Virus record (IMG/VR): IMGVR_UViG_3300017928_000003
Coordinates: 1 to 46,988 of that record
From: a virus
Direction: 5' to 3' (one strand)
DNA: 46,988 bases
Below the pieces are notes generated by a model. The model had not been told where the DNA came from. It did not search any database and worked only from the letters and a program-made list of their open reading frames with translations. This document shows, piece after piece, positions 1 through 46,988 of the stretch. A program made the translations under genes and the position numbers. Within the stretch, counting starts at the first letter, position 1; each line of letters opens with the position of its first letter.

Positions 1-74
1 AGGTTGAGATAAAAGTGGGTGTTTTTAGTAAAATACGAAATGTGTTAGAAGAATTACTTGAGTTTAGGTTTTGA
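1..74 (+). CDS. 3' end of an upstream gene (partial)
   Basis: Reading from base 3, a frame stays open for 23 codons and ends with TGA at 72-74. The visible C-terminus is short and mixed hydrophobic/charged (ends LEELLEFRF). The gene starts outside the window, so no function can be given. It is called because it lies on the same strand just before the next gene and has no internal stop, but 23 codons is weak evidence. Confidence 0.35.
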   Translation, partial: VEIKVGVFSKIRNVLEELLEFRF

Positions 75-136
75 GATAAATCGTAGCGACCGATACCAAA
101 GGCAATAACCGTGTTATATAATGTATAGGAGATACT

Positions 137-973
137 ATGCATTATATTTATAGAATTACTAATACGGTTAATGGAAAAGTTTATATTGGTCAAACCAACA
201 ACCCACCCCTACGATGGTCGCAACACAAGTCTAATGCTAAATATGATAGAGGACATCAAGTTATTACCCGAGCTATCACTAAATATGGAGCTAATGTTTT
301 TGAGTTTGAGGTTATAGCTACTTGTCGCACACAAGATGATGTTGATTTTGTTGAAGAGCAAGTAATACAGGAATACGATAGTCGTAATCCAGAAAAAGGA
401 TATAATGTAGATGTTGGCGGGAACACTTCGCCAAGAACACCAGAGATTGTAGCAAAAATATCTGCTGCATTAAAAGAACACTATCAGTATAATGAACATT
501 TTCTTAAAGGAAAAATTCTTCCAGAAGAATGGAAAGAGAATATGTCCAAAGCTGCTATGGGTAAGCCCGGCACTAATACTGGAAAAACTTTTGATGATGA
601 GTGGAAAAATAAAATCTCTAAATCACATGCCGGGAAAGAACAAAAATCAAGAAGACGATTTTCAGAAGAAATAGAAAAAGAGATATGTAGATTGTATACA
701 ATGGATAAATTATCTACTTACTCTTTAGGAAAGAAATTTGAAGTTCAAAGAACTACAATAGCAGACATTTTGAGAAGACACAACATAGAAACTAGGCAAT
801 CAAATTATACTGGTCATTCTAATAACTGTAATATATTTACTCTTGAACAGGAATTAGAAATATGCAGATTATATCAAGAGGGAAATATCTCTAGAACTGA
901 ATTATATAAAAGATTTGGTTGCGGTAAAACTACTATTAGAGATATCTTGTTAAGACATAACATCAAACTATAA
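137..973 (+). CDS. GIY-YIG homing endonuclease with NUMOD3 and two HTH modules
   Basis: A free-standing homing endonuclease, 278 aa. The nuclease domain is at about residues 1-95: Y3-I4-Y5 and V15-Y16-I17-G18 form the GIY-YIG signature, R26 is the expected catalytic arginine, E73 or E74 the metal ligand, and N90 lies in the usual GYN motif. NUMOD3-like DNA-binding segments (SKAAMGK, SKSHAGK) follow at about 105-165. Two similar helix-turn-helix modules (about 175-220 and 235-278) each contain EICRLY, a TTI segment and LRRHNI or LLRHNI. The SD AGGAGA is at 127-132. Family knowledge: such enzymes cut a cognate site in a related genome and are copied into it. It ends 10 bases before the next gene, so its target may be that gene's 5' side (inference). 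Confidence 0.93.
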   Translation: MHYIYRITNTVNGKVYIGQTNNPPLRWSQHKSNAKYDRGHQVITRAITKYGANVFEFEVIATCRTQDDVDFVEEQVIQEYDSRNPEKGYNVDVGGNTSPRTPEIVAKISAALKEHYQYNEHFLKGKILPEEWKENMSKAAMGKPGTNTGKTFDDEWKNKISKSHAGKEQKSRRRFSEEIEKEICRLYTMDKLSTYSLGKKFEVQRTTIADILRRHNIETRQSNYTGHSNNCNIFTLEQELEICRLYQEGNISRTELYKRFGCGKTTIRDILLRHNIKL

Positions 974-983
974 GGATGATTAT

Positions 984-1439
984 ATGACTAATAGTTATTA
1001 TAAAAGAAAGAATAGATCAGATTCCTATCAGTGGGTTTTGCTCGAGACAGTTTGTTCCAACGACATGATGGAGGCTTTCTGCAACGAGGATAGCATTTAT
1101 AATCGTTTGACCGGAGGTTTCGTATATGACGAGAGAATGTTGGAGTTGGAAGACCGACTCAAGAAAGAATTTTGGAGAGTGGTAGATACTCTATTAACAC
1201 CAAGACAGAGAGAGGTGATTCGTCTGTATGCGGATGGTTATACTCAAATGGAAATCGCTAAGATGTTAAACGTGAACCAAAGTTCAATTACGAAAAGCCT
1301 AAATGGTAATGTCGACTATAAAAATGGGAAACGGGTTTATGGTGGGGCTAAGAAAAAAATTAAAAAGATTCTAGAACACGATGATGTAATTAAAGGCATA
1401 CTTGATGAAATGGATGCTTTACGTGACGAAAAGTGGTAA
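984..1439 (+). CDS. Sigma region 4-like / LuxR-type HTH DNA-binding protein
   Basis: A 151-aa protein. Residues 71-108 (LTPRQREVIRLYADGYTQ, then EIAKMLNVNQSSITKSL) are a typical sigma region 4 or LuxR-type helix-turn-helix, the most diagnostic part of the protein. It is followed by a basic stretch (VDYKNGKRVYGG, then KKKIKKIL). No sigma region 2 is visible, so it is not a complete sigma factor. It could be a small late transcription regulator, a sigma-like adapter, or a DNA-binding packaging protein. The start is the ATG at 984, preceded by the SD-like AAGGAT just after the endonuclease stop. A gap of 142 bases with hairpins follows, so it probably ends a transcription unit. Confidence 0.8.
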   Translation: MTNSYYKRKNRSDSYQWVLLETVCSNDMMEAFCNEDSIYNRLTGGFVYDERMLELEDRLKKEFWRVVDTLLTPRQREVIRLYADGYTQMEIAKMLNVNQSSITKSLNGNVDYKNGKRVYGGAKKKIKKILEHDDVIKGILDEMDALRDEKW

Positions 1440-1462
1440 TTCGGAAAGTTCGTATCGATTTT

Positions 1463-1470
1463 GGACGTCC
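1463..1470. other. 8-bp perfect palindrome GGACGTCC
   Basis: A self-complementary octamer lies just after the sigma-like gene. It could be a binding site or a minimal hairpin. No T-run follows, so it is not an intrinsic terminator. Confidence 0.3.
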
Positions 1471-1473
1471 TGT

Positions 1474-1532
1474 GGTAATATTATGAAATTATCTATTAGT
1501 AGGCAGGCTACTAAAGTACAGAATATTATACC
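1474..1532 (+). promoter_or_regulatory. Two-stem intergenic RNA element, copy 1
   Basis: The outer arms GGTAATATT (1474-1482) and AATAT-TA-TACC (1522-1532) can pair as 9 bp with a 2-nt TA bulge on the 3' side. Inside is a perfect 7-bp hairpin, TTAGTAG (1496-1502) with CTACTAA (1508-1514) and loop GCAGG. The 5' arm together with the preceding T reads TGGTAATAT, which also fits an extended -10 promoter (TG-N-TAATAT). The element precedes the gene at 1582. The same architecture recurs at 21045-21113. Function is inferred only: promoter, mRNA 5' stabiliser or processing site. Confidence 0.45.
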
Positions 1533-1581
1533 AATATTTATCTATTTAAGATAGAGCACCTTCTGTACCATGGGAGACATG

Positions 1582-2043
1582 ATGTCGAAAAATACGATAG
1601 ATTATTCAGCTTTAGCCCAACAACTTACCAAAAAAGCCTATAAACTCGCTGATGTTAAAGATCAGATTGAGAGTGTGGCTTTTGATGTAGTTCGTTTCAA
1701 AGATGGTGATAAAGCTGCTCAACTTTGGGAAGTTCAAAGTGCTGACGACGGTGACTATATTGTCGCCCTATATGAAGAGGGCGAAGAGGTTGCTAAGACC
1801 GCCAGTGAGTGGAGCGTAGTCATTACTAAGACCGCCGGTGTACTACAGGTTTCCTACAAGGGAGATCCGTTGGTTCGTTTGCCATTTACTAAACTTGGCA
1901 TTCCTCGCGACCAATTAGGTAAGGTTCCCCAATATTTACCAGAAAAACTAACTTCTAACAAGAAATTGGTGAAGGCTCTGCTCAACGAGCTATCTGCTGA
2001 AGCCAAGCACGAGGTATTGAAGAAATACCCAGAACTGGCATAA
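1582..2043 (+). CDS. Hypothetical protein, virion or assembly module
   Basis: 153 aa with no recognised family. The N-terminus has a basic helix (ALAQQLTKKAYKLADVKDQ). The middle alternates hydrophobic and polar residues like a small beta domain (about 40-110), and the C-terminus is helical (KLVKALLNELSAEAKHEVL). Three in-frame ATGs lie at 1570, 1579 and 1582. The SD GGGAGA (1572-1577) overlaps the first and is too close to the second, so ATG 1582 is chosen. It ends 16 bases before the next gene and is likely co-transcribed with it. A structural or chaperone role is inferred from position only. Confidence 0.75.
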   Translation: MSKNTIDYSALAQQLTKKAYKLADVKDQIESVAFDVVRFKDGDKAAQLWEVQSADDGDYIVALYEEGEEVAKTASEWSVVITKTAGVLQVSYKGDPLVRLPFTKLGIPRDQLGKVPQYLPEKLTSNKKLVKALLNELSAEAKHEVLKKYPELA

Positions 2044-2059
2044 CGGAATAGGTGTATAA

Positions 2060-3670
2060 ATGAGTCTCGACAAAATTCAACAACTAATCAGTAATTTGGC
2101 AAAATCTGTAGAGAATAACGAAAAGTTAGCCACTCCGATCTTGGCTGCCAAATTAGCCAAGTGTGTTGTCGCCCACCCTCATGATCAAACTATCGGTATG
2201 ATAGCCAGAGTTGTGAAGGATATGGCTGACAAAAACACACTTTTCATCCGTAAAGCCGAATTCAAAGACTTGGCCAGAAGATTTCATTCTCGTAATAGCA
2301 AATTTGCTGAGCTATTTGAAGAAGAGCTGGGCGAGACTGCACCAGAACCAAACGTTACTACTTTTCCGCGTGATGAGGCTGTTCAAGCTAATCCATATCA
2401 TGTCGGTGACCAAGTGCTAGCTAATGCGTTAGAAAGCGCTTTTGATAAACACCTTCCGCTGAAGATGTACTCTCAACCAGTAGCCGATAAGGCACTGAAA
2501 TCCGTGGGTAATACTCTGGAAGCTTGGAACTTATCTCCTACTGCCCTAACTGTCAGTGCTGGCAGCGATAAGTTTATTGTCATTAAGGCTGATTATGAAA
2601 CTCCAAAGGGTGTCACTAGCTTCTTTGTTCCCGTTGAGGTTCATGGTAAGGATATTGTCGAAGCATCCGTCTTCATGGGTAATGCTGGTCCACAAGAGTT
2701 GAATCATACCACTATCAAGGCTTATCTTACTACTTTGGCTGGTTCCAAACTCAAGGTAGATGCTGTCAGCATTCTCGGTGTTTTGACCAAGGCTGCTTCC
2801 GAGCATCGTGAAGTTAGCGATGCTGAATTGGCTTTGACTCGTTTGACCGCTAAGCGTCAGGGCAAGTCCGAATTTTTCGAGGGCTCCGTCGTGGGCCAAA
2901 AGATGGCTGAGGCATCTCGTAAAGATGTTCAGCTACCACAATTGGAAGAATCTAAGACTTTTGAAGAGAAGTTCAATACCGTTCAAGGTTTAGCTGCATG
3001 GCAGTTCGGTACTGATAAAATCAATACTGCTAGAAACCACATCGTTCGTGAATTGGCTACTTTTGGTCATAAGAATCCACAAGTTGTAGTGACTGGTCAT
3101 GACGACCACACTCTCTTCTTCGGTGTTTCTATAGATACCGGTAAGGTGGCTTTCACGGTCCCAGTAAAGGTTGCAGACGGAAAGTTAGTCAAGCCAACAG
3201 TCATGTTGTGCAACGGTTCGGTTTCTTTCTTCAGTCAGGCTGGTGTTAACCAATTTGTAACAGAGAGACGTATCGACAATAAGGTAGCTGCCGCCGCTTC
3301 TACTATGTCGGCTCTCAAGCCAAGTGAAGTTATTGCTAATTTGCGTCAAGCAGTTGCTGAAGCTAATTTTGAAAAAGCAGAAGACGCACTTAATGTGTTG
3401 GCTAACTCCGGCGATACTAAGGCTTACGCTACCGCATTCCAAATCTACATGCACGGACTAGCTGGTCACACGCCAACCGAATCCAAGTGCAGACACGTTG
3501 TCAAGAGTGCCAAGACCACTGTTAGCGAGTTCCCAATTTGCGCCCAGACTGGCTTGCCAACCAACAAGGTATACCAAGACAAGGATGGTAACTGCCGTCC
3601 ATTGTTCAGAAAAGATATGAGCGAAACCTACGAAGGTGCGGTTTTCAATAACGCCAAAATCTTCGGATAA
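2060..3670 (+). CDS. Putative virion protein with internal domain duplication
   Basis: 536 aa, family not recognised. Two related beta-rich domains are visible. The first (about 160-215) has VTSFFVPVEVHGKDIVEASV and the second (about 335-395) has VAFTVPVKVADGKLVKPTV, each following a segment of the form NxxPxxxxVxxG/H. A linker with LPQLEES (from residue 292) lies between them; the same heptapeptide is near the end of the next protein. The last about 60 residues hold three cysteines (CRHVV, CAQTGLPTN, NCRP), a possible zinc site. Codon use favours C-ending codons (AAC, TTC) compared with the endonucleases, consistent with high expression. A structural role is an inference. Confidence 0.78.
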   Translation: MSLDKIQQLISNLAKSVENNEKLATPILAAKLAKCVVAHPHDQTIGMIARVVKDMADKNTLFIRKAEFKDLARRFHSRNSKFAELFEEELGETAPEPNVTTFPRDEAVQANPYHVGDQVLANALESAFDKHLPLKMYSQPVADKALKSVGNTLEAWNLSPTALTVSAGSDKFIVIKADYETPKGVTSFFVPVEVHGKDIVEASVFMGNAGPQELNHTTIKAYLTTLAGSKLKVDAVSILGVLTKAASEHREVSDAELALTRLTAKRQGKSEFFEGSVVGQKMAEASRKDVQLPQLEESKTFEEKFNTVQGLAAWQFGTDKINTARNHIVRELATFGHKNPQVVVTGHDDHTLFFGVSIDTGKVAFTVPVKVADGKLVKPTVMLCNGSVSFFSQAGVNQFVTERRIDNKVAAAASTMSALKPSEVIANLRQAVAEANFEKAEDALNVLANSGDTKAYATAFQIYMHGLAGHTPTESKCRHVVKSAKTTVSEFPICAQTGLPTNKVYQDKDGNCRPLFRKDMSETYEGAVFNNAKIFG

Positions 3671-3673
3671 TTC

Positions 3674-4480
3674 ATGCAAAAGGTAGTCCGACTGGCCCAG
3701 CTCTTGGAATTAAAGTACGGGCTTCAGTCCAAGGCTGCTAACATATCAGAAGATCGAATAATCGCGGAAGTCAAGCGTGATGTGCTTGATGCTTTCCGTA
3801 ATTACTTTTCGCGTTCTGCTAGGGACTCTATGTTCCAATATGCGGCTGACCTGGGTGAGGCTCAGTCTTCGGAACTAGTGTACAAGATGGATAAGCTTGT
3901 CAAAGATCTTGACAAGCTTAAGCCACAGAAATTGATGGAAGCGCTTAACGATGTCATCGGGTTGATATACCAAATGAAGCAAGACCCAACTAGAGCGGTT
4001 CGTAATGTCATTCATGATAGCGTACCGGGAGGTACGGAATCGCAGCGTAATACTCGTCAACGTTTATTGACCAAATATGAACGCTCTATGTCCATGGCAT
4101 TTCCAGCTTTACAAAGGGCTGCGATTAAATTGCAAGTAATAGTACCAAATGTGGCAATTCACGAAGGCAAGATATCTCGTGAACGTAGCGAATTATCTAA
4201 GCAGCAGTTAATCGATTTTATTATAGCTACCCCAACTTTCAAGACCTACGGCGTTGATTCGTTGGATGTCATGGAAGAATTCCTTTCTGATCCAGAGATG
4301 AGGCAGCGCCTTATTACTTTGATTAACGCTGTCAAGAGAGGGCACATTCCATTGGACGGCTCTCAAGTACAAGAGTTTGCTCGTCAAGTCAAACAGCTGC
4401 ATAACCAAAGAAAACAAACTAACCTTCCTCAATTGGAAGAATCAGAACCGCCACCTCAGCCGGAAGCGGGAGAGGAATAA
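3674..4480 (+). CDS. Hypothetical helical protein
   Basis: 268 aa, predicted mainly alpha-helical with heptad-like stretches (MDKLVKDLDKLKPQKLMEAL at about 76-95). The C-terminal tail is acidic and Pro-rich (LPQLEESEPPPQPEAGEE) and carries the LPQLEES heptapeptide also found in the preceding protein. The start lies 3 bases after the previous stop with only a weak SD (GGAT), which suggests translational coupling. There is no recognisable enzyme motif. It could be an assembly or structural protein. Confidence 0.75.
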   Translation: MQKVVRLAQLLELKYGLQSKAANISEDRIIAEVKRDVLDAFRNYFSRSARDSMFQYAADLGEAQSSELVYKMDKLVKDLDKLKPQKLMEALNDVIGLIYQMKQDPTRAVRNVIHDSVPGGTESQRNTRQRLLTKYERSMSMAFPALQRAAIKLQVIVPNVAIHEGKISRERSELSKQQLIDFIIATPTFKTYGVDSLDVMEEFLSDPEMRQRLITLINAVKRGHIPLDGSQVQEFARQVKQLHNQRKQTNLPQLEESEPPPQPEAGEE

Positions 4481-4510
4481 TCTGGTATTCTGTATCATAC
4501 GGGAGAAACT

Positions 4511-5227
4511 ATGAGAATTTCTGAAATGTTGAACGCAATGGCTGCTTGGTTGGAAAGCCCGACTAACGAAGCCCTATTACTTGCAGAAGAAGACGAACAA
4601 TGCCTCAAGGTCGTGGCTGAATCCTGCGTCCTAGCCGCCGCTTTATTGAAAAAAGCTGCGGATGAAGTAGATGTATTGGAGCCATCCGAACCATCGAAAA
4701 TCACTCCAGAATCGGTACAAGAGTTAGCTAATTTGGCTACTGCCCTCGATTCTTCTGACGATCCACAACTCAAGAAGCAGGCTTCTGTATTGGATGAATT
4801 GCTCTTGACTATTGCTGCGCCCCCAGGTGCGCTCGCGGAAAAGAAAGCTGCCGATGATTATCGCATCGAAGAATTACGCAAGAAATATGAGGAACCTCGT
4901 AAGGAACTGCATGCTCTCGATAAGACTTCTGATTCCCTCAAGGCTATCGACAAAAGCAACATGACCAAGCAATACAAGATTTTGGAAGCTCCCCTTAGTA
5001 CAAGAACATGTCCAGATCATCCGGGAGCACAAATGTCTAGGGTAGGAGAGCATGTTTTTCAATGTGAGTTAGATAAAAAAACATACAATTACGAATCCGG
5101 ATATGAGCTACAAAATGGAGAAAAAGTTCCAGGTGGGGATGTCGCAAATCAGACACAAGGTTTGAGCACTCCTTTTCATGCCATATTTGACGATCGCCAG
5201 GGACGTTTGGGATACAATCGTGCGTAA
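4511..5227 (+). CDS. Hypothetical protein with C-terminal Cys/His site
   Basis: 238 aa. The N-terminal half is an acidic helical bundle (about 1-110: MRISEMLNAMAAWLE, then LAAALLKKAADEVD). Next comes a charged coiled-coil-like stretch (about 117-150) and then a small domain with CPDHPG followed by HVFQC, which resembles a zinc ribbon with spacing C-x2-H...H-x3-C. The SD GGGAGA is 4 bases before the ATG. Upstream, TCTGGTATTCT (4481-4491) fits an extended -10 promoter. It is followed by the EDxHD endonuclease after 20 bases. Likely a virion or assembly protein, by position. Confidence 0.75.
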   Translation: MRISEMLNAMAAWLESPTNEALLLAEEDEQCLKVVAESCVLAAALLKKAADEVDVLEPSEPSKITPESVQELANLATALDSSDDPQLKKQASVLDELLLTIAAPPGALAEKKAADDYRIEELRKKYEEPRKELHALDKTSDSLKAIDKSNMTKQYKILEAPLSTRTCPDHPGAQMSRVGEHVFQCELDKKTYNYESGYELQNGEKVPGGDVANQTQGLSTPFHAIFDDRQGRLGYNRA

Positions 5228-5247
5228 TCGTTGATATATTTGTGGTT

Positions 5248-5973
5248 ATGAGCCAAAAGCGCATTCAATGGAATACTCAATTATTTGTGGAACGGTCCGC
5301 CGTCATCCACAATGGCAAGTATAAATATCCAGAAACATATATTAATGCATTGACACCGATTGTAATTGAGTGTCCTATACATGGTCATTTTAAGCAGCAG
5401 CCACGACACCATTTAAACGGTCGTGGATGTCCAACATGTTTCCATGAAAAATCAAGAAGTACTATCGATGATTTTGTTGAAAAAGCAAATGAAATTCATA
5501 ATGGAAAATATACCTATCCTTGCAATTACATCAATTCTCGTACGTTAATAACTATTAGCTGTCCAATACATGGTTTGTTTGAGCAGAAGCCGCCTGTACA
5601 TTTGGAAGGAAAGGGGTGTCCTTCTTGCGGAGATATTGCGAGAAGCGAATTTATTATGCCAATTATTTCTAAAATGGAAATAGACTGGCTCGATTCTCTT
5701 GGAATACCGCAAGAATATCGTCAGGCATCGCTTAAAATTGGTAGGAAAATAATCAAGGCGGATGCTTTTGTCCCGCCTACTAATACAGTTTATGAATTTT
5801 ACGGTGACTATTGGCATGGCAACCCATTAAAATTTTCTTCTCATTCTATAAATTCTGTTAAGGATAAGACATTTGGTGAGTTGTACCAGGCTACCCTTGC
5901 TCGCGAGCAGCTTATTGTTCAGGCTGGCTATAAAATCATATCTATATGGGAATTAGACTGGAATAACCAATGA
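5248..5973 (+). CDS. EDxHD/Vsr-like homing endonuclease with paired zinc modules
   Basis: 241 aa. Two similar N-terminal modules (about 6-65 and 74-130) each carry IHNGKYxYP, a CPIHGxF segment and HLxGxGCPxC, giving two C-x2-H plus C-x2-C zinc-finger-like units as seen in phage DNA-binding endonuclease repeats. The C-terminal nuclease domain has KADAF (D172), then E183-F-Y-G-D187-Y-W-H190-G-N, matching the EDxHD family related to Vsr and restriction-type folds, and ends in the usual AGYKIISIWELDW. The ATG at 5248 is preferred over a GTG at 5242; neither has a strong SD. Its stop overlaps the next start (ATGA, 5970-5973), so the downstream gene depends on it or on its own internal SD. Confidence 0.85.
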   Translation: MSQKRIQWNTQLFVERSAVIHNGKYKYPETYINALTPIVIECPIHGHFKQQPRHHLNGRGCPTCFHEKSRSTIDDFVEKANEIHNGKYTYPCNYINSRTLITISCPIHGLFEQKPPVHLEGKGCPSCGDIARSEFIMPIISKMEIDWLDSLGIPQEYRQASLKIGRKIIKADAFVPPTNTVYEFYGDYWHGNPLKFSSHSINSVKDKTFGELYQATLAREQLIVQAGYKIISIWELDWNNQ

Positions 5974-6725
5974 ACAAGAATGCACTTAAAAAAGTTTTAG
6001 AGCATCCCGATCGTGACGAAATTATTGCTAAACTAGTATTGGATGTTTCTCCTAAGGATATCAATGAATGGTTAGTCAGCAAATATACTAATGTTAGTGA
6101 AACAAAGTTCGTTATTGCTGAAAAGTCTATCAAGACTTTTAAAGATAACTATCTGGATGTCTATTCTTTGATTCAAGAAGATATGGCCAAGACCAAGCAA
6201 GCTGTGGCAACTTCTACCGAAAACCAGCTTGAATTAGCTGTTCGTAATAATTCCACTTATCGTAGTAAGATGTTAGAATTAGCTGGTAAAGAAATAGATG
6301 TGCGCCAGATGGTGGCTCAGCTGTGTGTGGCTATTGAGACTCGTGTGGCTCAAGTATTTGATGAAATTCAAGAAAATCCTCGAGATATAAATACTAAAGT
6401 TGATCGTCTCTTGATTGATTACGCAGAGGTGTTGGGTAACATACTAGAAAAGTATTATAAATTCACTGAAAGTCCATCCGAGATTTCTATTCAGAATAAC
6501 GTGACACTTCAATTTATGGATCAGCATATTTTGGTATTGCAAGAGGCAGTTCGCGAAGTTTTATCCGAAATGGATCTAGAGAGTTCTATGCTTTTTATCG
6601 AACGTATTCAGATTAAAATGGCTAAGCTTAAGGCACCAGAGAAGGAAGTTATACCCAATACTGAGATCAGATTAGCGGAGGCTAAGCTGCTTAATGAAAC
6701 TATTAACAAAAAGTTAAACGAGTAA
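5970..6725 (+). CDS. Putative terminase small subunit-like HTH protein
   Basis: 251 aa. Residues about 10-60 (HPDRDEIIAKLVLDVSPKDI, then a segment ending FKDNYLDVY) match the helix-turn-helix pattern of small terminase subunits and related phage DNA-binding proteins. The rest is helical, with long amphipathic stretches that could oligomerise. Family knowledge: TerS recognises phage DNA and regulates TerL. Here it lies about 6 kb before TerL rather than next to it, so the assignment is tentative; the gene at 11376, directly before TerL, is the other positional candidate. It overlaps the preceding endonuclease by 4 bases, making it a likely homing target. Confidence 0.7.
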   Translation: MNKNALKKVLEHPDRDEIIAKLVLDVSPKDINEWLVSKYTNVSETKFVIAEKSIKTFKDNYLDVYSLIQEDMAKTKQAVATSTENQLELAVRNNSTYRSKMLELAGKEIDVRQMVAQLCVAIETRVAQVFDEIQENPRDINTKVDRLLIDYAEVLGNILEKYYKFTESPSEISIQNNVTLQFMDQHILVLQEAVREVLSEMDLESSMLFIERIQIKMAKLKAPEKEVIPNTEIRLAEAKLLNETINKKLNE

Positions 6726-6726
6726 T

Positions 6727-8619
6727 ATGTCAAAAGAAAAGAAGCCTATCAGAGACCCGCATTCCAAGAGCACGTTACGTGATATCGTAATGAAGCCTAG
6801 TAGTGGCGTGTTTGATATGGCAGGGATTGAAAACCCAAATGAGTTAAATGAAAAAATCAAGAGGCTCATCAAGTTTTTTGAAGAGTATGGTATTGATTAT
6901 AATAAGTTAGACGAAGAAAATGTTACCAAGATTGCTTATCCTAACTATGATCAATATATGCACATTCCTGGTCAACATAATTTGAAGAGATGGTTAGAAA
7001 CAATTAGAAATATTTATGTTAGTGAGAAAAGTGGGCTAGATCGTGCTAATGCTGTTCGTCAAGCGACCACTGGTTGGAATTTAATGGAAACTTATGATTT
7101 CTTGAATTGGATGAAGTTCTATCAAGAAGGAGCTCACTTGAAATACAAAACAGCACAACTTTGGTATGAAAATGGTCAGCCAGGTTACTTTTTACAGATC
7201 AAACCAGATCCTACTAAACCAGAAGAGTCTGTAGTAGATCATCATGCTATTCGTGATACACAAGAAGACATCGAACGTCAGGAAGATAGGAAGCGTATCA
7301 TTGAGAAGCAACGTCAAAAGATTATCGGTCGTTTAGATTCTGCTGAAAAGTTATTACGCTCTCCTGAAGGACAAATGTTTGCTGGTCCTGAATTAGAAAA
7401 TCTTATGGAAGCTATTTATAGTTTGAAAAAGAGAGTGCAGTTAGTCAATAAACTCAGCACTTCTACTCGTTTGTATGAAGATATGATTGTGCGCGAAGGT
7501 AATGTTTTACGTCGTAAGGGTTTTATCAAAGCTGCCGAAGTACTATATTCGGTAGCTCAAGCTAATAATCCACCTCCTCCAGGTATTGGTAAACCGGGAC
7601 CTATTGAAGCATTACCGCAACCAGTTCCACCAGATGATCCATCTGGCGCTGGACATCCCGGTCTTCCCGGTACACTTCCATCTTTGGGACCGGGTATGCC
7701 ACAAGCTCCTAAGAGCCCACCTTCTACTAGCGAGACACAACCAGTCGACTTGAAGCCAGTTCCAGTACCAGATGGCACTATCGCTCAAGGACCGCCTTCT
7801 CCTATGCCTGAAAGTGTGCCCAAAGGAATCGCAGAATTTCTTGATCAGACCGAGACAGGCGGCAAGACTACCCCTGAGGAATTGGGCGCAGAGGACAATC
7901 TAGAAGTGCAGGACACTTTGGAAGTCGAAGATGATCAATTAATGGTAACAGAAGCTCAAATGGCACCACCAGGTCCAGTAGCAGAGGATGTTCCAATGAC
8001 CACGGCTCCCCGTCGTCTAAAGCCGTCTGTTTCACCGCCAGTCGCGGAGAAACTACTTGAAGTGACTGAAGATACTCCTCCAGCCAATGAAGCCGGGGTG
8101 GAACAAGCTGCCCCCGCAGCTAAGGATTTCGATCGTATTATCGATTCTGCTCTAGCCAATGTGACTGTCAATGATGTGGTAGCTAAACTGGAAGATATTG
8201 CCAAAATTTTCAAGACTAGAGAAATTCCTCGTCAATTAGCCATGGTAGATATGATGTTAGATAGTTTAAATTTGGCCTCTATGTTTCCTACTCTTTCCGA
8301 AGCCATCAATAAATCTCTCGAATCTAATAACTATGTCTCTACTCGTTTGGATGATATTATTGCTAGACTACGTGGAGCCATGGTTAGTAAAGAAGTGGAT
8401 CTCAAGGGAGGTAGCAATGCTCCTCGCGCTGGCAGTGTAGCCAAAAATTTACAAGATCAAGCCGATAAAGATGAAGCTCGTAAGAAGATGAGAAAAGACC
8501 AAGAGACCGCTGAACTAGAAGGTGGCGCTAAACCATCTCCTCAAGTAGAAATTGGCGAAGACCTAGGTGCTCAACCTCCAGCCGCTCCGGCTCCACCACC
8601 TCCACGCCCAGTAGGCTAA
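6727..8619 (+). CDS. Large Pro-rich virion protein, unknown role
   Basis: 630 aa with three parts. The N-terminal part (about 1-280) is helical with aromatic patches (DFLNWMKFYQEG) and ends in the short helical motif RRKGFIKAAEVLYSVAQA. The middle (about 280-470) is a long low-complexity Pro/Gly/acidic linker (PPPPG, PVPPDDPSG). A second helical domain follows at about 475-560 (VAKLEDIAKIFKTREIPRQL), then a charged and Pro-rich tail ending PAPPPPRPVG. The start follows the previous stop by 1 base. The same domain-linker-domain organisation appears in the proteins at 15986 and 29746. No enzyme motif is seen; a structural or scaffold role is inferred. Confidence 0.75.
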   Translation: MSKEKKPIRDPHSKSTLRDIVMKPSSGVFDMAGIENPNELNEKIKRLIKFFEEYGIDYNKLDEENVTKIAYPNYDQYMHIPGQHNLKRWLETIRNIYVSEKSGLDRANAVRQATTGWNLMETYDFLNWMKFYQEGAHLKYKTAQLWYENGQPGYFLQIKPDPTKPEESVVDHHAIRDTQEDIERQEDRKRIIEKQRQKIIGRLDSAEKLLRSPEGQMFAGPELENLMEAIYSLKKRVQLVNKLSTSTRLYEDMIVREGNVLRRKGFIKAAEVLYSVAQANNPPPPGIGKPGPIEALPQPVPPDDPSGAGHPGLPGTLPSLGPGMPQAPKSPPSTSETQPVDLKPVPVPDGTIAQGPPSPMPESVPKGIAEFLDQTETGGKTTPEELGAEDNLEVQDTLEVEDDQLMVTEAQMAPPGPVAEDVPMTTAPRRLKPSVSPPVAEKLLEVTEDTPPANEAGVEQAAPAAKDFDRIIDSALANVTVNDVVAKLEDIAKIFKTREIPRQLAMVDMMLDSLNLASMFPTLSEAINKSLESNNYVSTRLDDIIARLRGAMVSKEVDLKGGSNAPRAGSVAKNLQDQADKDEARKKMRKDQETAELEGGAKPSPQVEIGEDLGAQPPAAPAPPPPRPVG

Positions 8620-8633
8620 ATCAAAGCAAATGA

Positions 8634-10352
8634 ATGAAACTACGCGAACTACTTCAACAATTAGTGGCAGTTCAAAAAGCGATAGGCGCCTCCACGCCCT
8701 ATATCACTGGAGGAACACCTCGCGATAAGTTTATGAATCGATTAGATAATGTAGCCGATATTGATATCACCACTGGTGATAAAACGGTAGATTATCTGTC
8801 GCAAGAATTTGCTATTCAATTACGTAAGAAATACAACGTCACCCGAAAGACTATGGACGATGGACATAGTACTATCTTCATTGGTAATTTGAAGGTAGAT
8901 TTCTCTTCTAATTTCATTGTTAATGATATAGAATCTTATTTACAAAAAATGGGAATTACTAATCCCACCGATCTACAAAAAGAAATGTTTAGTAGGGATT
9001 TTACTTGTAATACACTTTTACTAACTGTAGATTTAAAAAAGCTATTAGATCCGACCAAGCGCGGTTTTCGTGACATTAGGGAGAAGAAAATAAAGACTTG
9101 TCTTGCTCCAGAAATTACATTAACCTCTAATAGAAATAGGGTGATTAGATCTGTCTATTTAGCTTGCAAGTTGGGTTTTGAAGTGGATAAATCTATTATC
9201 GATTTTGTGCGCCAAAATCCACAGACAGTTAAAATCTCCACTGAAAAGGTAATGAATGAGAAATTGAATCAAGCTTTCGAAAAAGATGGAGATAAAGCCG
9301 CTAAACTCATCACGGAAATGGGTTTATGGAGTCTAATTCCTATCACCGAGAAAGTTTACCCTTACTATATGAAACAAATTAAAGGAAGTGTAAAAGCTCG
9401 TGCCGCTCTCTTCAATCGAATTGTTAAACAAGCTGACGATGAGAATGACGGACCTAATTTCGATTACGGTAAAGGGTTGTATTCCAATATGGGTAAATAC
9501 AAGAGTGTTAAAGATTTCGAAGAGCATGCCGACAAAGGTCCGAGCGCTTTCTTTGCTGATGACAATGAAGATCATATGATGCCGCCCAAAGAACATGGAA
9601 CCAAAATCTATGATTGGAAGAATAGTCCGTATCAAGGTACGCCAAAAAAACCAATCAAGGACAAGCATAAGTCCGATGATAATGACTTGGGCACCGGCTT
9701 CTACGAAAACTTGGAACACTATCAAAGTGTTAGAGATTTCATCGAGCATACTCCATTAGGACGCGACCACGGTGCTAAAATAAAGCCAGAATGGGCGCGA
9801 GCTAAGGACGTCAATCATATCGATTTCCCGGTAGACGAAGATATCAATCATGACAGCCTGATTAGACCGGAAGAAGGTCAGTATCAGCCACCCAGACTAG
9901 TGGGTCCGTCTGGCACTGATGATCGAACCGTGCAACCTAGCGATACCGGTTTTGATAGCCCACAAATCGAATTTACCTCTCCACAAATTGCTGGCGAGCA
10001 TAGCTATACACCATTGGACGATTTCGATGGTAGGTCTAGTGATGCCCTCAATTTTGGTCGAGATTATGATGACGAATCTGCTCCTGTGGGTCGTACCTGG
10101 GATGAAGCTTTCGTCGATGATTTAGAAGCCGAGGTGCGGGAAAAGGAATGGGATTTAGATAGGTTAGCAGCTAAATATGACAATTTAGACGACATGGATA
10201 TGTTATCTCCTGCCGAAACTGAAATCTATGGATTACCGGATGGAGTAGATCCGGAAGCTAAAGATGGTGCTCAAACTATCCAAACTGAAAACCCTTTTAC
10301 AAATACTCTTGATATGGGTCGTCAAATGTATGAAGATAAGTGGAACATTTAA
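8634..10352 (+). CDS. Diverged class II CCA/poly(A) polymerase-family nucleotidyltransferase
   Basis: 572 aa. The N-terminal about 190 residues are a recognisable class II tRNA-nucleotidyltransferase/poly(A) polymerase head: G26-G27-T-P-R30-D31, catalytic D42-I-D44 in ADIDITTGD, and S120-R121-D122-F123-T124. Motif D, normally EDxxR and used to choose ATP/CTP, reads S165-N166-R-N-R169 followed by the normal VIRSVYLACKLGF. The acidic pair is lost, so nucleotide choice is probably changed. Instead of a tRNA-binding tail, residues about 270-572 are acidic and Pro-rich with a repeated element (LYSNMGKYKSVKDFEEH near 282, FYENLEHYQSVRDFIEH near 354). It lies among virion genes, 14 bases after its neighbour. 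Substrate unknown; it may be virion-packaged (inference). Confidence 0.85.
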   Translation: MKLRELLQQLVAVQKAIGASTPYITGGTPRDKFMNRLDNVADIDITTGDKTVDYLSQEFAIQLRKKYNVTRKTMDDGHSTIFIGNLKVDFSSNFIVNDIESYLQKMGITNPTDLQKEMFSRDFTCNTLLLTVDLKKLLDPTKRGFRDIREKKIKTCLAPEITLTSNRNRVIRSVYLACKLGFEVDKSIIDFVRQNPQTVKISTEKVMNEKLNQAFEKDGDKAAKLITEMGLWSLIPITEKVYPYYMKQIKGSVKARAALFNRIVKQADDENDGPNFDYGKGLYSNMGKYKSVKDFEEHADKGPSAFFADDNEDHMMPPKEHGTKIYDWKNSPYQGTPKKPIKDKHKSDDNDLGTGFYENLEHYQSVRDFIEHTPLGRDHGAKIKPEWARAKDVNHIDFPVDEDINHDSLIRPEEGQYQPPRLVGPSGTDDRTVQPSDTGFDSPQIEFTSPQIAGEHSYTPLDDFDGRSSDALNFGRDYDDESAPVGRTWDEAFVDDLEAEVREKEWDLDRLAAKYDNLDDMDMLSPAETEIYGLPDGVDPEAKDGAQTIQTENPFTNTLDMGRQMYEDKWNI

Positions 10353-10382
10353 AACCAACGATTATTATGGCATACAAATGCA

Positions 10383-10388
10383 TATAAT
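10383..10388 (+). promoter_or_regulatory. Possible -10 element TATAAT
   Basis: A perfect -10 hexamer lies in the 66-base gap before the gene at 10419, with the SD TAGAGGT at 10406-10412. No clear -35 is seen at 16-18 bases upstream. In AT-rich DNA the hexamer can arise by chance. Confidence 0.3.
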
Positions 10389-10418
10389 CATATCCAAAAA
10401 CAGTCTAGAGGTATCTAC

Positions 10419-11369
10419 ATGTCATTACAGTCCACCGCTCAAGAACAGCTTTTTGTCGTAGATCCAACAGCGATTACGCCGTTGGAGGTGTCTGTTCCGC
10501 TCAATGAGGGCGAAATGGGTTCCCTAGGGCTCAGTGGAGATGTTTCTCCTGAGGAAATGGCGGGCGCTCCCGCTCTAGAAGTGCATGAGCCAGTAGACAA
10601 CGTAGAAATTGTCGTTGAAGAACTCCCAGGCGCCCCAGCTGGCACCAAGGATCCTGAGCCAATGTTGGAAGTCAGCGAGCCAGGTATACAGGTGGATGAG
10701 AAGTCAGCCGCCGATGATCAGGATGCCAAGAAGTCCAACAAGAACGAAAGATGGGATTGGGCTTCTAAAGGACCACACGGATTCGTGGGGTGGGTACAAG
10801 AGAAGATTAGTAGTGTACCCAAGCACTCTGGCTACGACTCTGCCGGATTAGAGCGAGCTATGGCTTACATGGAGAAGCTAGATAGTGAAATCTCTAAGGC
10901 TATGAGAATGGACTTGGACGGCGAACTAGACGCCAATAAGATTGAAGAGGTTCGCTCCAAATTGGATGAGGGTATTGCTCGTTTGCAAGATCGTCTCGAC
11001 AAAGTGAAAGAATCTAAGAAGTCCTCTCGCAAGCGCAAAAAGTCTGCCGATGAAGCTTCTGAAGGTTTGGTCAAAGAGGCCCAGAAAATTTTGGGTGTGC
11101 AAGGCGTGTACATTATGGCTCCTCTGCTGATTTCGGGTATTGCCAGGATTTGTATTAATGGTTGCATTTCAGCCGGTCATGACATAAGTGATTTGTATCT
11201 TCGTCAAGTTAAGCAATGGAAATTGTCCGATCGTGAACAATTTGAGTTGAAGCAATTATTATTCGATATGGGGTTCCCGATGCCATATGATAGAAGCGTA
11301 ATGGCTAATGAAGATTTCGATCCCGGTTCTGCGGATAACTATGAATTAATGCAACAATTCAAGGGTTAA
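10419..11369 (+). CDS. Hypothetical virion/assembly protein with coiled coil
   Basis: 316 aa. Residues 1-95 are acidic and probably disordered (PLEVSVPLNEGEMG, VVEELPGAPAG), ending in the motif AADDQDAKK that is shared with the proteins at 21291 and 24989. An aromatic segment follows (RWDWASKGPHGFVGWVQEK, about 109-128), then a charged coiled coil (about 150-195, KIEEVRSKLDEGIARLQDR) with a Lys/Arg-rich tail (KKSSRKRKK). The C-terminal domain has a hydrophobic helix (VYIMAPLLISGIARICING) that may be buried or membrane-seeking. SD TAGAGGT. Function unknown. Confidence 0.75.
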   Translation: MSLQSTAQEQLFVVDPTAITPLEVSVPLNEGEMGSLGLSGDVSPEEMAGAPALEVHEPVDNVEIVVEELPGAPAGTKDPEPMLEVSEPGIQVDEKSAADDQDAKKSNKNERWDWASKGPHGFVGWVQEKISSVPKHSGYDSAGLERAMAYMEKLDSEISKAMRMDLDGELDANKIEEVRSKLDEGIARLQDRLDKVKESKKSSRKRKKSADEASEGLVKEAQKILGVQGVYIMAPLLISGIARICINGCISAGHDISDLYLRQVKQWKLSDREQFELKQLLFDMGFPMPYDRSVMANEDFDPGSADNYELMQQFKG

Positions 11370-11375
11370 GCGATC

Positions 11376-12044
11376 ATGTCTAAATACACCAGATATCAGT
11401 CAGTAGTCTCTAGAAATACTGACGAACATATTAGTGAAGATCATTGGCTTAAGCAATTTGAAAAGTCTTTGGAGAAGGGCGCAGTACAACCCCGCCCTCA
11501 GAGTTCGCTGTACGACCAAATCAATTCTATCATGAATGGTACCCCATCCAAGTATCCTTCTGTGCAAGCAGCCGTGGATGATATGATGCAGCGTAGCGGT
11601 CTTAGTAATTATCTTAAAACTTCTAAAGAAAACGATGAGGGTAATAAGAAAATAGCTGGCGATCAAAATGATAATTTTGACAAAACCATTCCCGTCGAAC
11701 AAAAACAACAAGACACAAATATTCCGGATATTATTCGTGAAAATCCAGCTATTCTCAAAACATTAGAGAATTATATTAGATCTACCCGTGGTAACTTACC
11801 TATTCCAGCTATTATAGATAAACTGCATTCTATTCATCGTACAGATGTGCCAAAAGATAAAATGTGGGACGATGACAAACTCATTAGATTAGTTAGTAAA
11901 CTAAATCTTGAAGCCAAAAAAAATAATCCAGCTAACTATGAGGATTATGCCAATTTGGCAGTGGGTGATCGTGATACAGCTGATTCGAATGTGGATCCAT
12001 CCAATACGGACGCTTTTAATGCTTTAATGCCAGCCAAATTGTAA
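11376..12044 (+). CDS. Hypothetical protein directly upstream of TerL
   Basis: 222 aa, hydrophilic. A disordered middle (about 85-115, Asp/Asn/Lys/Gln-rich) separates an N-terminal helical region from a C-terminal domain with IPAIIDKLHSIHRTDVPKD and LIRLVSKLNLEAKKNN. SD AAGGG lies 7 bases after the previous stop. Its position 8 bases before TerL makes a packaging partner plausible, but no HTH is visible and the family is not recognised. Confidence 0.72.
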   Translation: MSKYTRYQSVVSRNTDEHISEDHWLKQFEKSLEKGAVQPRPQSSLYDQINSIMNGTPSKYPSVQAAVDDMMQRSGLSNYLKTSKENDEGNKKIAGDQNDNFDKTIPVEQKQQDTNIPDIIRENPAILKTLENYIRSTRGNLPIPAIIDKLHSIHRTDVPKDKMWDDDKLIRLVSKLNLEAKKNNPANYEDYANLAVGDRDTADSNVDPSNTDAFNALMPAKL

Positions 12045-12052
12045 TTAAATAA

Positions 12053-13930
12053 ATGACAACATCTGAGAAAGATATTTTTCTAAAATTGAAAAGACAGCTG
12101 CTTATGCTTGATCCGGTCTCTTTTTGCCAGACCTATCTCAATTTAGATGGAAAGCCTTTTACTCTAAGTGGTAATGGATACAAGCCTTTCTGTGACATTT
12201 ATCGATATATTGGTATCAAGGCTTTAGAACGTAACTCTAAACCCGTTATTATGGTTAAGGGTCGTCAGGTTGGCGCCACCACTATGGCTAGTGCCTTAGA
12301 AATGTATTTCATGGGCTCTGGTATGTTTGGTAACGGCGAAAGACCACCCATTCGCGTTATTCACACTTTTCCACAATTGGAACTGGCAGCGGCGTATTCT
12401 AAGACCAAGCTCAACCAAATGATCATTACCTCTCTCGTCCCGGAGGGCGTGGAACAAAAGAGCGGCTCCAAACCGAAGTCCTACATGCAACTCTTGTTGG
12501 ACCAAAGCGCTTCAGCCAGCGAGTCCTTACATTTTAAGCAGTTCGCGGGTGGTAATCACTTATGGGTAGAATCTACTGGCGTTGATGCAGACCGTATCAT
12601 GGGTCGTACCGCTGATGTTATCTTTTTTGATGAAGTACAGAAGACCACTGATTTGGCATTAGGTAATGCTCTCAAGATTTTAACTACTGCTAAGTATGGT
12701 GAGCCATCTAAAGGGGTGAGAATTTATTTTGGTACGCCTCGTCGTAAAGGTTCTGATTTCCACAAGATGTGGCAGAACTCTTCTCAACAATATTATTACT
12801 TAGGTTGCGAAAACTGCGAAAAACACTTCCCACTCTACACTCCTGGCTCTAATAATTGGGAAAAAATCTGGATTCACGGCTACACTGTCAAATGTCCACT
12901 CTGTGGACATGAACAAAACAAATTAGAAGCTGCCGAGCGCGGCAAGTGGGTTGCCTTTAAAGATCCTAATGATGATGATTGTAACATGATTGGTTTCCAT
13001 ATCAATCAACTTTACATGCCGATGTTTACTCGTGAAGCTATTGAGAATGAAAAGCCGGGTAAGCACCCCATTAATACCGAACGTGTTTTTATGAATGAAG
13101 TTTTGGGAGAATTCTTTCAAGGAGATTCTAGTCCCATTACTCCTGACGAAGTGCGTCTTTTTTGTGCCGATCATGAAAGAAAGTTTTCTCCTAGTATCGT
13201 TCCAAGTAAGGGTTTAATGCAGCAGATTGCCGTGTTGGGTATCGATTATGGTGCCCGTTCTGATTTGGAACAATTAGCTCAACCAGATAAGATTACCAGT
13301 CGCGGTCAATCCTATAGTACTGCAGTGGTGCTACTGTCTAAAGGTCCCGGTTTACTATCTATTGAATTTGCGATGAAATTCAAAAGAAACGATCCTGCTC
13401 ATAAGAAAGGCATCATAGACCAGTTGATTAGACAATACAATATTCAACTAGCAGTAGGAGATATTGGTTACTCTAATGACTTTTCTCAAGACCTACAAAA
13501 TGTCTATGGAGATAAGTATTTGGTTTCTCGTGCTCATCCGTCAGTCAATGAACATGTTAAGTTTAGACATGATACTTTTCCAAAAGAAATTCTTTTCGAA
13601 AGAGACTATTATATTGCTCAGCTCTATGAACAAATGAAAAAAGGAATGATTAGATTTCCTTATGGTGATTATGAAAGAATTGCTTGGTTGATAGAACATT
13701 GTTGTAGTATGGAGATTAAACCTTCTATTTCTAGAACTGGTGGCGATCCTAGTGTCCATTATGTCAAAGGTGGTACACCAAATGATGGTTTCATGGCTTT
13801 ACTTAACGCTTATATTGCTTATAAGTTCTTGGTAACCAGAGGGTTTACTCACAATAACCCTTTACTACAGAATGAAAGAAACATTAATAAACCAATGGTT
13901 TTGAGTGGATATGTGTCCAGAAAATTCTAA
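12053..13930 (+). CDS. terL: Terminase large subunit (ATPase and nuclease)
   Basis: 625 aa. The DNA-packaging motor subunit, which docks on the portal, hydrolyses ATP to pump DNA and cuts the concatemer. ATPase: Walker A-like K69-G-R-Q-V-G-A-T-T77 and Walker B with acidic pair D193-E194 in ADVIFFDEVQ. A four-cysteine zinc-finger-like insert (C252-x2-C255 and C281-x2-C284) sits between the domains, as in GpA-type terminases. Nuclease: D398 in GIDYG, D470 in AVGDIGY and D578 in PNDGF supply the RNase H-like acidic triad. All key residues are present. The start codon has no clear SD; the previous gene ends 8 bases upstream, so translation is probably coupled. The portal follows after 74 bases. 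Confidence 0.95.
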   Translation: MTTSEKDIFLKLKRQLLMLDPVSFCQTYLNLDGKPFTLSGNGYKPFCDIYRYIGIKALERNSKPVIMVKGRQVGATTMASALEMYFMGSGMFGNGERPPIRVIHTFPQLELAAAYSKTKLNQMIITSLVPEGVEQKSGSKPKSYMQLLLDQSASASESLHFKQFAGGNHLWVESTGVDADRIMGRTADVIFFDEVQKTTDLALGNALKILTTAKYGEPSKGVRIYFGTPRRKGSDFHKMWQNSSQQYYYLGCENCEKHFPLYTPGSNNWEKIWIHGYTVKCPLCGHEQNKLEAAERGKWVAFKDPNDDDCNMIGFHINQLYMPMFTREAIENEKPGKHPINTERVFMNEVLGEFFQGDSSPITPDEVRLFCADHERKFSPSIVPSKGLMQQIAVLGIDYGARSDLEQLAQPDKITSRGQSYSTAVVLLSKGPGLLSIEFAMKFKRNDPAHKKGIIDQLIRQYNIQLAVGDIGYSNDFSQDLQNVYGDKYLVSRAHPSVNEHVKFRHDTFPKEILFERDYYIAQLYEQMKKGMIRFPYGDYERIAWLIEHCCSMEIKPSISRTGGDPSVHYVKGGTPNDGFMALLNAYIAYKFLVTRGFTHNNPLLQNERNINKPMVLSGYVSRKF

Positions 13931-14004
13931 AAGTCTGAAATATTAGCCCTGACTGATATATCATATATTGAGTATAGTAGAGGGTGTAGTGAAAATGAGG
14001 ATTC

Positions 14005-15900
14005 ATGGCTAGTAATAAACCCCCTAAACAATGGCAGGGACCATCAAAATCAGACCAATATATGGATAAGCGTTCAACTGTTCCACAAGTTAGCGCTATT
14101 ATGGCCCAAGGTGTTTCCAAAGAAAGAAGAGCGATTCTTTCTGATGAAGTTGATCAGGGTGCATTTCGTGATGGTTCTGGACCTACCTACAGTCAGAGAG
14201 TAGCAGAAAATCTTGAAACTGCTAACGCCCGTGTCGTGGCATCTGTTGGTGGATTCAAAAAGAACGCTCAAGTAGTTAGTAGTGTGGGCGGTATGTTCCG
14301 TGGTATTCACGGAGATTCTGTCAAACAAACTCCTGAAGTATATTCTCCTCTGTGGCTCAATTCCAACCTTAATCTACCCCGTGATAGGGCTACTATCAAT
14401 GCTTGGTGTCGTAGCTTTTATGCTTTGAATCCTTTCGTACATAATGCTATCAATCTTCACAGTACTTACCCAATTAGTAAGCTAAGCATTAAGTGTCCTA
14501 ATAAAGATATTGAGAAGTTCTTCAACGATATGATTGAAGAAATCGATTTGATGAACATATGTGTACAAATCGCTCAGGAGTACTGGTTACTCGGTGAAGC
14601 CTTTGTATATTCTGAACTAGATGAAAGCAAAGGTAAGTGGAGTCGTTTGCTGATTCAGAACCCAGACTTTATGGTGGTTAAGCGTACCGTAGTGGCTAAT
14701 GAACCTATTATCCAATTGCGTCCAGATCCTAATCTACAAAAGATTATCTTCTCTAACCGTCCTAGTGATATTGAACAGCGCAAACAATTAAACCAACATA
14801 TCATTGATTCGGTGCGTCGTGGTGAAAATATTCCTCTAGACAACTTTCATGTTTCTCATTTGGCTCGTCGTATCAGTCCTTATGAAATCAGAGGTACTGG
14901 ACTACCAGTCTGTATTTTTCGTCAATTGATGTTATTTGATAAGTTACGCGAATCCAAATATGCTCAAGCTGATAATATGATCAATCCACTCACCATCGTT
15001 AAGATTGGTTCGGCTGATTATAAACCTACTTTCGCCGACTTAGAAGCTTGGAGAAGTACTTTCGAAGAAGCTCAATATGATAAGGATTTCAAGATTTTTA
15101 CTCATGAAGGCGTAGATGTTACTAGAGTAGGTTATGGTCAAGGTATCTACGATATTTCTGGTGATATTACTCAGTTAGTTAAAGAAATCTACGTGGGACT
15201 TCAGGTTCCACCGGTGTTGATGGATGGTGGTGCCGATACTACTTACGCCAATGGTGGTGTAGCTTTAGATGTTTTGCGTCAGCGTTACATGCAGTTTCGT
15301 AATATGATGTCCCAGTGGTTGAAACGCAAAATCTTTGCTCCTATCTCCAAAATTCAAGGATTCTACGATTATTCCGGTGGAGAGAAGCAGCTCATCGTTC
15401 CAGAGATTGACTGGAATCATATGTCCTTGTTCGATGCCGGAGATTACATTAATAGCATCGTCACTTTAACTCAAGGCACTGATGAAGCTAAGAGAGTTTC
15501 TTTGCATACCCTATATCGTTCGATCGGTTTGGAATTTGAAGATGAAACTCGTAAAATTCGCAAGGAAGCTATCCAAAACGCCATTGCCAAAAAGGAAAAG
15601 GCAGCTTTGGAGGCTATGGACCTCAACGCTCTTCGTGCTCTGGATGAGGAAGATGAAATTCCGGAACCAGAAAAGAAGCCAGGACAAGAAGAACAGCCAG
15701 TTCCGGGCGAAACTCCAGGTGGCGCACCACCTCCAGGTGGTATGCCAGATTTGGGATTGCCGAGTGGTCCGCCTCCAGGTCCGCTTCCAGGTGGAGGAGC
15801 CGCAGCGCTTCCTGCGGCACCTCCAGGTGGCGAGGCGCCCCCGGGCGGTGGGACACCCCCAGCCGCTCCGCCAGTAGGCGGACCACCGCCCGGTCCATAA
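14005..15900 (+). CDS. Portal protein with Gly/Pro-rich C-terminal tail
   Basis: 631 aa. The dodecameric portal forms the DNA entry/exit vertex and docks TerL. Support: position right after TerL; a hydrophobic/aromatic clip region (NAWCRSFYALNPFVHNAIN, about 132-150); a mixed alpha/beta core; DKLRESKYAQADNMINPLT; and EIYVGLQVPPVLMDGG, which resembles portal stem/wing motifs (LGVPPxLLG type). Residues about 550-631 are extreme low complexity (repeated PPGG, PGGG, PPPG), raising local GC. This tail is unusual for portals and could be a flexible contact with scaffold or internal proteins (inference). The SD GAGGAT is 4 bases before the ATG. Confidence 0.88.
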   Translation: MASNKPPKQWQGPSKSDQYMDKRSTVPQVSAIMAQGVSKERRAILSDEVDQGAFRDGSGPTYSQRVAENLETANARVVASVGGFKKNAQVVSSVGGMFRGIHGDSVKQTPEVYSPLWLNSNLNLPRDRATINAWCRSFYALNPFVHNAINLHSTYPISKLSIKCPNKDIEKFFNDMIEEIDLMNICVQIAQEYWLLGEAFVYSELDESKGKWSRLLIQNPDFMVVKRTVVANEPIIQLRPDPNLQKIIFSNRPSDIEQRKQLNQHIIDSVRRGENIPLDNFHVSHLARRISPYEIRGTGLPVCIFRQLMLFDKLRESKYAQADNMINPLTIVKIGSADYKPTFADLEAWRSTFEEAQYDKDFKIFTHEGVDVTRVGYGQGIYDISGDITQLVKEIYVGLQVPPVLMDGGADTTYANGGVALDVLRQRYMQFRNMMSQWLKRKIFAPISKIQGFYDYSGGEKQLIVPEIDWNHMSLFDAGDYINSIVTLTQGTDEAKRVSLHTLYRSIGLEFEDETRKIRKEAIQNAIAKKEKAALEAMDLNALRALDEEDEIPEPEKKPGQEEQPVPGETPGGAPPPGGMPDLGLPSGPPPGPLPGGGAAALPAAPPGGEAPPGGGTPPAAPPVGGPPPGP

Positions 15901-15950
15901 TCCACATAAAATCAAGGGTTAGTGTATGTACTTATGGATAATGCAGCATT

Positions 15951-15972
15951 CTTATAGTTATTAGCCTATAAG
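15951..15972 (+). promoter_or_regulatory. 7-bp hairpin just before an SD
   Basis: CTTATAG (15951-15957) pairs perfectly with CTATAAG (15966-15972) around an 8-nt loop. The SD AGAGGG begins two bases later at 15974. A 12-codon reading frame (ATG 15926, stop TAG 15962-15964 inside the loop) has its own SD AAGGG at 15914-15918. The hairpin may mark a 5' end or affect initiation at 15986. Confidence 0.4.
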
Positions 15973-15985
15973 TAGAGGGTTTTCT

Positions 15986-17296
15986 ATGGATAAAATTGCC
16001 CAAAAGAGAAGTCTTCTTAACAGATTGCACGAAATGGCCAATGTTCCAGCTCGTTCAGCTGAAGAATTCTTCAAACCAGAACTCAAAAGAGTTATGAATG
16101 TCTTAATTGATGCCGATGATGTAGTTCGTTCCACATTAGCTGGCTCGAAGGTAGGTAAAGCTACCCCAGAAGATCCTATCTCAGCCAAGGATTTACTCAA
16201 AGAGGCTAAGTCTTTCATCAATCGTCGCGAATATTTATCTGCCGTGGCCAGTTTAGGTAGATTCCACAAGAAGATGAGTGATGTAGCTAGTGTTCTCAAG
16301 AATCTTGACTTGAATGTTAATAACATTCATCACCGCTTCTTGTTTGAAAAGCTACCAGGCAAACACAAGGAACAGTTAGAGAATATGCGTTCCCGTTTTG
16401 CTAGCGAACAATCAGAATACTTTATCAAAGAAGCTAATATTATGGATTTCTTCCATAATATTGGTACACAACGTGGTCGTGCTTTGGCTGCTTGGGAGAA
16501 AAGATATCCTAAAGTAGTTGGTAAAATCCGTGAAGGTGCCATTTCTCAATTGGAGAATGCTCAAAATATGTTGGAACATTCTTTAACTTTGCTCAAGACA
16601 ATGGCTTCTGCTAGAGCCGGTCGTAATATTGATGCTTATTTAGAAGCCAGTAAAGAATTAACTAACGCTTTCAATAAATATGATAATGGTAAAGGCGGTT
16701 TCAAAAATTATTATACCGATGTTATTAGACCATATTTAGATACACAAGCTAAGATTGAAGCTGAGGAAGCCACCAAGGTCTCTGTTCCTGATTCTTCTAA
16801 GGTTTCTCCTGTCGGATCTAATTCCGACACTAGTGGTACTGTTCCTGCTGGTCCATTACCCGATGCGTTCAAACCAGCGCCCGGACCTGGTGTTACTGGT
16901 GAAACTTTGCCAGGTGTTGCTCCACCCACGCAATCATCTCAGGCTAAACCTGGCGATACTTTAAGTGTGACACCATTACCACCGCCCCCTAACGTTCCAT
17001 CTGATGTGACTCCGGTGGCTCCCCATCCACCAGTGGTACCCTCTTTGCCGGTACCAAATGTTCCAGAACAATCTAAACTGGAGAAAGTACATCAAGAAAT
17101 TATGAAAGAATGGGAAGCCAAAAATAAAAGTAGAACCAGTTCTTACAACTCTTTCATTGAGTCTTTAGAGGTATTTTCTAATGAAGATCCTGCTCTATTG
17201 GCTGCGCATATTTCTACGTATGCTCGCTCCATTCAAGTTGATGATCCAAATACTGCTATTCAATTGTTCAAAATTTCCAAATCTTTGAGGAGGTAA
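15986..17296 (+). CDS. Hypothetical head-module structural protein
   Basis: 436 aa. The N-terminal domain (about 1-265) is helical with many charged residues and segments such as FINRREYLSAVASLGRFHKK and GKIREGAISQLENAQNMLEH. It is followed by a Pro/Ser/Val linker (about 270-370, with PLPPPPNVP) and a small C-terminal helical domain (about 372-436). SD AGAGGG is 7 bases before the ATG. It lies between the portal and the transglycosylase, and its stop is embedded in the next gene's SD. A virion protein by position and architecture; no catalytic motif is seen. Confidence 0.75.
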   Translation: MDKIAQKRSLLNRLHEMANVPARSAEEFFKPELKRVMNVLIDADDVVRSTLAGSKVGKATPEDPISAKDLLKEAKSFINRREYLSAVASLGRFHKKMSDVASVLKNLDLNVNNIHHRFLFEKLPGKHKEQLENMRSRFASEQSEYFIKEANIMDFFHNIGTQRGRALAAWEKRYPKVVGKIREGAISQLENAQNMLEHSLTLLKTMASARAGRNIDAYLEASKELTNAFNKYDNGKGGFKNYYTDVIRPYLDTQAKIEAEEATKVSVPDSSKVSPVGSNSDTSGTVPAGPLPDAFKPAPGPGVTGETLPGVAPPTQSSQAKPGDTLSVTPLPPPPNVPSDVTPVAPHPPVVPSLPVPNVPEQSKLEKVHQEIMKEWEAKNKSRTSSYNSFIESLEVFSNEDPALLAAHISTYARSIQVDDPNTAIQLFKISKSLRR

Positions 17297-17297
17297 G

Positions 17298-18425
17298 GTG
17301 GCTAATTTGGGTTCTAACTTTTATTCTAAGTTAGTACAGCTAGCCGCAGAAACAGGAATGAAGCCAGAAGATATTTTGGCAGTCATGGTTTCTGAGTCCG
17401 GTGTTAATCCTGCTGCACATAATCCTCACGGAGGTGCTACCGGTTTGATGCAATTCATGCCACAAACCTTACCAAGTGTTGGTTTTCACGGTAGCCCGTC
17501 TGATTTTGGTATGCTGTCTGGTGAGGATCAATTACCCTATATCAAGAGATTGATTGAGGGTAATATGCGTTTGAATGGTGGTCCTTTTACTAACGCTGCC
17601 CAATACTATGTAGCTGTTTTTTGGCCGGTAGGTCTTAAGTTACCTGGAGTACGTCATGGTAATCCTAATACACCTATTGTAGAAGAGAATCCAGAATCAA
17701 TAGGCGGATACAGTAAAAAATATTACGATATGGGAATTAAAATTCCTGTGGGTCAAGAACGTGCTGCTTATAAAGCGAACCCACTTTTTCATGGTAATAT
17801 TCCGGGCACTATCACTTACGGCGATATGATGAAGCAAATAGATAAGAATAGGAGAAATCCATTATATTCTAAAGCTTTGATGGCTATGAACGAACAAACT
17901 GGATATGAACCTGATACCATATCTCTTACTCCTATGTTGGCTCAACGTACCAAATTACCCACACATCAATCAAATAATTTTATGGATATTTTAAATCAGT
18001 TTGTACATTACCTATCGACAGTTGCCTCTGAACAGCATACAAGTAAGAAGATATACAAGAAAATGTTACCCAATCATGATATACTTATTCAAATTACTGC
18101 GCCCGATTATACTAGCGCTATTGAATTTTCTCGTATTCTTTGTGCGGCTCTTGATGAAGAAGTGCAGGCCAGTGCGTATCCTCATACCGATGGTAGTCAA
18201 ATAGTGGAAGTAGAATGCTCTATTCCTGGACCAGCTTTAGGATGTTTACAAGCTGTAGAACAATTAAATCAATCTCTTACTGAAACTTTTAAGGACGCTA
18301 CCAAGAAAGTGGGTGGAATTGTAGTTAAAACTCACTGTATAATGAATAAAAAGTCATCATATCAACAAATCAGCTTGAGGACTGCTGAGACTAATTATAG
18401 AAAATTCCTCCTAAAATTTATATAA
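17298..18425 (+). CDS. Lytic transglycosylase (SLT fold), virion-associated
   Basis: 375 aa. Cleaves the glycan backbone of peptidoglycan. The SLT signature is clear: VMVSESGVNPAAHNP with catalytic E33, then GATGLMQFMP, and later NAAQYYVAVFWP. A location in the structural operon suggests a virion enzyme for local wall opening during DNA entry rather than a lysis endolysin. After about residue 235 a second domain with no recognised family follows (about 250-355, NHDILIQITAPDYTSA, VEVECSIPGP). The start is GTG at 17298, with the strong SD GAGGAGGT (17287-17294) overlapping the previous stop; no nearer ATG fits. Confidence 0.87.
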   Translation: MANLGSNFYSKLVQLAAETGMKPEDILAVMVSESGVNPAAHNPHGGATGLMQFMPQTLPSVGFHGSPSDFGMLSGEDQLPYIKRLIEGNMRLNGGPFTNAAQYYVAVFWPVGLKLPGVRHGNPNTPIVEENPESIGGYSKKYYDMGIKIPVGQERAAYKANPLFHGNIPGTITYGDMMKQIDKNRRNPLYSKALMAMNEQTGYEPDTISLTPMLAQRTKLPTHQSNNFMDILNQFVHYLSTVASEQHTSKKIYKKMLPNHDILIQITAPDYTSAIEFSRILCAALDEEVQASAYPHTDGSQIVEVECSIPGPALGCLQAVEQLNQSLTETFKDATKKVGGIVVKTHCIMNKKSSYQQISLRTAETNYRKFLLKFI

Positions 18426-18434
18426 GGAAATAAG

Positions 18435-18866
18435 ATGGTTACCGAACAGGAAGTACAAGAACTAGCGACCAGTAGTAAGAATTCTGGAAGAACTTTAGCT
18501 GAGTTCATAGCTGAGTTATATAAAGGCAAGTTTCTAGAAATCTATGTTGGTGATTCCTATGAAGAGATAAGTGTGGATCAAGTATCTACTTCTTATCCGG
18601 CTGTTTTTTGCGGAAAAGTAGTAACTGCATATAGAGAAGCCTTGGTCATCAATTGTGTGTTTACCAATCAAGCCAACAAGCTACAACTAGGTAATATAGT
18701 GTGCATTAGCGAAAGAGCTATCAGAGCCTTGAATGAAGTGGATGGAAAAGGAACTTTAGAAGATATGTTGCTGCGTAGCAAAGAAACTTTAGCTATCAAA
18801 GAGATGTTTATTGATCCTCCTCGCCACGCACGCCTACCACCCACCGTACAACCACCAAAGAAGTAA
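18435..18866 (+). CDS. Hypothetical small virion protein
   Basis: 143 aa. A short N-terminal helix precedes a compact beta-rich region (about 30-95: KFLEIYVGDSYEEISVDQV, CGKVVTAYREALVINCVF) and a basic Pro-rich tail (PPRHARLPPTVQPPKK). SD AAGGAA is 6 bases before the ATG. Its stop is immediately followed by the next ATG, so the two are coupled. No family recognised. Confidence 0.72.
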   Translation: MVTEQEVQELATSSKNSGRTLAEFIAELYKGKFLEIYVGDSYEEISVDQVSTSYPAVFCGKVVTAYREALVINCVFTNQANKLQLGNIVCISERAIRALNEVDGKGTLEDMLLRSKETLAIKEMFIDPPRHARLPPTVQPPKK

Positions 18867-19610
18867 ATGAGAACACTCGATGAGATCGTACAACTTGCCG
18901 ACAACTTTGAACAACGTTGTCAAGATAGTTTGGTAAAGATTGCGGTGGTCCGCAAATTACCAAACGGCAAGTATCGTGTACTTTCTCAAAAGGGTAAGAA
19001 CTTAGGAACCTTCGATTCGGAAAAGGCTGCTAACAAACATCTCAGACAGGTGGAGTATTTCAAACACCTAGATAAGTCGCACGCCGAGGACGATACCTCC
19101 GTTATCGATTTGACTGATGCCGACGAATTTGCCTATTCTGCCATCATGCGTAAAATGCGTGAAAAGGCTTCTAAAGAGCAGGTAACCATTTTCCTCAAGC
19201 TATTCAAAGCCGAATTCGATCGTGCCGTCAAAGCTAAGTTGAAGAAGCCAGAGCGTTTGGCTTTACAAAACGCTCTGGTCAAGTTCAACAAACTACATAA
19301 GATTAAGCTAAGCAAGAAGATGGTCAAGAGTGCAGCCGTTAGCGAGTTGGGAGACTCCAGGGCTGTTGGCGCCTATTTGGCTAATATCGTCACTTTTATT
19401 CTCAATCGTGTGCCACCTGACCATAGACTTATCGCTCGCGATAGACTCAAGCAAAAGTTTGCTTTAATGAATACAGATGACATCGCTTCCAAACATTTGC
19501 CCGACTCCGCAGCCGTTGCTCAATCTATTACCTTTGTCAAGCACGTGCTATTCAATCATGACTCCAACTACATTAAAGAAGTTCTTAACGCCCTGGTGAG
19601 CGCACTATGA
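18867..19610 (+). CDS. Hypothetical protein with small beta-alpha phage module
   Basis: 247 aa. Residues about 26-66 (VRKLPNGKYRVLSQKGKNLG, then AANKHLRQVEYFKH) form a compact beta-hairpin/helix module, recalled from memory as recurring in phage structural-module proteins; it may bind nucleic acid or protein. A Lys-rich helical middle (about 110-155) and a C-terminal helical domain follow. It starts directly after the previous stop and overlaps the phosphatase gene by 4 bases (ATGA at 19607-19610), so the three genes are translationally linked. Confidence 0.74.
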   Translation: MRTLDEIVQLADNFEQRCQDSLVKIAVVRKLPNGKYRVLSQKGKNLGTFDSEKAANKHLRQVEYFKHLDKSHAEDDTSVIDLTDADEFAYSAIMRKMREKASKEQVTIFLKLFKAEFDRAVKAKLKKPERLALQNALVKFNKLHKIKLSKKMVKSAAVSELGDSRAVGAYLANIVTFILNRVPPDHRLIARDRLKQKFALMNTDDIASKHLPDSAAVAQSITFVKHVLFNHDSNYIKEVLNALVSAL

Positions 19611-20392
19611 TACACCGATTGCGTAAAGTCGCAGACGGTTTGTTCCGTGGTAGCGCTCCGACACCAAAGGATGTTTTATGGCTCAAAGAAATTTTAGGCA
19701 TCAAGAAGATTGTGTCTTTAGATAAAGAGGCTGGTGATAAAATTGATCGTGCTTGTAAAATGTTGGGTATTGATCATGTCAAAGCTTATATAGAAGGTGT
19801 AGATAGAAAGTCTTTGTATAATGTTTTGAGTCAAAATTTGAAGCATCTATTAATAGATGGTGGTCCTACATATTTTCATTGTCATGAAGGTAAAGATAGA
19901 ACTGGTTTACTTGCTGCTTTATTTAAGTGTAAATATATGGGCATGGATCCGGAGGCTGCTATTACTGAAGCCAAATCTTTAGGATTTGGTGTTGGTATTC
20001 CGCCAGAGATTACTCACCTATATGAGAAGTTGATTCGCGCCTGTAAACCGCATAAAGATCCAGATGTTAATAATGCTGATATAGTCGGTAATGAAAGAGA
20101 GTATATCAGTGATAATCGCGATACTTTCTTGGATGAGAGCCGTCAAAGCTCTTGGGCTCCATACCTAGATCATACTCGTCAAAACCCAATGGATGCCGTT
20201 TATGTTTATATAAATGACCAATCTCCTACTCGTGAAAATTACCAACAAACTTGGAAAGAGCCGAAGGAGAGGTTGGAAGAAGCAATAAATTCGCATGAAG
20301 ATACCATACCTCAAGTTGGCACTTTTAATAATGATGCGGGCGCTAGAGGATTTGGACCCACCGAAAACTATAGTGGATTTTTTTATGATTAA
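19607..20392 (+). CDS. Dual-specificity/tyrosine phosphatase-family protein
   Basis: 261 aa. The phosphatase P-loop H91-C92-H-E-G-K-D-R98-T99-G is intact: C92 is the nucleophile and R98 binds phosphate, as in the Cx5R family. The N-terminus (VADGLFRGSAPTPKDVLWL, LGIKKIVSLD) matches the opening of atypical DSPs. The substrate could be a phosphoprotein or a phosphorylated small molecule or RNA end. About 110 C-terminal residues after the domain are acidic and Asn/Tyr-rich (PMDAVYVYINDQSPTRENYQ, ending YSGFFYD), unlike a stand-alone phosphatase, and could be a virion tether. It overlaps its neighbours at both ends. Confidence 0.88.
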   Translation: MIHRLRKVADGLFRGSAPTPKDVLWLKEILGIKKIVSLDKEAGDKIDRACKMLGIDHVKAYIEGVDRKSLYNVLSQNLKHLLIDGGPTYFHCHEGKDRTGLLAALFKCKYMGMDPEAAITEAKSLGFGVGIPPEITHLYEKLIRACKPHKDPDVNNADIVGNEREYISDNRDTFLDESRQSSWAPYLDHTRQNPMDAVYVYINDQSPTRENYQQTWKEPKERLEEAINSHEDTIPQVGTFNNDAGARGFGPTENYSGFFYD

Positions 20393-21020
20393 GAAAAAGG
20401 CTTACGCTGTACAAATGAGCTATGAAGTGTCTGACGATGAAAAACGTCAGGCAGAACATGCTCTTTTGTGTTTTGAGGCATCTCTTAAAGTGCTTCAACA
20501 AGCCTCCGATCATCTCAATATTTTAAAGACTCCATTTAAAGATAACCCGGAAATGAGTCCTGATGAGGTTATGAAGGCCCGCGCCGCCCTCCGTCGTTTT
20601 AGAGACAAATCTATCGATAATTTTAATCATTTTAAAGAAGTATCTTTTCGATGTGTTAACACCATGCAGGTTTTTGCTTCGGATACGCAATCAGTAAAAT
20701 TGATGAAGTCTATGATTACTGCCATCGATGAGTTAGAGGTAGACGTTAATAATTTTTCTGAAGTATTTGATGATTTGCAATCTAAAGATTTTTCTAAAAA
20801 TGTAGTATCTGCTATCGAAAATGTCCAAAAACAGTGTGATGATATTGAAGAGATCATTGATGAAAGAATTAAACCACATATTCAGAATAATATTCTTGCC
20901 ACAAGCTGGGTGGATTCAGTTAGTCAAGATTTACAGATGAAAATTGAAAAACAGACTCCTCTTATTATGGATTTGTATAATCAGAGGCAAGAACAGCTAA
21001 ATGATGCTATTAAGGAGTGA
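20385..21020 (+). CDS. Hypothetical helical protein
   Basis: 211 aa from ATG 20385, which overlaps the phosphatase stop by 8 bases; an upstream in-frame ATG at 20295 would overlap by almost 100 bases and lacks support. The protein is predicted almost wholly alpha-helical, with long heptad-like acidic segments (MITAIDELEVDVNNFSEVF, VVSAIENVQKQCDDIEEIID). No motif recognised. A coiled-coil structural or assembly role is plausible. It ends its unit; a 120-base gap with the second two-stem element follows. Confidence 0.74.
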   Translation: MIKKKAYAVQMSYEVSDDEKRQAEHALLCFEASLKVLQQASDHLNILKTPFKDNPEMSPDEVMKARAALRRFRDKSIDNFNHFKEVSFRCVNTMQVFASDTQSVKLMKSMITAIDELEVDVNNFSEVFDDLQSKDFSKNVVSAIENVQKQCDDIEEIIDERIKPHIQNNILATSWVDSVSQDLQMKIEKQTPLIMDLYNQRQEQLNDAIKE

Positions 21021-21044
21021 AGCACAGTAGGTAACTAAAATACT

Positions 21045-21113
21045 GGTAATATCGCCACATATAATTGATTTCCATATGATTAACGGAAATTTGTAGCAAT
21101 ATTATATTATACC
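21045..21113 (+). promoter_or_regulatory. Two-stem intergenic RNA element, copy 2
   Basis: GGTAATAT (21045-21052) pairs with ATAT-TA-TACC (21104-21113), again with a 2-nt TA bulge on the 3' side. Inside is a 6-bp hairpin ATTTCC (21068-21073) with GGAAAT (21085-21090), extendable by a G-U pair. The inner sequence differs from copy 1 at 1474-1532 but the layout is the same. TGGTAATAT (21044-21052) also fits an extended -10. It lies before the small gene at 21141 and the protease/scaffold gene. Confidence 0.45.
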
Positions 21114-21140
21114 TGTGTGATCTCCCACTTGGAGAGTGTG

Positions 21141-21287
21141 ATGTTTATTAAGCACGGCGACGGAAAAATTACTGGCGTTCTTAACGAAGAAAAGCTGACA
21201 GAAGAACAAAAAAAATCTGTCGAGAAAGCCGTTAAAGAAACGCAACCACCAACTGATACTTCTGAAGAGAAGAAATCAGGGAGCTAA
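21141..21287 (+). CDS. Small conserved-type phage protein (48 aa)
   Basis: 48 codons from ATG 21141 to TAA 21285-21287, with the SD GGAGAG at 21131-21136. The sequence opens MFIKHGDGKITGVLNEEKLT and continues with an acidic/basic helix and a hydrophilic tail. The FIKHGDGKIT opening is recalled from memory in short phage proteins encoded near head genes; that was not checked by search. It ends 3 bases before the protease/scaffold gene and so is co-transcribed with it. Confidence 0.8.
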   Translation: MFIKHGDGKITGVLNEEKLTEEQKKSVEKAVKETQPPTDTSEEKKSGS

Positions 21288-21290
21288 TAC

Positions 21291-24200
21291 ATGCCATTTA
21301 ACAAATACGGTGAAACTGTTGAGATTAGAATTGAAAACACGGAATCGTGTATTCCAGCAGTGAGTCCTGAGATTTTGGAAAACTTCCAGAAGTTTGCTAC
21401 CAATCTGAAAAAGATTGCGCCAAAGGCAGAAGACTTCTTGTACTTTTCTGCGGTTATGATGCACGCTGCTGAAGCAGCCGCCCTCAATGACGATGGCACC
21501 CCAAGAATGACCGCCAAGGGCGAAGCCGCCCAAGTGAGCTGGGATAAAAGCAATAATACTTGGAAATGGGTATCTAATGACCCTAACATTAAGCCATATA
21601 AGAATTCTAATGGCGACATTTTCCCCGAAGAAGAATTAGTTAAAGCACATAAAAAGTGGGTTCACAAGCCTCTTTGCATCGATCATAAGTCCAGTTCGGT
21701 AGATCATGTAAGAGGTTTTATTGTTGATACATATTATGATCGCAATCTCAAGCGAGTGATTGCGTTATGCGCTTTGGACAAGGCAGGCTATCCTCAATTA
21801 GCTAGAAACGTCTCTACGGGCATTTCTAACTGCGTCTCCATGGGTACGGCTGTGGGTCGTGCTATCTGCACCGATTGCTCCCGTGTGGCTCGTACCGAAC
21901 AAGATTTTTGTTCTCATATGAAGAATAAGTCTTGCTACGGTGAAATCAATATAGACTTGAATCCAATAGAATTATCAATAGTAATGAATGGAGCTGATCA
22001 AAGAGCTACCATTAAGCATGTTCTAGCTGCTGCCAATACCCTCAATACTTATGTTGAGAATAAGCAAAAGGAATTAGCCAAATTAGCTGATCTGAGTTTT
22101 TCAGCTAGTTTGATCGTAAATGACCCACAAGGTATTGAAGGTGGTGGTTCATCTACCTTCCAGGTAAATGGAAATAATATAGATAAATTCAAGGCCGATC
22201 TTGATGAAGCCTTCCAAAGATTGACCGAAATAGCCAATGCTGCAAAAAAATCTGAAAAAGATACTAATCTTTCAGCATTTAATCAATCGTCGGGCTCCAT
22301 CTCTATGGATGAAAGTGCCGAAACAGATTCTGGATTGGCTCTCCAAACTCCGCAAACCGTTAGGTTTGCATCTGCTGATGAGGCAGGTATCAGTGAGCTT
22401 CGTGAAGTTACAGCTGCTATCGAAGCCAAACTCAACCAAATGAAACACAGCTTGGATAAGTTAGCACAAACTTCTATAAAAACACAAGAGGAAACAATGA
22501 CTGGATCAAACGAACTGAATAAGAAGGGTTACTACCAGGGAGCCGGCGGCGTGAATGAGCCAACTCCAGGTCAAGCAAAATATCCTAAGGACCCCCTCAA
22601 CGAACAACTTCGTGAGAATGAGGATAAACAAATGGTAGGTCAACCACCTTTCCCAGGTGTGGGCCCAGTTGATGGAATGCACCCTTCTCCGGGTTCTGCG
22701 GATCCATCTGATGAACTACAACGTAAGAAGATGTTAGCCCGTGCCGAAGCTGAAGAGCGCGCATTGCGTCGTCAAGCTATCGTCAACTTGGCTAAGGAAG
22801 CCTTGCAGAATAAGGAAGCTTATTTCCAAGGTGGCGGTGGTGTTAACGAACCCACTCCAAACAAGCCAAAGTATCCTAAGGACAAGCTCAACGAAGAGTT
22901 GCGTGAGTACGAAGATAAGCAGATGGTTGGTCAACCACCTTTCCCGGGCGTCGGTCCAGTCGATGGCTTACATCCTTCTCCTTCTTCCGCTGATCCTAAG
23001 GACGAGTTGAAGCGTAAACAAATGCTCGCTCGTGCTAATGCTCTCACTGGTCGTTTTACCAAAGCTGCTAATGAAGACGGCACTCTCAACCAGGGCAACA
23101 GTGCTTGGGAAATCTTCCTCGGCGAGAAGCTCTTGTTAACTGCTTCGGTTAATGATTTATCCGCTGGTCGTCCAGAACTATTTTACGATCAAATTGCTAC
23201 CAAGCCATTCGGTCTACAATTGATTGAAAAGATTAGGACTAAGGGCGCTGCTAGCGTAGCAAATCTAGTCAAAAAGGGTCAAGTTCCACCTCCTCCAGCA
23301 GGTGGTGATGTAGGTGCTCCACCAGCAGGTGATATGGGAGCTCCAGCAGGTGGTCCTCCAGAGGATACAGGTAAGTCTGGTGATCCAAAGCAAACTGCCA
23401 TGGAACTAGCTGAAAAGGTTAGAGATTTATCTTCTGATCTTGTGGAAGCTGTTCGTGCTCTAACTGGTGAACAAGCTGAAATGGGTGCAGGTGATGAAGG
23501 TTCTAGCGCCCCTCCAACCGCAGGTGGTGCTCCAGCTATGGCTGATGACAGCAAAATGTCCTCTGCCTCTTTTAGCGCCACTACTTTAAATACTCTCAGA
23601 CGAGAACTAAATAGCGCGTTAACTCACGCTATGAAGGAAGCCGTTGCAGAACTCAACGATCACAAACAAGAACTTGATATGATCGTCGGTTTGTTCGACA
23701 AGGGTGCCGTAGTTGATTCTAACAAGGACACCGTGAGCGCTCTCGCCGACGATGCTTTTAATGAGACTAAGGCTGCTGTTGCTGATGGCTTTAAGCTAAT
23801 GAATGCTTTCGTCAAGTACGCTCGTGGTACTGAAGCTATTGTCAAGCGCGCTGAGATTGAGTCAGAATTACAAGCACTAGGTGCTGATGAAGGAGATGAT
23901 ATGAACGATGCCAAGAAGTCGAAGGACTCCTCTAAGGACAGTCACTCCGCTGACGCCGGTGACTTGATGGGTCTAATTAACGACACTAATGCAGATTTAG
24001 ATGCTGTTCACAGCCTAATGAGCGATGACAACGATCATGTTGGTGAAGAGCCACATGACGAAGCCATGGAACATCTAGAGGGCTTAGCCGCACTAGATGA
24101 CGAAAATGGTGCCGTTGAAGTCAAGACTCCAGAACAAGCCGCCCAAGTAACTAAGGCTAACCCAGCAGCTAGTGTAGTGGTTCAAGCTTCTTTGGATACC

Positions 24201-24959
24201 CGAGAAGGTCGTTCCGCACTACGCGCCAAGTTAGCTGCCGATGCTCTTGGTAAGGAAGATGATGGAGAAGTTCAAGATGCTTCCAAGATTCAGTTCAGCG
24301 ATATGCTAGATCAAGCTGACGGTCTTGCTGATGGTCAGACCCACTTAGATGTCAAGCCGTCCGATAGCCTCGGATTGGTGGAAACTCTACCAGAAGAAAA
24401 CAAGGCTATGTTGGAAGTCGCTAAGGCTCCACCAAAGGTTCGTAAGGAAGCCGAAGCTATTCAAAAGCTTGTTTCCGAAGGTTCCTTGGATCCAGCCGAT
24501 CTAGATGCTTTAGTAGCAGAAGGTTTGGACAAGGATGCAGTGGCATACTGGAAGAAGTATTACAGCCAAACTGATGGCGGTTCTGAATTCGCCAGTGAAT
24601 TGGTTAAGGAGCATGTGAAGGCTCAACTCGAAGAAGAGTTCAACAAGTTCCGTGTTAAGATTGCCAGAGCTTACGAGCTAGCCTATGATATGGCTGAACG
24701 TGGTATGTGCAACGGCGACAAGGGCTCTATCTCCCTACAAGTTGAGGAAATCATGAAGTTTGATGATCCAAGCTTCGAATCTCTTAAGAGAGTGGTTGCC
24801 AGAAACCCAGTAGTCGGTATGAAGAAGCAAGCTGGACGCCTTCCACTAGTTGGCGTACGTGAGAACGACGAGCTATCCTCCACTGCCAGTGTTGAAGAAC
24901 AAGGTACGGAATATGATAGACTATCCTCTATGTTCGGTAACAAAAAGGGCTCATTCTAA
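21291..24959 (+). CDS. Capsid maturation protease fused to scaffold-like protein
   Basis: 1222 aa. The N-terminal about 250 residues look like a prohead serine protease: H132 (LCIDHKSS), S183 (NCVSMG) and the hallmark PIELSIVMNGADQRA with E227. A zinc-like insert C193-x2-C196-x10-C207-x-H209 sits between. Next is a helical linker, then two tandem repeats of about 97 aa (starting near Y414 and Y511; each has GGVNEPTP, KYPKD, EDKQMVGQPPFPGVGPVDG). A Gly/Pro-rich stretch and long acidic helical regions follow (about 660-1160), including NDAKKSKDSSKDSHSADAGD, typical of scaffolds. Family knowledge: protease and scaffold are often adjacent or fused and are removed by self-cleavage. Over 1200 aa is unusually long. 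Catalytic residues are inferred by motif only. Confidence 0.82.
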   Translation: MPFNKYGETVEIRIENTESCIPAVSPEILENFQKFATNLKKIAPKAEDFLYFSAVMMHAAEAAALNDDGTPRMTAKGEAAQVSWDKSNNTWKWVSNDPNIKPYKNSNGDIFPEEELVKAHKKWVHKPLCIDHKSSSVDHVRGFIVDTYYDRNLKRVIALCALDKAGYPQLARNVSTGISNCVSMGTAVGRAICTDCSRVARTEQDFCSHMKNKSCYGEINIDLNPIELSIVMNGADQRATIKHVLAAANTLNTYVENKQKELAKLADLSFSASLIVNDPQGIEGGGSSTFQVNGNNIDKFKADLDEAFQRLTEIANAAKKSEKDTNLSAFNQSSGSISMDESAETDSGLALQTPQTVRFASADEAGISELREVTAAIEAKLNQMKHSLDKLAQTSIKTQEETMTGSNELNKKGYYQGAGGVNEPTPGQAKYPKDPLNEQLRENEDKQMVGQPPFPGVGPVDGMHPSPGSADPSDELQRKKMLARAEAEERALRRQAIVNLAKEALQNKEAYFQGGGGVNEPTPNKPKYPKDKLNEELREYEDKQMVGQPPFPGVGPVDGLHPSPSSADPKDELKRKQMLARANALTGRFTKAANEDGTLNQGNSAWEIFLGEKLLLTASVNDLSAGRPELFYDQIATKPFGLQLIEKIRTKGAASVANLVKKGQVPPPPAGGDVGAPPAGDMGAPAGGPPEDTGKSGDPKQTAMELAEKVRDLSSDLVEAVRALTGEQAEMGAGDEGSSAPPTAGGAPAMADDSKMSSASFSATTLNTLRRELNSALTHAMKEAVAELNDHKQELDMIVGLFDKGAVVDSNKDTVSALADDAFNETKAAVADGFKLMNAFVKYARGTEAIVKRAEIESELQALGADEGDDMNDAKKSKDSSKDSHSADAGDLMGLINDTNADLDAVHSLMSDDNDHVGEEPHDEAMEHLEGLAALDDENGAVEVKTPEQAAQVTKANPAASVVVQASLDTREGRSALRAKLAADALGKEDDGEVQDASKIQFSDMLDQADGLADGQTHLDVKPSDSLGLVETLPEENKAMLEVAKAPPKVRKEAEAIQKLVSEGSLDPADLDALVAEGLDKDAVAYWKKYYSQTDGGSEFASELVKEHVKAQLEEEFNKFRVKIARAYELAYDMAERGMCNGDKGSISLQVEEIMKFDDPSFESLKRVVARNPVVGMKKQAGRLPLVGVRENDELSSTASVEEQGTEYDRLSSMFGNKKGSF

Positions 24960-24988
24960 AACTAGCTAACTAGGAAATAGGACTTACA

Positions 24989-25720
24989 ATGAAAAACAAC
25001 AGTGTATCAGATTTCGTAGCTGCATCCATGGATGCAGCTCTGAAGAGCCAAGAATACAAGACCCTCTTTGGTACTCAGTATAAGTATGCTGACGACCAAA
25101 ATGATGCCAAGAAAGAAACCATGTGTGCCAAACACGGTGAAATGGATTCTTGCATGGCTGATGACAATGACGCCAAGAAGAAGGACTCCTCTAAAGATTC
25201 TTCCAGTGCCTCGGATCAAAATGATGCTCGTAAGAGCAAGGATTCCTCATCTTCCTCCTCTTCTTCTAGCAAGGATTCTTCCTCTGCTGATGATCAGGCA
25301 GCTAAAGCTAAGAAGGATTCTAAGGATTCCAGTAGCGCAGATGATCAAGATGCCAAGAAAAAGGATTCTAAGGACTCTAGCTCTGCTGATGATTCCGAGG
25401 AAAAGGTTTCCAGCGCTTTCGATGTGGCTATTGACAGCTTGCTAACTGCTTCTGCTGCTTTAGATTCTGTTGGTCTCGGACGTGGTTCCGCCCTCAGCTT
25501 GAAGCTAGCTTCCTTGGTTGTTGAAGCCAAGAAGAAGGACAAGGACTCTAAGAAGTCTTCTAAGGACTCCAAGAAGAGTGATTCTAACTCCGCTAAGGAC
25601 AAGAAGCACAGCAAGGATTCCAAGGATTCTAAGAAGAGCGATTCCCATTCCGCTAAGGATAAGAAGAGCGATTCTAAGAAGTCTGACTCTAAGGACTCTA
25701 AGAAGTCTTCTAAGAAGTAA
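24989..25720 (+). CDS. Lys/Ser/Asp-rich disordered protein, possible internal head protein
   Basis: 243 aa, extreme low complexity. A short ordered N-terminus (SDFVAASMDAALKSQEYKTL) is followed by repeats of DDQxDAKK and KDSSSADD. A brief hydrophobic helix (about 140-177, FDVAIDSLLTASAALDSV) precedes a Lys/Ser/Asp tail of KKSD, KDSK and SAKDKK units ending KKSSKK. The tail resembles histone H1-like or polyampholyte tails, so DNA condensation in the head or scaffold contact is possible (inference). The DDxxDAKK motif also occurs in the proteins at 10419 and 21291. SD AGGAAATAGGA precedes the ATG. C-rich codons suggest strong expression. Confidence 0.8.
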   Translation: MKNNSVSDFVAASMDAALKSQEYKTLFGTQYKYADDQNDAKKETMCAKHGEMDSCMADDNDAKKKDSSKDSSSASDQNDARKSKDSSSSSSSSSKDSSSADDQAAKAKKDSKDSSSADDQDAKKKDSKDSSSADDSEEKVSSAFDVAIDSLLTASAALDSVGLGRGSALSLKLASLVVEAKKKDKDSKKSSKDSKKSDSNSAKDKKHSKDSKDSKKSDSHSAKDKKSDSKKSDSKDSKKSSKK

Positions 25721-25728
25721 GGGATCCC

Positions 25729-25944
25729 ATGTTCAAGAACAGCTTTGAGAACGAAATATTTCGTTCGATGGAGAAAACTCTAGTCAAAAATCAGACTGAG
25801 AACAACACGCACGGACTGAATAAGTTAGCTAAAGCTGTAGATTATTTGAACGACGCTGCTGTTATCTTTGAGCGTGCAGGTATGACCCAAGAAGCCGATC
25901 TCATCACTGAGGTACTAGCTGGTTTAGCCAAGGATCTCAAATGA
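25729..25944 (+). CDS. Small helical protein, paralogue of the next gene's N-terminus
   Basis: 71 aa. FENEIFRSMEK opens the protein and YLNDAAVIFERAGMTQEAD, followed by EVLAGLAKD, forms a helical hairpin. The first about 68 residues of the next gene have the same layout (FENELIAGMQQ, LHAALEILEDAGLSRHAD, ILHKIAAD), so the two arose by duplication. SD AAGGGA lies 8 bases after the previous stop. The stop overlaps the next start by 4 bases (ATGA). Function unknown; possibly a targeting or head-contact module. Confidence 0.8.
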   Translation: MFKNSFENEIFRSMEKTLVKNQTENNTHGLNKLAKAVDYLNDAAVIFERAGMTQEADLITEVLAGLAKDLK

Positions 25945-26783
25945 TTAAAAAGAGTGTCTTTGAAAATGAATTGATTGCAGGAATGCAGCAGGAACTGCGC
26001 AAACAAGCCTCAGGTGAAACGCCCGATCTTGTGAAGGCGGGAGAATGTTTGCATGCTGCCTTGGAGATTTTAGAAGACGCAGGCTTATCACGCCATGCCG
26101 ATAAGGTATTGGGCATTCTGCACAAGATTGCTGCTGATTCAACTAAGCGCATTCACAAAGTACCTACCCTTCAAGAATTAATGAGACATGGTTTAACCAC
26201 CGAAGATATTCAATCTTTCGGGCGTGGTGACACTGGTGCCAAGATGAAGATGAACTTGGTGCTTCGTAAAATGGACTTAGGAGAGCACGAAATTGCTCAG
26301 TTTATTGGTAAGCACAATGTGGTACCAGAACACGAACTAAAAACCTATCAAAAATTCATGGGATGGATGCAAGATCCATTTAAAGTTGACGAAGGACCAG
26401 TTCAGCCGGGACAAACTGTGGAACTACAAAGTTTACCACAGTTACCAGAAAATGAGAGTAATAAGCCAGTGGGTGAAGAAATTACTTTCAAGAGTTTGGC
26501 GAGTAAACCAGGACGTCCTGACAGGATTTCTGATGTTCATACTAAGAAATTAACGCCCGCTAAAATGGTGGAAAATCTTAAGCATCACGGCACTGAATTT
26601 AATATGCCAGATTTAGGTTGGGCTGACTTTGATCCAGAATTAGCTGATGCTCTGGATGCTCACAGTGCTGATGAAATGAATATTGAAGATATTTTTGATG
26701 CCGATATTGCTGATGACACTTTGGAAGTTTCCGACCTAGTTCCACTAGAAGACTTCGAAGATGAAGTATCTTCTCCGAAGTAA
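25941..26783 (+). CDS. Hypothetical virion protein with duplicated helical N-terminus
   Basis: 280 aa. Residues 1-68 are the helical-hairpin module shared with the gene before it. A middle domain (about 70-145, VPTLQELMRHGLTTEDIQSF) is followed by a Pro-rich linker, then HTKKLTPAKMVENLKHHG (about 206-223) and a strongly acidic tail (DIFDADIADDTLEVSDLV). The HTK-LT-KMV-NLK-HG block is recalled from memory as recurring in large-phage virion proteins. It ends 16 bases before the convergent LAGLIDADG gene. Confidence 0.78.
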   Translation: MIKKSVFENELIAGMQQELRKQASGETPDLVKAGECLHAALEILEDAGLSRHADKVLGILHKIAADSTKRIHKVPTLQELMRHGLTTEDIQSFGRGDTGAKMKMNLVLRKMDLGEHEIAQFIGKHNVVPEHELKTYQKFMGWMQDPFKVDEGPVQPGQTVELQSLPQLPENESNKPVGEEITFKSLASKPGRPDRISDVHTKKLTPAKMVENLKHHGTEFNMPDLGWADFDPELADALDAHSADEMNIEDIFDADIADDTLEVSDLVPLEDFEDEVSSPK

Positions 26784-26799
26784 TTCAAAGTGTGGATGA

Positions 26800-27639
26800 T
26801 TAAGTTAGTTCACAAAATTCTTTGTATTTATCGTATTTGCGTGGCAAATAAATAGTCGTGTCTTGATACAACCAGTCCAATACTTTTTTGACTTGCAGAT
26901 TACCACCGACAGAAAGAACGGTAGTGATTTGATTAGTTTTGGGTTTGGACAGCGATATAGAACAGTGAATGTCTAATTTGTTTTCTAGTAAATCTTTGAC
27001 TACCAAGCAGAATTGTCCTGTGGAAGTAATTTGCCAGCCCCAGTCTACCTGTCCTGTTTTCGTGGGTTTTCGAGCATATAAGCTCCCATCACCATCGAAG
27101 TAGCCCCTGATAAAATGTTGCTGCAATTTTGGGTCAACCAGCCACTCTGGCCATGTTAGGATCAAACTCTTGACTGGAATACATCCCAATTTGGTGAGTT
27201 GTTGTGTTAGTAATTTACTGTTAATTCGTAGACGATAATATATTTCTGATACACTTGAATCGCTTACTATTTCAACAGAAGATAGTGGAGAAATCAAATC
27301 TCGAAATCTTTCCAATATCACTTTATCTTTCTCTTGTAACTTGATGCTTATCTCGTAACTGTGGGCTTTCTTCACATAATTATTACCATCAGCATACATA
27401 AATCCCAATGTGTATGCTTTTTCTTCCGTGTCAATTATGTCAAAGAAATTTTCGTTGGGTATATATTTTCTTGTATATGACTGTGTAGTTCTTCTTTGTA
27501 TGCCGCATCTTTTCAAAGTGTTCATAATGAAAGTTTGAGAACAGCCGCATTTTTCAGCTACCTGATAAGTGTCCAGACCAGACGTATAAAGAGCAACTAT
27601 AGTGGAGTCGAGTTCAGGAGATGATTTTATTTTCTGCAT
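26800..27639 (-). CDS. LAGLIDADG homing endonuclease (minus strand)
   Basis: 279 aa, two-motif LAGLIDADG enzyme. The first motif is LGFMYADGN (78-86) and the second IRGYFDGDG (177-185); D84 and D184 are the expected metal ligands. Residues about 8-50 form a helix-turn-helix (YTSGLDTYQVAEKCGCSQTF). It is closely similar in layout to the enzyme at 36541 (shared EEKAYxLGFxYADGNN, HFIRG, DWLY and a late RKY segment). It is inverted relative to the late operon, filling the gap between two structural genes, which fits recent insertion. It has no SD on its own strand, so expression is probably low or from an unseen promoter. Confidence 0.93.
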   Translation of the reverse strand: MQKIKSSPELDSTIVALYTSGLDTYQVAEKCGCSQTFIMNTLKRCGIQRRTTQSYTRKYIPNENFFDIIDTEEKAYTLGFMYADGNNYVKKAHSYEISIKLQEKDKVILERFRDLISPLSSVEIVSDSSVSEIYYRLRINSKLLTQQLTKLGCIPVKSLILTWPEWLVDPKLQQHFIRGYFDGDGSLYARKPTKTGQVDWGWQITSTGQFCLVVKDLLENKLDIHCSISLSKPKTNQITTVLSVGGNLQVKKVLDWLYQDTTIYLPRKYDKYKEFCELT

Positions 27640-27684
27640 ATTTAAGTATATAACCAGCCCGGTTGAAGTTTTTGTGAGGAATGA

Positions 27685-27747
27685 ATGAAAATAACTAGAA
27701 TGCCGAACATTGCGGCTCCAAAAAACTCAATGATTTCAGGTAGTTAA
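27685..27747 (+). CDS. Short upstream reading frame, 20 codons, coupled by TAATG
   Basis: ATG 27685 to TAA 27745-27747 encodes MKITRMPNIAAPKNSMISGS, and its TAA shares a base with the next ATG (TAATG). It has a reasonable SD (GTGAGGA, 27674-27680). It could be a leader peptide that controls the next gene, or the displaced N-terminus of that protein after a frame change. Short reading frames are common in AT-rich DNA, so confidence is modest. Confidence 0.4.
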   Translation: MKITRMPNIAAPKNSMISGS

Positions 27748-28436
27748 TGTTGCGCTTGGTCCAAGTCGGAAATACTTTACCTGTCTCTTTTATTTGTGAT
27801 CCAAGCGCGGAGTTTCAACCAGGTATGGTGGCCGAGCTTACTGTTATTGGTAACCAAGTGATGGCTACTGTCAGTAACGGCACTGCTCCGCTTGGTATTA
27901 TTGACGATATCAAAACCAAAGCTTTTACCAATGTCAGCTGGAACGAAGTAATTATCGTCCCGGCTATTGGTGTTCCGGGACCTAATAATACTATCGTGAC
28001 GCCAGTAGATATTAAAGCGGAACTGAGAAGACCAAATATTGTTCCTACCAGTTTCAGTTCGACTGTTAATGTTCTATTAAATCCAATTAATGGAGTTATT
28101 ACCTTCGTGGCTGGCACTCAGCTTAATTTCGATGCTGCTGGTACAGGTACTCCTAACGCTATTCGTTCAGTAGTTAATTATACCTATCAAGTAGCCAATA
28201 TTCCTGGCGATGATAGCACCCAGGGTTCTGGTCGTATGACCGTTTGGTTTGAAAGAATGTTTTTTCAAACCGATCAATATGAATCTAACCAACAATATCC
28301 TGTCCGTGCTAATTTATATTGTAGTGAAGTTGGGCAATTAACTACTCGCCGTCCTAGCCCTATTCATCCAGCCATAGGGATGGTAACAGCTCCACCCACT
28401 CCAATGAACCCTATGATCGAGATTTTATTTTTTTAA
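27747..28436 (+). CDS. Putative virion structural protein (beta-rich)
   Basis: 229 aa. Predicted beta-barrel-like: FQPGMVAELTVIGNQVMATV, then APLGIIDDIKTKAF and WNEVIIVPAIGVPG, followed by Gly/Thr-rich strands and SPIHPAIGMVTAPPTPMNP. The PGMVA and GIIDD-KT-AFT blocks are recalled from memory in structural proteins of large phages. SD-like AGGTAG is 3-4 bases from the ATG. The short reading frame upstream ends on this start codon. A 113-base gap with a weak hairpin follows. Likely a tail, collar or head-completion component, not more precise. Confidence 0.77.
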   Translation: MLRLVQVGNTLPVSFICDPSAEFQPGMVAELTVIGNQVMATVSNGTAPLGIIDDIKTKAFTNVSWNEVIIVPAIGVPGPNNTIVTPVDIKAELRRPNIVPTSFSSTVNVLLNPINGVITFVAGTQLNFDAAGTGTPNAIRSVVNYTYQVANIPGDDSTQGSGRMTVWFERMFFQTDQYESNQQYPVRANLYCSEVGQLTTRRPSPIHPAIGMVTAPPTPMNPMIEILFF

Positions 28437-28469
28437 TTCGGAATACGAGTTGAAAGCATGGTTTGCGTC

Positions 28470-28488
28470 TACTGCATTATGGTAGATT
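28470..28488 (+). promoter_or_regulatory. Weak hairpin in intergenic gap
   Basis: TCTAC and GTAGA (stem 5 bp, loop 9 nt) lie in the gap between 28436 and 28550. The 3' arm is within TGGTAGATT, a poor extended -10 match. Further on, CATAATATAG (28515-28524) is another -10-like string before the SD TTGGGG. A transcription start is plausible, but nothing is decisive. Confidence 0.25.
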
Positions 28489-28549
28489 AAATTCTTTATC
28501 TGACTAATATCTCAGCATAATATAGACAAATCAACCGTTGGGGCTATTT

Positions 28550-29749
28550 ATGACTTTTAAACATGTGAAATTTGAGGATTCTCCTGTAATGCGCTCTTTA
28601 GAGAGGGTGGCGCAGCAAAAGGGATTGGTTAAGGCAGATTCCCTTCAAAAAACAGCTGTTGCTAAGAAGATTGTTTCCAACTTAGTACCTACTGAAAGTT
28701 TACTTGACAACGTTCTTAGGTTATGTGTTGGTTTGCGAGAACGCGGATTCGATAAACAAGCTGAAGATTTGGAAACTCACCTGTCCAACTACAAGAAAGC
28801 TCAAACGTTATATGAAACTTCTCCTGAAAAGGGAGAAGATGTAATTGAGTTTGCGCATCCAGAAGGTAGTCATAAACTCGAGGGAGTAGATGCTAAGGAT
28901 GATGGTGCCGTCTTTGAAGATATTCTAGATCAAATGGCTAAGTCCATTGAAATGGTCAACAAGAAACCAACTGGCAAATTATCTGAAGCTCAAAAAGCTA
29001 TTCAAGCTGTAAAGGTAACTCTAGGTGCCGCCCCTTTAGACGTTAATTCTCTATACGCCCAGGCACAAGATGCGTTAGAGAAGTTTCGTAGTACTATGGG
29101 TAGTATTGCTACCATGATGGGCGAAAATGCCAGCACTAATTCTGAGTATTTGGATGGCATCAAAAATGTGTTAGATAAGAAACAAGTCTACCAAATGACC
29201 TCCGGTCATTTATATGGTCGCACTCCGGTAGCCTCTATTCTGCTTAATGTCTATGACAATTTTAAAAATACTATGGAACCTAGCTATCTTAATCCATTTG
29301 GTTGGGGCGGACCTTCCGCTTGGAGCCCCAAACAAGAACAGGCTTGGCAAGAAGTACAGAAGTATTTTCCCGTGTTGAAAAAGTATGCCGATCGATTTCA
29401 CACTGTGGTTTCTCAAATTAATGATATCGAGAGCGGCGTCGCCACCAAAGCCGATCAAGAAGCGGTCTCACAATTCGATCCTGAAGGTCCCGCCAATATC
29501 CTAATTAGTAAACTACAGGGTTTGAAAGAGACCATCAATACAGATATTTCTAAAATTCAACAAAAGAAACTACCCAACGCTAATGATTTGGTTGGCTGGT
29601 TAAATAAAGCTAGAGATAATTTCGTAACCAAATATATGCAAGAATTAACTGCTTCGGATAAGGGAGAGCAAGTAACCGCTGATTATGGCGCTAAATACAA
29701 TAATCTTAAATCCAAGATTGATGCCTTTGAACAAAGGTGGTTAGCATGA
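28550..29749 (+). CDS. Hypothetical virion protein, first of a coupled set
   Basis: 399 aa from ATG 28550, with SD TTGGGG; an in-frame TTG at 28538 overlaps the SD and is rejected. The N-terminus (SPVMRSLERVAQQKGLVKAD) and a later GEDVIEFAHPE resemble the opening of the protein at 33034 (FVKIAEEKGLVSKG, IVEIAHPEPQ), so the two are probable paralogues at the N-terminus. LRERGFDKQAEDLETHLSNY carries the short helical-hairpin motif. The remainder is helical with aromatic patches (YLNPFGWGGPSAW). It overlaps the next gene by 4 bases. Structural role inferred. Confidence 0.78.
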   Translation: MTFKHVKFEDSPVMRSLERVAQQKGLVKADSLQKTAVAKKIVSNLVPTESLLDNVLRLCVGLRERGFDKQAEDLETHLSNYKKAQTLYETSPEKGEDVIEFAHPEGSHKLEGVDAKDDGAVFEDILDQMAKSIEMVNKKPTGKLSEAQKAIQAVKVTLGAAPLDVNSLYAQAQDALEKFRSTMGSIATMMGENASTNSEYLDGIKNVLDKKQVYQMTSGHLYGRTPVASILLNVYDNFKNTMEPSYLNPFGWGGPSAWSPKQEQAWQEVQKYFPVLKKYADRFHTVVSQINDIESGVATKADQEAVSQFDPEGPANILISKLQGLKETINTDISKIQQKKLPNANDLVGWLNKARDNFVTKYMQELTASDKGEQVTADYGAKYNNLKSKIDAFEQRWLA

Positions 29750-30831
29750 ACGGTAAGAAAGGTTTAGTCAACCTGATTAAAAAGGTAGCACAGGAATTAG
29801 AGGACGCTCCGGGAGTGACTCCTAAGAGAGCTCCTGCGCCACCACCGCCCAATTTGCCGCCCCCTCCCCCTCCGCCCATTGGGACGCCGGCACCCGCCGA
29901 TTCAGTTGTCCCTAGCGAGGCGAAGTCAGTCGAATCAATGGAGCCCCCCGCCAGCATCGTGAGGATGCAAACAGAATTAAAGAATTTGGCTAATACCATG
30001 ACCAGCCAAGTGGATCTGAAACAATTGGCTGGACCTCAGGGTGCAGTTGGACCAGATCCCACCCGAGAACAAAAACAAGCCTATGGACGTATGTCTTTCG
30101 CTGATTTTATTACCCAGCACTACACCAGAGACTCCGATATTCCGGGTGTAGAGTTTGATTGGGATCCAACCAAAACTGACATGAAGGATAAAGATCCTTC
30201 CAAACCAATTCGTACTAATGTAGTAATGGATACCATGCAAAGAATTGGTCAGCCGGAAAGCGAGTTTAAGATTGATGGTATTTGGGGTCCTAGAACTAAT
30301 GCTTCTTTGCGTAACGCCTATGCTATGGCTTTTGGTATGCTGAAAATGGCTACAGATTTCAAATATCAACCTCGTGCATATAATCAACGTAATTTGCAAG
30401 CCTTGAAGGAATTGATTCCACATTCTGCCAACGAAATTTCTATTCAAGAGAAGATTGAGAGGGCTGGCGAGATTTCTAAACACTTACAGTTGATTAGGGC
30501 TCTATATCGAGAAATAGAAACAAATATTTTTAATAGGAAAGAGTTCCAGCCTTATATTGATGGTACGCAACCTTATGCTACTTATGCTCCAGGCAAGGCG
30601 TTGGATCCTCGTATGATTGATGAGCTCAACCAGAAGTTTATTAACATGAAGGTAATGGGAACTGTTGATGGTAAAAATGTTGCTGTTCCTATTTTGGTAA
30701 GTGATTTGGTGAGTACGCAAGCTTTAACAGACTGGCAGAAGAAGAATATGCCAAGTATGTCTCTTGTAGATATTTTATCTCAGATTAAAAAACACTTAGA
30801 TAGTACTGATCCTGCTAAAAGGACACAATAA
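29746..30831 (+). CDS. Virion protein with peptidoglycan-binding-like motif
   Basis: 361 aa from ATG 29746 (ATGA overlap with the previous stop); SD AAGGTGG at 29735-29740. An N-terminal helix (about 4-20) is followed by a poly-Pro linker (about 28-50). Residues about 160-195 (VMDTMQRIGQP, then IDGIWGPRTNASLRNA) match the PG_binding_1 pattern DGxxGxxT. This hints at cell-wall contact, for instance in a tail or injection device, but the match is to one motif only. The C-terminus (SLVDILSQIKKHLDS) is helical. It overlaps the next gene by 1 base (TAATG). Confidence 0.76.
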   Translation: MNGKKGLVNLIKKVAQELEDAPGVTPKRAPAPPPPNLPPPPPPPIGTPAPADSVVPSEAKSVESMEPPASIVRMQTELKNLANTMTSQVDLKQLAGPQGAVGPDPTREQKQAYGRMSFADFITQHYTRDSDIPGVEFDWDPTKTDMKDKDPSKPIRTNVVMDTMQRIGQPESEFKIDGIWGPRTNASLRNAYAMAFGMLKMATDFKYQPRAYNQRNLQALKELIPHSANEISIQEKIERAGEISKHLQLIRALYREIETNIFNRKEFQPYIDGTQPYATYAPGKALDPRMIDELNQKFINMKVMGTVDGKNVAVPILVSDLVSTQALTDWQKKNMPSMSLVDILSQIKKHLDSTDPAKRTQ

Positions 30832-31976
30832 TGACTTTTATTCTTGAAGATAAACAATTAGTAGATACGCTACTTAGATACGCTCAAGCCGCACAACCAC
30901 AGAGATATATGGCTGTCAGCCCAGAGGATGTTAATGTCGTGCGTGGTCTAATTGGTGATCTAGAACAGAAGTTATCTGGAGAAGCTGTTGCTGTGGAACC
31001 GGAAATTACTACTGGCAGTGAACAAAATGCCGCGCTTTCCAGCTCCAATATGAAAAATCTGAGTACCTTAGTTAATTGGTTGGGTATGAATGGTATCAAA
31101 GTCAATGGTAAGAACGTAGTAGTCGGATGGGATGATTTGCCTAATGATCCGTCTTATGTAGCATACCAATTTGAAGGAGATCAAACTTTTAGACCTTCTA
31201 ATCAATTGGTTTTTAAGGTCAATAAGGAATTACTGGCTCAATATCTCAACAGTTTACGAAGTCAATTATCCAAATTACCTAACCCAGTGATGCAAGCCCA
31301 AGTAGATGGGTTGGTTCGTGAAGCTAACGAACAATTAGGTACCGGTGTGGGTAAAGACCACCCAGAGGTGAAACAAACTCCCGATTCTAAGTCAAGTGGT
31401 AATGCTTCGCCAAATCAACCGGGACCAAGTGGTGCGCCACAAGCCGCTACTCTGCAACAACTGGCAGACATTTTACCATTACAGAGAGATGTATTGGATT
31501 TTGGAAGAGTCAGAGATTTTATTAATCACTATCGTAGTTTGGTGGGTGCAAGTACCGATCCAAATAGAGCACAACAAGCTAATGTAGCGATGGATCAGGC
31601 GGAACAGTTTATGCAAGCCGCTACTAAAAATACCTTGGGTCAAAGTATGACTACTTTTCATATGGACGGATTGTCAGCTAATGATTTGAAAGAATGGTCT
31701 ACTCCTCCTGATCCGGGTCAAGCCGCTCGTACTCGTGGTAGTGCTAGGGCCTTAGCCGACTATCTAGAACAGGTAGTACGACAGGTGTATGTCATTGTTA
31801 AAGATTTATACAACTCGCACTATCAACAGCTCAGAGATCCAAGATTATCTGATTTAAATCTGGCTATTCAACAACAAGTAGGTGGTCCCAGCATCCCATT
31901 TGGGAGCTCTTTAGCTAGTTCTAACATGGATGATATTCAAACGGCTCGTGCCAGATTGCCACAAGTAGGAGCCTAA
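30831..31976 (+). CDS. Hypothetical virion protein
   Basis: 381 aa, coupled to its neighbours by 1-base overlaps at both ends (TAATG each time). Two folded regions (about 1-170 and 205-381) are separated by a Pro/Ser/Gly/Asn linker (about 172-205, SSGNASPNQPGPSGAPQ). The first has a helix (KQLVDTLLRYAQAAQPQRY) and a mixed segment NGIKVNGKNVVVGWDDLP; the second is helical with QVVRQVYVIVKDLYNSHY. No family recognised. Tight coupling suggests fixed stoichiometry with the proteins on either side. Confidence 0.75.
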   Translation: MTFILEDKQLVDTLLRYAQAAQPQRYMAVSPEDVNVVRGLIGDLEQKLSGEAVAVEPEITTGSEQNAALSSSNMKNLSTLVNWLGMNGIKVNGKNVVVGWDDLPNDPSYVAYQFEGDQTFRPSNQLVFKVNKELLAQYLNSLRSQLSKLPNPVMQAQVDGLVREANEQLGTGVGKDHPEVKQTPDSKSSGNASPNQPGPSGAPQAATLQQLADILPLQRDVLDFGRVRDFINHYRSLVGASTDPNRAQQANVAMDQAEQFMQAATKNTLGQSMTTFHMDGLSANDLKEWSTPPDPGQAARTRGSARALADYLEQVVRQVYVIVKDLYNSHYQQLRDPRLSDLNLAIQQQVGGPSIPFGSSLASSNMDDIQTARARLPQVGA

Positions 31977-32986
31977 TGACTAAAGGTAATGCCAGTTTTT
32001 ATCTAGATACACAGCTCGTTGAAACAGTTTTAGGAGATGGTAAATTCACCAAAACTGCGCAGGCTGGAATTTTGTCTGGATTGGGGGGCATGGTTAAAGA
32101 ATATTTTGGTGCTCACTTCGATCCCAACGATAAGGAGGGTAGCGTCATTAATATGTTAGCTCCCGCCGCCATTTCCTCTCTCTTCCGTGCTTTTGGTTTT
32201 GGTAAGCTGGGGTTGCTATTTGGTGTAGCTGCTAGTGCTTTACATTTGGATGTAGCGAGTATGATTCGTAGTATCTACGAGCGTCTCAAAGTATCTATTG
32301 GAAAGGGTCAGGTTACACCATCCGAAGTAGATGGCGCAGTTAATGAAGCTATCCAAGAGCATACCACTTCCCCACAAGAAAATGACCAGTCCCCCGCTTT
32401 CGATAAGAGAAATTTCGATAAAGAAATAAGAGATGCTCGCATAGTGCGTTTAGCTTTAGAGCAATATGAAACACAATTGTTTCAATTAACCAAAGAAGGC
32501 GCTCCCGCCCGTGGTTGGTTTTCTAGTGCCAAGCGTTCTGCTACTGGTAACTTGATTGGTCGTATTATCGGATGGGTTTTTAAACTTATTCTAATGTCGG
32601 CAGGTTTTATGGTAGCTGGAGACATCGCCAACAAACTATTAGGTCGTCCTAATGCTCTAGATCATACTTATCAGGCAGCCCCTTCCAGCGAAAATAGCAT
32701 CACTTCACATCCCGCATCTTCTAATGTGTGGATAGAACACGTGACCAATGATCCAAATTCCATCGAGAATATGTTGCTTGGTTTTACCAGGGATATTTAT
32801 CCGAATTTAGTGGGTAAAGAAGATGCTATTAAAAAATCTCCTACTTTTCAAGCCATTAAAGATCAAATTGTTTGGTATAACCATACGGCTGCGGGAGAGC
32901 CGGAGGTCTATATTCCAGCAATATATACAGATAAGAAATCTCTAGTGGATCGTTACATCAATGAGGTGACCAAAAATGCATCTTGA
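31976..32986 (+). CDS. Virion protein with two hydrophobic, membrane-like segments
   Basis: 336 aa. Two long apolar stretches stand out: about 61-92 (LAPAAISSLFRAF then GLLFGVAASALHL) and about 192-218 (LIGRIIGWVFKLILMSAGF), each Gly/Ala-rich like membrane-inserting helices. Between them is a charged helical part (about 95-180). No signal peptide is seen. In a structural operon such a protein could be an ejection or membrane-pore protein, or the segments may be buried in the virion; this is inference. Starts by TAATG overlap with the previous gene. Confidence 0.75.
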   Translation: MTKGNASFYLDTQLVETVLGDGKFTKTAQAGILSGLGGMVKEYFGAHFDPNDKEGSVINMLAPAAISSLFRAFGFGKLGLLFGVAASALHLDVASMIRSIYERLKVSIGKGQVTPSEVDGAVNEAIQEHTTSPQENDQSPAFDKRNFDKEIRDARIVRLALEQYETQLFQLTKEGAPARGWFSSAKRSATGNLIGRIIGWVFKLILMSAGFMVAGDIANKLLGRPNALDHTYQAAPSSENSITSHPASSNVWIEHVTNDPNSIENMLLGFTRDIYPNLVGKEDAIKKSPTFQAIKDQIVWYNHTAAGEPEVYIPAIYTDKKSLVDRYINEVTKNAS

Positions 32987-33033
32987 TTACCTGCATATCC
33001 AAGCATATTCATATAATTTACCATGGTGGGATA

Positions 33034-34323
33034 ATGAGACGTTCAGATATTTTTGAGACTTTTGTCAAGATAGCCGAAGAAAAGGGCTTGGTTTCCAAAG
33101 GTTCACCAGAATCTGTGAAGGAAACTTTAGAAAAGACTCATCGTGCCGATTCTTTAAGTATTGAGGATATTGCTCATTTGTATAACACCAAACCTGGTGC
33201 TCCCAAGGAGATGGAATATAAGAAAAATATCGTGGAAATTGCTCATCCTGAGCCTCAAGTGCTGTTTAATTCCTATGATAAGCTCAATGCTTTAGTGGAA
33301 AATATTCAAGAGCGTCAGAACATTCTTCTACATATCGTCAACAAAAATTCTCCCGATGGACAGTTGACCAATCGTAAATATGCCAAACGCGACTTCATTC
33401 TTTCTTTGGTGAGAGTGGGCAACGATATGGATAATCGTGGTCAGTCTGATCTAGTGACTTTAGCTGATGCTTGTTTGTATCAAGCTACAGCTAAATCTCT
33501 AAAGAAAAACGCTCAATTACAGCTAATTATTCCACTTATCGCTGCCGCGATGGGAGGATTATATGCTAAACAGCATCTTCGTTTTCATAGCGATGGTTTT
33601 GAAAGAGATTATCAGAAGGCGGTGGCTGAATTAGACGATTTGCTCAATTCTAATAGTAATTTTGGGGTAGGATACGAATATAAACCAGAATTTATTACTC
33701 GAGTCAATGATATCAAGAATAAGTTAAACGATTTAAACACTTCCGTTCAATCCGTTTTACCGGAGTTAGATAAATTGGAAGCGCCACATACCGGATCTGA
33801 ATTGGTCACCATTGCTAAACAACCAGACACCCATGAAGCCCTACATGCTCTGCAAGAGTTTAAGAAAGTAGTAGGAGAAGTATATCCATATTTACGTCAA
33901 GTAGTGGCTGACTTTAGCAATGAAGGCTATAAACAACGCCAAATTCAAGATAAGGGATGGTTAACTGGCGTGGTAGATAGCACCGAGGTATTGCACGGTG
34001 GCAAAGGGTTAATTGCGGATGATTTTGATGATGTAGCTCATGCCTTACAAACTATCTTCTATGATGTGGCAAATATTCAGAAATCTTTATCTGGTGCTGA
34101 TAATGCTGCTGCTCTAGCTCAACAACAATTACAATCCGCCCAAGCTAGTATGCCGGGTGAAGAAGCTTCTCAAGAACCAGAATCTGCCTCAGTACCTCTT
34201 CCAACTGCCCACGAAATGGGTGGTAGAACTTCCACAGTTCCTGCTAATCCGGTGGAACAAGATCAGGCTTCCCAGTTGGAAAAAGAACTCTCCGACTTCT
34301 CTTGGGAAGATTTAAAGGGCTAA
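33034..34323 (+). CDS. Hypothetical virion protein, N-terminal paralogue of 28550
   Basis: 429 aa from ATG 33034, with SD GGTGGGA; an in-frame ATG at 32983 would add 17 residues of poor protein-like sequence and has no SD. The N-terminus FVKIAEEKGLV and IVEIAHPEPQ parallels the gene at 28550. One moderately hydrophobic helix (LQLIIPLIAAAMGGLYA, about 161-177) follows. The rest is helical with LDDLLNSNSN and KLNDLNTSVQSVLPELDK coiled-coil-like stretches, and a Pro/Ser/Glu tail. A TATAAT hexamer lies at 33012-33017. Role unknown. Confidence 0.77.
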   Translation: MRRSDIFETFVKIAEEKGLVSKGSPESVKETLEKTHRADSLSIEDIAHLYNTKPGAPKEMEYKKNIVEIAHPEPQVLFNSYDKLNALVENIQERQNILLHIVNKNSPDGQLTNRKYAKRDFILSLVRVGNDMDNRGQSDLVTLADACLYQATAKSLKKNAQLQLIIPLIAAAMGGLYAKQHLRFHSDGFERDYQKAVAELDDLLNSNSNFGVGYEYKPEFITRVNDIKNKLNDLNTSVQSVLPELDKLEAPHTGSELVTIAKQPDTHEALHALQEFKKVVGEVYPYLRQVVADFSNEGYKQRQIQDKGWLTGVVDSTEVLHGGKGLIADDFDDVAHALQTIFYDVANIQKSLSGADNAAALAQQQLQSAQASMPGEEASQEPESASVPLPTAHEMGGRTSTVPANPVEQDQASQLEKELSDFSWEDLKG

Positions 34324-34333
34324 TCGAATTATT

Positions 34334-34362
34334 TTGACCAAATCTGGGAATAATACTATATC
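34334..34362 (+). promoter_or_regulatory. Sigma70-like promoter for the structural gene at 34437
   Basis: TTGACC (34334-34339) and TATATC (34357-34362) are separated by 17 bases, the optimal distance. A start near 34369 would give a leader of about 68 bases containing a hairpin (CGATT with AATCG, 34393-34407) and a short reading frame at 34390. Motif-based; not tested. Confidence 0.5.
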
Positions 34363-34389
34363 CCTGATGTAAGTCAAAGGTGTAAGTAT

Positions 34390-34446
34390 ATGCCGATTGC
34401 AAAAATCGAGCATTCAAGATTAAATAGGAAAATAAAATGTCTCTAA
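34390..34446 (+). CDS. Short reading frame overlapping the next start, 18 codons
   Basis: ATG 34390 to TAA 34444-34446 encodes MPIAKIEHSRLNRKIKCL and runs past the ATG of the next gene at 34437 in another frame. AAAGGTG (34376-34382) is a good SD at 7 bases. The hairpin CGATT/AATCG lies inside it. Translation of this frame could modulate the next gene (inference); it may equally be chance. Confidence 0.25.
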   Translation: MPIAKIEHSRLNRKIKCL

Positions 34447-35237
34447 AACTTTTACAACCAGGCATTCAGCCTTTGGGTCAATTTGATGGTCTCGACTCTG
34501 ACGTATTAACGTTGAAGGGTGGAGAAGTTGTTTCTTTTGCTTCTACCCAAACCTCTGGTCAACCAGGTGTTACTACTGCGAGTTTGGATAAAGCGGCTTA
34601 TGATTCATTCGACGGATACGTCAATGGTGGCAGCAACGTCTTTTATCGTCCAGTGGTAACTAGACTGTGGAATGGTACTAACCTTCCTGCTGACGGTTAT
34701 ACTGCTGTAACAGCTAGTGCTCCAGTGGGCGCTGCAACCGGTCGTCCTTTGATGCTCGCTGACGATGGTATTACTGGTTACGGTACTCTCTTCGGTACTG
34801 TAGTTGGTGGTACTGTTGGTCAAGTTTCCTACGGTCCAAACAGCGTTGTTGCTTCTGCTAACTTGCTCGGACCTCACACCGCTACCGGTTCTGGTAAAGT
34901 AACTTGCTGGGATAAGCCAGGTCTCTACGCCGTCTCCTTGGACGCTGTCGATACTACCGCTTCTACTGGTTTAGTTCCAACTAACGTTACAACTGCTACC
35001 GTCGGCGTTGCCCTTGGATTCACTTCCTTGGGACTCTTGACTCCAAGCGGTTCTGCTCAAGACATTACTCACGGTCTAGTGAGCGTGGGTCACTTCGTTG
35101 AGTTCAACACCAACGGTTCTTTGGTTACTACTCCTAACTTCCTAGTTGCCGCTCTCAATAGCCCATCTGGTAACGTTAGCTCGCTTGGTCCAAGATCCTT
35201 CGCCTTTGCTACTATTTACTTTGCTCCAAAGAGCTAA
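34437..35237 (+). CDS. Abundant virion protein next to the capsid gene (decoration/collar candidate)
   Basis: 266 aa, Gly/Thr/Ser/Val-rich and beta-predicted. It opens MSLKLLQPGIQPLGQFDGLD with KGGEVVSF, then GYGTLFGTVVGGTVGQVSYG, HTATGSGKVTCWDKPGLYAV and THGLVSVGHFVEF. The LLQP-PLGQFDG and TATGSGKVT-WDKPGLY blocks are recalled from memory in proteins encoded next to major capsid genes of large phages, possibly head decoration. SD AGGAAA. It has its own sigma70-like promoter (34334-34362) and intrinsic terminator (35266-35304), which suggest high, independent expression. Codons are biased to C-ending forms. Confidence 0.8.
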   Translation: MSLKLLQPGIQPLGQFDGLDSDVLTLKGGEVVSFASTQTSGQPGVTTASLDKAAYDSFDGYVNGGSNVFYRPVVTRLWNGTNLPADGYTAVTASAPVGAATGRPLMLADDGITGYGTLFGTVVGGTVGQVSYGPNSVVASANLLGPHTATGSGKVTCWDKPGLYAVSLDAVDTTASTGLVPTNVTTATVGVALGFTSLGLLTPSGSAQDITHGLVSVGHFVEFNTNGSLVTTPNFLVAALNSPSGNVSSLGPRSFAFATIYFAPKS

Positions 35238-35238
35238 T

Positions 35239-35250
35239 CTGACTAGTCAG
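35239..35250. other. 12-bp perfect palindrome after the stop codon
   Basis: CTGACTAGTCAG directly follows the TAA (35235-35237), 15 bases before the terminator stem. It could be a binding site or a dimerisation/processing element. No loop exists, so an RNA hairpin would be poor. Confidence 0.35.
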
Positions 35251-35265
35251 TTTAGTTGAAATCTT

Positions 35266-35304
35266 AAAACAACCAGCTCATTCGAGCTGGTTGTTTTGTT
35301 TTTT
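35266..35304 (+). terminator. Strong intrinsic terminator
   Basis: AAAACAACCAGCTC (35266-35279) pairs perfectly over 14 bp with GAGCTGGTTGTTTT (35284-35297), tetraloop ATTC, followed by G and T6. A textbook rho-independent terminator separating the 34437 gene from the capsid gene. Confidence 0.92.
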
Positions 35305-35325
35305 ATGCATTTAAAATTCAAAATA

Positions 35326-35382
35326 TGGTAATATTGAGTTATTCTTGTTGATACGCAATTTGCGTATGCTGGTTTTTCCGGC
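35326..35382 (+). promoter_or_regulatory. Capsid gene leader: extended -10 and two hairpins
   Basis: TGGTAATAT (35326-35334) fits an extended -10. About 17 bases later a perfect 7-bp hairpin ATACGCA/TGCGTAT (35351-35367, loop ATT) is followed at once by a 5-bp hairpin GCTGG/CCGGC (35368-35382, one G-U pair, loop T5). The SD GTGGAG is at 35402-35407. Such 5' hairpins often protect abundant capsid mRNAs; inferred here. Confidence 0.5.
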
Positions 35383-35412
35383 AAACATTTCCAATAAAAA
35401 CGTGGAGAACAC

Positions 35413-36426
35413 ATGAATATGTTCAATAACCAAGGCGCAGTAAACGCCTCATCCCTTAAGGATGCACTACAGACTCTCGTCAAGTATGCTGCTATTCTCG
35501 AAGAGAACACCCCAGCAAATCAAGGCTTGGCAGGTCAACCATCTTTGTCTGATGACAAGCGTGATGAGTTGATTTCTCGTGCCATTATGACCCAAGACGG
35601 TAAAATTGCTCTAGCTCAGGCTATGGCAAACCCAATCCGTAGAAACCTAGATTATCATGGTATCGCTCGTCGTGCCTTGGTGGTCGATCCATTGCCACAA
35701 GGTGCTATGCCAACTTACGATAGAGATATCGATGTTGCCGCTGTAGTTATCTCCAGCAACGGTACTGGTCCAGAATCCAGAGTATTCGGTGACAGAGTAG
35801 TTGTCCCTGAATTCGAAGTTTACGCAAATCCAACCGTTAGAATCGCCGAAGTCAAGCGTCGTAGATTCAACGTTATCGATAGAGCAGTCCAGAAGGCTCG
35901 TCAAGAAATCATGGCTCAAGAAGACGCAAACGTTTTCGCAGCTTTGGATGCAGCCGCTTCTGTGGAAAATACTCTAACCGACATCGCTGATGCCGGTCTT
36001 CTCAAGAGAGACTTGGTTGAAATCAAGCAACAAGTTGATCGTTGGGACTTAGTTACTACCAAGTACTTCATGAACATCAATGAGTTCACTGACATCCTCA
36101 AGTGGGGTTCTGGTGGTGGACAAGGCGTTGGTGGTGGAGACTTCGATCCAGTAACCATGCGTGAAGTTCTACAAACTGGTCTTTACGCTCATATTTGGGG
36201 TACTGACATTATGGTAAGCAAGATTGTTCCTCCTGGAACGATATACGGCGTAGCAGATCCTGAATTCGTCGGAGTCATGCCAATTCGTCAAGACATTGAA
36301 GTCTTGCCAGCAGACGAACCAAAGCAATTGAAGCTTGGATGGGTCGTCAGTGAAATAATTGGTATAGCGATAGTTAACCCACGTAGTGTTGCGGCCGGTA
36401 GGAAATCGGTTGTCATCGGGGCTTGA
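35413..36426 (+). CDS. Major capsid protein (HK97-type fold expected)
   Basis: 337 aa. Evidence: ARRALVVDPLPQGAMPTYDR, PESRVFGDRVVVPEFEVYAN and NPTVRIAEVKRRRFNVIDRA are the pattern of a capsid family of large tailed phages, with a long helix following (QKARQEIMAQEDANVFAALD) and a C-terminal WGTDIMVSKIVPPGTIYGVA. Position, codon bias (GTT, AAC, TTC, CGT), its own leader and a strong terminator all agree. It is about the usual length. Residues 1-75 are helical and could be a short delta-domain. A LAGLIDADG endonuclease follows. The fold is inferred from family resemblance. Confidence 0.88.
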   Translation: MNMFNNQGAVNASSLKDALQTLVKYAAILEENTPANQGLAGQPSLSDDKRDELISRAIMTQDGKIALAQAMANPIRRNLDYHGIARRALVVDPLPQGAMPTYDRDIDVAAVVISSNGTGPESRVFGDRVVVPEFEVYANPTVRIAEVKRRRFNVIDRAVQKARQEIMAQEDANVFAALDAAASVENTLTDIADAGLLKRDLVEIKQQVDRWDLVTTKYFMNINEFTDILKWGSGGGQGVGGGDFDPVTMREVLQTGLYAHIWGTDIMVSKIVPPGTIYGVADPEFVGVMPIRQDIEVLPADEPKQLKLGWVVSEIIGIAIVNPRSVAAGRKSVVIGA

Positions 36427-36470
36427 TCCTGAATAATATCCAATAGTTAGCAATAACTAATTGAAACTTG

Positions 36471-36500
36471 AAAAAGCTATCGTATGATAGCTTTTTCTTT
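36471..36500 (+). terminator. Intrinsic terminator after the capsid gene
   Basis: AAAAAGCTATC (36471-36481) pairs with GATAGCTTTTT (36486-36496) over 11 bp, loop GTAT, then CTTT. Because it is flanked by A5 and T5 it could act on both strands. It ends the capsid transcript before the endonuclease gene. Confidence 0.88.
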
Positions 36501-36523
36501 GTTATATAGCAGGTGTGTATGTA

Positions 36524-36536
36524 TATAATGTGGAGC
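36524..36536 (+). promoter_or_regulatory. TATAAT directly before an SD
   Basis: TATAAT (36524-36529) is followed by GTGGAG, which is the SD for the endonuclease at 36541. A similar arrangement precedes the GIY-YIG gene at 137 (TATAAT 117-122, then TATAGGAGA). A transcript starting at the normal distance would lose the SD, so a -10 role is doubtful. Confidence 0.25.
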
Positions 36537-36540
36537 TTTT

Positions 36541-37380
36541 ATGATTTCTGTAGAATTATATGAAGAATGTAAAAAATTATATTTAGGCGGTCATTCAATA
36601 TCTAAAATTTGTTTGGAAAAACATTTGGATAGGCACAATTTGGGGCGTCGTTTTAAAAAAGATGGAATAAATGTTGGATTAGGTTGCTCAAATGCTCGAA
36701 CATATAATCTAAATGAGCATTATTTTGACCATATTGATTCTGAAGAAAAAGCATATATGTTAGGATTCATATATGCGGATGGTAATAATCTATTTCAAAC
36801 AAATAGAATTGCGATACAACTATCGATTGTAGATAAGGAGATACTTCAAAAATTTTCTCAAATTATGTTCGGACAAGAGAATTTAAAATATCGCAAGAAT
36901 AAAAATAATAAAGGAATTGAATTTGAATATGTGTCTTTAAGTATGTATAGCAAACATATGAGCCAGCATCTTGCTACCTTGGGCGTGGTAGAAGCCAAAT
37001 CCCATAAAATTGTCTTTCCTGACTGGCTTGATAAGTCTTTGTATCGTCATTTTATCCGAGGACTAATCGATGGGGATGGTTGGATTTATCTGCCCAATGA
37101 TAATCGAGATAGTCCTAATGTTGGACTAATTTGCACTCGCAAGTTAAATGATTTTCTAAAAGACTATTTTGAGAAAGAATTGAGGCTCAAATCTTATTTA
37201 GTCAAGGCATATAAACAGGATTTCGAAGTTATGTGTGAAATTCGTGTTAAGAACTATCACCAATGCAAAATATTTTTGGACTGGCTGTACAAGAGCGCCA
37301 CTATCTCTTTGCAGAGGAAGTATGAATTATATCAGGAATTTCTCAACCGATACGATAATTTGAGAGATCAAAACAAGTAA
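36541..37380 (+). CDS. LAGLIDADG homing endonuclease next to capsid gene
   Basis: 279 aa. First motif LGFIYADGN (74-82) and second IRGLIDGDG (172-180), with metal-binding D80 and D179. Residues 1-45 form a helix-turn-helix (LYLGGHSISKICLEKHLDRH). It is the sister of the minus-strand enzyme at 26800 (same length, same HTH-LAGLIDADG-DWLY layout). It lies 114 bases after the capsid gene behind the terminator, so the capsid or the next gene is the likely homing target. AT-rich codons differ from the C-biased capsid gene. SD GTGGAG. Confidence 0.94.
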   Translation: MISVELYEECKKLYLGGHSISKICLEKHLDRHNLGRRFKKDGINVGLGCSNARTYNLNEHYFDHIDSEEKAYMLGFIYADGNNLFQTNRIAIQLSIVDKEILQKFSQIMFGQENLKYRKNKNNKGIEFEYVSLSMYSKHMSQHLATLGVVEAKSHKIVFPDWLDKSLYRHFIRGLIDGDGWIYLPNDNRDSPNVGLICTRKLNDFLKDYFEKELRLKSYLVKAYKQDFEVMCEIRVKNYHQCKIFLDWLYKSATISLQRKYELYQEFLNRYDNLRDQNK

Positions 37381-37397
37381 TTATTTTACATCTACCT

Positions 37398-38024
37398 ATG
37401 AGCCTCGATCGTTTATTAAAACAAGCCGAATACTTCGAAAAATTGTCGCAACAAGACCCATATGATAGTAATTTGCGTAATTTGGTAGTGAATACTCGCC
37501 CCGATGGACGCAATTTTTCATTTCGTGAAGTAGTGGATGTAGTGTTACAAGATCTAACATCTTTGGATCGAAGTGAAAAGGATCCGGAGGTTTCCCAAGC
37601 TAGTCATGGATTATTGAATATTCTTAATAGCCTGGAAGTTCCCGATCCCAATGCTATGTTAAATGCAGCGAAGGCGGCTAATAATGTTATTCAACAGAGA
37701 TATGCTAATGATGCTGAAAAAACCAAAATAGCCAAATATCTAGTATCTCTGACGCAAATCATCATCAATAAGTATTTTACCCAAAAATCCACAGATACGT
37801 CTGGTGGTGATGTGACCACCGAAGGAACTTATGTGTTTCTGCAAAGAATATTTAATACTCTTCATAGCGGTCAATCTTTAAATGAGAATGATGCCAATGA
37901 GTGGAAAAATTCTCGTACCTTTTATGTGCGACGACTTAATGGGTTAAATTCTCTACCCAATTTGACACCATCTCAGCAAAACGAGAAACAACTAATCGAA
38001 TTTGTGATCAGCAAATTGCACTAA
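37398..38024 (+). CDS. Hypothetical helical protein
   Basis: 208 aa. Helical N-terminus (LDRLLKQAEYFEKLSQQ), a middle stretch with VVDVVLQDLTSLDRSEKDP and IAKYLVSLTQIIINKYF, and a C-terminus with LPNLTPSQQNEKQLIEFVIS. No SD is evident in front of the ATG, and the gene follows the endonuclease stop by 17 bases. No family recognised. By position between capsid and fibre genes, an assembly or tail protein. Confidence 0.72.
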   Translation: MSLDRLLKQAEYFEKLSQQDPYDSNLRNLVVNTRPDGRNFSFREVVDVVLQDLTSLDRSEKDPEVSQASHGLLNILNSLEVPDPNAMLNAAKAANNVIQQRYANDAEKTKIAKYLVSLTQIIINKYFTQKSTDTSGGDVTTEGTYVFLQRIFNTLHSGQSLNENDANEWKNSRTFYVRRLNGLNSLPNLTPSQQNEKQLIEFVISKLH

Positions 38025-38099
38025 ATATTCTTATTGTCTCTTGTGTGAAAATTTTCCATAGAAAAATGAGTGATATTCCTGTATTTCTTTGGAGATTAT

Positions 38100-39320
38100 A
38101 TGCCAGATAATGAAACATTTTTTCAAAAACTGACCGATATTAATTTTACGGTGAAAAATCTTTCACCTATCAGGAAAATACATATCTTCAATTACCCTAT
38201 TTTCCCTGGTCAGACCCGAGATCTATTAGCCATTCCAGAGATTTCAGAAGCAGATATCCGACACTCTTTAATTAAAGGAGAGCTGGCTAATTTTATTCGC
38301 ATGGGAGTGATCGATATTGTATCTAGCAGTATAGATTTGGTACAAGAAGATGCTAGTCAAGAAAATTTTTTAGTTAATGCGGGTTTGGTTGTTAATTCTC
38401 TGTTAGAGGCGCCCTTTACACAAACACAAACCGTATATGTTAATAAGGCAGGTAGTGATACTTTAGGGACAGGTTCCTTGGTTCTACCATTTCAAACTAT
38501 TAGTCATGCTCTTTCAGTCATTACAGACGCTTCACAAACTAAAGTATACAATATTACTGTAGGTGCCGGAGAATATACTGAAGATCTTCTCATTCGCCCT
38601 TGGGTTGGTATAACTGGGGTGCCCGGAACCAGCGCTTTTGAAGGATTAACTACTGTTACTGTTAATTCTATTAGTTTTTCTCCATTATGGGCTGGTCCTA
38701 CTTATAATGTGTCTTGGATGAGTCACATTACTTTTAATAATCAGCCTATATTTAATTTTAGCACTTTAAGCAGTATAAATGGACAATTAACATTTTTCGA
38801 TTGCTTATTTAATTCTGGTGCCACTTATATTGGTGCTGGTAGTGGTAATGTTAATAATATTAATTGGGACGATTGCTTATCTTATGCCTTAGTTACCGTT
38901 AAAGACTGTCAATTTTTCTTTATGACTGGCGGATCACTAATTCAGATTACTGGCGGAGGTAATGCTCTTGATATTACTTCCACTGTGGAGGCAACTACTT
39001 GGTTAGCCTTACAGTGTGCTGTGAATGGCAATGTTAACTTACATACTCCTTTAATTAATCCAGTAGTGACCGCTCAATTGGTGGGGTGCGCGGTAGTAGG
39101 TACTCTAACTCTTAATGGCAATGTTACTTACACTTCCACGGCTACTGGAATACCATCCAGTATTACATTGTTAAATTCTGCACCGCCACCCGTATTATCC
39201 ACACAGGCCAATGCTATAGGATATGTCCCTACATCCAATGCCAATTGGAATAATAGCGCCCCCACCACCGTTACTGCTGCTTTAGACCGTATTGCCGCTA
39301 AAATAGGTCCTATTTCATAA
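38100..39320 (+). CDS. Fibre/tailspike-like protein with beta-helix
   Basis: 406 aa from ATG 38100, with SD TTTGGAG; an in-frame GTG at 38070 is rejected. Residues about 13-85 are an N-terminal anchor: IHIFNYPIFPGQTRDLLAIP, DIRHSLIKGELANFI and SSSIDLVQED. The fibre at 41374 shares it (IFIFNYPINYGDTRDILAIP, SSNIDLIQ). After about residue 110, VYVNKAGSDTLGTGSLVLPF with FQTISHAL marks the start of a right-handed beta-helix, as in tailspike and pectate lyase-like proteins, followed by repeating strands. A collar such as TAALDRIAAK is at the C-terminus. Host surface recognition is inferred. Confidence 0.84.
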   Translation: MPDNETFFQKLTDINFTVKNLSPIRKIHIFNYPIFPGQTRDLLAIPEISEADIRHSLIKGELANFIRMGVIDIVSSSIDLVQEDASQENFLVNAGLVVNSLLEAPFTQTQTVYVNKAGSDTLGTGSLVLPFQTISHALSVITDASQTKVYNITVGAGEYTEDLLIRPWVGITGVPGTSAFEGLTTVTVNSISFSPLWAGPTYNVSWMSHITFNNQPIFNFSTLSSINGQLTFFDCLFNSGATYIGAGSGNVNNINWDDCLSYALVTVKDCQFFFMTGGSLIQITGGGNALDITSTVEATTWLALQCAVNGNVNLHTPLINPVVTAQLVGCAVVGTLTLNGNVTYTSTATGIPSSITLLNSAPPPVLSTQANAIGYVPTSNANWNNSAPTTVTAALDRIAAKIGPIS

Positions 39321-39322
39321 TT

Positions 39323-40561
39323 TTAACGTAATACCGCTTGTCGAAGCATTTCTAACAGATATTCTTTATCATTATGCTCGGGATGTTCCAAAATTTCCTG
39401 ATAGCAAACATCTAAAAGTGCCTTCATTCTGGGACCGGGGGTCATTCCCGCTTTTAGAAGATCGTCTCCGTTAATTTGCATAGCCTTACGAGAATGTACC
39501 GTGGTATCTTGGTATTTTGCCAGCAGCGTTTCCGCAGGCACGTCCATGGCTCTGGTTAACTTTATAAATTCATTATAGGTATGCTCCCATGGGTCGGGGG
39601 CTTCATTCTTGAACTTTGCTATAAACTTCCTGTAGGGAAACGCTCCGTCTTCTAGGTGCTGAAAATCTAACAACCTTTGCAGTAGGAAAGCAACTCTCTT
39701 GATGGATTTGTTTGAGAATTTAAGATCAATAAGCTCCTGCTCCACTAGTAAGTGTGGTAACTTGTTGTAGAGTAAGGCTAAACGGGTTTCTAACTCACCC
39801 GCACATTGATTCAGTGACGGAATTAGGGGAAGTTGTCGTCCCATCAAGCATGGACAGACAATATCCAAGGCTCCGGACATGTGTAGGTACATAACTCCAG
39901 CATGAGGGCGTGAAGTCATAAGAGTTTTGCTTAGTTCGTCATTGATACGTTCTTTGGAAACCTTCTTCAAGGTTTCCAAAGAATCTATCATTCCCTGAAA
40001 GGTTTCATCATGGATAGCGAAGCCAAAACGTGCAGCGAAACGAGCTGCTCGCATAATACGTAAACCGTCTTCTTGGAATCGTTTTTGTGGAACCCCCACA
40101 GCACGAATGAGACCAATCTTAATGTCTTCGTATCCGTGAAAAGGATCCACGCCCACATTGCTTACTGGATCGAAGGCTATGGCGTTGATGGTAAAATCTC
40201 GACGAGCCAAATCTTCCGTGATGTTTGTAACAAATTGGACCGATGCCGGACGACGTCCATCTCGATATTCACCTTCTACTCGAAAAGTGGTGACTTCGAA
40301 ATGATTTTCCACGCCTTCGCCCATGCATACCGTCACTGTGCCATGTTGCAGTCCCGTAGGAATGGTTCTTTCAAACAGTTGGATGACTTGTTCAGGCGAA
40401 GCGTTAGTAGTAATGTCCCAATCTTTGGGCTGTAGTCCAAGATGTAGGTCTCGTACGCACCCTCCTACGATGTAGGCTTGAAAACCTGGATTCTGTAGAA
40501 TGTTACAAATTTCGATAGCTTTTGGATGAATTAGGGGCTGAAAAAGACGATTATGTGACAT
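39323..40561 (-). CDS. cca: CCA tRNA nucleotidyltransferase (class II)
   Basis: 412 aa from ATG 40561 on the minus strand. Adds or repairs the 3' CCA of tRNAs. Every core motif is present: G33-G34-C-V-R37-D38; catalytic D47-W-D49-I-T-T; R120-R121-D122-F123-T124; and the base-selecting E164-D165-x-x-R168, followed by RAARFAARFGF. Length matches bacterial CCA enzymes. In-frame GTG 40615 and ATG 40573 are alternative starts, but none of the three has an SD. A TTGACA-N16-TATGTT promoter places the transcript start almost at ATG 40561, favouring a leaderless mRNA. It is opposite to the fibre operon and ends 2 bases from the gene at 38100. Probably a phage auxiliary gene sustaining tRNA supply. Confidence 0.93.
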   Translation of the reverse strand: MSHNRLFQPLIHPKAIEICNILQNPGFQAYIVGGCVRDLHLGLQPKDWDITTNASPEQVIQLFERTIPTGLQHGTVTVCMGEGVENHFEVTTFRVEGEYRDGRRPASVQFVTNITEDLARRDFTINAIAFDPVSNVGVDPFHGYEDIKIGLIRAVGVPQKRFQEDGLRIMRAARFAARFGFAIHDETFQGMIDSLETLKKVSKERINDELSKTLMTSRPHAGVMYLHMSGALDIVCPCLMGRQLPLIPSLNQCAGELETRLALLYNKLPHLLVEQELIDLKFSNKSIKRVAFLLQRLLDFQHLEDGAFPYRKFIAKFKNEAPDPWEHTYNEFIKLTRAMDVPAETLLAKYQDTTVHSRKAMQINGDDLLKAGMTPGPRMKALLDVCYQEILEHPEHNDKEYLLEMLRQAVLR

Positions 40562-40568
40562 ATGCGGT

Positions 40569-40596
40569 AACATAAAGTTTAAAATTTGGGTGTCAA
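40569..40596 (-). promoter_or_regulatory. Sigma70 promoter for the CCA gene
   Basis: On the minus strand TTGACA (40596-40591) is 16 bases before TATGTT (40574-40569). The -35 is perfect, the -10 is 4 of 6. Transcription would start at about 40562, next to ATG 40561. It gives the gene host-type expression independent of the late plus-strand operon. Confidence 0.6.
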
Positions 40597-40619
40597 GCCC
40601 TTTCTTCAGCCGCACTTAG

Positions 40620-40639
40620 ATAATATTTCGATATATTAT
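40620..40639. promoter_or_regulatory. AT-rich hairpin before the gene at 40663
   Basis: ATAATAT (40620-40626) pairs with ATATTAT (40633-40639), loop TTCGAT. Together with TATTAT strings it may be part of the plus-strand promoter region for 40663; no -35 is evident. AT-only stems are weak, so the call is tentative. Confidence 0.3.
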
Positions 40640-40662
40640 TGTAATCTCAATAGGAATTCTAC

Positions 40663-41370
40663 ATGAAGCTTGACCAATTAACAGATCTGTACAGTCTAAT
40701 TTCTAGAGGTGCCGAAAAAATACGGTTCAGAAAAACATCTATGAGATTAAGGCAAGCTGAATTTAACTCTGTTACTTTTAATCAGGGATTCACTAAAGTT
40801 GCCTTTGATACTCGTAGAATAGATCAAGCAAATCAATATAATCCTCGTCGTGGACTACAGTACTATAATCGTAGTGAGGCTTTTATCACCGAAGCTATGT
40901 CACAAAAAATTAAGAATTTTTCCAAACTCCGTCACGTGCTTAATTCTATCAAAGATATTTATGGCCAGGAACCAGAGTGGCAAGATAGCAACGCTCGTGT
41001 ATTATTAACTACTTTAGATAATGGCTTGCGCACTATTATTAAGGATGGCGATTTTACTGAAGCACAACCTGGATTAGGCAGTTTTAATTATATTGAAGAG
41101 TTATTACATGTTAGATATCGTCTTGGTTTTGATGATTTGGTTAGTATGAGTGAGCTTGATTTACGACAAGTTATCTTAGCTAAAGATGAAGAGTTAACTA
41201 GGAAGGATGTGTCTCAATCTTTAGAGATCACTAAGAAAGATGTAATCACTAAAGATTACGATTCTTTGATCGAAAAATTGTTTGATGGATGTAAGGCAAG
41301 TGCAGATAACCCCGATGTAGAGAGGACTATTAGCATAACTATTAGAGACCGATTCCATAAAGAAGGATAA
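40663..41370 (+). CDS. Hypothetical protein upstream of the fibre gene
   Basis: 235 aa. Basic N-terminus (about 18-60, EKIRFRKTSMRLRQAEF), an RRGLQYYNRSEAFITEAMSQ segment, and helical parts (FSKLRHVLNSIKDIYGQEPE, LEITKKDVITKDYDSLIEKL). SD AGGAA is 8 bases before the ATG. It is followed 3 bases later by the fibre gene, whose SD AAGGA overlaps its last codons. No family recognised; probably tail-related. Confidence 0.74.
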   Translation: MKLDQLTDLYSLISRGAEKIRFRKTSMRLRQAEFNSVTFNQGFTKVAFDTRRIDQANQYNPRRGLQYYNRSEAFITEAMSQKIKNFSKLRHVLNSIKDIYGQEPEWQDSNARVLLTTLDNGLRTIIKDGDFTEAQPGLGSFNYIEELLHVRYRLGFDDLVSMSELDLRQVILAKDEELTRKDVSQSLEITKKDVITKDYDSLIEKLFDGCKASADNPDVERTISITIRDRFHKEG

Positions 41371-41373
41371 GTT

Positions 41374-42087
41374 ATGAGTAGTGAAAGTAATTTTGCTTAT
41401 GCTCTTAAATACAATACTCATTTTATTGTAAGAAATATTACAGGTAGTTCTGTAAACTCACCTTATCAAAAAACTATTTTTATTTTTAATTATCCCATTA
41501 ATTATGGAGATACTAGAGATATTTTGGCTATCCCTGGAATAGAAGAAACAAATATTCGTGCTTCGCTTCTCAAAGGCGTATTACGTCACAAGTTATTATG
41601 TGGAGATATTCAATTAGTTTCCAGCAATATTGATTTAATTCAGTTTAGCGATAAACAACGTACTTTTCTTCAAGGTTTTGGATTTGGTAAAGGTATTGCT
41701 GTGGGATATAATGAATTAGATGGATATGTACAAAGTCTTTTTGGTGGCGGGGGTAGTGGAGGAATTACACCACAACAGCATGAAACACTTAGGCAACTTA
41801 TTCATTTCATATCGGATGGTCCGGGTGATGGATTTGCTACAGGCGCCGTTAGAATTATCAGTCCAGCAGGGAGCTCATTCCCTACCTCAATAATATGGTA
41901 TTTAGATGGTACGCTAACTACTAAATTAGTAGAAAGATTAAATGTATGGGACAGTAATGGTATGCCGTCCACTATTACTTGGAATATGTACGATTTAGAT
42001 GGTATTACTATTATTCATACCATAATAGATACGATTACATACGTCAACAATATTTTTGAAACAACAAGAGTTAGGACGATCATATGA
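41374..42087 (+). CDS. Fibre-like protein with shared N-terminal anchor
   Basis: 237 aa. N-terminal anchor (about 15-100, IFIFNYPINYGDTRDILAIP, SLLKGVLRH, SSNIDLIQF) as in the protein at 38100. Next are a flexible Gly segment (GGGGSGG, about 125-131), a helix (QQHETLRQLIHFI) and a small beta domain (about 150-237) with ITWNMYDLDGITIIHTIID. It may be an adapter or short fibre attached at the same site as the 38100 spike. Its stop overlaps the following endonuclease start (ATGA). Confidence 0.8.
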   Translation: MSSESNFAYALKYNTHFIVRNITGSSVNSPYQKTIFIFNYPINYGDTRDILAIPGIEETNIRASLLKGVLRHKLLCGDIQLVSSNIDLIQFSDKQRTFLQGFGFGKGIAVGYNELDGYVQSLFGGGGSGGITPQQHETLRQLIHFISDGPGDGFATGAVRIISPAGSSFPTSIIWYLDGTLTTKLVERLNVWDSNGMPSTITWNMYDLDGITIIHTIIDTITYVNNIFETTRVRTII

Positions 42088-42725
42088 ATAATCTGTGTTC
42101 AATATATAAAGTTACTAATAAAACCAATGGTAAAATTTATATTGGTCAAACTTGGCTTACTTTACGAAAAAGATGGCGGTTTCACTCTAATGATAAAAGT
42201 GGTTGCATTAAATTACGAACAGCTATTAAAAAATATGGTATTAATAGTTTTAGTATAAATCTTATTACTCTTTGTGGAACACAAGAGTCTGCTGACTATT
42301 GGGAAGATTATTTTATTAAACACTATGATGCCATTAAAAATGGCTACAATATAAAAGAAGGCGGTAGTCGTGGCAAATGGTCAGAAGAAAGTAAAATGAA
42401 GCTTTCAAAATCTAACATGGGACATTTAGTTAGTAATGAAACAAGAAAAAAATTATCTGTTTCTCATAGCGGCAAAGAATTTTCGGAAAAACATAAGCAG
42501 AATATATCAAGATCTCATATGGGCAAAATACATACTCAAGAAACTAAAGAAAAAATGCGTGGAGAAAATAATGCACGCGCCAAACTTAACAAAGATCAAA
42601 TAAATGAGATAATTAATTTATATAGCACTGGTAATTATTCATCCAGGCAGCTTGCTAAAAAATTCGGTATTGGCAAGACGCAAATTCTTAGAATAATTAA
42701 CAAAAAATCCTGGGTTAATATTTAA
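42084..42725 (+). CDS. GIY-YIG homing endonuclease
   Basis: 213 aa. S6-I7-Y8 and K17-I18-Y19-I20-G21 form the GIY-YIG signature; R28 is the catalytic Arg, E74 the metal ligand, and NGYNI (86-90) ends the nuclease domain. NUMOD3-like repeats (SKSNMGH, SVSHSGK, SRSHMGK) follow at about 108-155, then one HTH (QINEIINLYSTGNYSSRQLA, about 172-191). It is related to the enzyme at 137 but has one HTH copy instead of two. It overlaps the fibre gene stop by 4 bases, so it is tied to the late operon. AT-rich codon use. Confidence 0.94.
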   Translation: MNNLCSIYKVTNKTNGKIYIGQTWLTLRKRWRFHSNDKSGCIKLRTAIKKYGINSFSINLITLCGTQESADYWEDYFIKHYDAIKNGYNIKEGGSRGKWSEESKMKLSKSNMGHLVSNETRKKLSVSHSGKEFSEKHKQNISRSHMGKIHTQETKEKMRGENNARAKLNKDQINEIINLYSTGNYSSRQLAKKFGIGKTQILRIINKKSWVNI

Positions 42726-42734
42726 GGTGAACTA

Positions 42735-44483
42735 ATGTCAAACGAATCACCCGCAGCCATTTTATTTGACGAATTAGGTAATCCGGTTGGGGTTATGTTC
42801 GATGGATATGCGTATCGATTACAAGTAGAAGCTAAATTAGCCTCTAATGTAGATAATTTTTTATCGTCAGATCGATCTATTTTTGGGAGCGGTGTAATAG
42901 CAGATAGACTTTCGCAAGTATCTGCCAGTTTTGTAGGACAGCTAACAGATACATTTAATAATAATATTGGTCAAATTACTTCTGGTAGCGGCTCAATTAA
43001 TATTTCTAACAGTGTACTACAAGTTTCATCTGGTACTGATAATACATCTACTGTTCAAGTATTTACCAATAGCACTACAAAATATTATCCAGGCAGAGAA
43101 ATTTATGTGCAATTTACCGCAGGGTTTACCATTCCAACCGATGTTAATAGTGAACAACAAGCTGGTTTATATGATGGGTACAATGGATTCTTTATTGGTT
43201 ATCATGGGACAATATTTGGACTCACGATTCGTAATCTTTCAATGGATTCTTTTGTTCCTCTATCTTCTTGTAATGGAGATTTGTTGGATGGTAATATCAA
43301 CAGTAAGTTTACTCGAGATAATGTACCAGAGGTTCTTAATTTTACCTTTTCCAATGTTTATCGCATTAGATTTGGGTGGCTAGGCAGCGCCCCCATATTA
43401 TTTCAGATAATGGCACCAGATGGTCAATGGGTAACATTCCACACCATACGACAACCAAATACAAGTTCTATGCCAGGTATTGCGGATCCAAATTTGCCAA
43501 TTACTTTTGAAATTATAAAGAATAGTTCCGATACCAATAATATTCAAATAACTACCAGTTCTTGGGACGCTGGTATAGTCGATAGCTCTCAGAGTCCTTT
43601 TAGGATTGTTCCAACATTTTCTTTATTAAACTCTACTAGCGAATTATTAGATGGCTATGCTTCGTTTATCGGAATTTCAGAAGATGTTTCCACTTATGTT
43701 TCTATAGATATTACCGTATTATCCGATCAAATTAGTGATGTTAATGGATTATTATTAGAATGGTCTCAAGATGGTATTATTTTTGCTTATCCTGAAAAGT
43801 TTACCATTTTACCTGGTCTGGGAGCCTTTTATTCTTTTGCACCAAGAGCTAAATATTTTAGATTAACATATACAAACGGTCCGGTAAATCAAACACAATT
43901 TTCTTTAACAACTGTTTATTATCCGGTTAACCGATCTATTTACGTACAAAATTTAAATACTGATATTGCTGCACAAAGAGCTACCGATGTAGTTAGATCT
44001 GTTTTGGCCGCTCAGAAAACAGGTGGTATTAACAGTGATTATACTAATTTACAGGCAACTGATGATGGTATTCTAAAAGTTATCTCTGAAATTACAGATA
44101 GTGTTAATGGTCCGGTGGCTGTTAAATCTCCGTTTACTGCCGCCATAGCGAGTGATCCGGCTTTGGTGGTTGCTATTTCACCTAATAATTCATTTACTGT
44201 TACTACAACTAAACCGGCAACCAGCGTCACCTCAAGTGTTTCTGGTTCTACCTCCAATTCTAATTTTCTACCTTCTAATGGAACTAGGTTAGGTGCTACG
44301 ATTTACAATGATTCGTCAGCTTTGCTGTACATAAAATTAGGTGCCGTGGCAAGTGTCACTGATTATACTATTAAACTTTTTCCATTAAGTTATTATGAAG
44401 TTCCATATGGCTATACTGGACAAATAGATGGCATTTGGTCAAATGCAACCGGATTTGTTAGAATTAGTGAATTAACATCTTAA
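42735..44483 (+). CDS. Large fibre/appendage protein
   Basis: 582 aa, Ser/Thr/Asn/Ile-rich, beta-predicted. The N-terminus (SPAAILFDELGNPVGVMFDG) resembles that of the next gene (SPASVLYSSDGYELASIPG). Central beta-sandwich-like domains (about 70-390) include FVPLSSCNGDLLDGNINSKF and DISVLSDQIS-type strands. The C-terminal about 90 residues (TNGTRLGATIYNDSSALLYI, LGAVASVTDYTIKLFPLSYY) are homologous to the C-terminus of the next gene, so the pair arose by partial duplication. SD AAGGTGA is 6 bases before the ATG. Probably receptor-binding. Confidence 0.78.
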   Translation: MSNESPAAILFDELGNPVGVMFDGYAYRLQVEAKLASNVDNFLSSDRSIFGSGVIADRLSQVSASFVGQLTDTFNNNIGQITSGSGSINISNSVLQVSSGTDNTSTVQVFTNSTTKYYPGREIYVQFTAGFTIPTDVNSEQQAGLYDGYNGFFIGYHGTIFGLTIRNLSMDSFVPLSSCNGDLLDGNINSKFTRDNVPEVLNFTFSNVYRIRFGWLGSAPILFQIMAPDGQWVTFHTIRQPNTSSMPGIADPNLPITFEIIKNSSDTNNIQITTSSWDAGIVDSSQSPFRIVPTFSLLNSTSELLDGYASFIGISEDVSTYVSIDITVLSDQISDVNGLLLEWSQDGIIFAYPEKFTILPGLGAFYSFAPRAKYFRLTYTNGPVNQTQFSLTTVYYPVNRSIYVQNLNTDIAAQRATDVVRSVLAAQKTGGINSDYTNLQATDDGILKVISEITDSVNGPVAVKSPFTAAIASDPALVVAISPNNSFTVTTTKPATSVTSSVSGSTSNSNFLPSNGTRLGATIYNDSSALLYIKLGAVASVTDYTIKLFPLSYYEVPYGYTGQIDGIWSNATGFVRISELTS

Positions 44484-44503
44484 ATATCAATAAAAAAGCA
44501 TAC

Positions 44504-44518
44504 TGGTAAGTAATACCA
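44504..44518 (+). promoter_or_regulatory. Small hairpin TGGTA/TACCA in intergenic gap
   Basis: TGGTA (44504-44508) pairs with TACCA (44514-44518), loop AGTAA. It uses the same GGTA/TACC closing pairs as the elements at 1474 and 21045 but is much shorter. It is preceded by TACTGGTAA, identical to the start of copy 2 at 21041. A TATAAT (44526-44531) and SD GGAG follow. Confidence 0.35.
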
Positions 44519-44540
44519 TTTGAATTATAATGGAGCCTTC

Positions 44541-45245
44541 ATGTCTAGTCAATCGCCAGCATCAGTTTTGTATAGTTCAGATGGTTATGAATTAGCCTCG
44601 ATACCTGGCGCCATTATTCCAACTGGCACTCGTGCTATTTTAGTTGATGGTACAGATGGTACTCACGCACGTACTTTGTTAACTGATGCGCTTGGACGGC
44701 TTCAAGTAGTGGGGGCTGGTACCGCGGGCAGTCAGAGTGGCGGTGTTATTACTATTCAAGGCGATCCATCTGGTACCCCTGTTCCCGTTTCGGGCACGGT
44801 CGCAGTTAGTTCTGTTGGCGGTACTGTTACGGTAGCTGGTACTGTCACTTCGAATCAGGGCGCACCTAATACTCTAACCAATGCTTGGCCAGTTGAAATT
44901 ACAGATGGCACTAATGTTTTAGGAACCTCCTCTCATCCAGTTAATATTACGGGGTCCGTCACTACCAGCAAATCTTCTACTGGCACTATTACTAGTGTAT
45001 CTGGTTCTGTTACTAGCATCACATTATTAGCTTCAAATGCTAATAGAATTTCTGCGACTATTTTTAATGATGCCCCGTCTGGTAACATATTATACATAGC
45101 GCTTGCAGCTAGTTCAAGTACTGCGGCTTATACCGTTAAACTGTGGCCTGGCTCTTACTGGGAATTACCGGTGGATTATACCGGCACTATTTCTGGAATT
45201 TGGACTGCAGCCACCGGAAACGCATTAGTGACTGAACTGACTTAA
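44541..45245 (+). CDS. Fibre protein with NAWPV-type repeat
   Basis: 234 aa from ATG 44541, with SD GGAG; an in-frame TTG at 44520 has no SD. N-terminal domain (SPASVLYSSDGYELASIPG) like the preceding fibre; a low-complexity valine/threonine stretch (SGTVAVSSVGGTVTVAGTVT); and one fibre repeat with NQGAPNTLTNAWPVEITDGT followed by VLGTSSHPV. Its C-terminal about 90 residues match the end of 42735 (ANRISATIFNDAPSG, YTVKLWPGSYWELP, YTGTISGIWTAATG). A repeat-built, trimeric fibre is likely. Confidence 0.8.
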   Translation: MSSQSPASVLYSSDGYELASIPGAIIPTGTRAILVDGTDGTHARTLLTDALGRLQVVGAGTAGSQSGGVITIQGDPSGTPVPVSGTVAVSSVGGTVTVAGTVTSNQGAPNTLTNAWPVEITDGTNVLGTSSHPVNITGSVTTSKSSTGTITSVSGSVTSITLLASNANRISATIFNDAPSGNILYIALAASSSTAAYTVKLWPGSYWELPVDYTGTISGIWTAATGNALVTELT

Positions 45246-45252
45246 AGGTAAA

Positions 45253-45660
45253 ATGCCGTTATTTTCACCACCGTTGGATATAAAAAGTAACGGCACTGAT
45301 CTGGGACCAGTTTCTACTATAGATTTTACCACTGGTATTACTGTTTCTGAAGCTAATGCAGTTGCTACCGTTAGTGATATTGATACGGGCGGTGGCGATG
45401 TTACCATGGTAGAAATAGATTTTGGAACTATACCTACTAGATCAAAAACGTTTGTAGTAACTGATGCGACCATTACGAGTAGTTCTCATATTATGGTGAC
45501 GCAATCTGGTACCGCCTCTACAGGTCGTTCTGCCGATGAAAATGAGATGGATCCTATTACTTTTTCAGGCACTCCACAATCTGGACAATTTATTTTAATC
45601 GCTAATACCCTTAATGGTCCGGTGGTTGGTAAATATAGGGCGAATTACATGGTAGGGTAA
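45253..45660 (+). CDS. Small beta-rich appendage protein
   Basis: 135 aa. N-terminal segment DIKSNGTDLGPVSTIDFTTG with a Thr/Val/Asp-rich beta region, then VEIDFGTIPTRSKTFVVTDA and ITSSSHIMVTQSGTAST. It looks like a compact beta-sandwich of fibre or baseplate type. SD AAAGGT is 4 bases before the ATG, 7 bases after the previous fibre's stop. No family recognised. Confidence 0.72.
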   Translation: MPLFSPPLDIKSNGTDLGPVSTIDFTTGITVSEANAVATVSDIDTGGGDVTMVEIDFGTIPTRSKTFVVTDATITSSSHIMVTQSGTASTGRSADENEMDPITFSGTPQSGQFILIANTLNGPVVGKYRANYMVG

Positions 45661-45685
45661 ATCACTAATAAGAAAGTATTAAGTT

Positions 45686-46988
45686 ATGGCTATAATTCAA
45701 TCGGGTTCGTCCTCATCTTTACTCACTGTTGATGCTACATCCACAGCAGCACGCGCTACTTTGTATGATATCAGTGGTAACGCCATGTGCGACGTAGCCT
45801 CTTTAAACAATATTTTAAACGCTCTCAATGCCAATGTCACATTTACGTTGGGAGGGCAATCTACTATTGGTTTTAACGTTGCCGGTACTTCTGGTACTTT
45901 AACACTTACTTTTGAAGCCACTATTGATAATTTGAATTGGTTTACCATTAACGGTACTCCGTTGGGTGGCGGATCTCCCGTTAGTTCTGTCACGGGAAAT
46001 GGACAGTGGTTGGCTGACACAGGTGGCTTCTATGCCGTCCGCGCCCGCATTTCTGCCTTTACCTCGGGATCCATGACGGTGAGTTTAGTGGTTTCTCCTT
46101 CACCATCTAAAAATATTGCTCAAAACATAACTACCAGCGGAACCATTACCATATCTGGAGCAGTAAATCAAGGCACTCCCAATACGTTAGCTAATGCTTG
46201 GCCAGTAGAGATGACTGATGGCACCAATGTGCTAGGTACTTCGTCACATCCTTTGCGAATGGACCCAACAGGGACGACCACACAACCAGTTTCCGGTACA
46301 TTAACAACCAATCCAAATCCTATAGCTGATAGAACTGCTACGGGCACTATCACTGCTAATGGTCAAACTGTCAGCATCAGTACTAATGGTATTGGTACAG
46401 TGGGAGTTTTTATTGGCACTACCGCTTGGACTGGAACAATTTCTTTCGAGGGAACTATTAATGGTACTGACTGGTTTAGCGTAGTTGGTTTGCCAGTTGG
46501 CGCTGATACTATTGGTGTTACTTCTACTACTGCTAATGGGCAATGGAGAGTAATTGGTTCTGGTTTGCTTGATGTGAGAGTGCACGCGACCGCTGCTATC
46601 ACTGGTACGGCTACTATCACTCTGGAGGCTAATGCTACGGGCGGTTTGGTTAAGTCGGCACAAGGCTCGCCGAATTCCATAGCTAATTCATGGCCAGTAG
46701 AAGTAACTGACGGTACAAATATTCTTGGAACTTCAAGCCATCCAGTTCGCACAGATCCAACAGGCTCTACAACTCAACCAGTTTCTATTTCGGGAACGGT
46801 ACTAGTATCAGGAACAGTTATCGCCAATCAGGGCACTGCAAATACAGTTTCTAATGCATGGCCAACATTAATTACAGATGGTACCAATACAGCGGCTGTT
46901 AAAGCGGCTAGCACAGGTGCAGTTACTACTGATCCATCAGCAGTAGTGGCGTTGTCACCAAACTCTCCACTTCCAAATCTGGGTAACG
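45686..46988 (+). CDS. Repeat-built fibre protein, truncated by window edge
   Basis: Open from ATG 45686 to the last base with no stop (434 codons visible); the gene continues outside. The SD is poor. Two Ig-like beta-sandwich units (about residues 48-135 and 215-310, sharing LTFEATIDNLNWFTINGTPL and ISFEGTINGTDWFSVVGLPV) alternate with linker repeats containing NxWPVExTDGTNxLGTSSHP (about 158, 328 and, degenerate, 388). The same linker occurs once in 44541. Such repeats are typical of fibre shafts and are recombination-prone. Likely host recognition. Confidence 0.84.
   Translation, partial: MAIIQSGSSSSLLTVDATSTAARATLYDISGNAMCDVASLNNILNALNANVTFTLGGQSTIGFNVAGTSGTLTLTFEATIDNLNWFTINGTPLGGGSPVSSVTGNGQWLADTGGFYAVRARISAFTSGSMTVSLVVSPSPSKNIAQNITTSGTITISGAVNQGTPNTLANAWPVEMTDGTNVLGTSSHPLRMDPTGTTTQPVSGTLTTNPNPIADRTATGTITANGQTVSISTNGIGTVGVFIGTTAWTGTISFEGTINGTDWFSVVGLPVGADTIGVTSTTANGQWRVIGSGLLDVRVHATAAITGTATITLEANATGGLVKSAQGSPNSIANSWPVEVTDGTNILGTSSHPVRTDPTGSTTQPVSISGTVLVSGTVIANQGTANTVSNAWPTLITDGTNTAAVKAASTGAVTTDPSAVVALSPNSPLPNLGN

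Follow-up and report, generated by a model that had tools for sequence, protein, structure and literature searches.

A class II nucleotidyltransferase with an altered base-selection motif in the head/packaging module of uncultivated large phages

The viral DNA analysed here (IMG/VR record IMGVR_UViG_3300017928_000003, 46,988 nucleotides, hereafter the window) carries in its head/packaging module an intact gene whose product is a class II nucleotidyltransferase by fold and, by the features tested, neither a CCA-adding enzyme nor a bacterial poly(A) polymerase I (PcnB). A preliminary description of the sequence had proposed that the base-selection motif of this protein is altered, with SNxxR replacing EDxxR. 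This was borne out, as none of 117 distinct homologues carried the ED pair, and an altered motif shared by so many homologues is not a chance feature of one sequence. The head-module enzyme is a real and apparently undescribed variant of the class II nucleotidyltransferases.

Predicted fold and altered motifs

The gene, its catalytic unit and the motifs considered below are as follows.
8634..10352, + strand: open reading frame (572 aa, intact, ATG start)
8634..9389, + strand: class II nucleotidyltransferase head and neck unit, residues 1–252 (PolyA_pol match; stand-alone ORF in most relatives; AF2 model)
8709..8726, + strand: GGTPRD, residues 26–31, part of motif A (G26, G27 and R30 invariant; D31 in 113 of 117 distinct homologues)
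8757..8765, + strand: DID metal-binding pair, D42 and D44 (residues 42–44; 117 of 117)
8898..8900, + strand: D89, third catalytic carboxylate position, in DFSSNF (117 of 117)
8991..9011, + strand: motif B, SRDFTCN, residues 120–126 (canonical RRDFTxN; S120 in 117 of 117)
9126..9149, + strand: altered motif D, SNRNRVIR, residues 165–172 (canonical EDxxRxxR; R169 and R172 in 117 of 117)

The ORF matched Pfam PolyA_pol (E = 1.9e-11; 45.9 bits against a curated cut-off of 23), a head domain also matched by all 46 aligned family members at E ≤ 0.01, and its residues 23–239 matched PHROG 2244 (E = 5.1e-13), one of the phage tRNA nucleotidyltransferase families. The head and neck unit is basic (pI 9.3) and was modelled by AF2 with a pLDDT of 92.9. 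Overlaying this predicted structure on a class II CCA enzyme, a check suggested in the preliminary description, gave the class II head and neck fold, the best structural match being the T. maritima CCA enzyme 3h3a (VIA Z 19.9 over 227 residues). Class II CCA-, CC- or A-adding enzymes and poly(A) polymerase took the top 27 places among PDB entries, with Z falling from 19.9 to 13.9, and FAM46 came next (9.9); the predicted class II head and neck fold is assigned with high confidence. No Pfam match to RNAbd or NucTran2_2 was found in the enzyme, and the body and tail domains are absent, the stand-alone relatives ending at 251–257 aa. Its scores fell below the cut-offs of the curated equivalog PRK13299 (50 bits; cut-off 290) and of the PcnB family TIGR01942 (33.4 bits; cut-off 305.65), and no anti-phage defence model of PADLOC-DB 2.0.0 matched it.

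In a profile alignment to solved class II enzymes, D42, D44 and D89 map onto the three catalytic carboxylates, and R169 aligns with the Arg that reads the base edge. D89 lies opposite the E of LEFATA in the A. aeolicus A-adding enzyme, taken as the catalytic Glu74, and R172 and D122 fall on its base-stacking pair, Arg155 and Asp105, the numbering of PMC3925840 having been counted by hand from this alignment. These carboxylates, together with R30, R121, D122, N126, R169 and R172, are invariant in all 117 homologues. The head motifs had been described as intact. This holds for GGxxRD, DID and RDFT (residues 121–124), whereas motif B is itself changed, Ser replacing the first Arg of canonical RRDFT in every homologue at a place where canonical phage enzymes have RRD. 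Since motif B is involved in ribose binding (PMC7730189), the choice of sugar may differ as well.

The S165–N166 pair lies opposite E–D without gaps when motif D is aligned with EDPVRILR. Position 165 is variable across the 117 homologues (S, Y, T, N, A, V, H, D, E, F, R or I), and position 166 is N in 78, D in 30 and another residue in nine. When the first 73 homologues were compared with 23 canonical enzymes, all of the former read x-(N/S/H/Y/K)-x-N-R and all of the latter (E/D)-D-x-L-R. A search for homologues that keep EDxxR found none at this genomic position; those with D166 keep D without E, and phage CCA enzymes elsewhere keep (E/D)DxxR. In class II enzymes, the amino group of C or A donates a hydrogen bond to the Asp of motif D, and N3/O2 or N1 is contacted by the Arg (PMC3925840); a passage of the same paper, citing Cho et al. 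2007, relates that mutated motif D residues led to the addition of other nucleotides. In the human enzyme, only the first position tolerated change (to D, G or Q); under selection for A or CCA addition, D could not be replaced (PMC11784652). An Asn at the D position could accept or donate a hydrogen bond, which would permit a relaxed or U/G-leaning choice; because it could still accept one, some use of C and A is possible. Judged from these residues, it is reasonable to suppose that the head-module enzyme adds another nucleotide.

Residue 168 follows residue 166, being R or K in 29 of the 30 members with D166 and N in 85 of the other 87, and an NHSNR branch within the D lineage also fits this pairing. 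With only three well-supported independent pairs, two of them concordant, the covariation is suggestive, not significant, and might reflect a salt bridge instead of base reading. The D-bearing members (YDPRR, VDPRR, SDNRR and DDPKR) form sister and basal lineages, and D166 changes state five times on the best tree, at least three of these on well-supported branches. E was probably lost across the whole family. D was later replaced by N in the clade of the window, and elsewhere in the tree by N, H or S, in most cases together with a corresponding change at the second residue after it.

Conservation within the head/packaging module

The enzyme gene lies among the following genes, and a transglycosylase-domain protein is also encoded downstream of it in the head/packaging block.
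6727..8619, + strand: module gene of 630 aa upstream of the enzyme (conserved in this position)
10419..11369, + strand: downstream conserved module gene, 316 aa (order conserved)
12053..13930, + strand: terminase large subunit (PHROG 675, E = 8e-58)
14005..15900, + strand: portal protein (PHROG 16240, E = 1.6e-51)
21291..24959, + strand: head maturation protease-like protein (PHROG 18299, E = 5.5e-12)
35413..36426, + strand: major head protein (PHROG 2522, E = 1e-78)
39323..40615, − strand: separate canonical CCA tRNA nucleotidyltransferase (NCBIfam PRK13299, 319.6 bits against a cut-off of 290; motif D EDGLR)

Searches with the protein, its alignment, a divergent alignment and the terminase yielded at least 117 distinct homologues, down to ca. 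33% identity to the enzyme of the window, from uncultivated large phages on contigs of up to 480 kb. The gene order of the window is conserved in the homologues that have flanking sequence. Furthermore, when loci were seeded with the terminase, which does not select for the enzyme, all 47 with upstream DNA exceeding 4 kb contained it, although some of these contigs are near-duplicates; the enzyme gene is therefore a core gene of this phage group. The head-module family is monophyletic with respect to 23 canonical phage and bacterial enzymes (SH-aLRT 100). A dN/dS of ca. 0.05 among pairs with usable divergence indicates purifying selection and, together with the residue invariance, rules out a pseudogene or decaying copy. 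Its place in the head operon speaks for co-regulation and not for presence in the virion.

No close protein match was found among 50,697 GenBank phage records. Matches in Lak, Aeromonas 65, Cosmo, Tunturi_5 and Atuin were rejected as relatives, being canonical (E/D)DxxR enzymes in other contexts. The terminase of the window was at most ca. 26% identical to GenBank phage records among the matches listed, and megablast with 24 kb of the window gave no match. A scan of genome contigs returned a single relative, on a contig of 383 kb (JAIXLO010000160.1) that had been placed in the bin of a Chitinophagales MAG and bears the head module described here; the contig is probably of phage origin, and its binning hints only weakly at a Bacteroidota host.

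Several other ORFs of the window (137–973, 42084–42725, 26800–27639 on the − strand, 36541–37380 and 5242–5973) resemble homing endonucleases or related mobile genes by eye, with GIY-YIG-like, LAGLIDADG-like and zinc-finger types represented; the types at 5242–5973 and 137–973 recur at other places in relatives. A 243 aa ORF at 24989–25720, consisting largely of KDSS/DSKK repeats, adjoins the head maturation protease-like gene.

The fused tail and its partner gene

The remainder of the ORF comprises the following features.
9390..10349, + strand: fused acidic, mostly disordered partner, residues 253–572 (separate overlapping ORF in most relatives; AF2 model)
9456..9527, + strand: first KYKSV element (NFDYGKGLYSNMGKYKSVKDFEEH), a conserved partner element in most homologues
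9681..9749, + strand: second KYKSV-like element (LGTGFYENLEHYQSVRDFIEH), a locally ordered helix in the AF2 model
10326..10349, + strand: conserved partner C-terminus MYEDKWNI, common to separate and fused partners

As first described, the tail is acidic (pI 4.5; 22% D/E and 7% P) and carries a repeated KYKSVKDFEEH-like element, as KYKSVKDFEEH at residues ca. 288–298 and HYQSVRDFIEH at ca. 362–372. The accompanying proposal that it stands in place of a tRNA-binding domain did not hold: in most relatives the enzyme ends before this region, and the partner is a separate, overlapping ORF that starts at an ATG inside the 3' end of the enzyme gene in another frame (MSVNKKGYFQGGGGVNEPTPG...) and ends in MYEDKWNI. 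The two genes were separate in 52 and fused in 20 of the 72 homologues scored, with at least seven changes of state on the best tree, two of them forced by well-supported branches, and by this reconstruction the fusion is derived and recurrent. In the nearest relatives of the window (L018 and L141), the genes are separate. The fusion in the window would have arisen by loss of the enzyme stop and of about the first 100 partner residues, including a first, basic KYKSV copy, so that the frame reads through. An assembly artefact was rejected, because three other contigs from different samples contain the same sequence and other fusions arose separately.

In the full-length AF2 model, residues 253–572 mostly have a pLDDT below 50, with a small helix at the second element. 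Since it is a separate gene in most relatives and mostly disordered in the model, the partner is best regarded as a dedicated companion of the enzyme and not as a tRNA-binding domain. The consensus of its element over 76 distinct copies is G-x-G-(L/W)-Y-x-N-M-x-K-Y-K-S-V-x-(D/E)-F, usually followed by Lys or Arg. The element is the sole C-terminal extension in four relatives (L085, L086, L265 and L290), and some relatives have it in a short downstream ORF. In eight large contigs it occurs once per genome, in the gene directly 3' of the enzyme, a pattern that leaves a general virion-protein tag unsupported. Such a dedicated partner would fit the anchoring to the head or tail structure that the preliminary description proposed for the tail. 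The N-terminus of the L086 portal protein (13993 onward) contains a TMYKSVSDFRKE stretch resembling the element, an exception seen in this relative only.

A different motif, (K)xAYFQGGGGVNEPTPGxxKYxxD, is present in two copies in the head maturation protease-like protein of the window (at about 22530 and 22821). In many relatives (L004–L014) a single copy opens the partner gene, and the fused partner of the window lacks it; the motif may be a shared docking or processing signal. Extra stretches at the enzyme/partner junction or within the partner were also seen in a few relatives, by eye resembling a metalloprotease with a HELIE motif in the partner gene of L011 and L012 and a J-domain in the L078 fusion, with a further stretch in the L171 fusion.

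Relation to known enzymes and proposed function

The class II CCA-, CC- and A-adding tRNA nucleotidyltransferases (T. maritima 3h3a, A. aeolicus 4wby/1vfg, G. stearothermophilus 1miv) have the head and neck fold in common with the head-module enzyme (Z 18–20) and share its GGxxRD, DxD, third carboxylate, RDFT, motif C region and xxRxxR. The head-module enzyme differs from them in lacking body and tail domains, in a motif D without ED, in SRDFT instead of RRDFT, and in its phage head-module site and dedicated partner. PcnB (3aql) has the same head and neck architecture (Z 14.7), but is larger, keeps EDxxR and has neither such a partner nor a phage context. Gp178 of Arthrobacter phage Atuin (243 aa) is likewise a phage-encoded, short class II enzyme of head and neck size, but it keeps EDALR and RRDFT, and nearby genes for RNA ligase and polynucleotide kinase place it in a setting of RNA repair. 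The giant Bacillus phage G, with a major head protein (gp27) 53.7% identical to that of the window, encodes another short, altered class II protein, gp199 (297 aa, annotated as a tRNA nucleotidyltransferase), but outside the head module and with motif D replaced differently, without the Arg (by eye). The gp199 gene (NC_023719, 136199–137092) lies four genes after a tail-fibre gene. Phage G also has a canonical enzyme at ca. 396 kb, and its head module contains no nucleotidyltransferase gene of the head-module type.

The RlaP and CCA-adding nucleotidyltransferases of jumbo phages are also polymerase-beta-like, but in the portions of PMC7824862 available they appear as RNA-repair enzymes working with RNA ligases or on tRNAs. 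CCA-adding enzymes are likewise reported from huge phages in the available text of PMC7162821, and these portions of the two surveys make no mention of a head-module nucleotidyltransferase class. No report of a nucleotidyltransferase in a phage head module was found in a literature search, most subscription journals lying outside its coverage.

We give about an even chance to the reading that the enzyme is a minimal class II nucleotidyltransferase, fixed in the head/packaging module and predicted to be competent, which adds nucleotides to a 3' end with a changed base choice and acts through its partner on a substrate not recognised in the manner of tRNA. This reading builds on the predicted fold, the residue conservation, the synteny, the two-gene origin of the tail and the purifying selection. 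The NTP would be bound between head and neck in the usual way, by the metal carboxylates D42/D44/D89, the stacking pair D122/R172 and the edge-reading R169. With Asn replacing the Asp that reads the amino group of C or A (S165–N166, together with N168), the Watson–Crick edge would be read differently, and nucleotide choice would be relaxed or U/G-leaning instead of strictly C/A. Lacking body and tail domains, the enzyme would not hold tRNA in the usual manner, which makes the KYKSV partner, adjacent or fused, the obvious candidate to supply substrate or location. Most likely, the enzyme would add one or a few nucleotides to a 3' end, and would do so late in infection, when heads are assembled or packaged.

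A tRNA end-processing role (addition of CCA, C or A to the tRNAs of the phage itself, with a partner or host protein binding the tRNA and the head-operon position incidental) appears unlikely, although the class II fold is compatible with it. Canonical CCA genes were found in ten of 19 phage records (one MAG was also searched) and in none of the other nine, four of which are of 394–452 kb; these records are fragments or of uncertain completeness, and such absences are weak. The best case for this role is made by three records of 433–452 kb (G004–G006), which have 41–58 tRNA genes and no canonical CCA gene found, and several phages of the clade have 41–65 tRNA genes. Moreover, 30 homologues keep D (xDxxR), and the human enzyme tolerates loss of E alone (PMC11784652). 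However, D is lost in the clade of the window, the body and tail domains are missing, and the enzyme was present in all of 18 records with 0 to 65 tRNA genes (Rfam being used only for these counts), including a 394 kb record with one weak tRNA (G008) and two with none (G014 and G016). A canonical enzyme also stands alongside it in the ten records and in the window itself, where the separate CCA gene had already been recognised (39323..40615, − strand). The preliminary description held that CCA addition to tRNA is unlikely to be its task, and the analysis agrees that this is improbable as a core role, because the canonical gene is optional, the enzyme occurs in records with 0–1 tRNA genes and D proved irreplaceable in the published selection (PMC11784652). 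Five of the contigs (G001, G002, G005, G010 and G011) carry 53–65 tRNA genes, close to the highest numbers reported from huge phages.

The head-module location in every relative and the altered base-reading and ribose motifs could also point to a nucleotide-binding structural or regulatory protein, which would serve head assembly as an NTP-holding sensor or scaffold and carry out no transfer. This is quite improbable, as a pure binder would have no need of the three catalytic carboxylates and the residues on the triphosphate side, none of which varies among the 117 homologues. About as improbable is modification of a protein, such as a head protein, or of a small molecule (NMPylation) instead of a nucleic acid 3' end. 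The polymerase-beta-like fold at large includes NMPylating enzymes, and both the absence of tRNA-binding domains and the head-module context would suit such a role, but the class II neck domain is kept and the nearest structural matches are all RNA 3'-end enzymes. The reading of a 3'-end-adding enzyme with changed base choice could be extended to a virion-associated, template-independent polymerase of U/G-leaning or relaxed choice, possibly with a changed sugar choice, tethered through KYKSV to the head/packaging machine and tagging packaged genome ends or injected or encapsidated RNA; this extension is speculative and, in our estimation, rather unlikely. If this is true, the enzyme would, as far as found, be without precedent in two respects, as a natural class II enzyme whose protein template has been rewritten and as a nucleotidyltransferase belonging to the core of a phage head module.

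Class II enzymes choose C and A by means of a two-residue protein template, and laboratory changes to it alter the nucleotide. The head-module family seemingly represents a natural experiment of this kind, in which E was lost family-wide, D was kept in sister lineages, and D was replaced in several branches with a matching change in a neighbour. As the enzymes in this series look active from their conserved residues, they could serve for testing how nucleotide choice is encoded. For large phages, the findings point to a step of nucleotide addition linked to the assembly of the head or to packaging.
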